A stretch of DNA of 64,000 bases, taken from contig NC_049992.1 of the NCBI RefSeq assembly GCF_000003815.2, forward strand, positions 12,060,131 through 12,124,130, in the 5' to 3' direction. A model generated the notes under the pieces. The model did no database searches. It was not told where the DNA came from and saw only the letters and a program-made list of their open reading frames with translations. How positions within the stretch are numbered: the stretch's first letter is position 1; each line of letters begins with the position of its first letter. Origin of the DNA: Branchiostoma floridae. Lineage: Eukaryota > Chordata > Leptocardii > Amphioxiformes > Branchiostomatidae. The translations under genes were made by a program, and so were the position numbers. Below are positions 1 to 64,000 of the stretch, piece by piece.

Positions 1-34
1 CTTCCCAAATTCCACATGTGCCCTTGTCGAATTG

Positions 35-793
35 NNNNNNNNNNNNNNNNNNNNNNNNNNNNNNNNNNNNNNNNNNNNNNNNNNNNNNNNNNNNNNNNNN
101 NNNNNNNNNNNNNNNNNNNNNNNNNNNNNNNNNNNNNNNNNNNNNNNNNNNNNNNNNNNNNNNNNNNNNNNNNNNNNNNNNNNNNNNNNNNNNNNNNNNN
201 NNNNNNNNNNNNNNNNNNNNNNNNNNNNNNNNNNNNNNNNNNNNNNNNNNNNNNNNNNNNNNNNNNNNNNNNNNNNNNNNNNNNNNNNNNNNNNNNNNNN
301 NNNNNNNNNNNNNNNNNNNNNNNNNNNNNNNNNNNNNNNNNNNNNNNNNNNNNNNNNNNNNNNNNNNNNNNNNNNNNNNNNNNNNNNNNNNNNNNNNNNN
401 NNNNNNNNNNNNNNNNNNNNNNNNNNNNNNNNNNNNNNNNNNNNNNNNNNNNNNNNNNNNNNNNNNNNNNNNNNNNNNNNNNNNNNNNNNNNNNNNNNNN
501 NNNNNNNNNNNNNNNNNNNNNNNNNNNNNNNNNNNNNNNNNNNNNNNNNNNNNNNNNNNNNNNNNNNNNNNNNNNNNNNNNNNNNNNNNNNNNNNNNNNN
601 NNNNNNNNNNNNNNNNNNNNNNNNNNNNNNNNNNNNNNNNNNNNNNNNNNNNNNNNNNNNNNNNNNNNNNNNNNNNNNNNNNNNNNNNNNNNNNNNNNNN
701 NNNNNNNNNNNNNNNNNNNNNNNNNNNNNNNNNNNNNNNNNNNNNNNNNNNNNNNNNNNNNNNNNNNNNNNNNNNNNNNNNNNNNNNNNNNNN
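35..793. other. Assembly gap (759 N)
   Basis: An unbroken run of N. It hides whatever lies just upstream of the zinc-finger cassette series, possibly including part of the shared upstream gene. Confidence 0.99.
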
Positions 794-2872
794 CTATGTT
801 AGTTATTCCTACAGTTAATGCATGCAGATACAAGTATGTGCACATGTTTCAGTTTTGGTACATTGTAAACCTGAGTTGACTGCAGTTTACTGAAAGCTTG
901 CCAATTTGGTGATATTCTTAAATTCTTCCATCAACATCATTGAGAACATTCCATTTCTTTTTCAAAACAAAATTGGTTCATTAAACTGTAGGCAACTCAG
1001 GTAACCTTTTTATGTGACACTAGGCCTTGTCATGCTTTCTAGACTTTTTCCTTGTTGAGTTGCTGTATTTAGCAACATTCTTTCAGTTCCCTCTGCGGCA
1101 ATAGTTAACAGCTATGTTACAGCTCTGTGTGGAGGATGGATCATACTTGTGTGATGCATTATGGAAATGACATGTAGACAAAAGCATGCTCACAATGTTT
1201 TTAGTATCAAGAAATCACATGCACTCTATTGAATGCTCACTGTTGTATTGACATGCACACTGTTTTGTAGATGAAACCCAATGTTGTATGATGCTTCATT
1301 GTGTGTTTTTAATGATGTTTATAGTTCCTGTTGGTAAACTTAAATAGTTTAGTATACCATTGGCTAGCTGTTAGAAGTTGATTACAAACAAGCTCTGTTC
1401 TTCTGTTCTTTTCTGTTTGATAGGTTATTTCACTTGTTCCACTTAAAATAGATGAGACACTTGTAATGAAACTAGTGTTGTTGTTCCATGTACCTTTGTG
1501 CACACTTGTTGTGGTATGAACCACAGAAAACATGTACTCCACTTACTAGTCATTGATGTGCTGTTGACAATGAAATGTACAGTACAATGTATCCACTGAC
1601 AAAGGAAGTATGCTGTACAGAATTTTACCATGTTTGTGAACAATATTGTGTACATAGATGTGAGTTCTCTCTTTAGTGTATTTTTGTACAATGCCAGTAT
1701 TGCAAAAATGTGAATACAAAATGATCATTTAAGATGTCTGAGTTTGTCCTCGTTTTGTCATGCCTTTTCCAATACATAATTATTAGTTAATGGTACATTT
1801 AAGGTATGGAACAGTCCACCATGATGCAATGATGATAAACCAGTAATGGTCAATGATAATATTGATATTGACACAGGTAAGTTTATGATATTTTGTTTAT
1901 TGACAATTTTGTAAAAAAGATTCAAGAGGTCCATACACCCCTGTAATAACGATGGGGATAGTATAGAATGTGGTACAATCAACTCACAGCTGAAGCTACC
2001 AACTCATGAACTACATTCTACAGAAAGTTACAAGCACACATTATTAGATTATCCACATATGTTACACAATATGCAACACTCTTATTACATGACATGACAG
2101 TATCCTGACTATATGAACATGTCTCACTATCAGCTGAACAATGATGGATAGCATGTGTACATATGCCTTCACTCAACAATGGAACCGGCCATTGATCATT
2201 GACACAAGTAAACATGCACAAACCATCTATATGTAAAATGGAATGCTGATGGTGAAATAAAAAGAACACATAAATAGACATCAACATTACACTAATATAT
2301 AGCCACCATTGTCAAGTTGAACTTTGGTATACAATGGTATGTTTCGACTACCTTAGTTTTGAAGCACACATCAAGACCTATGAATATAATGTGATCATCA
2401 ACACTTCAAAACACCACTTGTTAGTATAGCAATGATAATTTACTAACTGGAAGATGTCACCGGTAACACTGCATTACTATGTGGACTGGTATTTGCAATT
2501 TATACACAGGTTCATTAAAGATAGGAAAATCACAGTTTTCACAAGACGATCAACATCACATATGAAATCAGGTAACTCTTGCATCATCTTGTGATGCATA
2601 TTACAACAATCTGATCACAGCACAATCATTTCAATCTTGAATGTGTATTGAAAATGTGTGTGCTGGTGCTTGGTAAATGACCTCCCCCCCCCCCCCCCCG
2701 GATTTTAGATCCACACAGTGTCAAAGGAATAATACAGCTGTAAAAGAAAGGTCCTGATATATGATAGCCATGCATACATGTAACTCAGGGACATGAAGTG
2801 TCATCAGACAGCAGTAGTGCATCCGTTAGTCACATGTCTGCACATTAGATGAGGGCTTCCATGACAATACAT
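794..2872. other. Non-coding, AT-rich stretch upstream of the first zinc-finger cassette
   Basis: I see no recognisable gene here. Open frames are short, lie on both strands and have no domain signature or paired splice sites. A 17-18 base run of C near 2683-2699 is the only obvious simple repeat. If the zinc-finger exons belong to one transcription unit, this stretch is intronic. Confidence 0.5.
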
Positions 2873-3065
2873 CCCTGAGTACCAAACTATTTCTGCCAAG
2901 GCCCCTTGCACTTGCTGCCCTAAAAAAACTCTGTTGTAACCACTAGCTCAATATTTTCGCTTGCTAATGTTGTTAGCAGCATGAAGATTGAGCCAGTGGT
3001 TACAACAGAGTTTTCTAGGGCAGCAAGTGCAAGGAGCCGTGGTAGAAATAGGTTGGTACCCAGGC
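2873..3065. mobile_element. Foldback element (long inverted repeat)
   Basis: Two arms of about 80 bp (2873-2952 and 2987-3065) are near-perfect reverse complements around a loop of about 34 bp; the inner 48 bp has only a few mismatches. The ends read CCTGAGTACC and GGTACCCAGG. There is no coding capacity. The structure fits a small foldback MITE. A clear target-site duplication was not found, so the family is unassigned. It lies about 150 bp upstream of the first zinc-finger cassette acceptor. Confidence 0.75.
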
Positions 3066-3217
3066 TAACAACAGAAGATGGTACCCAAGCTAAGACACAT
3101 TTATATGACTGCATGATGTGACTCCCTCTCAACAGCCTTATTCACCAGACAGTGTTCCACTAACAACAACCAGTATGTGCCAAACAAACACTGAATGTCG
3201 ATTCTGTCCGTGCGTAG

Positions 3218-3615
3218 GTCGACTTGACCCCATGGGAAGTGGTCTGGTGGAAAAGGCGAGAGATGGGTCGTCACCATGGCAACAGGATGTGGGGAAATCT
3301 AAGCCCCAGTTGGCTTCGGAGAGGCCAACATCGTCTCGTAGTTCTAATCTAGAAGCAACACAGAAACACACATGCCCACAATGCAAGCAAACGTTCCAAT
3401 GTAGTGATGAGCTGAGGAAACATCTGGAGGTCCAGCACCAAAAGCTGACCTGTACAATATGTGGTGCGGTGCTGGCTGGCAAGTATAATTATAAGAGGCA
3501 TATCATGTTCAAGCACAGCACCCAACGAACTTTTGCCTGCAGTTACTGTGGGAAGACTCTGAAACGCAAAGATCACTTGTTGAGACATCTACGAAACTAT
3601 CACGCTACGGAGTGA
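3218..3615 (+). CDS. C2H2 zinc-finger terminal exon, cassette A
   Basis: A terminal exon with an acceptor ending GTAG at 3217 and a TGA stop at 3613-3615. It enters with two bases (GT) completing a codon, the same phase as cassettes C, D and E. The first part holds a Gly-Leu-Val-Glu stretch shared with the other cassettes. Three C2H2 fingers follow: HTCPQCKQTF, LTCTICGAVL and FACSYCGKTL. The last two are joined by an H-S-T-Q-R linker of the classic TGEKP-like length. An in-frame ATG at 3118 exists, but the splice reading fits the paralogues better. Fingers of this type bind DNA in the nucleus; the target is unknown. A poly(A) signal follows at 4390. Confidence 0.82.
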
Positions 3616-4838
3616 TTTCTTTGTTACAAAATCTCTCAAGCAGTTGTTTGAGGTTCCATTCAAATTCTAAGTAGTTGTCAAATTAGAAATAGGTATAGAG
3701 ACAAGCACCATCCAGCAGTTCTGTCATTTTTCTTGTTATTGCACTTTTTCTTAAGGGTAAATAGAAGGTATACCTTTTTCTATCTGAACTGTGAGAAATC
3801 GAAACACATTTTTCAGTATCATGTACTCGTATATTCGGTTTCTGTTGGGATGTTTTTTTCAAAAACAAAATCATTTACAAAATGTTTTCAATTCTTTGTA
3901 ATTATATGTCTAAGAGATTTTATACTTATTTCGAACGTTATTTCAACTTTCTAGATATTACCCTGGCTGTGTAAGACTAGAAATATTGATGTGGAATAGG
4001 ATATCTCTAATACTTTCTAAAGAATGGTAACAGTATTCTACTATTATTTACATTTTTTTGTAACGAGTCAGGGACCTTGAAAGAAAGCAATGATTGTACA
4101 CAGCATCACAGGAATGATGATTCCAATGGTAGAATTACTTGATAATGTTTTATCAGAGAACTGTTTCTTATGTTTGGTCAGGAAAGACTGACTTCAGTTA
4201 GGACTTAGGTCATGTACATCAACAGTATATTACATTTTGCATGTTTGGTGAGAATGGTCTGGTGGATATGTCGAGAAAACGTTAATTCCTGTTTTTTTAC
4301 AACAGTTGGTTATCATTAAGTATGACTGACAGTGTGACTTTGTGTGTTTCATTATAGGAAGCAGAGTTGTGTGTTGTTACCAATGGAAAAATAAAGCTCC
4401 ATGTTCCTACATGGAAACCTTATGATCAGATCATAGACTGTATTTGAATTTGTCAATTGATATGGAGCTAAGACTACTAGTAAGAGTACAGGGCATAATT
4501 ACAAGTCAATACCATGATGATGATGATGAACATGTTGATGTTGAAGAAAGTATCATTCCATGATGAATTATCAAACTGTGCAAGGTCATGAACTAATTTC
4601 TGAGTAACAGTTGTAGATAATTTACAACTTGTGTTCATGTTAACTGTACTCCAAGAAGCAAATGGGTATCCAAGTGAGCTAGATGGAAGTCTAGCCAAAG
4701 AAGTTAAAAAATGATGGTAGTACACACATGCTATGACACAAGCAAGTCTGAAAACACTGTTACTTGTTTTACTTATAGTGTAAGATTATGAAGTTGTGAC
4801 TGCCAGATTTTATCTCCTATTCCAATTAAAACCTTTGA
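3616..4838 (+). other. Probable 3' UTR of cassette A and following intron
   Basis: AT-rich and without coding signatures. It contains a poly(A) signal at 4390-4395. A 10-base string GGTCTGGTGG at about 4252 matches the start of cassettes A and C and could be a relic of another cassette, or chance. Confidence 0.5.
4390..4395 (+). terminator. Poly(A) signal AATAAA, probable end of cassette A transcript
   Basis: A canonical hexamer about 775 bp after the cassette A stop, on the sense strand and before the next cassette. This is consistent with each cassette having its own transcript end. No cleavage site can be confirmed from the sequence. Confidence 0.45.
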
Positions 4839-4938
4839 NNNNNNNNNNNNNNNNNNNNNNNNNNNNNNNNNNNNNNNNNNNNNNNNNNNNNNNNNNNNNN
4901 NNNNNNNNNNNNNNNNNNNNNNNNNNNNNNNNNNNNNN
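4839..4938. other. Assembly gap of exactly 100 N
   Basis: The length of exactly 100 suggests a placeholder for a gap of unknown size. It removes the acceptor and the first Cys of cassette B, so that exon may be larger than it appears. Confidence 0.95.
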
Positions 4939-5176
4939 CTCCTGTGGTGAGAAGTTTGAATCGCGTTCAAAGCTCACGAAGCATGTGAGATCCCTGCACC
5001 AGAGGATGAGGTGCACGATATGTGGTCTGGAGTTGTCCAACAGGTTCAACCATGACAGGCATGTGAAGATGAAGCACACCAGCCAGCGTGACTTCGCCTG
5101 TGTTGTGTGTGCAAAGACATTCAAACGGAGTGACCACTTACAGAGACACATGCAAAATACCCACCCATCTTGGTGA
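4939..5176 (+). CDS. C2H2 zinc-finger terminal exon, cassette B (5' end in gap)
   Basis: The reading frame emerges from the N gap in the middle of a finger: only its second Cys (SCGEKF) and the two His are visible. Two complete fingers follow, MRCTICGLELSNRFNHDRH and FACVVCAKTFKRSDHLQRH, then a TGA at 5174-5176. The ELSN-(K/R)-(F/Y)-N/S-HDRH signature is shared with cassettes D and E and marks them as one paralogous series. The final finger is followed by only a few residues, as in the others. The acceptor and N-terminal linker cannot be seen. Confidence 0.8.
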
Positions 5177-5778
5177 GATCTTTTTGTATATTAGCAAATA
5201 CATGTACATGACGTATGTTTCAAGGATCTCGCCAAAACAGAGAATCAAGTGTCGATCTAGTTTTACAGGTGATGATAGGAATCAGCGACAGTCATGACAG
5301 TGTTCCCCAAGACACAAGGCTTTAAAGTTTAAATGCATCCCTGAAGGAAGGGATTGTATCTCCCAATCCGTATGGCACACAAAATCACATAACATCAACT
5401 AATTTCAACACATCCTGGTTTAAAGGTTAACAAGTTCAGTGTCCTATCATATTCAACTGAGCAACAACAACAATCCACTGAGCTGACATTTCTGATGACA
5501 TTATCCAAGCAACCCAAGGTCTGAGCTCTGTGTTACAGTGTTGACACAGATGTGACAAATCATGGACATATAAGTCACACACTGCACACATTATTTAAAC
5601 CTGGAGGACTAGGCTGTTGTACAGAGTGCTGTACTTACTGTTCCACCAGACCCAGTCTAAGATTTCTATGTCCAGATGATATTTCTCATTTTGATGGATC
5701 ATCAGATTCATACAAAGCTGGTGTGTTACTCTGAAGAGCCATTATACCGACTATATCGAAACAGATATTCCTGCCTAG
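5177..5778 (+). other. Spacer between cassettes B and C
   Basis: No conserved coding segment is visible. It should hold the 3' UTR of cassette B and intronic sequence leading to the acceptor at 5808. Confidence 0.4.
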
Positions 5779-5808
5779 AAATTGAACTTGACCTCTGTTC
5801 GTCCTCAG
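5779..5808 (+). promoter_or_regulatory. Conserved 3' splice-site leader of cassette C
   Basis: About 30 bp directly before the cassette C acceptor contain AATTGAACTTGACCTCTGTT and then a pyrimidine-rich CAG. The same block with two changes precedes the cassette D acceptor at 8554-8583, although the exon bases right after the acceptor are less alike. It is either a leftover of tandem duplication or a conserved splicing element. Confidence 0.55.
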
Positions 5809-6404
5809 GTGGCAGTGACCTCGCGATAGTTGGTCTGGTGGAAAGGACTAGAGGAGAGGCAACCCCGAGGACCCAGGAACATGACATCACAAGGCCTGAA
5901 CCACTGTTTGTTTCTGTGAATCCTATGAACAATCCCCTGGAACAGGGGCATGTAACCGTGCACACCTGTGGTCAGTGTGGAGAACAGTTCAGGGAGCAGG
6001 AGGCACTACATCACCATGTGCAATTGCTCCACCAGGCACCATGCAGTAGTCACAATGATCCGTATGGTGATGTTGGTGCTTCTCCAGGCATGGCAGGCAG
6101 ACAGTCGTTGGACCAGTCACACATGCTATCATTCGTAACCCCGGATGGAACTCTCTCCTATCCATGTTCAGACTGTGATATGACATTCATGTCGTCTACA
6201 GATCTCCTTGCACATATAGAGGCCGCCCACCAAAAGGCCCACTGTACCCTATGTGGACAGAACTTTTCCTGCAACTCCAGCCTACAGAGACATATCAGGG
6301 CTGTACACAGCGCACTGCGACATTACGTCTGTGACGTGTGCGGGAAGGCCTTCAAACGGAAGGACCACTTACAGAGACACATGCAGAACACGTGCAGGAC
6401 ATGA
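5809..6404 (+). CDS. C2H2 zinc-finger terminal exon, cassette C
   Basis: The acceptor CAG ends at 5808 and the exon starts GT, completing a codon (phase shared with A, D and E). The N-terminal linker has G-L-V-E-R-T-R-G and D-I-T-R-P-E-P, closely matching cassette E (G-L-L-E-E-T-R-G, Y-I-S-R-P-E-P). Four fingers follow: HTCGQCGEQF, YPCSDCDMTF, AHCTLCGQNF and YVCDVCGKAF. The last one ends HMQNTC, so its fourth zinc ligand would be Cys (C2HC) rather than His. Stop TGA at 6402-6404. Probably a DNA-binding end of a nuclear regulator. Confidence 0.85.
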
Positions 6405-6617
6405 CAAAATCTGAGAACATATTTACTTTAGGACTGCGTGCTACCTTTTTGTTACCAAGCACATTTTTCCTGGATGATACAACCATACCTATAGCCTCCT
6501 ATGGAAGTACATGTATGTTGATTATAAACTAAATGGTTGAGTTTGTATACGAGTCTTATCCATACCGGTAGTAAGAAACAGTTTGTTCTTCCCAGAATTG
6601 CTTTCCTTTGATGATGT
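6405..6617 (+). other. Probable 3' UTR after cassette C
   Basis: No coding signature. It leads into a run of transposon insertions (6618-6960 and 7555-8278) that fill most of the interval to cassette D. Confidence 0.4.
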
Positions 6618-6960
6618 CAGGGCTTTAGCCAGCTCGAAACTTTTTTCCGTCAGCCAATCGTCGCGAAAATTAATTAGAAGGACCAACGTCCTTGGAAGGA
6701 CTGAACTGAGACCTTGAAAAACGGGTTTTAATGAGATTATCGTATGCGAAAGGGCACCGACACACATTGTCAACAATCATAACAATAGCAAAATAAACAG
6801 TGTGTGGCTTTTACGGCCGTGGATGGCGTCCCCAAGCCGCCTGAAGCTTCCACCAAGGATTTTTGTCCGTCAAGGTTGACGGATTGGTTTGAAAATTTTT
6901 CCGTCAGACGCAACAAATTTCTGTCAATTGACGGAAAAACGGACGCTGGCTAGAGCCCTG
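6618..6960. mobile_element. hAT-like non-autonomous element (MITE), 343 bp
   Basis: The element starts CAGGGCTTTAGCCAGC and ends with its near-perfect inverse, GCTGGCTAGAGCCCTG. It is flanked on both sides by a perfect 8-bp duplication, GATGATGT (6610-6617 and 6961-6968). CAGGG ends plus an 8-bp duplication are the hallmark of hAT transposons. It has no transposase. An internal stretch of about 140 bp (about 6710-6850) is closely similar to 46850-46985 inside the larger element at 45913-47165, so the two are relatives. Confidence 0.9.
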
Positions 6961-7554
6961 GATGATGTGGACTCCACTGCTTCATCACGTTCAGACTTTT
7001 TAAAATTTTCAATCAATCAGATTTTGAATAATGTCATGAATACATGATGGCTCTTGGATGATGTGTACATAACCTGGTAAGTTACCTCAATCATAGGTGT
7101 TGCATTTCAAAGCCATATCTTCTGGAAAATCGAACATATCAATTTTCACAATGAATAGAATCTGTCAGTTGATTTATCACACACATTTGTTGGAGAAATG
7201 TGTACCTAGCTTCTGTAAGAAAACTTGGGCCACAGAAGGGCTTTTTTATGTGTGAGGTTAAAGCCATTGGTTATGTAATTTTTTGGGTAATATTACTTCA
7301 GATATGTGACTGTACAATTCCAATGTACACTTTCAATGTACAATGAATGTTAGCAATCGTTAAAACTAATACTGTTAAGGCTGTGTTGGTGCTGTAGTCT
7401 GGGCATTGTTGACTCTTTGTGGTTTGTGTACTGTTTTTAGATTGTTTATCTGTATGAATGATGCTGAATAATCAGTGCACATGTTATTAGGTACTTAGTC
7501 TTGAGCACAACATTTCATAGATATGCCATTGCGATCTCTATTACATGTTTTTTG
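6961..7554. other. Non-coding spacer
   Basis: AT-rich with no gene or structured repeat that I can recognise. Confidence 0.4.
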
Positions 7555-8278
7555 GACCCCATTCACACTCAGAAAAACGATTCGGATCAAACATTTATCC
7601 GAAAAAAAAAAATTCTATCCGATCCAAAATTGCGTTCACACTCGTCTTTGGCAATCCGATTAGTGCGCCCTCAGTCTTATCCGAATGAAACATTAGGCTG
7701 AGGTCAAAGGGTAGCGCCATTTCTTACAGCTCAAAATGGCGGGAATCCACCAACTTTTGATGCTGTTGTTCCTCTGGAGAATGTTCTGTAGTCGTAGAAG
7801 GGAACGCAATCAACGGTCTTTGATCGCGAGAAGGTTTCACCGACAAAGTCTTCTGCATATTGGGATAGCTGTAGTACAGCTCAGATGTACGCCACCAGAG
7901 CGGCAGACAGAATGATCTGGGAGCGGGAGCGAAGCCTTGATTGGTGGAACAACATTGCGCTTTGAACATTTTCAGACTCGGACTGGCAGAAAAACTTCTA
8001 ATTGAGCAAACTCACCTTTATATAAGTTGCATCCTATCCACTTAAAGTGAATCCTATCCACTTGCGCGTTCACACTGCCGAATCGAGACTCCCCGTGGCT
8101 CAGTTTTATCCACTTGCCGGAGTTCTATCTGCCTCCCCGAGGTGGATCGCGGGGGATTCGAATCGATGAAATCCAAGTGATTTGGGAGCGTTCATACTGC
8201 TAAGTTTTATTCGGATCGGGTAGTTTTATTCGGATAACATGTTTTATTCGAATCGTTTTTCTGAGTGTGAATGGGGTC
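7555..8278. mobile_element. MITE with perfect 30-bp terminal inverted repeats, about 724 bp
   Basis: Bases 7555-7584 and 8249-8278 are exact reverse complements over 30 bp, beginning GACCCCATTCACACTCAG. Flanking bases (TTG on the left, TTA on the right) are compatible with, but do not prove, a 3-bp target duplication. The interior has further short repeats of the terminal type (GTTCACAC, TTATTCGGAT). A short Arg-rich frame on the + strand (7736-7915, 59 codons) is the only notable coding stretch and matches nothing I recognise. The superfamily is unassigned; PIF/Harbinger is one possibility. Confidence 0.85.
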
Positions 8279-8553
8279 TTAATACATGCATTACTATGTT
8301 GAATGTTCCTCTTAGAATCAAATGTGGTTTATTCATGTTTACTCATGTTTCGTGCACATGAACTTCCTTGTGATCTATTAAAAGTTATTTGCACTTGAAT
8401 TTCTGTATGTGGTGTTTATTCAAAAGGTTGTCTCCTTTTACATCAGACTTTTTGTCACTTTTTACACCAGGCTTTTTTTCTGGAGGCTTTATCTAATTGA
8501 ATATTTCTCTCAACTGTTGTCAGCTGATCAAATTATATGAAAATGGCCATCTA

Positions 8554-8583
8554 AAATTGAACTTGACCTCTGTTCATCTTCAG
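8554..8583 (+). promoter_or_regulatory. Conserved 3' splice-site leader of cassette D
   Basis: Contains AATTGAACTTGACCTCTGTT followed by CATCTTCAG; see the equivalent block at 5779-5808. Confidence 0.55.
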
Positions 8584-9218
8584 GTCACCATGACCCAGCA
8601 GCAGCAAGTCTGAAGCAAACTGTGGGAGGGGGATCCTCACTATTCCAACACAACTTCCGAGGGATACCAGTGGAACTAGGAGTACCCTCGTTCATGTCTC
8701 AGTCTCAGAACACGAGTCAGCCAGAGGGTCACGGTGGATACGTTTGCGGTCAGTGTCGTAGACATTTCCTCTCCCATCATGCACTGGTAACCCATGTGAA
8801 GGAGGACCATTTCTCGGCACCTCGACCACCCTCATATCATCTCGAAGAGGCGACCAATGAAAGAGAGCCTGATGCACAGTTTGAAACACCGACCGCACCA
8901 GTCATTCAGCAGCCACCAATGACTGGAGCATCAGGCCCTAGTGAGGATACGGAGCAGTATCCTTGTAGCCACTGTGATAGAATGTTCAAGGCCAAGTCAA
9001 GTCTCATGAACCACTTGAAGTCACAGCATGAGAAGATAGCCTGTGCCATCTGTGGTATGGAATTGTCCAACAAGTTCAGCCACGACCGACATTTCAAGTT
9101 GAAGCACTGTGACCAGCGTGACTTTGCCTGCTTCCAGTGTGGAAAGACTTTCAAACTGAGAGACCATTATAGGAGACACATGCAGAAATCACATCAGGAC
9201 ACTCTGTCGCATATGTGA
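8584..9218 (+). CDS. C2H2 zinc-finger terminal exon, cassette D
   Basis: The acceptor CAG ends at 8583 and the exon starts GT-CAC-CAT, the same entry phase as the other cassettes. A linker of about 50 residues follows, then four C2H2 fingers: YVCGQCRRHF, a long spacer, YPCSHCDRMF, IACAICGMELSNKFSHDRH and FACFQCGKTFKLRDHYRRH. Stop TGA at 9216-9218. The third finger carries the ELSNK-HDRH signature of cassettes B and E. An ATG at 8622 is in frame but internal. Likely a nuclear DNA-binding end; target unknown. Confidence 0.85.
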
Positions 9219-9689
9219 TCTTGGATGAAAAGTATGGAGAATTGAAATCAATGGCATACACGGATCGTGTTTATTCTTGGAAGACAAACTGTCGGTGCTG
9301 CAACTAGCTAAAGAGCAATGTCAAACTTGTTGGTGATGCTTATGACTATATTCTATCAAACTGCTCCCCAGCAACTGTGTTCCAAATAATCAGTCATAAA
9401 AGTCTGAACCAACAGAGTTTTCTTCTACCATGAAAATATACACACAGAGGAACAGGGAGACTTATCATTAAATGTACATGAAAGGGTTGCATTTAACTAA
9501 AAAGCGACCCCTTGGTGTAATAGTACACAAATGGATGATGACAAATGGATGATGATTTGATGGCGGCAATGGTAATAATGTGCAGACATGCTGCATCTTG
9601 TGCAAACCAATCTGTCCAGACTCATGTGTCATGCATTACATACATCACACGAAGACATCAGAACTCAGTTTGGATTCTTTCGCCTCCAG
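9219..9689 (+). other. Spacer between cassettes D and E
   Basis: Probable 3' UTR of D and intron. Nothing else is recognised. Confidence 0.4.
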
Positions 9690-10246
9690 GTTGCCATAAA
9701 ACGAGGACTGGTCTGCTGGAAGAGACGAGAGGAGGACCATTACCATGGCAACATTACATCAGCAGACCTGAACCGCCGACATGCCATGTTTCTGAAGGCC
9801 CCAGGGATCACCTTTGTATTACATGTGGGAAAACGTTTGACTCTCATCAAATGTTAGTAAGCCATGTCCAACTTCATCACCAGTTACCTAGTAGTTACTC
9901 CACGGAGTTGCCTGGAGATTCTCATCCAGGTGCAACAGCCTCTTCTGGCAGTGAATCTGCAGGTCCAGGATATCCAGCAAAGTACGGTAACCCAGAAGGG
10001 ACGTTAGAGGAACATCAGACGTTCCACACCTCTGCAGATGCTGCTCGTCACGCTAAGCTACAGCGTCAGAAGAGAGAGTGCTCCATATGCGGCGTAGAGC
10101 TGTCCAACAAATATAACCACGACAGGCACGTTAAATTGAAGCACAGTAACCTGCGTGACTTCGTTTGCACCTGGTGTGGAAAGTCGTTTAAGCTGAGGGA
10201 ACACCTGCAGAGACACATGCAAAAGAACCACATGCCCATGCCATAA
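9690..10246 (+). CDS. C2H2 zinc-finger terminal exon, cassette E
   Basis: The acceptor CCTCCAG ends at 9689; entry is again GT completing a codon. The linker G-L-L-E-E-T-R-G and Y-I-S-R-P-E-P matches cassette C. Fingers: HLCITCGKTF is intact. The next expected finger is eroded (F-H-T-S-A-D-A-A-R-H with no Cys pair). RECSICGVELSNKYNHDRH and FVCTWCGKSFKLREHLQRH are intact. Stop TAA at 10244-10246. The lost finger means it probably binds with three fingers while C and D have four. Confidence 0.84.
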
Positions 10247-12114
10247 TAACACACATCCAGACTGGAGTCTGCCAAGGCAAAGCTAGATAAACAGAGAAAG
10301 TAGCAACTTGATAATAAGGAATCAGTTTTTATTCTTCACATGTATCAAGTTGAACATACTTTTTCAGCAGTGACCTGACAGCATGAAACTTTGTACAGAT
10401 AGATGATGTGATGTAATGATCTGGTTTTGTTTATCATAGCTACACCTGCTCTAGGTGCGAAGTTGGAATAAGACGTCATGCAATCTTTGATTTTTGTGTG
10501 TAGATTTGAAGTTTCCATTGATTTTTGCTCTTCTATGACAATCAATTATGAGTATCCTAAGGATGAGTATGAAGATGAGTATCCTGTCTGAACTGTCTGT
10601 AGCTGCCATGCATCAACAAATGATGCAAGGAAACAATTGATTTTGATTGACTGATTGATTGATTTATTGATGCAAGGAAAAAAGAAACCTTTGATGGAGG
10701 CAGGAGTTGAGTCGTATTAGTTGATTACATTAAATATACATGTAGGATGATGGTTATAATGTAGGGTGCTTTAGAACATGGGAAATCTTTAAAGCAGGTG
10801 CTTGTATTAGGTACCTTTGTGTCATTACTGCCGGCCATGTCTATCATAGAATACGAAAACGCGCTAGACATTCCTTGGTTATTTCGAAGACCTGGACTTA
10901 TTTGTTTTGCGGTTGACATTTTGTAAACCAGACAGCAAACAGTTGTACAAAATCATAATTTCAGTGCGCACATATAGTGAAACTGTTATTTACTTAGCAA
11001 TATGTTAATTGAATCATTATTTAGGGAGTTCGCCATTGTGGAAAGGTGAAATGTTCAACATCTGAGGCTACGTTTTAAGCACGTTAGTTGGGGGTTTGTT
11101 TTCTTTATTGTTGTTACTGTATAGTACTGATTATGTGACATGTACAATGCAGTATTGGTTTTAGTGCGTAGATATGTAATGAAACTATTCTTGTAAGGCA
11201 TGCAGAACGTTCTGAAATGTAAGCAAAAAACAAACAAACTTTGTAGGTTATGTTTGAATCCTGTTGGGAGTTTGTTCGTGTTTAGTTTGGTTATTTTAGA
11301 GCCTTACGTATGTTGGCATAATGGCAATGTAAAGCAGAGTGTGCTCTTTTGTCAATCTAGATGTAGATCACAAAAAGTTAATAGCACAGTATTGTAAGCT
11401 TGTACGTATACAGCAGTACATGGCACAGTATTGTATGTATGTAAGCTTATACAGCAGTACATGGTACAGTATTGTAAGCTTGTAAACCAACGCCTTTTGA
11501 TTTTCAGTTTTTATGTTACACCACTTTTTCCTTTTCGTAGCTTATATACATGTTTTCTTCAAATATGCGTCTCGAGTCATTATTGTGTTAAAGCATTGAT
11601 ACATTTAAAGGAATAGAATGTGAGAATTTCTACAAAATCATGACAGCTGAAGCAGAACAACGCATTTGTAATTGTCCTTGGAAGCCACCATGTCATACAT
11701 TGTAACTTTCACTGACGACATTGTAGTGTATGGAAAGGGAAAAGACTAGAACACCGACCAGGGGTACCTCAAGGCATCATGCTTGGGCCCCACTTGTTGG
11801 AGGAGGGGTGCCCACAGATGGACGATTCAAATTAGATTCCGTTGTTTCTTCCTTTTGTGACATTAGCGTTGTTTTCCCTTAACGTGACCTTTGTCTTGCC
11901 ACTAAGTCTTTCTCACACTTGTCTTAGAATCGTGAATGCCAGTTGGCCGCATTGCATTATATAGAAGATCAAGTACCATTTACTTAATTAGTAACACCAA
12001 ACAGTAGCCTTAATGCGATTCACTACAATATATTGAGCTATAAAGCTATACAGTATTTGAATTCTGAAAACGCGCTTTAAATGGTCATGACAGAGGTACG
12101 TTCTTTGTCTATAG
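10247..12114 (+). other. Long spacer before cassette F
   Basis: No gene recognised. It contains a TGAT-rich simple repeat near 10640-10665 and a retrotransposon relic at about 11746-11796. Confidence 0.4.
11746..11796 (+). pseudogene. Relic of a non-LTR reverse transcriptase
   Basis: In one frame the sequence reads P-G-V-P-Q-G-I-M-L-G-P-H-L, which resembles the conserved GVPQGSVLGP motif of LINE reverse transcriptases. Flanking frames are closed, so only a very short fossil remains. Confidence 0.4.
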
Positions 12115-12353
12115 AAATGCCGAGGAGCTCGGGCGGTACTCAGCAGCCGCACCAGTGGAGGGAAGTCCTGGGCACCATGCTTCCTCAGCAGTACGACCAC
12201 CTGCAACCGCCAGGGGGCGCAGCTGATTTTAGCGTGTACGGCGACCAGCGTGGCGACGAGGGCGTGTTCTGTGACCTGTGCGGCAAACGGTTCTACAGGA
12301 AGCAAAACCTTATTAACCACAAGCGGGAGGTACATGACAAGATGAACGTCGTG
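12115..12353 (+). CDS. Zinc-finger cassette F, first exon
   Basis: The exon follows a pyrimidine-rich acceptor (TCTATAG, ending 12114) and again enters with two bases completing a codon; a start at the ATG at 12117 or 12081 is also possible. It encodes a Gly/Gln/Pro-rich linker and one finger, VFCDLCGKRFYRKQNLINH. It ends at a good donor (GTG then GTAAGA, 12354) in phase 0. This cassette spreads its fingers over three exons where the other cassettes use one. Confidence 0.75.
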
Positions 12354-12582
12354 GTAAGACAAGTATAGCTCCGTGTTGTTTGATATGTGATTCAATTGGA
12401 CTTATTTGTCTGTAAATTGTCAAAAACATAAAGCCAGGGCTACCCAGCTCGCTATGAATGAATCGTCTTCTGAAACAAGGAATATGCGAAGGGAATGATC
12501 ATACCATTTGATCATGTTTATTGATTGCATTCCACTTATTCGATTCTCTAAATATCAGTTTGTCCCATTGGTGCCTTTACAG

Positions 12583-12653
12583 ACATGTGAGCTGTGTGGG
12601 GCCGAGGCCTGTAATAAATACAACCTGGCCAGGCACATGAGGACCAAACACAG
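12583..12653 (+). CDS. Zinc-finger cassette F, second exon
   Basis: A 71-bp exon between acceptor CAG (12582) and donor GTGAGT (12654). It encodes one complete finger, TCELCGAEACNKYNLARH, ending M-R-T-K-H. Phase 0 in, two bases out, matching the next exon. The spacing equals that of the ELSNK-HDRH finger in cassettes B, D and E. Confidence 0.82.
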
Positions 12654-13189
12654 GTGAGTCTCCAGACGATACCATATTCCTTTCCCCGTATTTTCCTCGA
12701 TTTGTTTATGTACAGTTACATCAGGGGATCATGCGTAATACGGTGTTCCTCAGTTTCGTCCCTCCCTGTTTCCCTTCCAAGGGTACTGTCACCCTTATTG
12801 TACAATGGGTTTATAACAGGATTTTTAAGGGAGGGAATTTGTAGCACATTGATGGGTGTGTCGTACTACAATGTAATCTCCAAGCAGATCCTACGGTGCC
12901 AAGGAAAATAGCGGGCCAAAGGGAATCAGACGGGCACTCCGGTCGCATACACACTCCTAGGCCGGTTTTACTCCTCTGCCAGCCTTTGATACTATTTTAT
13001 GCCACCGTAGGATCTACTTGGAAATTATTTCGTATACAACAACAAGCCGACTTGGGACGGAAAATGTCGCTATTGATTATTTCTAACGATACGATACCTT
13101 CGCTGAAAATCCCAACATAAAAACTACGCCCAAACAGCGGATTGCTACGTCATAACGTTTCCTCTGTCTCTCTCTGACCGTTCTCACAG

Positions 13190-13319
13190 CGACAGCCGTA
13201 ACCACACGTGTCACGAGTGCGGGAAGTCCTTCAAACTGCGGCATCACATGACGCGCCACATCATGAACAGGTCGTGTGCAGACAGCAACGCTCCAAATGC
13301 TCCACCAGACAACAGTTAA
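13190..13319 (+). CDS. Zinc-finger cassette F, last exon
   Basis: The acceptor ACAG ends at 13189. One base completes the Ser codon from the previous exon. The finger HTCHECGKSFKLRHHMTRH ends I-M-N-R-S-C, so the fourth ligand is probably Cys, as in cassette C. A short tail precedes TAA at 13317-13319. The F-K-L-R-x-H core is the same as in cassettes D and E. Confidence 0.82.
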
Positions 13320-13471
13320 CCCTTCAAATATTCCACCTCTCAATGGAGACAAGTACATGGACTGACGGGTGATGAAAGAACATAAAATGACCCCGTTGTA
13401 GACAAGATTACATCCGTATATGTCAGGCAGACTGGTCCTGTAAAGACCAGTCTCTTAGTTCCTCCTGATCG

Positions 13472-13683
13472 TATACTGTAAATGTATTTAAGTTCGCGGG
13501 AATTTAATTTCGCGGTAGCGGGAAAAAGGACTTTTCGCGGTGGATTTAAGTTCGCGGTAACACCGTAGACTGCAATCTAATATCATAATAGAAAAATGTT
13601 CGCGGTGGTTTTAAATTCGCGGTGAAGTGGTCACCGCGAAAACCGCGAACATTAATCCACCGCGAACATTTCTGCATTTACTA
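13472..13683. mobile_element. Small inverted-repeat element rich in CGCGG motifs
   Basis: The left end (TGTAAATGTATTTAAGTTCG) and right end (CGAACATTTCTGCATTTAC) are imperfect inverse copies. The interior has many TTCGCGG and CCGCGAA words in both orientations. It lies in the probable 3' UTR of cassette F. Similar CGCGAA words form a short tandem repeat inside the hAT element at 45.9 kb. Confidence 0.6.
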
Positions 13684-14398
13684 TTTCAATGACGTGTTTG
13701 ATATCGCAATCAGTTTCTGAGACCGAAAGGAAAGTTATATATAAATTTATTTTAGAGGTATAAGGCAGAAATGTTGACTTAAAAAGAATAGATGTATATC
13801 TTACTACCAACTCGGGTCTTCTTGGTGATATAGAAATGTCAACGTTTTAGGCTAAGCTGAATGTGCAATAGAAACACATACCCACACGTCGTTTCAATAC
13901 GTCTTGATAAAAAATATATTTGTTTCAGGTCAGGGATCACACGTGTTCTTCGATGTATACTTTGAAAATATTTGGTGCCCAGTCATGAATTTTTAACTTT
14001 GTTACTAGTATTATCAAATATCTTACAAAGGCACTGGTGTTTAATTTAGTACTTCTTTACAAGATTTTATTGTAAGAATGTTTTTCAAGGTCGGTAAGGC
14101 TTGGTGTATGTGACCTATGTATACGTACGTCAGTGGGTGTTATTAAATCATTCCTTGGTGCGTTTTTATAAGCTAGTATATATGGGGTAGGGTATACTTG
14201 CCCCTAGCAAATTTTGCTTTCATTGTAATAGTCCCATGAATTTTACATGGCGTCTCAATAACATTTTGAATAGCTGGATATAGCATCACGAGGGGCCTAA
14301 GTCATACTCCTAATGCTCTTGTCGCCAGGGGATATATACGGGACTGTTATTTGAGCATTTTAGCCGTTACTTTTGTTGTAAGTATGTTTATGGCACGA

Positions 14399-14404
14399 AA
14401 TAAA
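14399..14404 (+). terminator. Poly(A) signal AATAAA, probable end of cassette F transcript
   Basis: A canonical hexamer 1.08 kb after the cassette F stop and before the next gene on the same strand. Confidence 0.45.
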
Positions 14405-14419
14405 GTGGAAGAAGTTGCA

Positions 14420-16892
14420 CTAAAGTCTGTGTCGAATCCATCGGAAGAAATTCCATGACGTCAGAAAAGTGCCAACAACAATGGTTGCGCTTTGTGACAT
14501 ATCGCCTGCAGAACGCAACGGATTACAACCTCTCTTGGGCTTGTGGTTTAGTGTTTATAATGTACACGTAAAAGCTATGTGACTGATGATGACGCATGTA
14601 ACGTCATCACCGCAACACACCAAGTTGCGATGATGCAGCAATAGTTATGTGATTATGCTACAGTTGGTTTAAAATTCTCAAAGACCTAAGCCTGTTCCAT
14701 AATTTTGTCATTGGCAATATTTCGAACAGTTGTAGATTTTACACGAGTGACGGAAACGTCTACCCCGTTTCACATAATAGCACTCATCAAGTTGTCATTT
14801 TATCTGGTCCAATTATGTTTTGGAGACATAGTATGTTTATGTCAATGAGCTATGAAGGGCGATGCTAACTTACAGAAGCGCCGCCTATCTTGTTATTGTA
14901 CGTCGTGTTCACACTACCTGGCCACTACATGTATGTCGCGAACTCATTACATCATGAAATTTCGCACACATAAAATCTATATTTGTTGTGACGCTCTCTC
15001 CTTTTTGATAAACGTTTCCAGCGTAAATCGATCCCGTGCCCTGTATCCGGGTGACATGTTCCTGAAGTGCTTTCCATGTTTTCCAACATTGGTCTGCACG
15101 CGCCACGAGGTCCCCATAGGGCCCTTCTTCAAGTGCTTTTCCACTTCTCTCTATTGAATTTTGTCCGGGCGGCGTTTTTACCTGAGGAATGAGAAAGGTG
15201 TTGCGCAAGTTTACGTTCTCTCTGGTTGTTGCAAAATTTGGATTTTCCGCCGAATTTGCCCGGCAGACGAACTGCATGTGTACTTTGTGCAAAGGTTCTG
15301 AATGAGGACGTCTCATGACAGCTGGTCAGTCGGGATGGCTTGGACCTGAAGTGACCACGACGCCAAGCGCTCAGATAGGATTAGGTTGTCTTCTGCAAGA
15401 GTGTTTCTGGTAAGGTCTTGTACACATTTCCCTGGACTTTTTCTTCATGACCATTTCCTTCATGATTTTGTTTGAACCTTTATTTGATGTCAAACTCACA
15501 GGAAAAAAAACGGTGGTTATCAACAAAACATCGATATGGGTCATATGAATTTCAATACACGATCAAAGAGCGAACTGTTTATCATAGACGTTTTTGCTAC
15601 GCGCTCAGATGTTGGTCGGATGTCCTTCGGAGAATATCACTAGTGGGCCCAAACCTCAGCGCCAACAGTTACTAGTACTATGTATTTTCACACTACAAAC
15701 GTCAGTATCACATCTATAGTGTTTCAAAGCTCACATGTATTGTTTCGAGCTGAGTTATTGAAAAATGTGTTTTGGTAAGATACTACATACTATGGGTAAA
15801 TAAATGTTCGGGACCCATAATGCCGATAACTTTTTGAAGTTTGGGGTTGAGTCAACCGTCTCGAGCTAGGATACAGCGGGCAGTTTTCTGAATATTCGAC
15901 GGCGGTTGTAACCTGGTATCCAAAGCTATCATAGCGTGTTTTATTTGCAAAATACTGTAAAAATAGCGACTAATCAACTAACTAAATTTATATGGTTTAA
16001 TGTTTACTATTGTCGCAAATAGCGCGAGAGGACGAAGGGACCCGGCAGTTTTTATAGGTTTTGATACCAGGCTACGGCGGTTGTGTTATGTTTTGCTGTG
16101 GTACACGGTTTATAATGGTCAGCTATTGCTACAAATGTGTACTTTAAACAGTTTGATATGCCACAGATGTAAACCACGGTTGCTATAGCGGTCTGTGTGT
16201 GCTTGTTGTTACGCAAGTATAGACGTAGCGAGCTTGAAGCCGCTCATAAGAACACTTTATATCAGTTATACAAATTGTAAAGAGTCTTGTGTGTTTTCGC
16301 GCCACTGCACTTTGCTGAAGAGTTCAGCCCAAGAGCGCTCCACAATTGTTGACGTCTCTTAAAAGGTTACATCTGTTCAATAAATAGTAAGGAAAATTTC
16401 TTTAAGTACCGGCTGATGTTGTGGAGTACAAAACTTCAATGAAATGATTTTGGTTTTGCAAGATGAACTTTTAGCCGCAATACTTTGAACTGTTAGACTT
16501 TCTTCGCATATTGAAAATACTGTACTGACTAATTATGTATGAAGTGCAATATTGTGAGCTTTATAGCCGGCAAGCTAGATATACCAATGATTTAATAAAA
16601 AATCAATTGAAAAATAATTTCCATTAAAAATTAGCTCAATGGCTTAGCTACCCAAGGCGAACTCAATCTCATACTAGTATCTTACCGACTTACGTTAATT
16701 TTAACATGACGCTGATCGAAATCTTTATAAACACATTGGAACGCTTTGCTGAACAAGTGATATCTTTCAGTTGAGACAGAGACGATGAAAAGTAAATGAA
16801 AATTACGTAAGTGGATACTTTAACAAGCGCCTCACAAAGTTAAGCCCACTGACTGACTGACTGAATTACGAACCACGTTTCTGTGTTTGCAG
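14420..16892. other. Intergenic or 5' region of the death-domain gene
   Basis: No confident exon was found. The first visible exon of the next gene needs one more upstream base to complete its first codon, so a 5' exon may lie here. A 135-codon minus-strand open frame (14909-15316) has no domain that I recognise. One foldback element sits at 15910-16073. Confidence 0.4.
15910..16073. mobile_element. Small inverted-repeat element with 11-bp flanking direct repeat
   Basis: The ends AACCTGGTATCCAAA and TTTTGATACCAGGCT are near-perfect inverses. The 11-bp sequence ACGGCGGTTGT lies directly on both sides (15899-15909 and 16074-16084), which is what a target-site duplication would look like. The element is 164 bp and non-coding. 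Similar CCTGG-TACC-type ends occur at 2873-3065 and at about 47332-47414. Confidence 0.72.
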
Positions 16893-19800
16893 TTCACTAT
16901 GACAACGGTAGGTGGAGACATCCCAACCCAATGAAGCCCAAGCTGTTACAAATGACCAATATGTTCGGCATTAGGAAGTATTATGTAAGTTTTCTTCTAA
17001 ATACACTATCTGTATATCTCTAATTTCTTAAGCTTCCGATTTCACCAGGGTGTTTTCTTTTACACAATCAGTGGTATGGTCTCACCTGCTTACGTTTCGA
17101 TGTCTATTAGACATTAACACTCCAGTCAGAAGCTTTGAGGAAGTTGTCTGATAAGCAGGAGGGACTATAACTGGTTGTGGAAAAGAAAACTCCAATATCC
17201 TCTGATTTATTCTTTTGATCTGAAATTCTTCCACCGACGTATGTCACATATTAAAGATGAAATCTTGAAGCTCTGGATGGAAAACTTTTTTTTGCAGAGG
17301 GAAGACTTAGAGCACTTCACACCCCGGGAACGAGAGGACTGGGTGCTGGAGCAGTTTGCGGCTTATGATGACGAGCTCAGAAACAATCCTGGGGACGACT
17401 TTGTAGAGGAAGTGCTGAAGAGGCTCCAAAAGGTTTGATTTTTGCTCAAAACTTTTCACCCTCTTGCATCATCATTAGCTTCACTCTCATATTTCATGAT
17501 GAAATACTAACGGGCGAGGTAGAATACAAAATACGTACGTTCAGCACACCACAAAACATTCTATAAGCAGAGGTTAGGCTCCATTTGTTTTGGCGCCTTT
17601 TCAGGCGTTTTCGTCAGGTTTTCAATTTCGTCAGGATTCATGTGTGTGGCTGATAGACAAAAATAATAGCTGGCAAAATAGAAAGTCCGATAAGACGCCC
17701 CAAAAAATGCACAAAACAGCTGGAGCCTAACCTTTGCTCATAAAGTAACCACAAAAGGACTTAATACCATACCTAGATCTCATTTGATTACATTGGTTAT
17801 AACCTAACACTACATTTTTAGTAACAGTAACTTTTTCCACAGGAGACGAAGAGGTGGATCTCCTGGAACCATCGCGCCTTCGGGCCGGTCAAGTCCCGTG
17901 CCCAGATCCTGCATCTCTCGCAGTGGGTGAAAAACCTCAAGCGTAGAGGTAAGTTTTTCTCAGTTATTAACATGTTATGTACATGTCTTAACGAAAATCT
18001 TGTTAAGGATCCTTTTTTCCCCTACTGTACATTTTAGACATGGACTTCAACCTGCAATTGTACACAATTGAATTATACTATTCACCTGGGGACCAGTCTT
18101 TCCCAGGGCTGTAGGCCCAGTGTTTTTCCGCAATTTAACCTTCTTTTCCCGCCTGGCCAACTTTTTGCTTAGTTTGATAAAAAAAATGATAGCCCTAGTT
18201 GCCATTAAGGGTCTTCCTTGGAAGTCTATCGAAGGAGGGGGGTGGTATGTTAGCCCTAGTGCGGTCAAGCTGGCCTGTGTGATCACTAGGTAGCTATCGG
18301 GAAGCACATTGACATGTTGTCATTCATTCATTCCCTCACTCCACAACCACAAGGTTTTATCTACACGTCCGGAGACACGGATGACGATGTGGACGTGCTG
18401 GACCAGTTCGAGGATCACGTGCTCAGGTTTGACATCCTGCTGGACACGTTCAAGGCCAACATCTACAACCCGCTGGCGGACTTCTTCTACGACGACGATG
18501 AGGCCGCACTGGACCTCCAGGACATCATCTTTGAACTGGATTCAGGTGAATACAACGAAACTCCTTTCTAATTACCTGCAGTGAAAAACTGAGATTTTGG
18601 GACGTTGGCGGAGTATTTTGTCGTAACTTTGATAAGTTGATTCGAAATTTATTCCAAGTCTAAATAATAAATCTAAAAGAGGAACATTGCCGAATATGTC
18701 AAATACAGTCTAGTTTTCCCTATATAAATAAATATAGGGTGGCGTTACATTAATGATAAAAAAAGTCTCCTGATCGCCCCTGTTCTGTTGTCACCAGCTT
18801 TGGATGCCTGGAAAGGTCTGATGAGCTGGGAGGACGTGGACGCCTCGCTGTTCACCTTCGCCAGTAAGGGGTGTGTGGACGGCCTGACGTGCCGGCAGGG
18901 GCAGCGGGACTTCGGGCTGGTCCTCCGACTCCTCCCCGACCTCAGCGAGAAGGCCCACGAGAGCCTGCGGCTAGTCCGCAGGTGGCGCCTGATGCAGGCT
19001 GTTGACAAGGCAGAGGCCTCCACGCCGAGAAAGTACGGCAAGGGAGACACGCCGGCCAAAGCGTACGGAAAGTCCTCCAAGAAACACGCAGCCGCGAGAA
19101 ACGACGAGGACGAGCTGAGAGACGAAGACGAACCGTCCGCCGTCGATGACGAGCAAACCCGAACCAGCTTTTCGGTCGAAATCAGTAAGCGTAGGAAGTT
19201 CAAAGGACAATATGGCAACGCGAAGTCTGACCTGGCGAAGTACGAAAGCCGCTGTCAGGAGCTGGAGGCGGAGATACAGAGCCAGAGAAACAGGGTCAAA
19301 GACCTGGAGAAACAGCTGCGAACTGCCCAGAGGAAGTTCAACAAGTTCGAAAACGAGGTTCGGGGTGAGAAGCGGAACTACAGGAAGCTGAGGGAGAGGT
19401 TACAGGCCATGAAGAAGGACAACAAGCAGCTGGAGTCTCATCTGGACAACACAACAGACAAGTACCACTCTGTGGTCGCACAGATGCAGCAGATACTGCG
19501 CAGGTTCGCCACTACATTTATTTGTCGTCATGCCAGTTTGTTCAAGTACATGTAGGTGGAAAAGTGCAGTATTTGGATCCACAGAATTCATTCATAAGTA
19601 ATTCCATGCGTAACTCCATGACTCTGAAGCTTAGAGGCTCGTTTTTATGTCGACAGTCTGTCCTTTGTCGTACTCGTAGAACAAGAGATGATTCAGAGTT
19701 GATATGAGGTAAAAAAAATATATGTCAGTTTTTTTTTTATTGTCGATGTTGCCGACAGGTCCAGACAACTGCGGGACTACCAGAACCAGGCCAAGGATAA

Positions 19801-22099
19801 GGTGGAGGGTTCACAGAAGGAACTGAAGGAGGCGAACGAACAGATCAAAGCGCTACTGAACGAACGGAAGGCCCTGAAGCGGAAATGTGCCTTTTTGAAG
19901 ACAAGAGCACAGAACAACGACGCCAAGGCTGTGTAAGTGTTTAGGTATAATGCATGAGTTGTAGCATGGGCCTGCGAAGGTTTTTGTTTTTCGTACAACC
20001 TTATCGGGGCAACTTCCCTGTACCGTCAACTTCCCACATTGCATTCTAGGGAAGAAAGAGGCCTGAGTTTAGACTAGATATTATCCAAACTTTACGTCAT
20101 AGCCATAAATCGATTTTAGCAACTAACATTTTTGGAACGAGGAAAAAGAGGAAAAAGTACAACTTAGGCTTTCTGTTTTTCTCTTGACAGTCACATGGAA
20201 AGTCAGTTGGATAAGACCAAGGAACACGGTCAATATACAGAGAAGGAGCTCTTCAAGGCAAGAGAAGAACTGAAGAAGCTACAAGACAAGCTCAGCATCA
20301 ACGAGAAGAAGACGCAGAACATGGAGGAAAAGTTCGTTCTTACTGGATTTCTCTTATCACGCGTTCTTGTTTTGCACTGAAGACTGAAGCAGAGTAAATA
20401 CGGTTAAAATTCACTGTGTTGTACATATTGGATTGTCAGAGTACTGTAAGGGAGACGGCCTGGAATATGAGAGACACATTTTGTTCACTTTGGCAAGCAT
20501 CTTGATTTCCCTCTAAGCGTATTGGACACTGTAGTCGCTGTGTACGTACGGTGTACTGTATTCATTTCCCGCTACACAACGTATATGCTGACGGAGCTGT
20601 TTCTGCAGGTTGTTCCAGGCGCGGGAACGTGCTGACACCATCCTCAAGGAGCTGAAGGAGAAGGAGAAGCGGGCGGAACAGCTGGAGCAGGAACACACAC
20701 AGCTGCTGGACATCTTCAGAGGTGGGCATAGTGCAGATAAAGTTTAAAAAAATACTTTTCTTTGTCCTATCCATATATAATATACAAACTCGATATTGAC
20801 ATATTGCGCAATCACATTAAAGGGATTATAATTAAATCTCCCCATTTGTGTCTAGCCTTAGTTTCTGATAATTTACTTTCTATAGTAATCATATTTTATT
20901 ACATTTGCAGAAAATTACAACGACATGTCTTGTCTGCGTATAGTACCCATGAAATAATTGCAGATAAAGTTTATGCGAATAATTCTTTTCTGACCACAGG
21001 TACGTTTTAATTATCTAGACACGCCATAGATCCTGTGTTGTAAAGACTCTTTTGTTGTAAGGTTCTTTTACCCTCTTCTATTCAGAACTTCCAAAACGGA
21101 AAGAGAAGCCGCTCTCGAACTACCAACTCGACGTCATCGCTGCGAATATTGAAGACTTCTGGCCGGATGTTGCCAAGACGCTCGGCATGTCTCGGACAAC
21201 CACCGATCACCTTCGCCGCGACTACTCCGACGAGAAGAACCGAAGTCGCGCGATGTTGTACGAGTGGAAGGCACGAAGTGCCGAGAAGGCAACCATGAAG
21301 TCGCTGGTGGCTGCGCTTATTGCGATGGGCTACGGACATCAGGACACAAAGGCGGTTTTTCAGGTATTGAAAACAGTACGTTAGAAGGACAGCTATATAA
21401 CCAGTAATGCGCGGTAACTTTTATAATTTTGTTAATGCTTCTCTCATGTAACATCCCAATGATGATAACTATCTCAAACAATTATTGATGGTGTATATCT
21501 TATTACAGAATCAGCTGACCAAGAAAGCGTTGAAGACCAAAGAATTGAAAGACCGTCAGGCTGTTAAAGAGGAATCGTCGGGGCGAGGCAGCAGTGGTTC
21601 TAGCGGGTACGAGTCAAACGCCAAGGCTCCGACAACTTGCGACTTTGACGGCGATCGGGAGTACGAGTCCCTGCCGAAGATACACGATCGTGAATATGAG
21701 TCGGCGAAGAAAAACGATCCTGACTACGACTACGACTCGAGAAGGCACGACCGAGACTACGAGAGGGACGACCGCGACTATGACAGGCGCGACAATGAGT
21801 ACGACAGAGATGGTCGTGAGTATGACAAGGATGGCCACGAATATAACGGGGATCGTGAATACGACAGGGACGATCGGGACTACGGCAGAGATGACCGTGA
21901 CTACGACAGGGATGACCGAGACTACGACAGGAATGGCCGCGAATACGACAGAGGTGAATACGACAGGGACGACCCTGAGTACGAGACTGCCCAGGAGAGG
22001 CGTGATCCCGAGTACGACTATGACGCTATGCTGAAGAAGGACGACTATTTGCCAAAAATGCGCGGGCGAGAAAGAACTGCTCCGGAAATTGAATATTGA
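16893..22099 (+). CDS. Coiled-coil, death-domain protein with repetitive Asp/Arg/Tyr tail (10 exons)
   Basis: The exons, all with matching phases and GT/AG borders, are 16893-16984, 17298-17432, 17843-17948, 18354-18545, 18798-19503, 19759-19932, 20191-20331, 20609-20721, 21086-21363 and 21509-22099 (about 842 codons). The N-terminal third is helical, acidic and from no family I recognise (H-F-T-P-R-E-R-E-D-W near the start). From 19190 to 20721 it is a charged coiled coil with heptad-like Leu spacing. Exon 9 is a death domain. The last exon is a low-complexity D/R/Y tail. Death domains assemble receptor or innate immune signalling complexes, and the coiled coil suggests oligomerisation. The N-terminus is uncertain: the first codon of exon 1 is split, so an upstream exon is needed unless the ATG at 16933 is the start. 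Confidence 0.85.
21086..21363 (+). other. Death-domain exon of the coiled-coil gene
   Basis: The frame shows the death-domain helices in order: Y-Q-L-D-V-I-A-A-N-I (helix 1), F-W-P-D-V-A-K-T-L-G-M-S (helix 2), an acidic middle, M-L-Y-E-W-K-A-R (helix 5, with the invariant Trp), then T-M-K-S-L-V-A-A-L and G-Y-G-H-Q-D-T-K-A-V (helix 6). The whole domain is one exon, as is often the case for shuffled domains. Ligand or adaptor unknown. Confidence 0.85.
21653..22045 (+). repeat. Tandem codon repeat encoding R-E-Y-D-R-D-D units
   Basis: About 130 codons of the last exon are repeats of (R/G)-(D/E)-Y-(D/E)-R-(D/N)-(D/G), for example DDRDYDRDDREYDR-like strings. The DNA repeat is imperfect, so all frames appear open here. 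The tail resembles charged, tyrosine-containing disordered segments; a function cannot be assigned from the sequence. Confidence 0.85.
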
Positions 22100-22457
22100 A
22101 TGCTCACGCAACAACCTCGTTTGACTTTGAGCTTGAGCTATGAACGATACAAAGAACACTCCTTACCAGTGTCACCATGTTAAACTATGGTAAAGGCCTA
22201 GGCGCCTTGAAGCATGCACTGTCCGGATGTGTGCCGCACGTATGTCTTTGCGTGTGAGTTACCCCCTCTCTTTCCATGAGTGTACGCGCGTACATGTAAA
22301 CAAACTGTATATATACATGTGTACTTGTGATCACAAAGGAATCACTTCGTCCAATCCTTGAAAGGTTTTAGATGGGATTTTACCAAACATTGCAACTTGA
22401 ACCCCATCCCAAGCTGGTGTAACGACCACATTTTTCAACTTAAACTGGGCCATATTT

Positions 22458-23357
22458 ATATTTCAGCCATACCATAGGTATGGTGAAATATATTGTATTC
22501 GTAATGTTTCTTTCTTTCTTTCTTTCTCCTGTCAAATCTTCAAATCGAATCAACTCCGCCATTTTTTGACCGATTGACTTGAAATTTGGCACAAAGGTAG
22601 AGTAAGCCAATACCCCCAGGTGTTTTTTTCATTTTTTTCATATCTGCCTTTAAAATGATTTTATTGAGGTTTTTGTCAATTTTTATGTATATTTCGGGCT
22701 CCTGTACCCTGGTATTACAGCCGAATGACATGAAATTTGGTACAGAGGTGCCTTGATCATATGCTCACCTAGATTCAATAACAGTTTTGGCTTACGGTAC
22801 AACAAATTGCTTAATTTGCGATTTTTTGCCATTTTTTTTACCAAAAAAGGACATTTTTGGCTCCTGTAGCCTCGTTTTGCAACCAAATGATCTGAAATTT
22901 GGTATAAAAGTGCCCTTCAATTATGTGCACATAAATTCAATAAAAGTTTTCCCATACTGTACAACAAAATGCTTAATTTTGCGATTTTTGGCCATTTTTT
23001 GACCAAAAAAGGACATTTGTGGCTCCTGTAGCCTCGTTTTACAACCAAATGATCTGAAATTTGGTATAAAAGTGTCATTCAATTATGTGCACATAAATTT
23101 AATAAAAGTTTTCCCATACGGTACAACAAAATGCTTAATTTTGCGATTTTATGGCTCCTGTTCCCTTGATTTACAACCCAATGACCCGTAAATTGGTAAA
23201 GGGGTGCTCTAGATATCTATTCAAATGACCCATGTATAATTTTTGGCATGGACCACTTTACAATGATATATTTGGGATTTTTTTTGTCATTTTCCAATGG
23301 CCAAAGGGGTCAACGACCTCAAGGCCTATTGTTGCATGATGGAGATGGCTGAAATAT
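22458..23357. repeat. Tandem array of about 162-bp units inside an inverted-repeat pair
   Basis: GGCTCCTGTA starts recur at 22697, 22859 and 23021 (exactly 162 bp apart) and then at 23153 (132 bp, about 30 bp deleted), with a diverged first unit from about 22525. Each unit carries GAAATTTGGTA and ACAAAATGCTTAATTT. A (TTTC)n run precedes it (22506-22526). ATATTTCAGCCAT at 22458-22470 and its exact inverse at 23345-23357 enclose the array, so it may be a mobile element with internal tandem repeats. Confidence 0.7.
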
Positions 23358-24960
23358 GCTGTATTTGCTCTCAAGCAAATGTCGGCCTTTCTAGTTATTG
23401 ATTCTATTTTTATCATCAACTTGGGCCATATCATTCTCATTGTTTGGATGTCATCCGCTTGAGTGTTGAATGTTCGCGCCAAAAAAAAAACAAAAAAAAA
23501 ACAAGAGAAGTTTTTCTTTTTCAGTCGGTAAATTGTACATTTCATTGCATTCAATATCACCTAGTTCTTGGGTAGGAAAGAAGATATTGGCGACTGATGT
23601 GTAGCCTAGGCCTACAATGTTTTGTTCAAATGCGTGATTTTTGTTATGGGTTATCTACAGTTTTAGACCGATACAGGGATGGAGGTAACTCTTGATTTAG
23701 CTTTTGAAGCTCCCTTGTATTCCTTTTATCATTCCAATGAAAGATAATGAGAGATAATCGCATTATCCTCCACCCGGGACTATGTAAATACACGGGGTAC
23801 GTTGATGTGGGTAGGTTTGGGTACCAATAGCACTAACATGTGTACTAAAATACTTAAATATAAAGAATGGATCATATTACAGTTTTGGCGGGAAAGCAAA
23901 GTGGGCGCAGAAAATCCAACCAACGTAATTTATGCCAAAAACAAAAAAAATCAGTCAGATGTGAAAAAAAGACTAAAAATATTGTGTTTTTGTGCCACAT
24001 GTTTTACTTAAGCCTTTCTACATGTGAAATTATTCGTATAGGAAGTGTTGACAAATGTACAAACCCGCAAAATGAAGTTTTCAGACAAAAACATGTCTGG
24101 ATTTGTAAACCCCTTACGAGCCTTCCTCGTTTCCCCATTCCCAAAAAGCCGAAATTCGCGAATGAGGGCGGCTCCGTTAGCGAGATACAGGACCATTTCT
24201 CACTTCCGGTTTCTGACGGCATCAAATTAGGCTCTCTTGGGGGATGTGATTTTTACTTGATAGAACTTTAAAAAAATCTCGTGTTTACACATATTCCAGG
24301 ACATTATCAATGTTTTTTTTCAACGGTTCTGTCACATGCAATTTGAATGTTTACTAAAATAGGATCCGATATTTTTTCTATCTGGTAGTTTAAATGGAAT
24401 TTATTTCGTCCTCCCACGGTCTAAAGAATGTGTTCTGCAATACCTTTAAGTTTTCGACCGGTGACCAGAAGTGCTCGCCGCAACACCTTGTTGTTGTTGG
24501 AATGACCATTAGAAAGCAATATTGCTACTGTACAGTCTGTCTAATGAGTATTTCTTTGTAATAAGACTCTTTGTAATAAGTGTAAATTATCAAAAAATAT
24601 GTGATTTCTCTTCCATCAAATTTGGGGGCTCTAGTGGATATTGTCTATAGGATACTTCCTATGGTGGAATAGATCTGTTTTGATAGGTACCGGTACAGGT
24701 AAGAAGCAACTGATTTGATGTTAGAGACAGTGATATCTGTCATCACGTCTGTTGTTGGGCTTTATGACTATCAGTTCAGGAACAAGTCATTACTTAATAC
24801 TATTTCTTATTGACACTAAAGGTTTTAACTGAAGATTACAGGGAACTTAAGAATAGTCATCATCATTACTCCAGGAGCGCTCCCCAGACGAGGTACCCCA
24901 TTAATGTCCAGACTGTAGATGTTTCGGTCACCCATAGCGTTCCAAAAAGGAAGTAAAAGA
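23358..24960. other. Intergenic region between the death-domain gene and PHC
   Basis: No gene recognised. Open frames at 23802-24271 overlap on both strands and look non-coding. Confidence 0.45.
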
Positions 24961-24984
24961 CAACAGAGTGTACAAAGTTTATGG

Positions 24985-24990
24985 TTTATT
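24985..24990 (-). terminator. Candidate poly(A) signal of the PHC gene
   Basis: The minus strand reads AATAAA here, 1.74 kb after the PHC stop codon. That would give a long 3' UTR. Other signals could be used. Confidence 0.35.
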
Positions 24991-26184
24991 GTAGTTGTGA
25001 AAATCTTACAAGACGTTTACAATTACATCCATGGCTTGTAGTTGACTTTGTGTGTGTCTCTCTAATGAATATATCTTTGTAATAAGACTCTTAGGTCTAA
25101 AACATGATATTCGGAAAAGATGTATTTGCCCTTCCAACAAATTCGGGAACATATGCCACATCTGTCATTGCCACATTTTCACTTCATTTTAAGGACACAT
25201 GTATCCTGATAGCTAGAGATTGTGGCACATACATGTAAACCCTCTTTTATACACAAATTTTGGAGATAAATGAAGTGTTTTAGCCCAATGAAAAAACATA
25301 TAAACTGTAAATTAAATAGTTGGACAAAATATTGTGTAACATAATTAACAAGTTGAACAGTTTTCTTCACTGGAACATCTATCTGCATTGTTACAAATAC
25401 AGAAACGTCTGCAAGCTTTAACACACTTTGTTATCCATATCACACTGTCCTTTTCCCTGTGGTAAAACAATGTCATAAATTTGTCTTTAAAAAGCTGACA
25501 GTTAAACAAAGTCAAAGGGCAACAAGACCAATACTCAATTAGCCAAAGAAAGTGAAGTATGACTTCACAAGATACTTTCGATCAAGTTTGAATGGTCTAT
25601 CATGTTTCTTTTCTGTCATTTTTACACTGACGCTACATAGACTACCACTATGTTATAACATGTGCACTTTGCATATAGGCCCTATTACACTACGTTCATA
25701 AACATGATCATTGTATCCACATACATATATATGTATACCTAGTACGTAGTTTAGTCTCTCATACATAACACTGTTCTAATAAATAGTCTACTATATATAT
25801 TTATATATATACTACACAAGTACAAAAGACTTTCTCTAATACATTGTACAGTTAGCTATCATCTTGTAGAGGCAGCAAGATGTATTTCCACTGTGCATTA
25901 AGCGATACTTACATGGAAAGAGAATGAAAATAACAGAATGCACATACTGTTCAATAGCAAGATACTAAAACAGACATGAAGTAGCATCAACATTTGTGGC
26001 CTTGTGATATCAGATACATTTCACTGGTTTTTCTTTGAACACACTCTGGACACTAGGTAAAACTACAGCCAATAATTTATGGCATGGTCTGTCTCTTTTA
26101 TCAAAGGTCCTCAGATTTCCAAAAGACTGAAAACACGAATTTCACTTTCAATAGACACACTACACCGTACAGGGTACTTACACT

Positions 26185-26206
26185 GGGGGGGGGGGGGGGG
26201 GGGGGG
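26185..26206. repeat. Homopolymer of 22 G
   Basis: A run of G followed by about 400 bp of unusually G/C-clustered sequence in the putative PHC 3' UTR. Such runs are prone to sequencing error. Confidence 0.8.
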
Positions 26207-26733
26207 AATTCCACCTTAAAAAGTTCCCCTTGGAGAAACTTTCAAATTTAGGCCGGAGTTGCCTGGGTGTTATTACCTACCCCACAACAAGGGTGTACAA
26301 CAAAAGTTATGGGGGGCTATATATTGGAGCCGTTAGGACAACCCGTTTAGCTTCCCCTCCTCCCTAGCACCAGTTTTCAACACATCTTCCCAACTCTGTC
26401 AAAAGTTAAAACCCATAAAAGCTGCTGATCTGTACAAACATTGGGCCGGTTTGTACCACCTAAAACCCAAAAGTCCGTTATGAAAAGGACTTGTACATAA
26501 CATTTTCCACCAAAATCCCGGAGGCCTAAATATATATGCTGACAGACAAAATGCCCCAGTTTTGAAGGGAAAACTATCTTACAGAGCCCCTGGGGGTCGG
26601 GTTATTTTGATGGGAAAACGGAAGTGCAAGAGAAAGCAATGACATTTCACATTTTCTTCTATTGTACTACAGGACTTCATAAGTCATTGCACCAGTTCTC
26701 CTCCTGTACAAAGTCTAAGAGATACAGATATCC

Positions 26734-26919
26734 TCAGGAATCCTGCTTTAAGGAGTTGATCCTGGCACATATCTTGAGGGCGGGGCCCAGCTTCATGTTC
26801 ATGGCACTCATCAGGTGATCCTCCTTGAGCAGCATCAGTGCCTGTCCATCAATCTCCTGTGAACGGAACTCATCCGCAAAGTCACTACAGCCTGGCAGGC
26901 TGCGGATAAACTCCCAAAC
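26734..26919 (-). other. PHC: PHC SAM-domain exon
   Basis: This last exon encodes V-W-E-F-I-R-S-L-P-G-C, E-F-R-S-Q-E-I-D-G-Q-A-L, L-K-E-D-H-L-M and M-K-L-G-P-A-L-K-I, the SAM domain of polyhomeotic proteins; the preceding exon ends R-W-S-V-E-E. The mid-loop and end-helix surfaces used for head-to-tail polymerisation are in these motifs. The stop follows directly, as in vertebrate PHCs. Confidence 0.95.
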
Positions 26920-29900
26920 CTGCAGGGAACACAGAGAGGGAATCTTTGATTTAGAGAAGCAAAAACTGGCCATTTATGCTACTAGATTCTCCTGAACAGA
27001 AAATAAGGAAGAGCAATCTTTGTGCTGGACTAATGAAACCTGCAGTCTAGGCAACAGGTGAAAAAATTGTTCCAATAAAACCAGGAAACTTCGCACATCA
27101 GAAACAATCTTAAGAGTGGAGCTATTACAAACTGTCCTGCATCGCACAAGTAGTTGGGCAAGGTTGTGGGATCAGTCTATTGTATATATCATATAAGGCT
27201 AAACACATAAAGCTAATTGAATGTTTCCCCAAATACATTTCCCAACATGTATGCAAGACTAGATCTTCTGAAAGATAAAAAATGCGATCCTAAACCATTA
27301 GTGCTGGGTACTTTGATTGGATCTCTGACATGAAGTACAGGACTCACTTCTTCCACGCTCCACCTGGCAGGGTTGGGGTTGGCGGGCCCCAGGTCCAGCT
27401 CCGTGTCCGTGCTGCCAAAGCTGTTGTGCCGGTTCACGATCCTGGAGGGCGAGGACAGGGTGGCGCGGGGGGACAGCTGCTCGTGGGGAGGGCTGAAGTC
27501 CATCGGCTCCGACATCTGCACCTCCTCAGGTTCAGGAGACTGGGGAAACACAGATGAAACATTCTTATCATTCATGGCTTAAGCATGAGAGCCATGAGAT
27601 CTCTTTCCCTGATATTTTCTCTAAAAGACTTGAGTCAAAACTGCCCAAGAGAACCACCTGGAGAACTGGAAAAATCTGGACTATGTAGACGACAGAGGGT
27701 CAAAGAAGATAGTCTTCATAATGCTTGTGTCAATGGGGAAAATTATCACGTAGGCAAGCTGGTCATTATGTAAAAGTGGTCACAGGTATGAATGTACTAG
27801 CCAGTGTCTACAGAAAATTTTTTAGAATGGACTACTTGTCATGATTGAAAAAATATTCCGGATACACGAGGAAAATTTGCAGTGCATACACTTACAAAGC
27901 GTACATGTGCATTTCTTTCCATTTGGAAATATGGGTTTCATATATCAAATGCACTGTTTTGTAAACAAAATCACACCCAGCAAACAGTAACATGACTTAC
28001 CATGGAAGTGCTGTAAAGTCTTGACGGCGACACTTCACTGCCTGACTGGGATTTCCGTGAAGACGATTTCCGCTCCCGTTTCTTCTTGGAGATGTATCTG
28101 CTGGGCTGTTTTGGCGTGAACAGGCCGAGGCGCTTGGTGCAGCCAACGTTGTAGCGCTTGGCACAAGCCATGGAACAAAACCTAACAACACAGCAATACA
28201 CCACAAGTCAGTCAATAAAAGTACCAGTCTATTTCAGGGATGTGTGGAACCAACTAATATTTAATGTGATCCACTTTTAACTGGAACAGTTTTGGGACCT
28301 TGGTTTGATTGAATGAATCTTGAATGAATCCACTTTGTGTCAACAATGCGTGTAAATGTTACAGGAAGAATTTGTGTGTTGGAAAGAAAAAAGCAGAAGA
28401 GCAAGTGATGTGATAGAACACTATAATTCAACTGATTCAAGTTAAAAGTGAATCAAAAAGGAGTACCAGGCAGTTCCACTGAAGCAGAGAATTCTGAAAA
28501 TCAGGAGAAAATCTGTGCCAACCACTGACAACACCGACTCAGGATCAGTGTTCAAAATTGTTTCCCCTGGTTTGGTGCCAAGGCTCTTGTGTGGACAGTG
28601 TTTAGAAGATTGCTGTTACAACTTAATATCGAAAACAAAACAGTACTGGTGCAATGAATAGAACAGCACTGTTTTCAAGTGGTTTCATTGGAAACCCACT
28701 TTAAATGATGCAAATTTTTCGTAGAAAGATATACTCCATGAGATTCCATGCCAACTACAGTGCACAGTGCGTTCTGGTGCCAGATCTATGGTGGTGAAAT
28801 TTTGAACACTGCTCAGGATGCTGCTGCGAACCTGAGGCCCGAGCTGGATCCCCGTCCTGATTGGTGGCAGCTTGGATAGCAAAACAAACACAAGCTTGAG
28901 TAACACATGGGAGCAACTGGCCAGACAGCCACTGTCTGTATCTAACCCCTTCCCACATTTCATCTGCTTTAACTTGCTAGCAAGGTTAAAGCCATTGGAT
29001 AGGTAACTCCAGTGTTCTGGCCAGCTTCTGTCCCCTGGATTTTGAATTTGGAAATCCTGTCCCTCCGGAAATTTTGAAATGTACATGTATACCCTCTGAA
29101 ATGCTATTTCCTGTATTTTGAGGGGCAAATTTTGCTTGTAGACTCTGCTTGGTTCAATGGCATCTGTTTTAATATCTTTACTTAAATTACATGCCGATTT
29201 CTGTCTGTCACAGAGGACAGAATGGGCAAAATTTATGTCCGTCCCCAGCAGCAAAATTCTGTCAAAGGACGGAAGCATGGATGCTGGCTAGAACCCTGGG
29301 TGATTCTAAAGTAAGAAGAAGGTGAACTAAAGAGAATTGTGCAAAAGATCATCACTACATGACTATAACATGGCAAAGATGTTCCTGTATCTTTCTTGAA
29401 GTTTACCCATGCATATTTTCAATGAGCACTCCCAAATAGAAAACAAAGCTGTACTTTTTTTGTGGTATAATTCATTCCACTGTGAATTACCAATGCATGC
29501 TGCACACTCTAACCACCTTGAGTGGTGTGCTTCTCATACACTTGACTTTTTTTAAGTGCAGGCGTGGCCCTGTCTTTTGTTCCAATAAGTGCCTGAATCT
29601 GTTAACCATAGAAACATCTATACTCATGACATCGACAAAAACATTTTGATACAGCTGCCACTTATTCAATGGAATAATGTCACTTGATATTTTCAAAATC
29701 AATGCTCTTTAGAGCTCAGTTAAATATAGTTAATATACAGTTACAGCTTTTTCTACCATGCAGGGAAAGGGATACTCACCTTCCATACTTGCAATTTGCA
29801 GGCAAAAACTGACTATGAAAATTCAACAAATTATAAAGATGAATCAATGATATTCATGCTGTGAGTTGAATGGATTTCAATGGTGACAAACACAAGCAAA

Positions 29901-32900
29901 AGCAAACTCAAGTAAGCAAAGAAGCCTGACTACTAAGATGGTACTGTTAGGCATGTTATGCACATGTCAATGTTAACCAAAGGGGGAGGCAGCAGGGATG
30001 TAAACAGCAATGTACGCATCACAAAAAACACAGTTGTAGTAATGATGTTACTCAACATTCATTCTCAAAAGCTGGCCATGACAACTTCACTACACAGCAA
30101 TCCAACTGAACCCATACCCCTCCCTATGGCAGACATTGATAGGTGCATAACATGAATAAGTACCTTTTTGTATAGAAAATTAACCACCTTTTGGATCCAC
30201 GGAACTTGAACTGGTAATCCACCTTGCCACAGAACTCACACTTTAACAGAGTTTTATCCTGTAGCTTCTTGGGCTTCTTGGAAGGTTGCTTGCCATCTTA
30301 TTGGGAATAAAAAATTTTCTTAATGAGTCTTATGAGTATACCACAGTCACTCTGTTAACCACAGTCAATCCAATGATATTCAAAGTACAGGTTGAACTAC
30401 ACGTTTGCATTTTTGGTCCATCTGTAGATAGATAGATATATATACATCTGACTACACCACAACTGGACCTGACATACTTGAATACTAATTCCTTACTCCT
30501 CAGGAAGCTATTCTAACATCACTAACTTTGATCTTTGGAAACAAATTCTCCTACAGTTGGCTGACAGTTGGCTATGCCCTCTATAGTGCAAGAGCAGGGC
30601 AGTTAAGACGATTACAAAGACGGAGTTCTAGGGGGCTGTTTCAACTCAGCCTATGACAGTACATAAAACATGCCCTAGTACTGAAGGGATATGCAGTTCC
30701 AGACCAACCTGGGGACTGTATAAAACTTTAAGCAGTGTGCTGTCATTCTCATTCAGCAGGGCAGTTAAAAAGAGAATGAACCAAGAAGAGTTCTAGGAGA
30801 CTGGTTCATGAAACGTGGTAGTACTGAAGGGTTACGCAGTTCCAGACCAACCTGGGGACTGTATGAGCAGCGTGCTGCCATTCTCACTGCTGGGCCCTGC
30901 CTCAGGGGACAACTGGTCCTTTGCTAGGCTGATGTGGGGACGTCTGGACTCCACAAGGATGGAGTTGTGCTTGATCTGGGACAAGATGATAACAATGCAA
31001 TCATACAATACATCATTTATTCAGTTACATACCCCATCTGTTCATGGACACAAATGCTGTAAAGCAGCATAGTTGGAACAAGAAATGTGAATTACATTAT
31101 TTGTACAACTTTCCTTCATAGAGCAGATATTACATTTGTAGATGTTCCCTTCTTTTGCAACTTAAATCTTAATTACTGTACCAATTGTGGCAGAAGAACC
31201 TCTATCTGTTGCTAAATCCTGTTAATATTCTCTGATCAATGCTGACATTGATCCCAGACTTTAACTCTCTTCCCAAAAAGAAACATTGGATGTATGGGCC
31301 ATAGTATGTATGAAAACTGAAGGATTGACGGTGCAAAGCTTCTACCATCTGAGAAGCCACTATGAGCCTTTAGGGAGGAGGAATAGTTCATACTGTATGG
31401 AGAAACTCACAGGGAATGGCTGAGGCCCCTCCTGTATAATGAAGCCATCTATGAGGTGAGTGAGGATCTGTGGCTTGACGACTGCCCGCTGTGGCTGTTG
31501 CTTCTCTGGTTGTGGTTTGTTGAGTGCCAGTGGTAAGTCACTGCTACGACTGGCCGGAGGGTCTTCTTTTGGGGGCTCCGGGGACTTCATTGGATCGGCG
31601 GGTTTCTCCTGGGGCGCTGTCTGTTTTAGGAAACAGTACAACAGTGGGATGTTAAAACTGTATCATCGGTAGGAGGTTCAACTGAAAAATGTGTATAGAC
31701 AATACATGTAATAAAGTTGTGCTGGAGAAAACAATTCTGGAAAAGACACTAAATTACTGTTACAATCTTCTTTTTCATGAATATCATTGTTCCCATTCAA
31801 AGGGGGAGGGGGAATGTGAAATAAATATATTTAAGTCCATCATTAGGTGATTCCCCTAACAATGTGGTAAGCAACATAATGATATGGTAAAATAATGATA
31901 CATATGTTATACCAGGAGAAAGTAATGTGGAATGAAAAAATAAAAAGATACCCAGAACTACTACAACACAGCAAACTAAAGAAAACCATGTACTCAATAC
32001 CAACTTAGAATCTATCCATCGCCAATGAAATCATTCAGCATAAGTAAATCAAGATCATTTACAAGCAATTGAAAATGTTCCTTACCAACCTTTACGGAAC
32101 AAGTTAGAAAGCATTAAAGACAGATCAAGAGCAGCCTCCTATGCTACCAGCACACCAAACTGTCTCTTCCACACTTAAGGGACTGTCCATTTATTATCTT
32201 AATACAGCAAGAGAAAGCTTAAATTCTTAAATTGCTATATTGCAAATAAATATTGTTTCAGTGTAAATTTGACCAAAGAAGCATTACATGTATTTCGAGA
32301 CTTAAGTTCTTCTTATGAAGAAGAAAACCTGCTAAGTTCTAACTTTTCACTCCATCCCTTATATAAGAAATGATCTCTCCCCTTTTTTGATGATGCACTG
32401 AAACTGAGTGGGTGAGTCAATACAGGGTCACATCATTAACAAAGGGGGGTTCTGTTCTGACAACCCAACAATACAGGATGTTCCCGTCCCCAGTGGGGAA
32501 ATGGATGAGCCCATTCTTATTCAAAATCCTGCTGTTCTGGAACAATGGGCCAGAACAAACAGTTCTGAGATACTGCAGAACAACTAGCCCTTAACGTACC
32601 TGCTTGTTAAGCGAAAGTAGTGTCTTCTGCCATAAGTTGGGGGCGGGAATTTTAATGGAGTATTGTCTGGTAAAGAAGGTGTGACAATGTAGTAATTGTC
32701 AGATTTTTCTCTTTTGTTTCCTCTAAGTTTTCCCAGGCTTTATGTCTTTTTTTAGCACACAGTTCTAGGACACATCTTAAACAATGGACAAAATGCCACA
32801 ATCTATTCTGATCTTCCAAAGAACCCTAAGCTTAAGTACATGTACTTTCATATACACAAGGTCTTGTAAAACATCCTTGATACGTATGTACATACTTGAC

Positions 32901-35900
32901 TTGAATTCCTCAATACTGTAAAAAAATTCAAAAAGAAGCCCAACATAACAAAAAGGAGCTTGCAAATTTAAGACACAGCAGTGCAAACACATGCATGCAC
33001 ACACACACACACACACATATGCACGTACACACACACACACACAGATAAATACACACACATCCACGTGTACATACACACAGACACACACACACATGGGCAG
33101 TAGTAGTACAGCTCTTACTGTCTCTGTAACTCCGTTTTGTTTTGGCGATGGCACGCGGGGCGGAGCCTGCTGACTGACCACAGCTGATGTGGAGACGGGT
33201 GGCGGGAGTGACTGCGGGCGCTGGGGCTGGGCAGGGGGCGGAGTCAGCCGGGACTGTGGCCCGGGGGTGGGGATCTGCCGCTGACTGGGCTGCGACGTGG
33301 GCAGCACGCTGAGAGCAGAGGGTCGCGGTTGGCTGGCAGACTGTGGCACGGCCGAGGGCTACAATCCATCAGATTCGTGGAACAAACAGAGAACAAACTG
33401 AATGTGTTATATTCATGTCATTATGTATCGTGTAAGATAGCCATATCTAGATACATCTCACCATGCCGATCTGTAACATCAGCTACAGAAATCTACTAAA
33501 CATGCAGCGTTTCCTTCAGCAAAAAAAAGGATTTTAAACATACCAATCACTCATGAACAGACACAAAAGATGTCTATCGGACGAAGTGTGCTGGCATTTG
33601 CAGCCCACATACACAGTGTATGTTACACCCTTTGGCAGTCAAGTCCAACATACTGCACATGTACATGCTACGTAGCACACAGGCAGGGGAACACAGCAGA
33701 AATGAGACTCAGGATGTATAAAGCATTCAGCAAGACATGCAGGAAATGTTAGAAGGAAGGGATGCAGTCTGTATGGAGAAATATAGCTGCTATAGTCCGG
33801 CTTGGCATGCTATCCTACATGCATATTGCACACTGAAGTATTGCGCAATAAGGGGTCTGGCAGTCATCCAAGCATTGCATCCAAGCATTGCATCCAAACG
33901 TGCATCCCATGGTAGCAAGTCCAAACCTTGCATGCAGATGTAAACACAAAAGATTGCTACATGCAGCAGAAGCAAAGCGCAAAACTAGCTGTATTTATTC
34001 TGCAAGCAGGGGGGAGAGTAGCGGATGCAGTGCAGCAGAGCAAAGAACAAATGTATCTTTTAGTGCCACAGCCAGTAAGAGAAGTGTCCCAGCAGAATGT
34101 CACCTGTGCGACTGGTGAAGGTCCCAGCGGAGGCTGCTGGGGCAGGGGAGGGGCAGTCTGTACTGGCTTGTGTGTGGCCAGAGCTAGGGGGAGCGGCTGG
34201 GACAGTGGCTGGACATGAGTTGGCTGGACATGTGCCGCCTGGATGTGTGTTGGCGGGACGTGCGCCGCCTGGACGGCGTGACCCTGCGGGTTGTGTGCCT
34301 GCACCGGCTGGGGCGGTGGCGGCTGCACCGGAGGCTGCACATGGGGGTGGACGTGGTGGACATGTCCGGTTTTTGCCTCTGGGGGCGGTGGGCTGCCCAG
34401 ACTGGAGGCCCCCATCGGGATCCCCATCGACTGTGTGAGGAGACAACAGTCACACAGGAGAACCACTGCACACGTACATGTACACTATCCTCTAACAGGC
34501 CTAGCATGCACATGCCATTTCCAACTGCCTCATAGTCATAAGGGCCTGTAGGTTCTTAGTGCTAATTATTATAATTGCTACCAGCCAAAGAGCAATTATT
34601 CTTTGCACTAGTAATGTACCTAATAATTCATGTAGGTATGAAAGCAGTGCCTGTGTCAGTTATAATCTACCACTGCCAGTAGTGCAGACTACAGAAAATG
34701 TGTTATTTTTCTTCAACAGTAAAGCAAATTTAAAGATTGCAGATCTTAATGGCTTAGGATTAAGTTTGCAGTGCAGGCTGAGTTGGATTGCAAACCTAAA
34801 GCTAAGTTATGACAGAAACATGTTCTTTAGAAAAAAATGCTGTGATAGCTGACTTAGCTTGAAGTGCCCTTACCACCGTGTTCCCTCCGATTAATATGTT
34901 TAACTGCTATCTTAATGAACATCAGGGCTAAAAATTTTACAGGCACAGCAGCACCACAACAGTTTTCAAATGACCTTTTAGTTCAGTTTTATGTTTGGAA
35001 ATTTTGTACTGTGCCAGACATGGACCAATTTCCAGCCCTGATGGTGACGTGTGTCAGTCACCTGGACCGTTGGGGAGGTGGGCAGCCTTTGTTGAAAGGT
35101 TGGAGACGGAGGCGTGGTCGCCGGCCGGTTGTGTAATGGGGGCCGCGGAACCACCGGCACGGGCACGTGGTGCGGTATGTGTTGGGCCTCCATTTTAGTG
35201 ATGGGAGGGGAGGGAGCGGTTGGCTTAGGCGATGTTTGCTGGGCTGGTACAGCCTTTAGAGGAAACAACGGCAATCTGATTTTTTCTCACCATCTACTAC
35301 ATTTATACCTGCCCACAGCTATGTCTAGCTACAAACTACAACAAGAACGTACCGGTACCTCTAAACTGACATTTGCTGTAACCAATAGGAATTTGGTGTA
35401 CAAATGTAACTGTTTCGAGAAGAAGTTTGAATAATGATGAAGACTCACTCAGCAGTCATGACGTGTAGGTGTATATAATAATCTAACGATAGCAATAGGT
35501 GTGAAAGATTTAAACACAAACTCCCTCTAACTGTCATGCTGTCCACATGCCGCTGGTACCTTAGTGGCTCATGCAGAAGGTAGGGAAAGGCGAGTTCACC
35601 TGCACAGGCTGGGTCGGCCTGGAGTGTGGTCGCTGACTATGCTGGAGGAAAGTCGGAGATGGGACAGTGGTGGGCGTGGTAGGAGAGGTAGTGTCCTGAC
35701 CACGAGAGCCCATATAGGGGTGGTAGCCCTCCGGCTTGGGGGCAGGGGGTCTACACAGGGTTGTTTTCTGCTGATCGGCTGCAGGCTTTGGAAGAGAAGG
35801 GAGACCATCGGAACCCTTCCTATTACCATTTGGCCACTAAAGGTTTTTGGGGGTACACAAAGGGACAAGGATTGTTTTTAAAAATCTGTTTGGTTTTTAG

Positions 35901-38900
35901 GTTAAAGTTCATGTCAGTCATGCAGAACCAAACAGCTCTTTATTTATCAAATGCAAGCCGTATCAATGAAGTTCAAAATTAGAATAGGCAGTATAAGCAG
36001 TCTAGAATTCACTATACCAGCACAGTTTGCAATTTATGATATATCAAATCAATAACATGCCTCCGAGCAGTTATTGTTTTAAAAAGCAGCAATACACCTT
36101 TTCCTTTTTTTAATTTTCTAACTTTGGTTAGGATTGACGATAATAACCAAACCTAATCAACCTTACACTAAGTTACAGAAAAGCTTTAATTATTTACATG
36201 ACTAACACCTCCTCTGGATGGCCTCTCGATGTTGATTGCAAAGTTTAACTAAAATGTCATTTGGTGATATTTCTAACATTTTATTCACCTGCACAGAGTG
36301 TCTGAATGGAGGAGACATTGCCGAGATGCCCCTGTCATGTGTTGGGGACCGAGAACTGGCATGGTGAGCATGAGAGGCCAGGAGGTGTAGACTGGAGTGG
36401 GCCTCCAGTTTGGAGACTGGAGGTTCGGGGGCAGTCTGCTTTGTTGGGGAATACTGCACAGGCACAGCCTTTCAAAACAAGGAACACGGGCTAAATCCTG
36501 TCCAACAGCACCAATCTATCGTCTAGAATCATTGTGCAATATTTAGAAGGGAATACCTGTCTCTCAACATTGACACAAGTGAGCTTGGCTTTTTGGACAG
36601 TAAGGAAATAAATGCATGATTGATATCTAGCATTAGTGGACAGGATTCAGTAAATTATCTGTCACTGCTACATAATACAATGTACATCTAGACATGGAAA
36701 AACAAGTTGAAAAAAAGACACCCAAAAAAGGAAAGAAAATAAGGTAGAATGATAGCACTTGCCTCTCCTAAAGGCTTTTAGTAACTTTCAGTCTTAGAAG
36801 AGGAAACAAACAAGAAAGCAATTTTCTTCACAAAATACAGAAGATACAAAAAAGGTAAAAATTCTCATAACTAAAAAGCACATGTTACACCCACACAAAA
36901 ATAAAGAAATATCTGTAACAGTTTAACACCAACCTTTGCTGAAGATGGCTGACCAATAGCAATGGCCTGTGGCACGGGGTGGGAGGATTGGCTCTTTGTC
37001 TTATCAACTGTAGAGGAGTCTGTCTTCTTTGGAGAGGTGGAAACCCTCTTCTCTGATTGGTCCAGCTGTTTGGACTGGGAGGGTTTTGATTGGTTGGCGG
37101 AGGAGGGCGGGACAGGGGGACCCCTGAGAGGAAGGGCTTGCACAGAGCCCTGGCCACGGGATATCTGAGGTAGAATAACATCAACATGGTGACATTTCCA
37201 CTATAGGTTGTCCAGTTTGACTCAACAACAAGAGCTTTCTTTATTTTAGAAATACTGAGATAAAACTATGATTTCTTTATCTTAATATGACAATCATGTT
37301 TGAATAATACAATTTTAGAATCCCAGAAATAGGAATCTAGTAAAGAAATACTAGTACCAGTAAATTAAGTTGCAGCTGTATACCCACTATTGCATTTCGG
37401 TTTTATCACCACTTAAACATGTATGCAATATATGTTACATTTACACTGTAAACTTGTGAGGGAAAATGATAGAATATATAATAGAAATTATTCTAGAAAT
37501 TTAGCCAATCCAAGAAAAAAATATGTGGGTGGCAGGGACTTAATTTCATAGCAGATGGGGAAAGGATCAGTTGCAATGCTTTAAGTTCATGGTTGAAATA
37601 ACCATAACGATGCAATGCAAGACAGAATATTTCATGTTTTACAGTATATTGGTCATGTTACCCTTGGTAAATATCAATGCCCTTTTAGGAGAAAAACTTG
37701 AAAAAGACAATGTCAGAACCAAGCCTCACCTGAGAGAGGAGAGCAGGGGGTGTTGAGGAAGAGCCGGTTGAACCAGATGTAGTTGCCGGCCCGAGAGCCA
37801 GCTGTGCACCAGCCTGCTGCTGCGCCATGGAGGCTGCCGCCTGCTTCTGCAGCTGGGCAGTCGCTGCCTGGGCCTGCGGGAGGGGGGCAGGGAGGAAAAA
37901 CGTAATTATATCTCAGGCACAAAGTCAAACTGCAACAGTTTGGATACCTACTGGTAACCTTGTACAACTGAGAATTGTCAAGTATATGATCAAATACAAG
38001 GGGAAGCATTACAACCTGTCTGTGTGTTGTTTTGCTGCTGCTCAGAATGAGAACTGTATGCCTAACAGGCTGGCACACCATACCATGTGTTCAACAGACC
38101 ACACTACAGCACACACAGCAAACAATAGACCTGTGTCTCTTTGACCTTGGGAAAAGACACGACATTGTTGCAACATGTTTACCTCATTCATGAAGAAGGT
38201 TTGAGGGAAAACTGGGCTTCTTTAACAACAATGGCACAGACACTGGATGTAACATGTACACCAAACTATTATAGATTATTCATGGCACTTCCTGTTTAAT
38301 ACTAGATAAAGTTGCCTGGTATTGGAGGGTGGAGCTTGCACGCAAAGTGTTTCACCTCACAAGATCAATACCTGAAGTTGTGTGATCCTGTTACGTCATG
38401 GACGTTTTTTGTTTTGAGTTTGTTTTGTTTTGTTTTCAAGGGTACTCTTACCTATTCACTCAACTTAAGAGGACTTCCTGTCCCTAAGCACCTACTAACC
38501 CCTTTTCCTGTCTTATTCTCAGACAGCAGTGAGCAAGTATAGTTACATTGGCCTGAGTACAGTATGTAAGGGTACTGTATCATGCTGTGGGCTATATGAA
38601 ACTTCTAATGTTTATCATGTAATACCTGGCACATATGTTAAGTAAGAACTGTCAAACCTGCCCAAGCGGCCACCACTTCAACCTGGCCACCTGGCCATAA
38701 TGGCCGCTTTTTCTCCATCCCGAAAATTTTCCCCGAACACGCAGGTATTAAGTAACCTTCCCTAGACAGTCACCTGCCCAACATGTCTGCAGCCACATTG
38801 GATGGAGACTGAACAGGGTCCCAATCCCTGCCCATGCCAGCCACCTAGGTTTCCGAGGGTCTTCAGAAAATTGTGCCCTGGATTGTCACGACAAAACCTG

Positions 38901-41441
38901 ATGGCTTCAAAGGTTGGGATATTCTACTGTGATATGGGTGGACTCAATGCCACCATGTAATGATAGATTTGTTTGTTACATATGCCACAACAAAATCTAT
39001 ATCTACTTCTCAAAGAACTCTTTTTTATTGCAATGTCACCAAGCTTGTGAAGTTATACGCTTGAACCTTTATCTATTCACTTGAAATGGCAGACAGAAAC
39101 TGTCCCACAAAAAAAAGGTTTTGCAGAGCATGACCATGATCGTGTTGTTAAGGTGGCTGTAAAAAGGCAATTTAAAGCTTTCCAGCACAGAAACATAGCA
39201 GACATTCCGTGGACACCTTGAACATGTTTGTGGCAGTGGATTCAGCACATGTCACACAAAGGGCCAATATTTTGTTTGATGGTCTGGGCTCCAAAGAGAC
39301 AGAAGTGATTTTTGTGTGTTGCCACCTATGACTTATGTGACTTTGCATTGATGAGTTGACTTGAAATTCAGGATTCATAAATGGTAGTCCAATCTAATCA
39401 CATTTTTAACAACTTGAGATTTGTGTCCAGAGTGGGCTTAATGACACTGCGCACTGATTTCAGACAAAAAGAACTGTCTCGTTTCAGTCACCTTGTGTAA
39501 ATATAAGGTATACTACTTTGTGAATGTAAGATAGACCTGTTGGTAGTTTTGTCCATGTAATATGACAAATACTTGACATGTAAAACAACGACTTGCAAAC
39601 CATCTACATGTTGTGAACCGATCCTCTTCAAGCCAGCCACATGTCCAAAATGTACTTTTGTCCAGTCCGTCAAGTGGCCATCTTGAGCAGGTTTGATCAT
39701 ACCCAAGAGGCCTACACTGACAGTTCTTACTGTTCCTAGTTGAGAGTAAGCAACACAACCTTCAGCTTATCTAAATGCTGAAATACCGTTCCTTCTGCTC
39801 CTCTTTTGAAATGAGTAGTTTTAGCTTTTCAAATTTTGATCTACAATGATACAAGATAAAGACACTAAAATTGTGAAAATCATAATAAATGTGCATGCCT
39901 GGCTTGTGTGTTCTCCTGACTGACCTGTTGTGAAGCTGCTGCGCTCTGTGCCTGCTGTGCCTGTAACAGCACGCTGTGCAGCTGCTGCGGTGTGCAGGTG
40001 GTGTACAGCGGCTGTCCCGCCTGTCCCACCAGCTGTAGCGGCTGTGACAGACTCAGGCCCCCTGCCCCGGCAGCTGCAGCCATGCGGGGCCCCAGCAGCT
40101 GCAGTGCGGCTGGCGTGGTGAGGAGCTGTGCCTGAGATGTCACTGTACCAGACTGGGTGGACAGGACCTGGCGGTTTGCCTGGAATTACACATGGACGTC
40201 ACTGTTAGTGTCACAGAACACATATGATCAGGTATTTCTGAGTTAAATGTATGGAGGAAAAACAATCTCCTTGATTCATAGACTAGCAAAATGTTACAAA
40301 CAATACATTACAGGTTACACTTGTCTATCAAAGCTATATCAGAACTTTAGTTGCCTTAGAAGTTTATACACAATTTAACAACTATTATAATAATATTATA
40401 ATGCTAGAGTTCTACTACGACAGTGCTAGTTTTCTAGTTTGTTTGTAATATAGGATCAGGGCTGTCTCTAAGACAAGAAAATCAACATGGGCTCCCAAAC
40501 ATTGAGTGGGACAGAAAATTTCAAGCTGGAGACATCCCCGTGTAGGTTACAGACCTGTGTAAGTGAGAGGCCGTGCCCTGTATAGTATACAGACCTGTGT
40601 GAGAGAGAGCCCGTGCCCTGATAGTATACAGACCTGTGTGAGAGAGAGCCCGTGCTGTCCGACTGCAGACGAGCCCAGTGCCTGCTGCTGTGCCGCCATG
40701 TTCTGCAGCAGGAGCTGCTGCTGCATGTACATCTGCTGCAGGGCCGAGTACTGCGCAGCGCTCACGCTGGTCACAGGCTGGCCGCGGTGGAGGGCCTGCT
40801 GGATCACCTGCACCTGCACAGGAAACAGTCATGTTTAATAAACAGTCTTACATTTCAGACTGGGACAAGAACAAATGTATGTTTGGACTTTCCTTTTTTT
40901 GAGATGAGAGAAAGAAAAAGAGCTGGAAAAGATAAGCAACAAGAACCATATTTAGTGCAATTCTTTTCTTTCAATCCTACTAAGGTCACACTGATTTAAT
41001 TCCCTAGGTTCGTGAACATTTTAAGTTCAAAATATAGCAAGTTGACATCATGAATTTCTTAGTAGAGAAGAAAACTTCAGAATGAGTGCACCAAGGGATA
41101 ACCTGGTTCTTGTTTTTTTTCAACATGTTACGTGTATCTTTATTCTTTGATCAGAGAACTGTCATAAGTTTTCAGAATATCTTATGAGAAAAGATATTTT
41201 GAAAGAAACACAGAAGAGATAGTAAGAACTGACAAAGTTTGAAAACACTGAAAAGACACAGTGAGAAAGACAGAAGACAGAGAGAGAGAGAGAGAAAGAC
41301 CTGTCTGTCTGGAAAGAGAGCCGCTGGAACCTGCTGTACCTGGGAGGCCAGAGAGGGGGCGCTGTGAGACTGGTGTGCAGCAGGAGGCTGCTGGGTGGTC
41401 GGCACACTGGCATGATTGGGCGACGTTTGTCGGTCATTCAT
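26734..41441 (-). CDS. PHC: Polyhomeotic homologue (PRC1 subunit), complete coding region
   Basis: The coding exons, in transcript order on the minus strand, are 41441-41301, 40813-40634, 40179-39925, 37873-37730, 37164-36934, 36468-36289, 35785-35600, 35253-35062, 34430-34104, 33358-33119, 31620-31411, 30975-30852, 30296-30188, 28181-28001, 27539-27348 and 26919-26734 (about 1,025 residues, similar to vertebrate PHC1 and PHC3). Order of parts: a Gln-rich N-terminus (Y-S-A-L-Q-Q-M-Y-M), long Pro/Gln-rich segments, the HD1 box, the FCS zinc finger, a basic stretch and a C-terminal SAM domain. Polyhomeotic joins canonical Polycomb repressive complex 1 and polymerises through SAM to compact chromatin. 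The ATG at 41439-41441 follows a short 5' UTR. An alternative shorter end of exon 1 (41340) exists, but the longer one gives D-R-Q|V-Q, which aligns with vertebrate E-R-Q-A-V-Q. Transcription runs from a probable noncoding exon near 49 kb. Confidence 0.93.
28001..30296 (-). other. PHC: PHC FCS-type zinc finger (two exons)
   Basis: Exon 30296-30188 gives L-L-K-C-E-F-C-G-K-V and F-K-F-R-G-S-K-R. Exon 28181-28001 continues R-F-C-S-M-A-C-A-K-R-Y-N-V-G-C. Together they form the Cys4 FCS finger, which binds nucleic acid in PHC proteins, followed by a Lys/Arg/Ser-rich stretch (K-K-K-R-E-R-K-S). The intron falls between the two Cys pairs, in the K-R-F-C motif. Confidence 0.93.
29010..29298. mobile_element. 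Degenerate hAT-like MITE in a PHC intron
   Basis: The ends CAGTGTTCTGGCCAGC and GCTGGCTAGAACCCTG are imperfect inverses of the same type as at 6618-6960. The flanks GGTAACTC and GGTGATTC match at 6 of 8 positions, as expected for an older target duplication. The right half also shares AAATTTATGTCCGTC-like words with the other copies. Confidence 0.65.
30594..30890 (-). repeat. Tandem duplication of a PHC exon end and its splice donor
   Basis: GCAGTTCCAGACCAACCTGG occurs at 30693 and again at 30836, with surrounding sequence duplicated (GCAGGGC at 30594 and 30756). The right copy contains the true end of exon 30975-30852 and its donor (CCCCAG then GTTGGT). The left copy, in the intron, keeps the same donor but has a decayed exon part. 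Confidence 0.75.
31411..31620 (-). other. PHC: PHC HD1 box exon
   Basis: Encodes V-V-K-P-Q-I-L-T-H-L-I-D-G-F-I-I-Q-E-G then Q-P-F-P, the short homology domain 1 of polyhomeotic proteins, after a Pro/Glu-rich stretch. It is 70 codons, phase 0 at both ends, with a strong GTGAGT donor. Confidence 0.93.
32997..33093. repeat. (CA)n microsatellite
   Basis: An interrupted CA/TG dinucleotide repeat right next to the donor of the PHC exon ending at 33119 (intron side). It explains the Val/Cys- and Thr/His-rich open frames here, which are not genes. Confidence 0.9.
38641..39731. mobile_element. Inverted-repeat element in a PHC intron, about 1.09 kb
   Basis: The left end AGTAAGAACTGTCA and right end TGACAGTTCTTACT are exact inverses over 14 bp. 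Inside them, an AACCTGCCCAAGCGGCCAC-type stretch also recurs in inverse at about 39672-39692. The interior is non-coding and no clear target duplication was seen. It lies between PHC exons 3 and 4. Confidence 0.6.
40457..40540. mobile_element. Possible 84-bp hAT-like fragment
   Basis: Begins CAGGGCTGTCTC and ends GAGACATCCCCG, resembling the ends of the MRPL47 intron MITE (53723-53937). The flanking octamers TATAGGAT and TGTAGGTT agree at 6 of 8 positions. Confidence 0.4.
40555..40640 (-). repeat. Three tandem copies of a splice donor (39-40 bp unit) at PHC exon 2
   Basis: The unit with C-A-G then GTCTGT on the minus strand occurs at 40634, 40595 and 40555. The first is the donor that gives a 60-codon exon. 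The second would add 13 in-frame codons. The third is shifted by one base. Confidence 0.8.
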
Positions 41442-41476
41442 GATGGTCAGCAAGTGTTCTTCTCGTCAGTATCAAT

Positions 41477-41772
41477 CTGTAACAGTGTAAGGAAACAAAA
41501 AATGATATTCAAAGGTAGGTTTCATGCAAAATCCAGATAGTGCAATAGTATCACAGAAATATTTGCTCAAATGAGTAAACTACAAAATAAAGTATGTTTA
41601 CATAAACAAAACATGTCACATCACCATGTAAAGCCCATTGACCTGGAAACAAATTGAACTGATATTTGGACAAAGCTGATGACATACAATTTTCTTTCTG
41701 GCCAGCTACAAAGTTGAGCCAAACTCCATTTAGGCATAACAAATCAGTTGAAAACTAGAGTTCGGCGACCTC
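41477..41772 (-). other. First part of the long 5' intron of PHC
   Basis: The acceptor of coding exon 1 is at 41477-41479 (ACAG then ATTGAT), leaving 35 bp of 5' UTR in this exon. The intron probably reaches to 48988. Confidence 0.55.
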
Positions 41773-42855
41773 ATACCTCCATGAAAATTTAGAGCTTTCG
41801 TAAATTTCATGCAATTGACTAACACATTAACATAATTTATGCATCGTATTGTTCATCATTGACTAACGTACACATGTCACAATTATAAAATTCCCATTAT
41901 TAATCATAAAGCGTTTCTGCAATTTTTACATAAATTATGCAAATAAGTTCCTCATTACCATATTTGGTATCTGCTTATATTCCACCTATCATAGTTAACA
42001 TGTGTTACATTTATTGAAGTCCAGTTATTGAAAACAATGGAATTATACAATTTCCTCATTAATTATGCAAATTAAGTCCTCATTTGCATAAAATGTATAT
42101 CATTATGAACATCTTTGCCTAAGGTACCCGCATGCCTAATATGATGCCAATCCATCAATCCTTTCTGCAGTTATCCTCTTTAGAATGTCTTGACAAAAAC
42201 GCCCCTGCAGTTCCGAAATTAAATGTTAGGGGGCTGAAACCTGCCCCACTTTGTCATGACACTGCAAGCTATCTACCAGCCAAATGTCAAGACCATATCA
42301 CATCCAGGACAAGAGATACATTGAAAAACTGCCATGATATAATATTCTCATTAATTATGCAGATGTACTATTATTTTGCATAATTAGTATTTAATCTTGT
42401 ACAACATTGTCTAAGGTACCTATATACCAAAAATCATGAAAATCCGTTGTTTCCTTCTTGAGTTATCCTCGTCAGAAGTTTTTGACAAAAATGCCCCTGC
42501 TATCCCAAAACTAGACGCTAGGGGGCCCAAACTTACGTAATTTTTTCCTGAGCACAAGAGCTATCTAATACTTAAAAATCTTGACCATAGCATGTTCAGA
42601 ACACCGAGATAGCAAAACCGGAAGTTGCGCTGCAGTACCAAGGCCACACACCAGGGGGCCCAAAATTGACCTTGACCTTCGTCTTCCCAACCCCTACCTA
42701 CATACCAAATATCATCGTAGTCCATCAAGAGGTTCTCAAGTTATGCTGACCACAAATATGCGGACACACAGACACACACACAGACACACACACACACACA
42801 CAGACACACACACAGACACACTCAAAACTATACCTCCATTTTTTCATGGAGGTAA
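41773..42855. mobile_element. Element with TACCTCCATGAAAA inverted ends, about 1.08 kb
   Basis: The left end ATACCTCCATGAAAA and right end TTTTCATGGAGGTA are inverse copies. The interior has related blocks (ACAAAAACGCCCCTGC near 42196, ACAAAAATGCCCCTGC near 42485, and AGGGGGC-type motifs), an ATTATGCAAAT-rich part, and a CA microsatellite (42764-42823) near the right end. There is no transposase. The organisation is typical of a dispersed non-autonomous repeat. Confidence 0.65.
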
Positions 42856-45800
42856 TTACGGAAATCAGCATTACACAATTACAATACTTTCTAAATTCTA
42901 CTGATGAAAGTGTGGTGTTTTGACCTTAAAATGATATCTACATATATTTAGGAATGTGTATCTTGAATAAGCACTAAACAACATGAAGCTTTGTCAGTTT
43001 TACCTATAATCATAATGTAAATATGTTTTATACCACATCAAATCAATTCTGAGTACATAATCATGTATGTTGCTGGTGAAATGGACCTAGATACCAGACC
43101 CCTGCCCCAAACTCAATAATATCCAATGCTATTGTACATATCAGGGTCGAATTCTGGAGGAAGCCTGTTGTAGAATTTTCTTGGGACATGCTGGCCTTAG
43201 GGGTTGGTCGGTTTAGGCCCTGGAAACAGTCTGGCATCATGGATTGTGAAAATGACATGTGCTTACAACATAAATGTATCTGTCCCAACATTCTACCTGC
43301 TACCTAACTCAAAAACCAATACAGATTGGAGTGCCTAATGGCTAGATAAGAGTTTCACTATTCACAGAAACACACCATTTTTTTTTAAATTCTCAGTAAA
43401 ATCCTTCTACTCAAAAGAAACAGCGAAGTATAGTTATGACAAATTCTAAATTAAAACTTGCAACTCAGCTACTACATAGTTGACACACACATGGATGAAC
43501 TGCATTACTTGGCAAGGTACAATAGTAGTAGCAGTAATTCCAGTATTTGATTATATGGCAACATATTAGTGACAATTCTAAAAGACAGGAGGAGAGAACC
43601 GTACCTTAGTACCAACTCCTTGTACAAGCACTTTCCATCTGTGCAGGACAAACCAGTGTGGTCCTCCCTACCTTGGAGAGACCCAGACTGTTTAATGATG
43701 CTGAACAAATTGAAAAGGCCACTAAATCCTCACAGAGGACAATTAGGTCTTTCTGCCAACTAGGGTGAGATTCCCACCAAGTTAAACCTAACTTTAGGGG
43801 GAGGGGGTAAGTTTGGGAAGTTGACTCCCACATTACATATTGTGATTCAAATGATGCTACTTTTTCTCAACACCTTGTTGACGTTTCCTTTGATGCGTGA
43901 ACTTCGGTGACCCAGGAAAGTGCAGATCCCAAAGAAAGGGTGTCTAGACAATGCCGACAAGAGCAAGGATTTATATGCACATTTAGAACATGTTTGCCAC
44001 ACACACACCATTAGGCCTACAGTCCGGCCACCAGGGCAAAGACATTATGGTGTCTGGTGCTATTCAACTCTCCCACTTTGATCACAGGCGCTATTCAGCA
44101 TGGCATGCCATTACAAGGTTTGTTTCTCAAAGCCTAGAGGTCACGAGATGGAGAACAGGGGTCATTAGAAGATACTTGACAGAAAAAGGGACCGTAAACA
44201 TGAGCTTTTCCCAAGGTTATATCCTGTTATACGAATTGTTTAGTTTCAAAGGAATATTTGCATATTAAAGGACTATAGCTGAAGCTTTTGCTAAGTAAGA
44301 GCGGTTCCATCTCCTACCAAACCGAAGATGTCTACTCTACTCTACTCTGCTCTAAAAACTGACATTTTAAAAGAAATGATGTAGTTCAGAGACAGATCAT
44401 CATTCAAGGAGAAGATTATGATGGTACGAAAATGGTTTCCAGTTTCTAATCCTGACTGAAAATGAAATCCAGCCATGTTTGGTGGGAAAATGTCACCAGC
44501 CTCGCACCTTATGTTCTCTCTCTATAATAGTATTATAGAGAGAAAATACACATGTAGTGTGTACTGGTATGTTAATTAGATGCTACTTCACAGGTCTTTC
44601 CCTCAAGCAAAATATATCCGTCTGATTAGCATCTACAGGTACTTATTTTCCTTACTTCCTAGGCCCCTAGCTATAACATACCTTCTTCACAATATGGTGT
44701 AGATATACATCAAAACAGCTGTTTCAAACATACTCCAAACTCCACACATAGATGAGGTGTATACCAGATGAAAAAGTCAAACACTGCGGGAAATTCTTCA
44801 GTCTATGTAGAAACTAACCATGCAGAATAGGGAGTGGACTACGATGGAAGTTAGACTTTTGTGGGTGTCACCAAACAAAAGGACCTCTAACCACTTGTTA
44901 TTTATTGCCTATTACTAGTGTTAGAATTTTACACCTTTTCACGGCCCATTACAGCAATGTGTGAAGACAAACAATTGTTTCTCTAGTTCCTAAACATCAA
45001 CATACCTAATACACATCCTGACAATTTAGGAGTTCTCGTCATTAAAATCCAATGTTTACAGCTTCCCGCGGATGGAAATTAACAAAAGAAATACACCGGG
45101 GGGTGGGGGTGGGGGGGTATGTATAAAATAAAAAGCTTGTAACTTGGATGTTATTACTGACCATTTGAGGCAAAATTCAAAATTGCCATCTATGAGACAA
45201 GACTTGTATCTTTAGTCTTAAAACAAATGGTATTCAATACAATGTAATACCACCAAGGACTTAATTTTTTCCGGTACAGATACACCAGACATTTAGGACC
45301 AGAAATGTACCTGAACAATTTTATAGGTATGGGTACAGGTTATAGTCATGAGTACCAATAACTACCATTGTCTATAGTAACTGCCGGGGAAAATTCGCTT
45401 GCCAGCAGTGAGGTTTTAGGTACATAGCTGTACCCCAGATCAAAATTACAAATTTTTCTGGTATCGAGCTGCATAGATCTAATGTAATTTATTATAATAG
45501 CCTCAGTCAATGTAAAAACACATATTCTATGATATTGGATACCCACTCCATCCTGTGTGGACAGGTGAAATTACTACCAGGGGAAAACCTGGAATGATGC
45601 CAATCTATCTTCAATCACCTGCACAGCTTTCATGTTTCCCAAAGGTCATTCATCACTACAACATGGCCAGGCTGACATCTCAGAGATGGGCACCAGGCAG
45701 GAATATTGGACTGTTCTGGACATGGATTTTTAGATAATGTTCTTGATTGGATACATGCTAGTTGATCAGTACTGTCAGTCACTGCCACCTACCATACTAC

Positions 45801-45912
45801 TAGTAAGTATACTCCTATGCAAATAATTCCTTGTCATCAAAATGCTGTTTTGTTTTGTTGTTGATAGCTATCTACTGAATGCTTTCACATGACATTTTAC
45901 ATGACATACCGG
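42856..45912. other. Non-coding part of the presumed PHC first intron
   Basis: No exon, RNA gene or structured repeat recognised, apart from a G-rich run near 45099-45117. Confidence 0.4.
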
Positions 45913-47165
45913 CAGTGTTTCCGCCAGACCTCAGCTGGGAGGCCGTCCACCTTGGGGCGCGAAAACCGCGAAAATTAAATTTAATTGCAAAACCGCGAAC
46001 ATTAAATTTAATTGTAAAACCGCGAAAATTAAATTTAATTGTAAAATCGCGAAAATTAAAGTTAATGGTTAACTGTCGCAAGAAAAAACAAAACAACTAA
46101 TGTCCGATCTGTGCCGCGTACCGGTATGCCGCACCGAACGGGTACTACGACTTTTAAAAAGTTCTAGAAACGGTTCTTGGACTTTCAAAAAAGAAATAGC
46201 ATTTGTATATATTCTCTTTTATGTTGTAGTATACTTATAAATCATCTAAAACCTTCCATAGATCGAGAAATTTGCGTTCAGAAATGACGAAAAACATCGT
46301 CTATCGGCGACAGTGAGCGTAATGGCGGCCGAAATCCCGCAATCTCACGTGGTGACTTCTCGCGAGATCTGGGAAAACTAGTGACGTCATGGGAAACTAG
46401 CGCTGTGATTGGCTAGGATACACAACAGCTACTGACCGCCATTTTTTATGCGTATTTATCCCGAAAATTTCTGCCGTTTTCGGAGATTTTGCGGGCTCAA
46501 AACTCATATAAAAAGGAACCAAAGTTATACTTGATGTTTTTACGTCCATCACCTCATATATGAACCCTTTATTTTTCCGCTGTGTTGCCGATAACGAACT
46601 TGAAAGAGGTCGGGGCGGGGATTTCCCGTGCCGAGCACCCCGGTGGGCACATGTTTCTGTTCATCGTGTTTTGTTTTGTACGATGATTGATGATGAAAAC
46701 AGAGACTAAAGTTTTTAATATCTAGACAAAGTTAGTGTGTTTTCTTATTAATTTTTTTCTCCCAATAACAACTATTAGTTTGTAGTGTAATAGCGAGATC
46801 GACCTACCGCCAAGTTTTCGAAATGTGGCAGGGAAAATTCGCATAACTGAGACCTTGAAAAACGGGTTTTAATGAGATTATCGTATGGGAAAGGCCGCCG
46901 ACACACATTGTCAACAATCATAACAATAGCAAAACAAACAGTAAGCGGCTTTCTGACTGTGGACGGCGTCCCCAAGCGTCTAGCTTCAATACAAAACACA
47001 AAACTGCGGTTTACATTTATCGACTTTGTTAAAGTTTGTACAGATTTCTCGGCAAAATGTGGGTCGCATTTTTTTTATGAGGACGGCCTCTGTTTGCGTT
47101 CAAGCCGTCCAAAACGAAATGAGACCGTCAATGGACGGGTGGACGCCCCTCTGGCGGAAACACTG
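45913..47165. mobile_element. hAT non-autonomous element, 1,253 bp, with exact 8-bp target duplication
   Basis: The ends CAGTGTTTCCGCCAGA and TCTGGCGGAAACACTG are exact 16-bp inverses. The flanks CATACCGG (45905-45912 and 47166-47173) are identical, so insertion is recent. No transposase frame is present. The interior has a 27-bp tandem repeat of CGCGAAAATTAAATTTAATT-type units (45958-46067), a promoter-like cluster (46321-46446), and a block at about 46850-46985 shared with the MITE at 6618-6960. Confidence 0.93.
46321..46446. promoter_or_regulatory. Promoter-like motif cluster inside the hAT element
   Basis: Within 126 bp lie AATGGCGGCC (46321), the E-box CACGTG (46346-46351), TCTCGCGAGA (46358-46367), the CRE palindrome TGACGTCA (46382-46389), the inverted CCAAT box GATTGG (46407-46412) and GCCATTTTTT (46438-46447). 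The two YY1-like AATGGCGG/CCGCCATT words face in opposite directions at the two edges, as in divergent CpG promoters. Function is inferred from motifs only. Confidence 0.55.
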
Positions 47166-47331
47166 CATACCGGTACCTCAATTTTCTGAAGGCAAGTGTC
47201 CCTGGAATTAGCCTAATGTAAACAGGAATTGGAGAATATGGGCTCAAGTCCAGCCTTGGGTTTTCATCAGGTATACAACAGTATCCGTTTGTATATTCAA
47301 AATTTTCCAGGAAATTTGAAGGTGGTATCAG

Positions 47332-47414
47332 AGGATACCTGACCCCAGTCCAATCTCAAAACACGATAGATATTTTTTTTAGATATTTTTGAGATAGGGT
47401 CTGGTATCCAGGCT
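47332..47414. mobile_element. Short foldback element
   Basis: GGATACCTGACCCCAG...CAATCTCAAAA and TTTTGAGATAGGGTCTGGTATCC are imperfect inverses around a T-rich loop. The flanks TATCAGAG and TATCAAAG differ at one of eight positions. Confidence 0.5.
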
Positions 47415-48988
47415 ATATCAAAGGTTGAGGTTTGCATTATTGGAGTGTCATTTCTGGTTACAACATTGAACCTCTGAACGGCCGATAGTGAATGGCTATA
47501 AGCCCTACCATGGAACCATTTTGACACAACTACCTAACCTGTGTACCTTATTGTAAGTCTAGTGTTGTATCAGCTGCTAATCTGAGCTTGAGATGATTAC
47601 ACTGACAGATGGAACACTGTTGGAGTGCCAGCTAATGAACAGACCAGTCACCTGATCAGACTGAAACAGTGGTGGTCCCTTGTAGATGTCTGTCCACATG
47701 TTTTCAATCTAGCATTGGTAACTGATAACCTGACTGGGACTTGATGATGGCTACAGAGAAGGCCACATGATTTTGTCTTGAAAAATGGGTTTGGTTGAAA
47801 AGACCATGACAATGGTACAAATTTTATGCCTTTGAAACTGGAACTTCCCTTAATGGTTATTCCCAGAAACTATCTTTTTACATCTGTTTCGAATAACAGC
47901 AAATCAGTATCACCCCCTCCCCCCATTCCCCTCCTGTTACTGTAAGCTCATCTCCAGCCTTTTGGCAGAAAAAAACTGTATTCTTTACAGGGTTAGGCAA
48001 CATCTATATGCAGTAAACATACTCTGCATTATAATCAAGGCACAGTGATAGTTTATAGCTAGAGGATAAAGAAAATTTCAATTTTGAACCGGATCAGAAA
48101 AATTTAAATCCCAATCAATTCTCTTGATTAGAAGGGCTATGGTAGGACCTGGTCCTGCCTGGCAGAATTGTTCATCATCCTCCACTGTACTTCCTCTGAC
48201 ATCATGCCAGCACACAGAATGGCTTGTATTAGGGTTCCCTCAATACAGCTCATTGAGCAGAATTACCACGCAAATTACCAAGTCAACTAATCATCTTTTA
48301 ATGGAGGAAAACTAATTGCAAGTGAAAGTCTGCTTCTTCTTTTTTTGTCATGATAGGGTGCATGCAACTGCACTACAAGATGAACCAAAATGTGTGAAAA
48401 TTCGATATTATCAGTTGTTTATTATGATATGCTGCATGCTGCTATGTTTTGATATCAAAACGACTGGTCCCCTGAGTATCAATTACACATTTTTGTGCAT
48501 ATGTATATGAATTTCCATATTGTAGAAAATAGGAGGAAAATAAATCAATGTCAACTTTTGAGTAAATAATTTGTTCTTAATTCATCCCAGAGAAGCAGGA
48601 AAATCAAACCGATATTCGTTATGTAAAACAGGTCCTTGCACTAAAATAAAGATTTACGTTCGTCTGCATATGAATGTCTGGGTGTGTGAACAGAATTTCC
48701 AGCGGGCGCGGGCCGGGTTGTTATGAAAATAAGCGGCGTTTCTCCAAGACTCACGTCTACTAAAACGAAGACATCTTGAGGACAGGGGAACCCACCACAG
48801 CGCCCAGCAGGCACCAGCGTACCTTGCTATTAGCGGGAAGCAGCCAAGCAAGTCGGGCCGCGGTCTGGCGACGGGACCGGGCCGTCTCGGCAGGCAGACG
48901 GGCGGAAAAGCGGGCACAACCCCCTCGCTTTCCGGACAGTTCTGCGCAGGTTTTAGTGCGAATTCAGGCTAGAGAAAGCTCGACTTAC
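47415..48988. other. Non-coding interval downstream of the probable PHC first exon
   Basis: No coding exon recognised. Base composition rises in G+C from about 48660 towards 49130, as expected near a CpG-rich promoter. Confidence 0.4.
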
Positions 48989-49135
48989 CTCTCCGATTTT
49001 TGCTGGAATATCACACGCCTGCCTGGTGAAGCAGGAAGGGTGGAAAATGTGGAGAAAGCCCGTCTGTGCCTGCAATCTCGCTGGGTGATTGATGGGCTCC
49101 AGTCTGCAGCTTTGTTGTCAAAATGGCGGAAGTGA
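48989..49135 (-). promoter_or_regulatory. PHC: Probable PHC first (noncoding) exon and promoter
   Basis: On the minus strand a CTTCCGCCATTTTGAC motif (YY1-like start site, about 49120-49135) is followed after some 140 bp by GAGAG and a perfect donor GTAAGT at 48983-48988. No frame is kept open from here into PHC, so the exon would be 5' UTR spliced to the acceptor at 41477. The surroundings are G+C-rich. Only transcript data could prove the link. Confidence 0.5.
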
Positions 49136-50105
49136 CTTTGGGCTTAGAAGGCAGCCAAATGTATAGAGTTTTATAACGCCAATAATCTGGTCATTGGTAT
49201 CAAGAAAATACACATATTTCATACATATATAATACAAAATCTATATTTTAGTTAATCAATGAGATCATAAAGGGTTTGTGATACTGTTTATGGGCAAAAG
49301 TTCTCGTTACATTTTACGTTATGATGCGTTTAATTTTCCGGGGAAAGTGGGATATACCATTTGTACCTAGGGGCGTAATTATTATAATTTTGACTACGCC
49401 TTGATCTCAATCTTGATCATGTCATGAGAACAAATATTGGATGCTACTAGTATTTACTTGCGGATTTATGACCTTTCCTCTTTTTATCATAACTTTAACT
49501 TGCAAGTGTATCAGATATATTTGTTGTATCGATTTTTTCTGTTCTCCCTGACTATAACATGTGAGAAGAAACTCAATAAACTGGACACCGAACCTTTGAC
49601 TCGAGAGTAACATTTTGACCACCATCAAATATGACTAGGTGTTGTATGAAGCCTAATTGTGTTTCATAAACTTCTTTCATTGAGAAAAAAATTAACTATG
49701 CTGTCTTCTCTAATATGAAGAAAAAAATATACACAAGACATTCACAAAATAGAATATTGTAATGATATACAAAACTGTGATGCTTTCCAAAGTTGACCTG
49801 TAACATATGCTAAATTGAAAAGTCAACACCATGTGGAAAAAATAGAAATGCACATTGTAAATGTATGGGAAAATTGCCAACTTCTACAGTGTACCAAAAC
49901 ATACAAAATCAATGTACTCTAGCAACCATCATAGCATTAACTTACTGTGAAAACATTTGGTTCTTTATCTCCATATGAACACTATGTATTTTCAACTCTA
50001 TAAATAGAAATGAAAATTGCTGTCCCAAAACTCTACCAAACATCATTTACAAGAGAATCAATATGATTATCAAAATGTTGTTTGGACAAAACTACGTCTA
50101 CTAAA
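49136..50105. other. Intergenic region between PHC promoter and CEP15-like gene
   Basis: AT-rich; nothing recognised. It should contain the 3' UTR of the CEP15-like gene (minus strand). Confidence 0.45.
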
Positions 50106-51604
50106 CTACATATATGGACTGTTGCTGGTTGGTCCCTTGTCCTTCATCTGTTTCTTCCACTGAGGCAGCTGGTCCTGAACTGTGGTCCAGTACATCGTCT
50201 GGGGAGGGACAAACAGAAAGAAATTTTCAGAACTTAGACAAAGTTTCATGTAGCATAGAAATTATGCAATTTCCTCAAAAAAATGAGAGTTGAAAAATTA
50301 AAGAAACATGGAAGGTTACAACAAGGAGCTTTCACTCAATGAAAGCTAATGGTTATATTTGAACATCCACCAAGTATAAAATCATGCAGTGATGTGCACG
50401 TTGTTATAAGGTGTAATATAGTGTAATTATGTAGACAGAATTCAAATCTGAAACATGCGTTTCCAACACTTATCTTAAATGCATGACTTCAAGTTTGGAA
50501 TATTGATTTTCACCTGTAGTTCAGTGAACTTGACATTGGGAGGCTGTCGTGCTATGTCCTTCATTTCTACTTGACTTCTCTTGATGTCCTGAGGAATAGA
50601 TACAGATACATGTATCAGTGAAACATGTCCTTGTTGATCCTTGGTTGTTTTTTTTAGAACAACTGGCACTCCACTAGTGATAACTGCGCTGTTAGATGCT
50701 TTATTTTCTCATGTCTCCACCCTGCCAGCGAGCCGCAGGTCTTCAAATCTCTGCTTTCTTATGTTACTATGCTAATGTTACCCGATAGTCCATGTGAGTC
50801 TATGCCAATTCAACTAACACCACTTTACAATCACATCCTTATCAAACAAACCTGATGAGCCTAAGAAATCATAGTAATTCCTACCCTGCAAAACAAAGGG
50901 TCATAAATGGATTTTTGACTGACTTTGAGTGTCATAACTTTCAACTAAATGCATGTTCTCAGAGTTGGTGATGGCATGACAATTTACATGACAGTTACAG
51001 AGGCTGCTACCCCAAGGGAAGAATATTTGTAATGGCATTAATGACCATTGGAGAGGATGGCATATTATGCAATGTCTGGGTAACCACCTGTAGGAGTTGT
51101 TTGTTCCTCTGCTGTACATGTGTCCAGTGAGCCTGGTGAACCTTCGCGCGGTGTTCCGAACTGTTCAGCTCACTCTGGGACAGATGCAGCAACTGTTCTC
51201 TCTTGGCAAGTCTGCAGATGCAAAAAAAGTTTGAATGTAATCACGGTTGATTAATCAAGGTAATTGTTGTAGACATATTTACTGTGCAGGATGCTGAAAT
51301 GACTTTTATGAAATAGCTCGAAATACAAAGGAAAATGAAAAGAGATGAGGATGCTGGAGAACTTAGGGAAAATATGCCACATATCAGTTACACAAGTGAT
51401 GGGTGATGAAGAAAGAAAGGATACAAATAATGTTAGTTTAACCATTATAACGTTAAAGTTACCATCGATGTTGTGTTTGAAGAGTGCAAATGATCCAAAA
51501 TTTGCAGAGATGCAAGACATAAAAGTTACTTACAGTTCTGCATGTTTTTGACTGAGCTGAATCTCCCTCGCCAACCATTTCTCTTCCTTCTGACTTCTGT
51601 CCAT
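50106..51604 (-). CDS. CEP15: Small coiled-coil protein similar to human C3orf14/CEP15
   Basis: Exons 51604-51534, 51211-51088, 50588-50514 and 50198-50106 join in phase (121 codons including the stop; 120 residues, compared with about 128 in the human protein). The N-terminus R-E-I-Q-L-S-Q-K-H-A-E-L resembles human E-I-R-L-S-K-R-H-E-E-I. The C-terminal Y-W-T-T-V-Q-D-Q-L-P-Q-W-K-K resembles Y-W-A-S-V-E-E-Y-I-P-K-W-E. Between them is a Leu/Gln-rich coiled coil. The human protein is reported at the centrosome; the molecular role is poorly known. An acceptor (TTCAG) lies 3 bp before the ATG, so a noncoding first exon is expected upstream, beyond the LINE fragment. The match is from memory of the family and rests on two short motifs plus size. 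Confidence 0.72.
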
Positions 51605-52376
51605 GTCCTGAATATGAAAACAATTGGCTAAACACGGGTTAGACTGACTACAAACATGACCGACACGAATAAAGTTGTTGTTGTTGTTGTCCTCGTTTAA
51701 CGTCTATTATTTCGCTAGACGTGGCCTCTTGGTGCTGAGTAACACACGGTTTGCATTTGAGTCAATAGTCTCTCTTGGTATTTAACTCTTGGTTCCTTGT
51801 GCTTGAGAGTTGCTGGAGGAGTTTCTAGGAGAGTACGTCGAAACGGTGTGTACTCTCAATGTACTGGGAGAAGGCCATGTACATCTGTTTGTTGATTCCT
51901 TCTGAGAGGTCTTCTCTCATTCCAGCAAGCGTAGTGATGTCCGTGTCTCTGCTGTCCTCTGCTGTGTTGTATGTCTCATATATATTCTCCACTTCTAGCA
52001 GCATGTGTTGTCTTTCCTTTTCGTAGCGAGGGCAGTGGTACAGGAAGTGGTTGGTGGTCTCCACAGCGCCGCAGTTTGTGCAGCTAGGTGAGATTTCAGG
52101 GTTCATCCAGTTTTGATAGGAGTTGAGTCTGGTATGGCCGCTCACCGCAGACACAACATGAACGTCAGGACGCCATCTTTGCTTGGTATCTCATGGCTCA
52201 AAAGCGCCGACTTGTGGAAATTTATATTACTGCAGCAGCATGCCTTGTTAACCAATGGAGCGACACGTAGCGGCAAAATACAGTACTGCAGCCTTCCAAG
52301 TGAGAAGAAGCTGTTGACCTGCAGTACTGCAACTGACCGTCTAGAGGCGCTTCCAATTGACCTTTACGGAACAAAA
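51605..52376. promoter_or_regulatory. Head-to-head interval of the CEP15-like gene and MRPL47
   Basis: Only 772 bp separate the two divergent start codons, so a shared promoter is likely. Most of the interval is occupied by a retrotransposon fragment, leaving about 180 bp next to MRPL47 as probable promoter and 5' UTR. No TATA box was recognised. Confidence 0.5.
51665..52195 (-). mobile_element. 3' fragment of a non-LTR retrotransposon (LINE)
   Basis: The minus-strand frame (about 52190-51825) reads V-S-G-H-T-R-L-N-S-Y, C-T-N-C-G-A-V-E-T-T-N-H-F-L-Y-H-C-P-R-Y, then E-R. This is the zinc-knuckle-like end that follows the reverse transcriptase in many LINEs (G-H-x-x-L ... C-x2-C-G ... H-x-L-x-x-C). 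A short non-coding 3' tail follows and ends in (ACA)n at about 51671-51692. The 5' part is missing, as usual for truncated insertions. The frame is intact but only about 110 codons. Confidence 0.85.
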
Positions 52377-54954
52377 ATGGCAGCGTGCATGTGTAGAAAT
52401 GGTCTATCAAACTCAAAGGGTATTTTCGACAGGGGGAAACACTGTCTGGGATCGAAATTGTTACTAAGGTAAGTATAGAGTCCAGAGGTAAAATATACAT
52501 GAAGCGAAAGTGTGTAAATTCGCGTGATTTTGACTGTAACGAAGTTGATGTGTGATGGGAGGATGTGTGATGGGAGGGGGGCATAATAGATTGAGTCTAA
52601 CTTGGTCTAGGTTAATAAAGTTTCAGGTCTTAACGCCATAATACTAAAGGCCTTGGAGTTGAGACACAGCCACCATGCCATGTACTATGATCAGGCAGAA
52701 ATACCAAGCACTGACAGGTCCCATAAGCGTGCAGTATCTTTCCTGAACTTTCCTGGCTTAGTTGTGTTTTTTGTAACGTTATGTCTTTTTTAATAGATCC
52801 TTGTTGATTCTTTGCAGATCATTAACAGTGACATCATCACCTCAAAAAGTATTTCACAGACTGACTTTTCAACAGCAACAGCCTGTAACATCAGCTGCAG
52901 TGTCCGGGTCAACATCTCTACAGGCCTTAACAAGAGTTCACACAAAAACTCTCCACACCAGTTCTACCTATCATGGAATAGAAGAGTTCTTTGACGATCC
53001 CAAAAATTGGGGCGAGAAAAATGTGAAACATGGTAGGCAAAAATGGCTTTATAAAATGTTTCTAACTGTGTGATTATAATGTGTTTTTAAAGCTCCAACT
53101 TCAATAGACCTTTATGGGTCCAATAAGCTTTCCAAGTTCCCTTATGCTTATCCTTTAAAAGGATTTTCATGTTCATTTTAGCTTGAGCTACATCGTATGA
53201 CCGTTTTCTTTTCTGTACTGTAGGTGATGCCTGGACCCTGGATCAACTCCGACAGAAAAGTAACGTGGACCTGTGGAAGTTGTGGTGAGTATTATATATA
53301 TATATATATATAGCACTGTTCCACTTCTTAAAATAGATGGCTAGTGAGAATGTAGGTACATGTACATTTTGAAAATGCCTGACCAGTTTTACCAACACAA
53401 ATTTAGGACATTAAAGATTTGATTTTTCTAATATGATAAAACAGTTAACGTTGTATTGTACTTGGAGTTTTTTTCCTAGAGTGTGCTTTAGTATGGCTGC
53501 TTGTACATGTATCGGAACATAACTGATTCTCTGACAGCACTGCTTACTATTAACAAAACCATATTTCATGTTAAACTTGAAGATAGGAGTGACTGCCATG
53601 CATATGCCTGTGTTGCAGGTACGTGTTACTGAAGGAGAGGAACATGCTGCTGACTCTGGAGCAGGAGGCCATCAGACAGGTGGAGAGGATGCCCAGTGAA
53701 GAGCGACTAGAGAAGGTAAGACCAGGGCTGTCTCCAGTTCATCATTTGTTTCCATCCTACTCATTGATAGGAAGAGCATGTTGTTCATTTTCCTTGTCAA
53801 ATATGTCATTTTAAGCTTATTTAAAGTACATTTTCAACAGTTTCATGACATTTTTGAGGCAAATGGGTTCAAATTTTCCGTCCCAACAAGCAAATTTCTG
53901 TCTCCGGACGGAAAGATGGGTCCTGGAGACAACCCTGGGTAAGACTGACCTAACAAAATTAAAGTGCAGTTACTACTGCTAATTAGATATAAATCATATA
54001 CAATGTTTCATACCAAAAGAATGTACAATATTAACTATAATTGAAACCATCTTTTTCCTTTGTGGTTTAATACGGAGTGATGTTACGCATAGCATATTGA
54101 GTGCCCATTTCTTTGAAGATACAGTCATAGCAGTATATTGCAAACATGAATACGAAAGTTATTATGACAGATCTGTTTGCTCCATGATTCTGAAAAGTGA
54201 AAGATTTGGTTCTATCTCCTATTCAGGTGACAGAGTCCATGGACAACCTGATTGAAGTGTTGTTGGAGCGAGAAAAAGCCCTGCGCCTGCTGAAAACTGG
54301 GAGGGAGGAGGAGGTTCCTGGGAAATTCCTCTTCAACGTCTTTGGGCAGAAGTACTACCGGCGCTTCAAACCCTACCCCATGCCTGTGATGATGAACACA
54401 TCCTTCAACAAGAAATACTGGACCTTCCCCACTTTTGTGGAGTATTACATCAGGTAGGATTTGGAGATCAACTTACTGCTTAGAAAATGTAGTTCAACAA
54501 CACACTGTTGTATTGGTACTCCATCTCTACGTGTGTTGCTACATTTGTATGTGTCCACTGTTTTCTGATACATCTTTACCACTTTGCTCATGCTTATATG
54601 AGCTTGAAAGTCAAACAAAAACCTAATGAGTCTGTCATCTTGTGAAATTTGAGTTGTTCTTTGTAAAGATACTAAAAGTACCAGTAGTTTGTTCAACTGT
54701 TGCTTTTTTGCCATGATCACCGTTTGCTAAATCTTTAGCTTCTCCTCTTGACTATTTTTTCTCTCAGATTGCGAGAAGAGAAATATGAGAAGAGGAAGTT
54801 TGCCCAGGCCCACGTGGAGCGGCGCTGGTGGGCCAAGATGGTGGAGAAGTTCCCCAACCTGAAGGACCAGAAGACGCCTTGGGAGGAACGGGAGGAGAAA
54901 AAACAACGAGACAAGGAGCAGAGACTACGAGAGATCAAGGAGAGGGACTATTAG
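52377..54954 (+). CDS. MRPL47: Mitochondrial large-subunit ribosomal protein uL29m
   Basis: Exons 52377-52468, 52818-53032, 53224-53284, 53619-53715, 54227-54453 and 54768-54954 join in phase (292 residues). The N-terminal stretch is rich in basic and hydroxyl residues, as in mitochondrial targeting peptides. The mature part begins [13 protein letters not shown] and continues [31 protein letters not shown], the uL29m (MRP-L47) core, then the long C-terminal extension ending in charged helices. It sits near the exit of the mitochondrial ribosome tunnel. Divergent from the CEP15-like gene, convergent with PEX5. Exon 4 ends at a splice site duplicated by a transposon. Confidence 0.94.
53291..53312. 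repeat. (TA)n microsatellite
   Basis: A short TA repeat a few bases after the donor of MRPL47 exon 3. Confidence 0.8.
53723..53937. mobile_element. hAT-like MITE inserted at an MRPL47 5' splice site
   Basis: The ends CAGGGCTGTCTCCAG and CTGGAGACAACCCTG are near-perfect inverses (215 bp). The flanks GGTAAGAC at 53715-53722 and 53938-53945 are identical 8-bp target duplications. The duplicated octamer is the last exon base plus the splice donor of exon 4, so a second identical donor now lies at the far end of the element. The interior shares AAATTTCTGTC and GGACGGAAA words with the elements at 6618 and 29010. Confidence 0.93.
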
Positions 54955-55253
54955 GCTGTACTTTTGTCCCACAAGTTCTTTAAGTGTTAACAACATAGAG
55001 AAGGTCTAGGCTAGATCGAGCTCCTTAGTTTGTACATGTACTGGTATGTTCTACCAGGTACCTTGGATTTGGCTGGATAAACATGGAGGGACGTGACCAT
55101 GTCAGTCTCCATCTGTAGAATAACTACTCTCTGCAGAAATGTGACAAATACTGGTGTCTATCCTAAACATGTCTGTGTACAGTAAGTGTCTTACTCTTTC
55201 ATTGGATGCGTGGGGTATGAATTGGAAGAGTCAGATCTCAAAAGTAAGCATAC

Positions 55254-55259
55254 TTTATT
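55254..55259 (-). terminator. Candidate poly(A) signal of PEX5
   Basis: AATAAA on the minus strand, 1.23 kb after the PEX5 stop. If used, the PEX5 3' UTR would overlap that of MRPL47. Confidence 0.3.
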
Positions 55260-55487
55260 GCATACAGTATTTGCATGAGAAATTTGTAGATCTTTGAGAT
55301 TTTCAGAGTTGATAGAAACCGATCTTAGTACACCTTCTAAAATTAGAACAGTTTTGTCAATAGCTAGAAGCAAATCGGGGTAACCTTACTTTGCTGCCCA
55401 CTATTTCCTCTCATGTCAAGCACCAGTATCAAAGATATGACAAGTGTAGGTAACAAAGGCTTTATCCAGAGTCATAATTTCTTGCGG

Positions 55488-55493
55488 AATAAA
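55488..55493 (+). terminator. Candidate poly(A) signal of MRPL47
   Basis: AATAAA on the plus strand, 534 bp after the MRPL47 stop codon. Confidence 0.45.
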
Positions 55494-55514
55494 AGAAACC
55501 CTCGTACATCTATT

Positions 55515-56489
55515 GCATATGTCTACACATTCTTGTATTTGTCATTCTGTGGTGAGATATATGTTGTTACAGTACCTACTTTCTCTTGACTCCATTTTCC
55601 ATGTAGCATTCCATAAACACATTTCAACTGACAATTTACAAATGATGAAGTACTCTTGCTTGTATCACTCTAAATTTCAACTATCTGAAGTTAAGGTATC
55701 CAAAATAATCACAGCAATATTGTGTAATATTTACGTTTACATTATACGTATGTACATATCACAGGCCATAAGATGGGTGTCCAATCTAAACCATTTAATA
55801 TTCAAGATTTTACTCCAATATCTTTGAGAAAGATTCTAACATTTTCTTCAATTCTTGCACCATGAAACCCTACACCACACTCATTCTATAGTTAGCCTAT
55901 AACATGAGTTAGGAATCCACACTGTAAATCTAAGCATGACACCTAGCTGAACACAGTAGTACTGCAATTTACATTTGACCACATTAGGCTCACAAACTGG
56001 TAAGAAGCATGAAAAAATCACATCACAAGCTTAAGTTTTAAGCATTCCTGCATAATAAGTTAAATAGCAAATTATCTTCTTCATATCTCTCATCTGTCAT
56101 GATCGAAATGCTTTCATAGAGCAAAAATTAATTGATGCAAAATCAACAAATCTTAAGACATACACAGTGTATATTGCTAGCTTTCTAAATGACCAGAAAA
56201 CCCATCAACAGAAAGCCTACAACATGGGTAAACAGGTTAGACTGCTGAACACAAGGTACATTGTAACATAATTACGACTTTAACATACGGTATACACCTA
56301 ACATTTGCCCCTTTTCATGTTTGCCCAGATGTTTACCACTTCCACAGCCCTTTCTCATAAACACAGATCACACTTGAGACAGTATCTGCTGGACCCCAAA
56401 TACTATATGATTCTTTCAACCTCAGACTGGGAGGTGTCCTCTTATATGACACTGTTGGCTCTTCCTCCAATATTGTAGAAATATCCTTC
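55515..56489. other. Convergent 3' region of MRPL47 and PEX5
   Basis: AT-rich, no coding signature; probably the PEX5 3' UTR. Confidence 0.45.
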
Positions 56490-59400
56490 TCAGACATCCA
56501 CCTCGTTGAGACGAAACTCGCTATTCAAGGCGTCTAGATCCTTGCGGTCGCAGTGTGCGTACAGTTCCGGCCGCCCCATGAGCGAGATGGCCATGCGTAA
56601 CGTGCTCCAGATGTTCTCCGACATGAGCGCCGCCTCTCCCTTGGGACCCTTGCCTGCTCTCTGCATGTTCAGGGCCGTCAGAAAGTGTTCTACTGCTTCC
56701 CTATCAAACACAGAAACAACAGCTCATTCAATTTCTAGCTATAGGGCATGTGTGGATGTACGCCATTAAGTGCAACACGCCTTTCAATGATATGTAATTG
56801 GATTTTGTGCAATTCTTTATACTTGTGACCGATTTATGAAGTTTGAGCACACAAAAATTGAACAAGCACATTTGGCTAAGGGTTCACAGAAAGCTCTTAT
56901 ATGTGACAATTTGATATGGGATGTATTTCTGCACGGTCAATGATCACTTAACTTCAAAGTAGCTAGATATTTCCAAAATCAATGCATCTACTGTAATTCC
57001 TGATTTTTTCAATGTACTGTTATGTTCACGGTTTTCACGGTGACCCCTGTAACATGAAGTTATCATTACCGGTAACAAATAAATCGCTGACATTTTTCAC
57101 ATGCACCTGCTACCACTGTGAACATTTAGGTCCAAGAACAAGTTACAGTAGATTTTCTCAGACCGTGAAAGTTTGTTACCGAGAAGACAAAGACAAAACT
57201 TCAGAAGAAGTGAGACGTACTTGTACACCCCCAGGTTGACACAGCTGATGCCCAGGTTGTACCGACTGCGTACAAACCCGGGCCGCAGCTGCAGGGCGTG
57301 CCTGTACGCCTGGATCGCCTCCTCACTCCTGTTCCCATTGGCTAGGGTGGCGCCAAGTCTGTTCCACAGGAGCGAATCCTGTGCAAGGACACAAAGCTAG
57401 CTGCTCAGATTTGCTACAGCATGTGGTTATGATACATTGTTCTGGCAAACCTAATCGATTAAGTCGTTCCAAATCTATACTAAATCCTTATCTTATGTCC
57501 AGGCCTTAGTCATACTATTAATAGTATTATAAGAGAACTAAGAGTTACTAGAAGATGCACAATGCAAGAAAAACACAAATTTTGTACTATCCACTGATAG
57601 ATACAAGTAAGGAAAAGACTGTATTTTTCAAATATTCATGATTATGTAGTCTTAATTTCTGATGAGAATATATTGCAGGGTTTCAGAAGGAAGCTTACAG
57701 TACTTGCCTTACACCCTCTGAACAATATCTCCTAACAAACTGTCTCCGAACATTACATGTCTCCTCCCATCCCTACCTCAGGTCTGACAGCCAGTGCAGC
57801 ATTGAAACAGTCCACAGCCTTGTCGTACTCCCCGGACAGGTTAAACAGCACCCCCAGACCACACTGCACATCTGGGTCAATGTTGTCCTTCGGTGCTCTC
57901 CTGGCTGCTTGGATGAACAGGTCCCGAACCTCATCATGTAGCTCACTGCAAACAACAACAGATATTACGATTATTAAGGTTAAGCATCCAGGTAAACGAT
58001 ATTCAACAATATATTGGATGTCACTCGAAATGTCCGGAAGTAAATCTCTGTTTTTATCCAGTCAAAAGTTATATCCCAACAAACTAAAGCACACAATTTT
58101 CAACCAGCACTTCAGCCTTCTTCAGCAAAACTAACCCACTCACTTCTGACATGTGACACATCAGTAGTGGAGCACCTAGTCGGGGAAAAAGGGGGTGAGA
58201 CTGCTTAACAGATATTATGTGTTTTTATCATATCACAGTGTCACTGATGAAAGACAACGGAAGGCTATCTGAAATGTCTGACCATTTCCAAAATCATATC
58301 CAGTTGCTTGTCAATGAGTAACTTCTTTTTGGCATGTTTTTATCAGAAACCTAGTTTGGAAACAAATCCACACCTTGACATGACGGAGCTGACTTTGGCT
58401 GTTGCCCCTGCTGCCTCTGCCCCCTGTGGAACCAGGTTGCTGTACTTGACAGAGTTGGCCAGCCAGGACTTGAGTGTCTGACAGGCCTGCTGCTGCATGG
58501 ACTCGTTGGTGTAGCTGACGGCCAGCGCCATCAGAGCTGTCAGGTTCTGCGGCTGCAGCTCCAGACACCTGCAGGACATGGTGGATGAAAAAAGTATGTG
58601 TGCATGTGTTAGAGTAGTACAGATCTGCCAATGTTTAGTATGCATGCGTGCAGGAGAACAGAGTCTGGACATAGGGGCTCCACCTGAATACATGTTGTTT
58701 TGTTTACGCATGTCTGTGTGTGAATCTTTCCTTAAGGTAAAGAGGGGCGAAAGGCAAATTTACAGTATGTAAATGATGTCAAGATCTGTAACTAAGTGTT
58801 TTGGAGAGAGTTTTAAGCACTCATGATCACTCATTTCTTTCAGCTACAGGCTTGAAAAATAACATACAACATTCAGTACAGATTCTCCACCCCTTGTACG
58901 TACCTTTTTGGCATTAAGCATTGAAATATGAAATATTTTGCGTACATTTACTGAGAGCATGTTAAATAATACATATTAAGGCACAAACAAATATTTCCAA
59001 AAACAGAAAAGAATCAGACAAACCTTTTCAGTGCACTGATGGCATGTTGTTCTTGCTCATTCTCTGCTTGGCTGGTACCTAGGTACTGCCATGCCTGCAT
59101 AAAGCACAGAGACACACAACATTATATTGTCAAACTTTGGTGGGATTTTCCTCTTACTGGAATCTGTCATATCCAAATCTGCCCAGTCTAAGCTGTGTTG
59201 TTGGTAGGCCTGTTCTTAAACTCATCTGTTTGACTGCTCCACTATTCAAACGACAGTTATGCTTTGTTTCAACTTGTTCAGTGCATGACTACCCTCAACC
59301 AAAGAATCAATGATTTAAAACAGTCAAGCCATTATTCCTAGCCCCCACTGTGTTCCACAAACACAATGTCCATGTACTTAACAGCAGACACCATAGACCA

Positions 59401-62400
59401 CCTGCTATGGAGATGAAACATAATAGTTTGAATGTGTTGTTGGACCGCACCATTTGGAGAAAGATTGCCCACCGAGTCAACCAATACAACAGTGTTGCGA
59501 GAGGGGGTAAGGTAAGGTTGTTTGAAAAGCACACATACTTCCATGTGTTCAGGGTCCTTCTGTACAGCTGCCTCAAACAACAGCACAGCATTGGCCAGGT
59601 CACCCTGCTTCAGCCTCTCCATGCCCTCCTTAAAGGCATCGGGATGGTCCTTCAGGGGGTTGTCCTCCTCAAATGTGTACTCCTGAAAAACAGTACTTAT
59701 TCGTTAAAAGGGTTGTGCACCATGCTTATCTAAACTGCTCTTGAGCTCTTATTGAAGGTAGGTAGGTAAAGGAAAAGGTAGTCCCATAGCCTTTGAGGCT
59801 GTAGGGGCAGTTGGTTGTTATACGCTGTGTCTAGGGCATGGTATCGGGAGGCAGAGCACTCCCCTACCCTCCCACTGCCTTTTACGTCCCCAACCAAAGT
59901 CAGGTAACCATTTTTACACCTGGTTAGCGTGAGGAAAATCTTGCAAAGTGCCTTTTCCAAAGGATAGCATGACAGGAAGGGACCCTGCAGTTACGTCACA
60001 CAGCCCCACTGTTACTACTCATACTGTCACCTTTGTACTAAAAAAAGTAACTGCTTCACACCACTCACCTTGTTAGTGTCTACAACATTGTCAAAGTCTG
60101 ACAGCCAGGGATGGGCGGAGTCCTGCTGTGCTAACTGGTCCCACTCCTCTTGTAACTTGTCCCAGAAGTCACTACCAGCCTGGTGGGAAAACACAGAGAA
60201 AACATGTAAGAATGAATCATCATCAATTATAAGGATTGAATTGACTTTTGAAAAGATTTTCTTTGAAAAGGTTGAATACAGTACATGCACTTTCACCAAA
60301 AAACATCAATGTCACTGAAAGTACAAAAATACATGACTTTTCAGAAGCAAAATACAATGTACAATGTCATTTTTTTTTTACATGTAGCTGCCCTTTAGAC
60401 ATTAGGAACTACTGTAACACACATACTTCAAATCACTCTACTGTATAGCTGTACAATATTGCTGTTTTAACATTCCTATGAACTCATCAACTCATCATCT
60501 TTTACTTCAAAATGCCCTGAACATGGAGAGCCGGCAGACTCAAGTCCATCAATAATGGACAAACAGAGAACTCTGGTCACCTCTAACTGTTGTCTGGCTT
60601 CATCAGTGTCAAAGTTCAACACATCTGGTTCCTGTTGGAACTGTCTAACCCACTCCTCCTCTTCTGCTTCTGCTCCTCGCTGCCAACCCTGGGGAGGGGG
60701 GCAAAATTGATCAATGAAGAAGTTTGCGAGAGAAAGGAGATGATGACATAAACTTTGGGGAGGGGGCAAAGAACTGTCACTGGGGAAAACTTGTGGGGAG
60801 GGGAGGGGAGATATTGTCATATCTTGCTTTGTGGACAACCTCACTCAAAAGTAACATTACATGTATTACAGGAGCAAGAGGTGGCACTGCAAGTTTGAGA
60901 ATAACCGCAGACAAACTAAAACTTACGTCACTGCATTAAATAGTGGTAGCACAGAACATTGATCATGCACATATATACCTGTTCTCTAGCAAACTGTTCT
61001 GTCCACTTTTCAGCTTCCCTGTCTGCTGTCTGGTCTATAACCTGGTTCCCCTCTATTGTCACATCCCCCTCGCCTATCTTCTTCACAAACTTCATGAACT
61101 AAACACAGACAGAATAGAACAGATCCCGTCAGCAAATGCCAAAGACACATTTAGTAAAATTAGCACCATATTTTCTCACTTGAAAGAGACAATTGGCAAG
61201 CAATTTTCCTTTCAAATACACTTTGAATCATGATTTTTCTCTGAAGGTAATTTTCCTTTTTCTTTCAATAATGTAGGGTGGTGTAAAATCAACTTTCTCT
61301 TTACAATTTGGGTATCTATATGTTCAGGAATTTCCCAGTTTTGGCTTATTACAACGGTTTAACAAAGCAAAAGTGTCAACTTTCAAAATCAATTGTATTA
61401 TAAAAGACAGTGATTGCTGATACTGTTCGATATCTATGGAGTCAGTGTCACTATGAAGAGAAGAGAGCAGACCTTGTCTACAGACATTGGGAAGGCAAAA
61501 TCCTCTGTCTGTAAGATAAACAACACGCTGTACTCACTTTCTTTCAATCTCATTCATTAACTTTGGTTTCTAGAATATTTTTAATTTCCTACAAGAAAGG
61601 TTTGCAAAAAAAAGCATACACAAAGCAGCCCAATCTGTATCAGCCTATTGTTTCCATTATGTGATGTACAATATTTGTATGATGTTTGCAGTAAGTTGAA
61701 GCATTGTTTTTGCTTTTGTCATAAAATTTTCTTGCAGGAAAGCAAAAAGACTGAATACACGAGTTAATCTTTAGATTAGTTGAGCTTACACCACAGTGCA
61801 TTTTGAAAATTAAATGAAGAGAAGAAGGCTTACCTCAGAGTTTGTTAATTTCGGGTCATCTACCGACTGCAGGAGCTGATTGGCTGTTCTGGCAAGTTCG
61901 TTATCTTGGTCTGTAAACTCCTCAACCCTGCATGGCAGACGTGTACATTTGGAGAGTTAAGATCCGAATAAGCAAAAACAAAACTTGAAAAATTACCTGA
62001 AATGACCTCAAAACCAAATCTAACACTACTGTTTGTATGATGTTGTGGAATCAAATGCCCCACAATTGAGCTGTATAAGTATAAAAAGTTGTTTCAACTG
62101 TTTTTTTCCTCAATTTTGTCCACTTTTTACACAGTCCTAGATTGTAACAATCAATTACTAGTATATATATGTACCATTTTGTATCTGCTTCATCTTCTAA
62201 TTTGACAAATTCTTCTGTCCTGCAAAACAAAACATAATGTAAATTGATTAAGGTCACAAATACAAATACAAAAAAATTCATCCAAAAGGAAACAGAGACT
62301 GAGAGGTTTTTCGATCAATATTTAGATGGAAAAAAAGAAACATATCACCAACCAGGTTTTATCTTCTGCTTGTTCTAGATACTCATGGGCCCACTTGGCA

Positions 62401-62805
62401 TCAGCCTGTTCCAAGGGGAGGATATCTGGACCTAGCAATAAATCAGAAAAGTGGAGTTAAATTGTGTTGCAGTGTCCACAGCTATATCTTAAGGATCCAA
62501 AGACATTACGACAAGCTTCTGAGAGAAAACTACACTAGAGGGAATGGTGCAGTTCTTTCAAGATAAAACAATTGTCAAATAGCAAGAAGACTGACAGGTA
62601 ACATTGTGCAACAGATAAAAAAGGTAATTTGTAAGTTGTAAGTTAAAAGGAATTTTTATACATTCTACAGTCTCACCTGCATATCTACTGAGAGGATCGT
62701 CTACAAACTCCTTGGACCAGTCCGAGTCATTCAAGTCTGTTCCTTCCTTAGCAAGGTACTCATCCGCCCAGTTTGCAGCAGTGGCAAGGTCAGCTACATT
62801 GGGTG
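56490..62805 (-). CDS. PEX5: Peroxisomal PTS1 import receptor PEX5, C-terminal part (13 exons)
   Basis: The exons, in transcript order, are 62805-62677, 62431-62353, 62219-62175, 61927-61834, 61098-60979, 60688-60581, 60179-60069, 59682-59539, 59094-59024, 58568-58374, 57945-57777, 57378-57221 and 56700-56490 (about 544 residues; all phases agree). The first half carries several WxxxF/Y motifs (W-A-D-E-Y, W-S-K-E-F, W-A-H-E-Y, W-V-E-E-F, W-T-E-Q-F, W-V-R-Q-F) that bind PEX14 at the peroxisome membrane. The second half is the TPR array that binds the C-terminal SKL-type signal: [50 protein letters not shown] and [13 protein letters not shown]. The Asn residues that hold the cargo tail are present. 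The N-terminus, with the conserved ubiquitinated Cys, lies outside the window. Confidence 0.96.
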
Positions 62806-63024
62806 CTAGAAACAAAAAGATATCATCTACATGTATGAACAGAATTTGTATCATTAAACAGAAATAAGGGATACTACCAATATACCAATCACATAAAAAG
62901 TGAACAATGCAAGAACTCATTTTCAGTCCCTAATGAAAGATAGTGTATACAGCTGCTTGATTCATTTTGTATTGATATAATACAATTGTACAATTCTACG
63001 AGCTATATCTGAAGACCGTGGATT
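62806..63024 (-). other. PEX5 intron, proximal part
   Basis: The acceptor of the first visible PEX5 exon (TTCTAG) is at 62806. Further upstream exons should lie beyond the repeats or past the window edge. Nothing else is seen. Confidence 0.5.
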
Positions 63025-63120
63025 GATGAATTCCACAGCTGTGATATTCATCACTTAGATGATGAATTCCACAGCTGTGGTATTCATCAGATGATGAATT
63101 CCACAGCTGTGGAATTCATT
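63025..63120. repeat. Three palindromic copies of GATGAATTCCACAGCTGTGG-type unit
   Basis: Copies start at 63025, 63060 and 63092. Each is nearly self-complementary around CAGCTG, ending ATTCATC. The outer GATGAAT/ATTCATC words also occur in the 64-bp repeat that follows, suggesting a common origin. Confidence 0.8.
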
Positions 63121-63125
63121 AATAG

Positions 63126-64000
63126 TGCTGTGAGATTCATCGATCTACTGATAAATCCAACGCCACTTCCGTCCCTAATACTGGCGATCGGCCGTGAGAT
63201 TCATCGATCTACTGATGAACCCAACGCCACTTCCGTCCCTAATACCGGCGATCGGCCGTGAGATTCATCGATCTACTGATGAATCCAACACCACTTCCGT
63301 CCCTAATACTGGTGATCGGCCGTGAGATTCATCGATCTACTGATGAATCCAACGCCACTTCCGTCCCTAATACTGGCGATCGGCCGTGGGATTCATCGAT
63401 CTACTGATGAATCCAACGCCACTTCCGTCCCTAATACTGGCGATCGGCTGTGGGATTCATCGATCTACTGATGAATCCAACGCCACTTCCGTCCCTAATA
63501 CTGGCGATCGGCCGTGGGATTCATCGATCTACTGATGAATCCAACGCCACTTCCGTCCCTAATACTGGCGATCGGCCGTGGGATTCATCGATCTACTGAT
63601 GAATCCAACGCCACTTCCGTCCCTAATACTGGCGATCGGCCGTGGGATTCATCGATCTACTGATGAATCCAATGCCACTTCCGTCCCTAATACCGGCGAT
63701 CGGCCGTGGGATTCATCGATCTACAGATGAACCCAACGCCACTTCCGTCCCTTATACTGGCGATCGGCCGTGAGATTCATCGATCTACTGATGAATCCAA
63801 CGCCACTTCCGTCCCTAATACTGGCGATCGGCCGTGGGATTCATCGATCTACTGATGAATCCAATGCCACTTCCGTCCCTAATACCGGCGATCGGCCGTG
63901 GGATTCATCGATCTACTGATGAATCCAACGCCACTTCCGTCCCTTATACTGGCGATCGGCCGTGGGATTCATCGATCTACAGATGAACCCAACGCCACTC
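63126..64000. repeat. 64-bp minisatellite, at least 13 units, continuing past the window
   Basis: GATCGGC recurs at 63186 and then every 64 bp without a single indel (63250, 63314, 63378, 63442, 63506, 63570, 63634, 63698, 63762, 63826, 63890, 63954). Units differ by a few point variants (GTGAG or GTGGG, ACTGG or ACCGG, CTAATA or CTTATA, CCAACG or CCAATG). Each holds the inverted pair GGATTCATC/GATGAATCC. It lies in an intron of, or just upstream of, PEX5. Confidence 0.97.

Follow-up and report, generated by a model that had tools for sequence, protein, structure and literature searches.

The 64,000 nt of Branchiostoma floridae contig NC_049992.1 analysed here (the window; negative coordinates lie upstream of it) probably hold the downstream part of one plus-strand gene, with its start exon at -33.4 kb and its far end at window position 13319, that would join a constant 284 aa N-terminus to one of ~75 alternative C-termini. 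As reconstructed from the genome sequence, a start exon and a common exon precede the candidate ends; the common phase-1 donor would be spliced to single ends, to C2H2 zinc-finger cassettes or to a branch, and the branch donor would be joined to one of 66 exons by docking/selector pairing. The ends on offer comprise 3 single ends, 6 C2H2 cassettes and 66 array exons behind the three-exon branch. What the sequence itself shows are the phases and open frames, borders resembling splice sites, and selectors and docking sites that are concentrated at the locus; the corresponding transcripts are predicted from these. A wider interpretation, for which we consider the case evenly balanced, is that this is a chordate transcription-factor-like gene in which competing RNA pairings pick one of 66 alternative last exons and in which, as at lola, further DNA-binding ends are also available, some of them transposase-like, making up the ~75 C-termini. 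Literature searches listed no account of it. A previous sequence-only reading of the window saw only the tail of this locus, because three other ends and the 66-exon array with its docking/selector-like elements lie outside the window.

The common part, the single ends and the branch

The start exon lies where CpG density peaks (33 per 500 bases; median 7). Together with the common exon it encodes 284 residues closing in a phase-1 donor (ATG/GTAAGT, plus strand) after base -31820 (C14:12028310), 35 kb upstream of zinc-finger cassette A. All joined frames tested from the common exon are open, namely those into cassettes A, C, D, E and F and into the three other ends. The sequence-only reading had expected an upstream exon ending with one base of a codon and perhaps encoding a BTB domain. 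The common exon and its phase-1 donor agree with the first expectation, but no BTB domain was found in the joined common part, for which Pfam returned nothing at E<=1. A genome-wide search for BTB (150 of 702 candidates scored) placed none in the upstream 100 kb among the matches listed, the nearest of these on the contig being at C14:12423641, ~300 kb past the far end of the window.

Three other alternative ends lie upstream, outside the window, on the plus strand: one helix-turn-helix-like, one BEN-like, and one (end 3) with a transposase zinc finger that matches Pfam zf-Tnp_2. The branch consists of three exons, is accepted by the common phase-1 donor and closes in a phase-0 donor at -24667 (C14:12035463, plus strand) that faces the 66 tandem exons. 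No known domain was recognised in the common part, in the branch domain or in two of the three other ends: a search of NCBIfam with the common part and branch domain returned a single meaningless match (E 0.06), and one of the PDB gave E>=0.44 at best for the branch domain and no match for the BEN-like end. A search for paralogues of the last branch exon returned only itself. The encoded protein is probably nuclear.

Zinc-finger cassettes within the window

All 19 plus-strand matches to the C2H2 pattern in the whole window fall within 3373-13277 and group in six cassettes, while the 4 minus-strand matches look like chance. The cassettes are, as had been described before, on one strand and each with its own stop: five single-exon units, A (3218..3615), B (4939..5176, visible part), C (5809..6404), D (8584..9218) and E (9690..10246), and the three-exon F (12115..12353, 12583..12653 and 13190..13319, the last carrying the stop). 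Assembly gaps occupy 35-793 and 4839-4938 of the window. Cassette B starts inside the second of these, a 100-base gap, so its 5' end is lost and its acceptor unseen. The five visible acceptors (A, C, D, E, F) are all phase 1, each following AG and leaving two bases (GT in four, AA in one), and each of these cassettes is open to a single stop of its own once joined to a phase-1 donor. Pfam zf-C2H2 matches both cassettes that were scanned, A (3.9e-11) and D (9.1e-9). The shared motifs pointed out earlier were also recovered, with a linker in A (GLVEKAR), C (GLVERTR) and E (GLLEETR) and an ELSN..HDRH finger in B, D and E; further, the second finger, a 7-residue linker and the third finger together span 51 residues in every one of A-E.

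Because phase, open frames and CpG content fit, we infer that the zinc-finger cassettes are spliced to the distant common donor. They might instead constitute a separate gene with its own promoter and a short first exon (1846..1876, plus strand, encoding the ten residues MVNDNIDIDT) spliced to A-F, leaving the array to an upstream gene, an arrangement that we judge fairly unlikely. That exon has a strong phase-1 donor (CAG/GTAAGT, 12.6 bits at 1876), keeps A, C, D, E and F open when joined to them, and is only 1.3 kb from cassette A as opposed to the 35 kb of the common donor; yet its surroundings are CpG-poor (0-3 per 500 bases, where the median is 7 and the start exon has 33), it would contribute just ~10 residues, and the common exon provides the identical phase.

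The claim that no cassette needs an ATG of its own is undecidable from sequence: in-frame ATGs occur in the open frame upstream of the acceptor in A (3175), C (5676, 5694), E (9545 and others) and F (12081, 12087). Cassette F has a further ATG two bases past its acceptor, which, together with its two introns, absent from the other cassettes, and a CpG content that is near normal at ~12-15 kb, would suit an independent gene downstream of the others. Against this, its acceptor phase equals that of A, C, D and E and its three-finger layout is similar, and we regard independence of F as unlikely. No second pairing system for the cassettes emerged: C and D have 22 nt in common upstream of their acceptors, but any reverse complement of these between -40 and +20 kb has at least 5 mismatches.

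The 66-exon array and its complementary elements

The array is made of 66 tandem, related phase-0 exons, and every one of the 66, once joined, stays open as far as the single stop that it carries. The acceptors read CAG in 64 exons and TAG in 1, with no AG in the remaining one. Neighbouring exons resemble each other more closely than they do once their order is shuffled (p 0.0005). Among the exons, which have variable tails, codon position 2 changes least and position 3 most; the pooled pN/pS is 0.46, and of 13 close pairs 12 have dN lower than dS and 1 has it higher. For the array-exon matrix, the array itself served as training set. The variable positions of the array motif were not seen to lie on one helix face, 100 degrees giving the weakest signal of six angles.

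Sequences after the array stops are enriched neither for splice donors (best-donor mean 4.8 vs 5.1; scores >=7 in 10 of 66 vs 22% expected) nor for AATAAA/ATTAAA (8 of 66 vs 12.3 expected), nor for the presence of any of 12 hexamers (41 vs 39.9 expected). A reading as internal, mutually exclusive exons is rejected, because all 66 frames run into stops and donors after them are not enriched. A canonical poly(A) signal for each array exon is likewise unsupported by the hexamer counts. Across the region as a whole neither AATAAA nor ATTAAA exceeds its expected count, and TATAAA, CATAAA, GATAAA and some other variants do so slightly (~1 to 1.3 s.d. each). That neither donors nor canonical hexamers are enriched after the stops counts against the proposed gene model. 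The same two absences, the variable tails and the one copy lacking an AG acceptor are what a decaying, largely unused relic of tandem duplication might leave; we consider such a relic very improbable given that every joined frame is open, that 65 of 66 acceptors have AG and that the pooled pN/pS is 0.46.

A 15-nt selector element precedes 42 of the 66 array exons, in whose introns it scores above all 100 shuffles; by the same test 24 introns are without it. Its perfect reverse complement (15/15 bases) occurs in three copies at the locus, only at the array borders: docking site 1 follows the branch donor by 319 nt, the other two (docking sites 2 and 3) lie at the far end of the array, and the next-best reverse complement between -33 and +14 kb has 3 mismatches. 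The exact 14-mer occurs 35 times genome-wide, 28 of these being the 25 copies in the array and the 3 reversed copies at its borders; the other 7, one of them at window position 30135, are all that 513 Mb hold outside the locus. On these counts a dispersed mobile element is an unlikely origin for the repeated element. A duplex-energy control was set aside, as its random windows hit selectors.

We propose that the docking site behind the branch donor would pair with the selector ahead of one array exon, looping out the intervening exons so that the chosen acceptor comes within reach, as described for Dscam exon 6. The two docking sites at the far end may fence off downstream exons, and the presence of such sites on either flank could settle the choice between array and zinc-finger ends, or draw a remote 3'-end site towards the exon selected. 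Alternatively, the array exons could be genuine alternatives and the repeated element a protein-binding splicing signal, its reverse copies incidental and no docking taking place. The 24 introns lacking the element would fit this, as would docking site 2, which occupies the position expected of a selector for exon 66. That three reverse copies should be perfect over 15 bases and confined to the array borders, with the 14-mer so rare elsewhere, speaks against this alternative, which we think quite unlikely.

Comparison with known systems

Docking and selector pairing is described as choosing among large sets of internal exons in Dscam and a small number of other genes of insects, and trans-splicing is known at both fly loci with which the zinc-finger ends invite comparison, lola and mod(mdg4). 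If our reconstruction is right, the docking/selector mechanism arose in the chordate lineage as well, on a larger scale (66 exons, more than the 48 of the Dscam1 cluster), and such choice can act on last exons, here those of a protein that is probably nuclear; if the zinc-finger ends belong to the same gene, the lola principle would be able to evolve without BTB. A single genome suffices to predict each junction and pairing.

Like Drosophila lola, with 17 of 20 isoforms differing in their C2H2 ends, and mod(mdg4), with at least 30 isoforms bearing mostly FLYWCH domains, the lancelet locus would combine a constant N-terminus with many alternative, largely DNA-binding C-termini, as PMC11426971 describes for the fly genes. 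The lola-like label given by the sequence-only reading holds for the logic of alternative 3' ends of one phase with their own stops, several carrying DNA-binding domains (A and D match zf-C2H2, end 3 matches zf-Tnp_2), and is not supported for the BTB N-terminus: lola and mod(mdg4) are BTB factors of the TTK group, whereas the constant part here has no BTB recognised by Pfam or among the 150 of 702 BTB candidates scored. A further difference is the single homologous array that 66 of the lancelet ends make up, accompanied by selector-like elements.

That array resembles Dscam1 exon 6, for which PMC8787164 describes a docking site within the intron that precedes the first variant, and one selector ahead of every one of the 48 variants. 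Both have tandem homologous exons, a docking site behind a constant exon and selectors before most exons (PMC8787164, PMC11802352, PMC6071210). The 48 Dscam exons are internal and belong to a cell-surface protein, however, while the 66 lancelet exons are stop-terminated, show no enrichment of 5' splice sites after their stops and encode part of an unrelated protein, and 24 of their introns have no selector. Docking sites flank the array on both sides in Coleoptera Dscam1 exon 9 as well, where according to PMC8042237 the upstream and downstream sites pair with different selectors; in the lancelet one selector matches all three sites. In vertebrates, RNA pairing also selects between the mutually exclusive exons 7a and 7b of ATE1 (PMC11802352), a choice between two exons compared with the 66 proposed here.

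Common exons and their proposed alternative ends

All coordinates are window coordinates, with negative values lying upstream (genome position on C14 = 12060130 + x); we analysed the 100 kb before the window (C14:12060131-12124130) and searched a genome of 513,431,437 bases in 431 contigs. On the + strand, a start exon (-33384..-33283, phase-0 donor) has an in-frame TAG three codons ahead of its ATG and sits at a CpG peak (33 vs a median of 7 in 500-base windows, -36 to +17.5 kb). It is joined to a common exon (-32570..-31820, +) ending in a phase-1 donor, ATG/GTAAGT, and together they form an open frame of 284 residues with no Pfam match. The sequence-only reading had placed N-terminal exons, perhaps BTB, upstream of the window; a common exon with a phase-1 donor is indeed there, but no BTB was found near the locus among the matches listed in a genome-wide search (150 of 702 candidates scored).

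Besides the cassettes in the window, three further + strand blocks downstream of the common exon have phase-1 acceptors and stops: end 1 (-31174..-30783), end 2 (-29794..-29181) and end 3 (-28235..-27709 plus -27419..-27273). End 3 encodes a transposase-type zinc finger (Pfam zf-Tnp_2, E 3.9e-5, slightly above its cut-off), and its acceptor is chosen, not observed, because it was selected as the only one of two tried that keeps the frame. We take end 1 to resemble a helix-turn-helix and end 2 a BEN domain; neither has a Pfam match, nor has end 2 a match in PDB. A fourth route from the common donor passes through three + strand branch exons (-25955..-25885, -25633..-25196, -24903..-24667), which shift the phase from 1 to 0 and finish in the donor TGG/GTAAGT; a genome search found a single copy of the last of these.

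Zinc-finger cassettes in the window

The six C2H2 cassettes that had been described (A-F, window 3218-13319, +) are present in the sequence, with the motifs named for them and with two bases left at all five visible acceptors, and we regard them as real with near certainty. Cassette B is interrupted by an assembly gap. In A-E, the second finger, a 7-residue linker and the third finger are constant in length; dN is 0.18-0.45 across the ten pairs (51 codons each), while dS is saturated in six pairs and 0.96-2.06 in the remaining four, a contrast pointing to cassettes of old age that are under constraint.

Each cassette with a visible acceptor gives a frame open to a single stop when it is attached to the phase-1 common donor (5/5), and on such sequence features splicing of the cassettes to the common exon is rather likely. 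A strong donor at window 1877, following a possible 10-residue start, fits the cassettes too and would give them a separate start, but we rank it below the common exon because its surroundings are CpG-poor (0-3 CpG per 500 bases) and it contributes almost no protein. Cassette F, which has an ATG two bases past its own acceptor, may stand on its own. The likelihoods expressed here for cassettes, array, pairing and common-exon splicing are estimates, not computed values.

Several other features lie nearby. Two nested inverted repeats (54 nt, 89% and 31 nt, 94% complementarity) form a long hairpin at window 2874-3064, 150 bp upstream of cassette A, and a piece of this hairpin (CAACAGAGTTTTCT) is found again upstream of cassette E. 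Between C and D, a 724-bp stretch (window 7555-8278) is CpG-rich relative to its surroundings and has inverted ends of 77 nt (77%); it resembles the remnant of a transposon. Directly downstream of F are CGCGGT-rich inverted repeats (window 13527-13678), resembled by ACCACCGCGAA words near -30.7 kb, which suggests a small dispersed element. Open + strand reading pieces at window 16900-22100 belong to a neighbouring gene whose predicted product has a coiled-coil-like stretch and, in its tail, many RDYD repeats. Farther out, roughly 78.9 to 70.7 kb before the window begins, lie an open frame of 852 codons that encodes numerous C2H2 fingers and two smaller ones encoding a single finger apiece, apparently other zinc-finger genes.

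A tandem array of 66 exons

Starting from four seed frames, we found a chain of related + strand exons, which profile and matrix scans extended from 45 to 60 to 66 (-22943 to -632; median spacing 319 bp; 18-62 residues), with 64 CAG acceptors, one TAG and one without AG. At matrix score 8 with a pyrimidine tract there were 65 matches between -24.6 and +3.3 kb (two of them to a single exon) vs 1 in the control (+ strand outside the locus plus the - strand of the whole 164 kb), a comparison flattered by the matrix having been trained on the array itself. In all 66 joined frames, no stop interrupts the reading between the start ATG and the exon's own stop, and from the sequence it is highly probable that the exons are used after the branch donor.

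Neighbouring exons are more similar than when their order is shuffled (p 0.0005). Codon position 2 shows the fewest differences and position 3 the most, and 13 close pairs have a pooled pN/pS of 0.46, with dN < dS in 12. The commonest residues are x-F-x-K-Q-L-S-K-R-I-R-H-V-R-W, a motif showing none of the one-sidedness that a swapped helix would lead one to expect.

Because they contain stops, the exons are expected to be last exons. Following these stops, donors are not enriched (best-donor mean 4.8 vs 5.1 in random sequence; donors of at least 7 in 10/66 vs 22% expected), nor are AATAAA/ATTAAA within 150 nt (8/66 vs 12.3 expected), and any of 12 poly(A) hexamers occurs after 41 vs 39.9 expected. 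That canonical poly(A) hexamers, like donors, are unenriched after the stops does not fit with use as last exons.

Putative selector and docking elements

Counting k-mers revealed CATTGATAGGTGCAT-like words repeated on the + strand. An 18-mer allowing up to 4 mismatches has 43 + strand matches between -21314 and -1452, and within the locus its reverse matches are at -24349, -893 and -217 only. A 15-base candidate selector beats all 100 shuffles in 42 of 66 introns, at a median of 139 nt ahead of the acceptor. Its reverse complement matches perfectly at three candidate docking sites (-24348..-24334, -892..-878 and -216..-202, listed on +), runner-up sites having 3 mismatches (-33 to +14 kb); site 1 is 319 nt behind the branch donor, and sites 2 and 3 are on either side of the last array exon. 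Introns of at most 150 bp make up 12/24 of those without a selector vs 4/42 of those with one, as if one selector served two or three adjacent exons. Exon choice is probably steered by pairing between docking site and selector.

A dispersed repeat as the source of the selector is unlikely from exact 14-mer counts: of 35 copies genome-wide (control pattern, 1), 25 are in the array and 3 reversed at its borders (28/35), leaving 1 at window 30135 and 6 on other contigs. The window copy (30132-30149), with no array exon seen beside it, is probably due to chance, though rare.

Our search of the open-licence literature found no account of a comparable lancelet locus. According to the published accounts, the docking site of Dscam exon 6 lies behind the constant-exon donor (PMC8787164, PMC11802352, PMC6071210), a placement like that of site 1, and Coleoptera Dscam1 exon 9 has dual docking sites (PMC8042237), to be compared with sites 2 and 3 at the array end. 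The layout of the array matches Dscam exon 6 but differs in one feature, in that its exons are stop-terminated, and it therefore falls outside that class. Likewise, with no BTB near it among the matches listed, the locus does not qualify as a lola/BTB locus by the defining domain, but the proposal that it works like lola is upheld.
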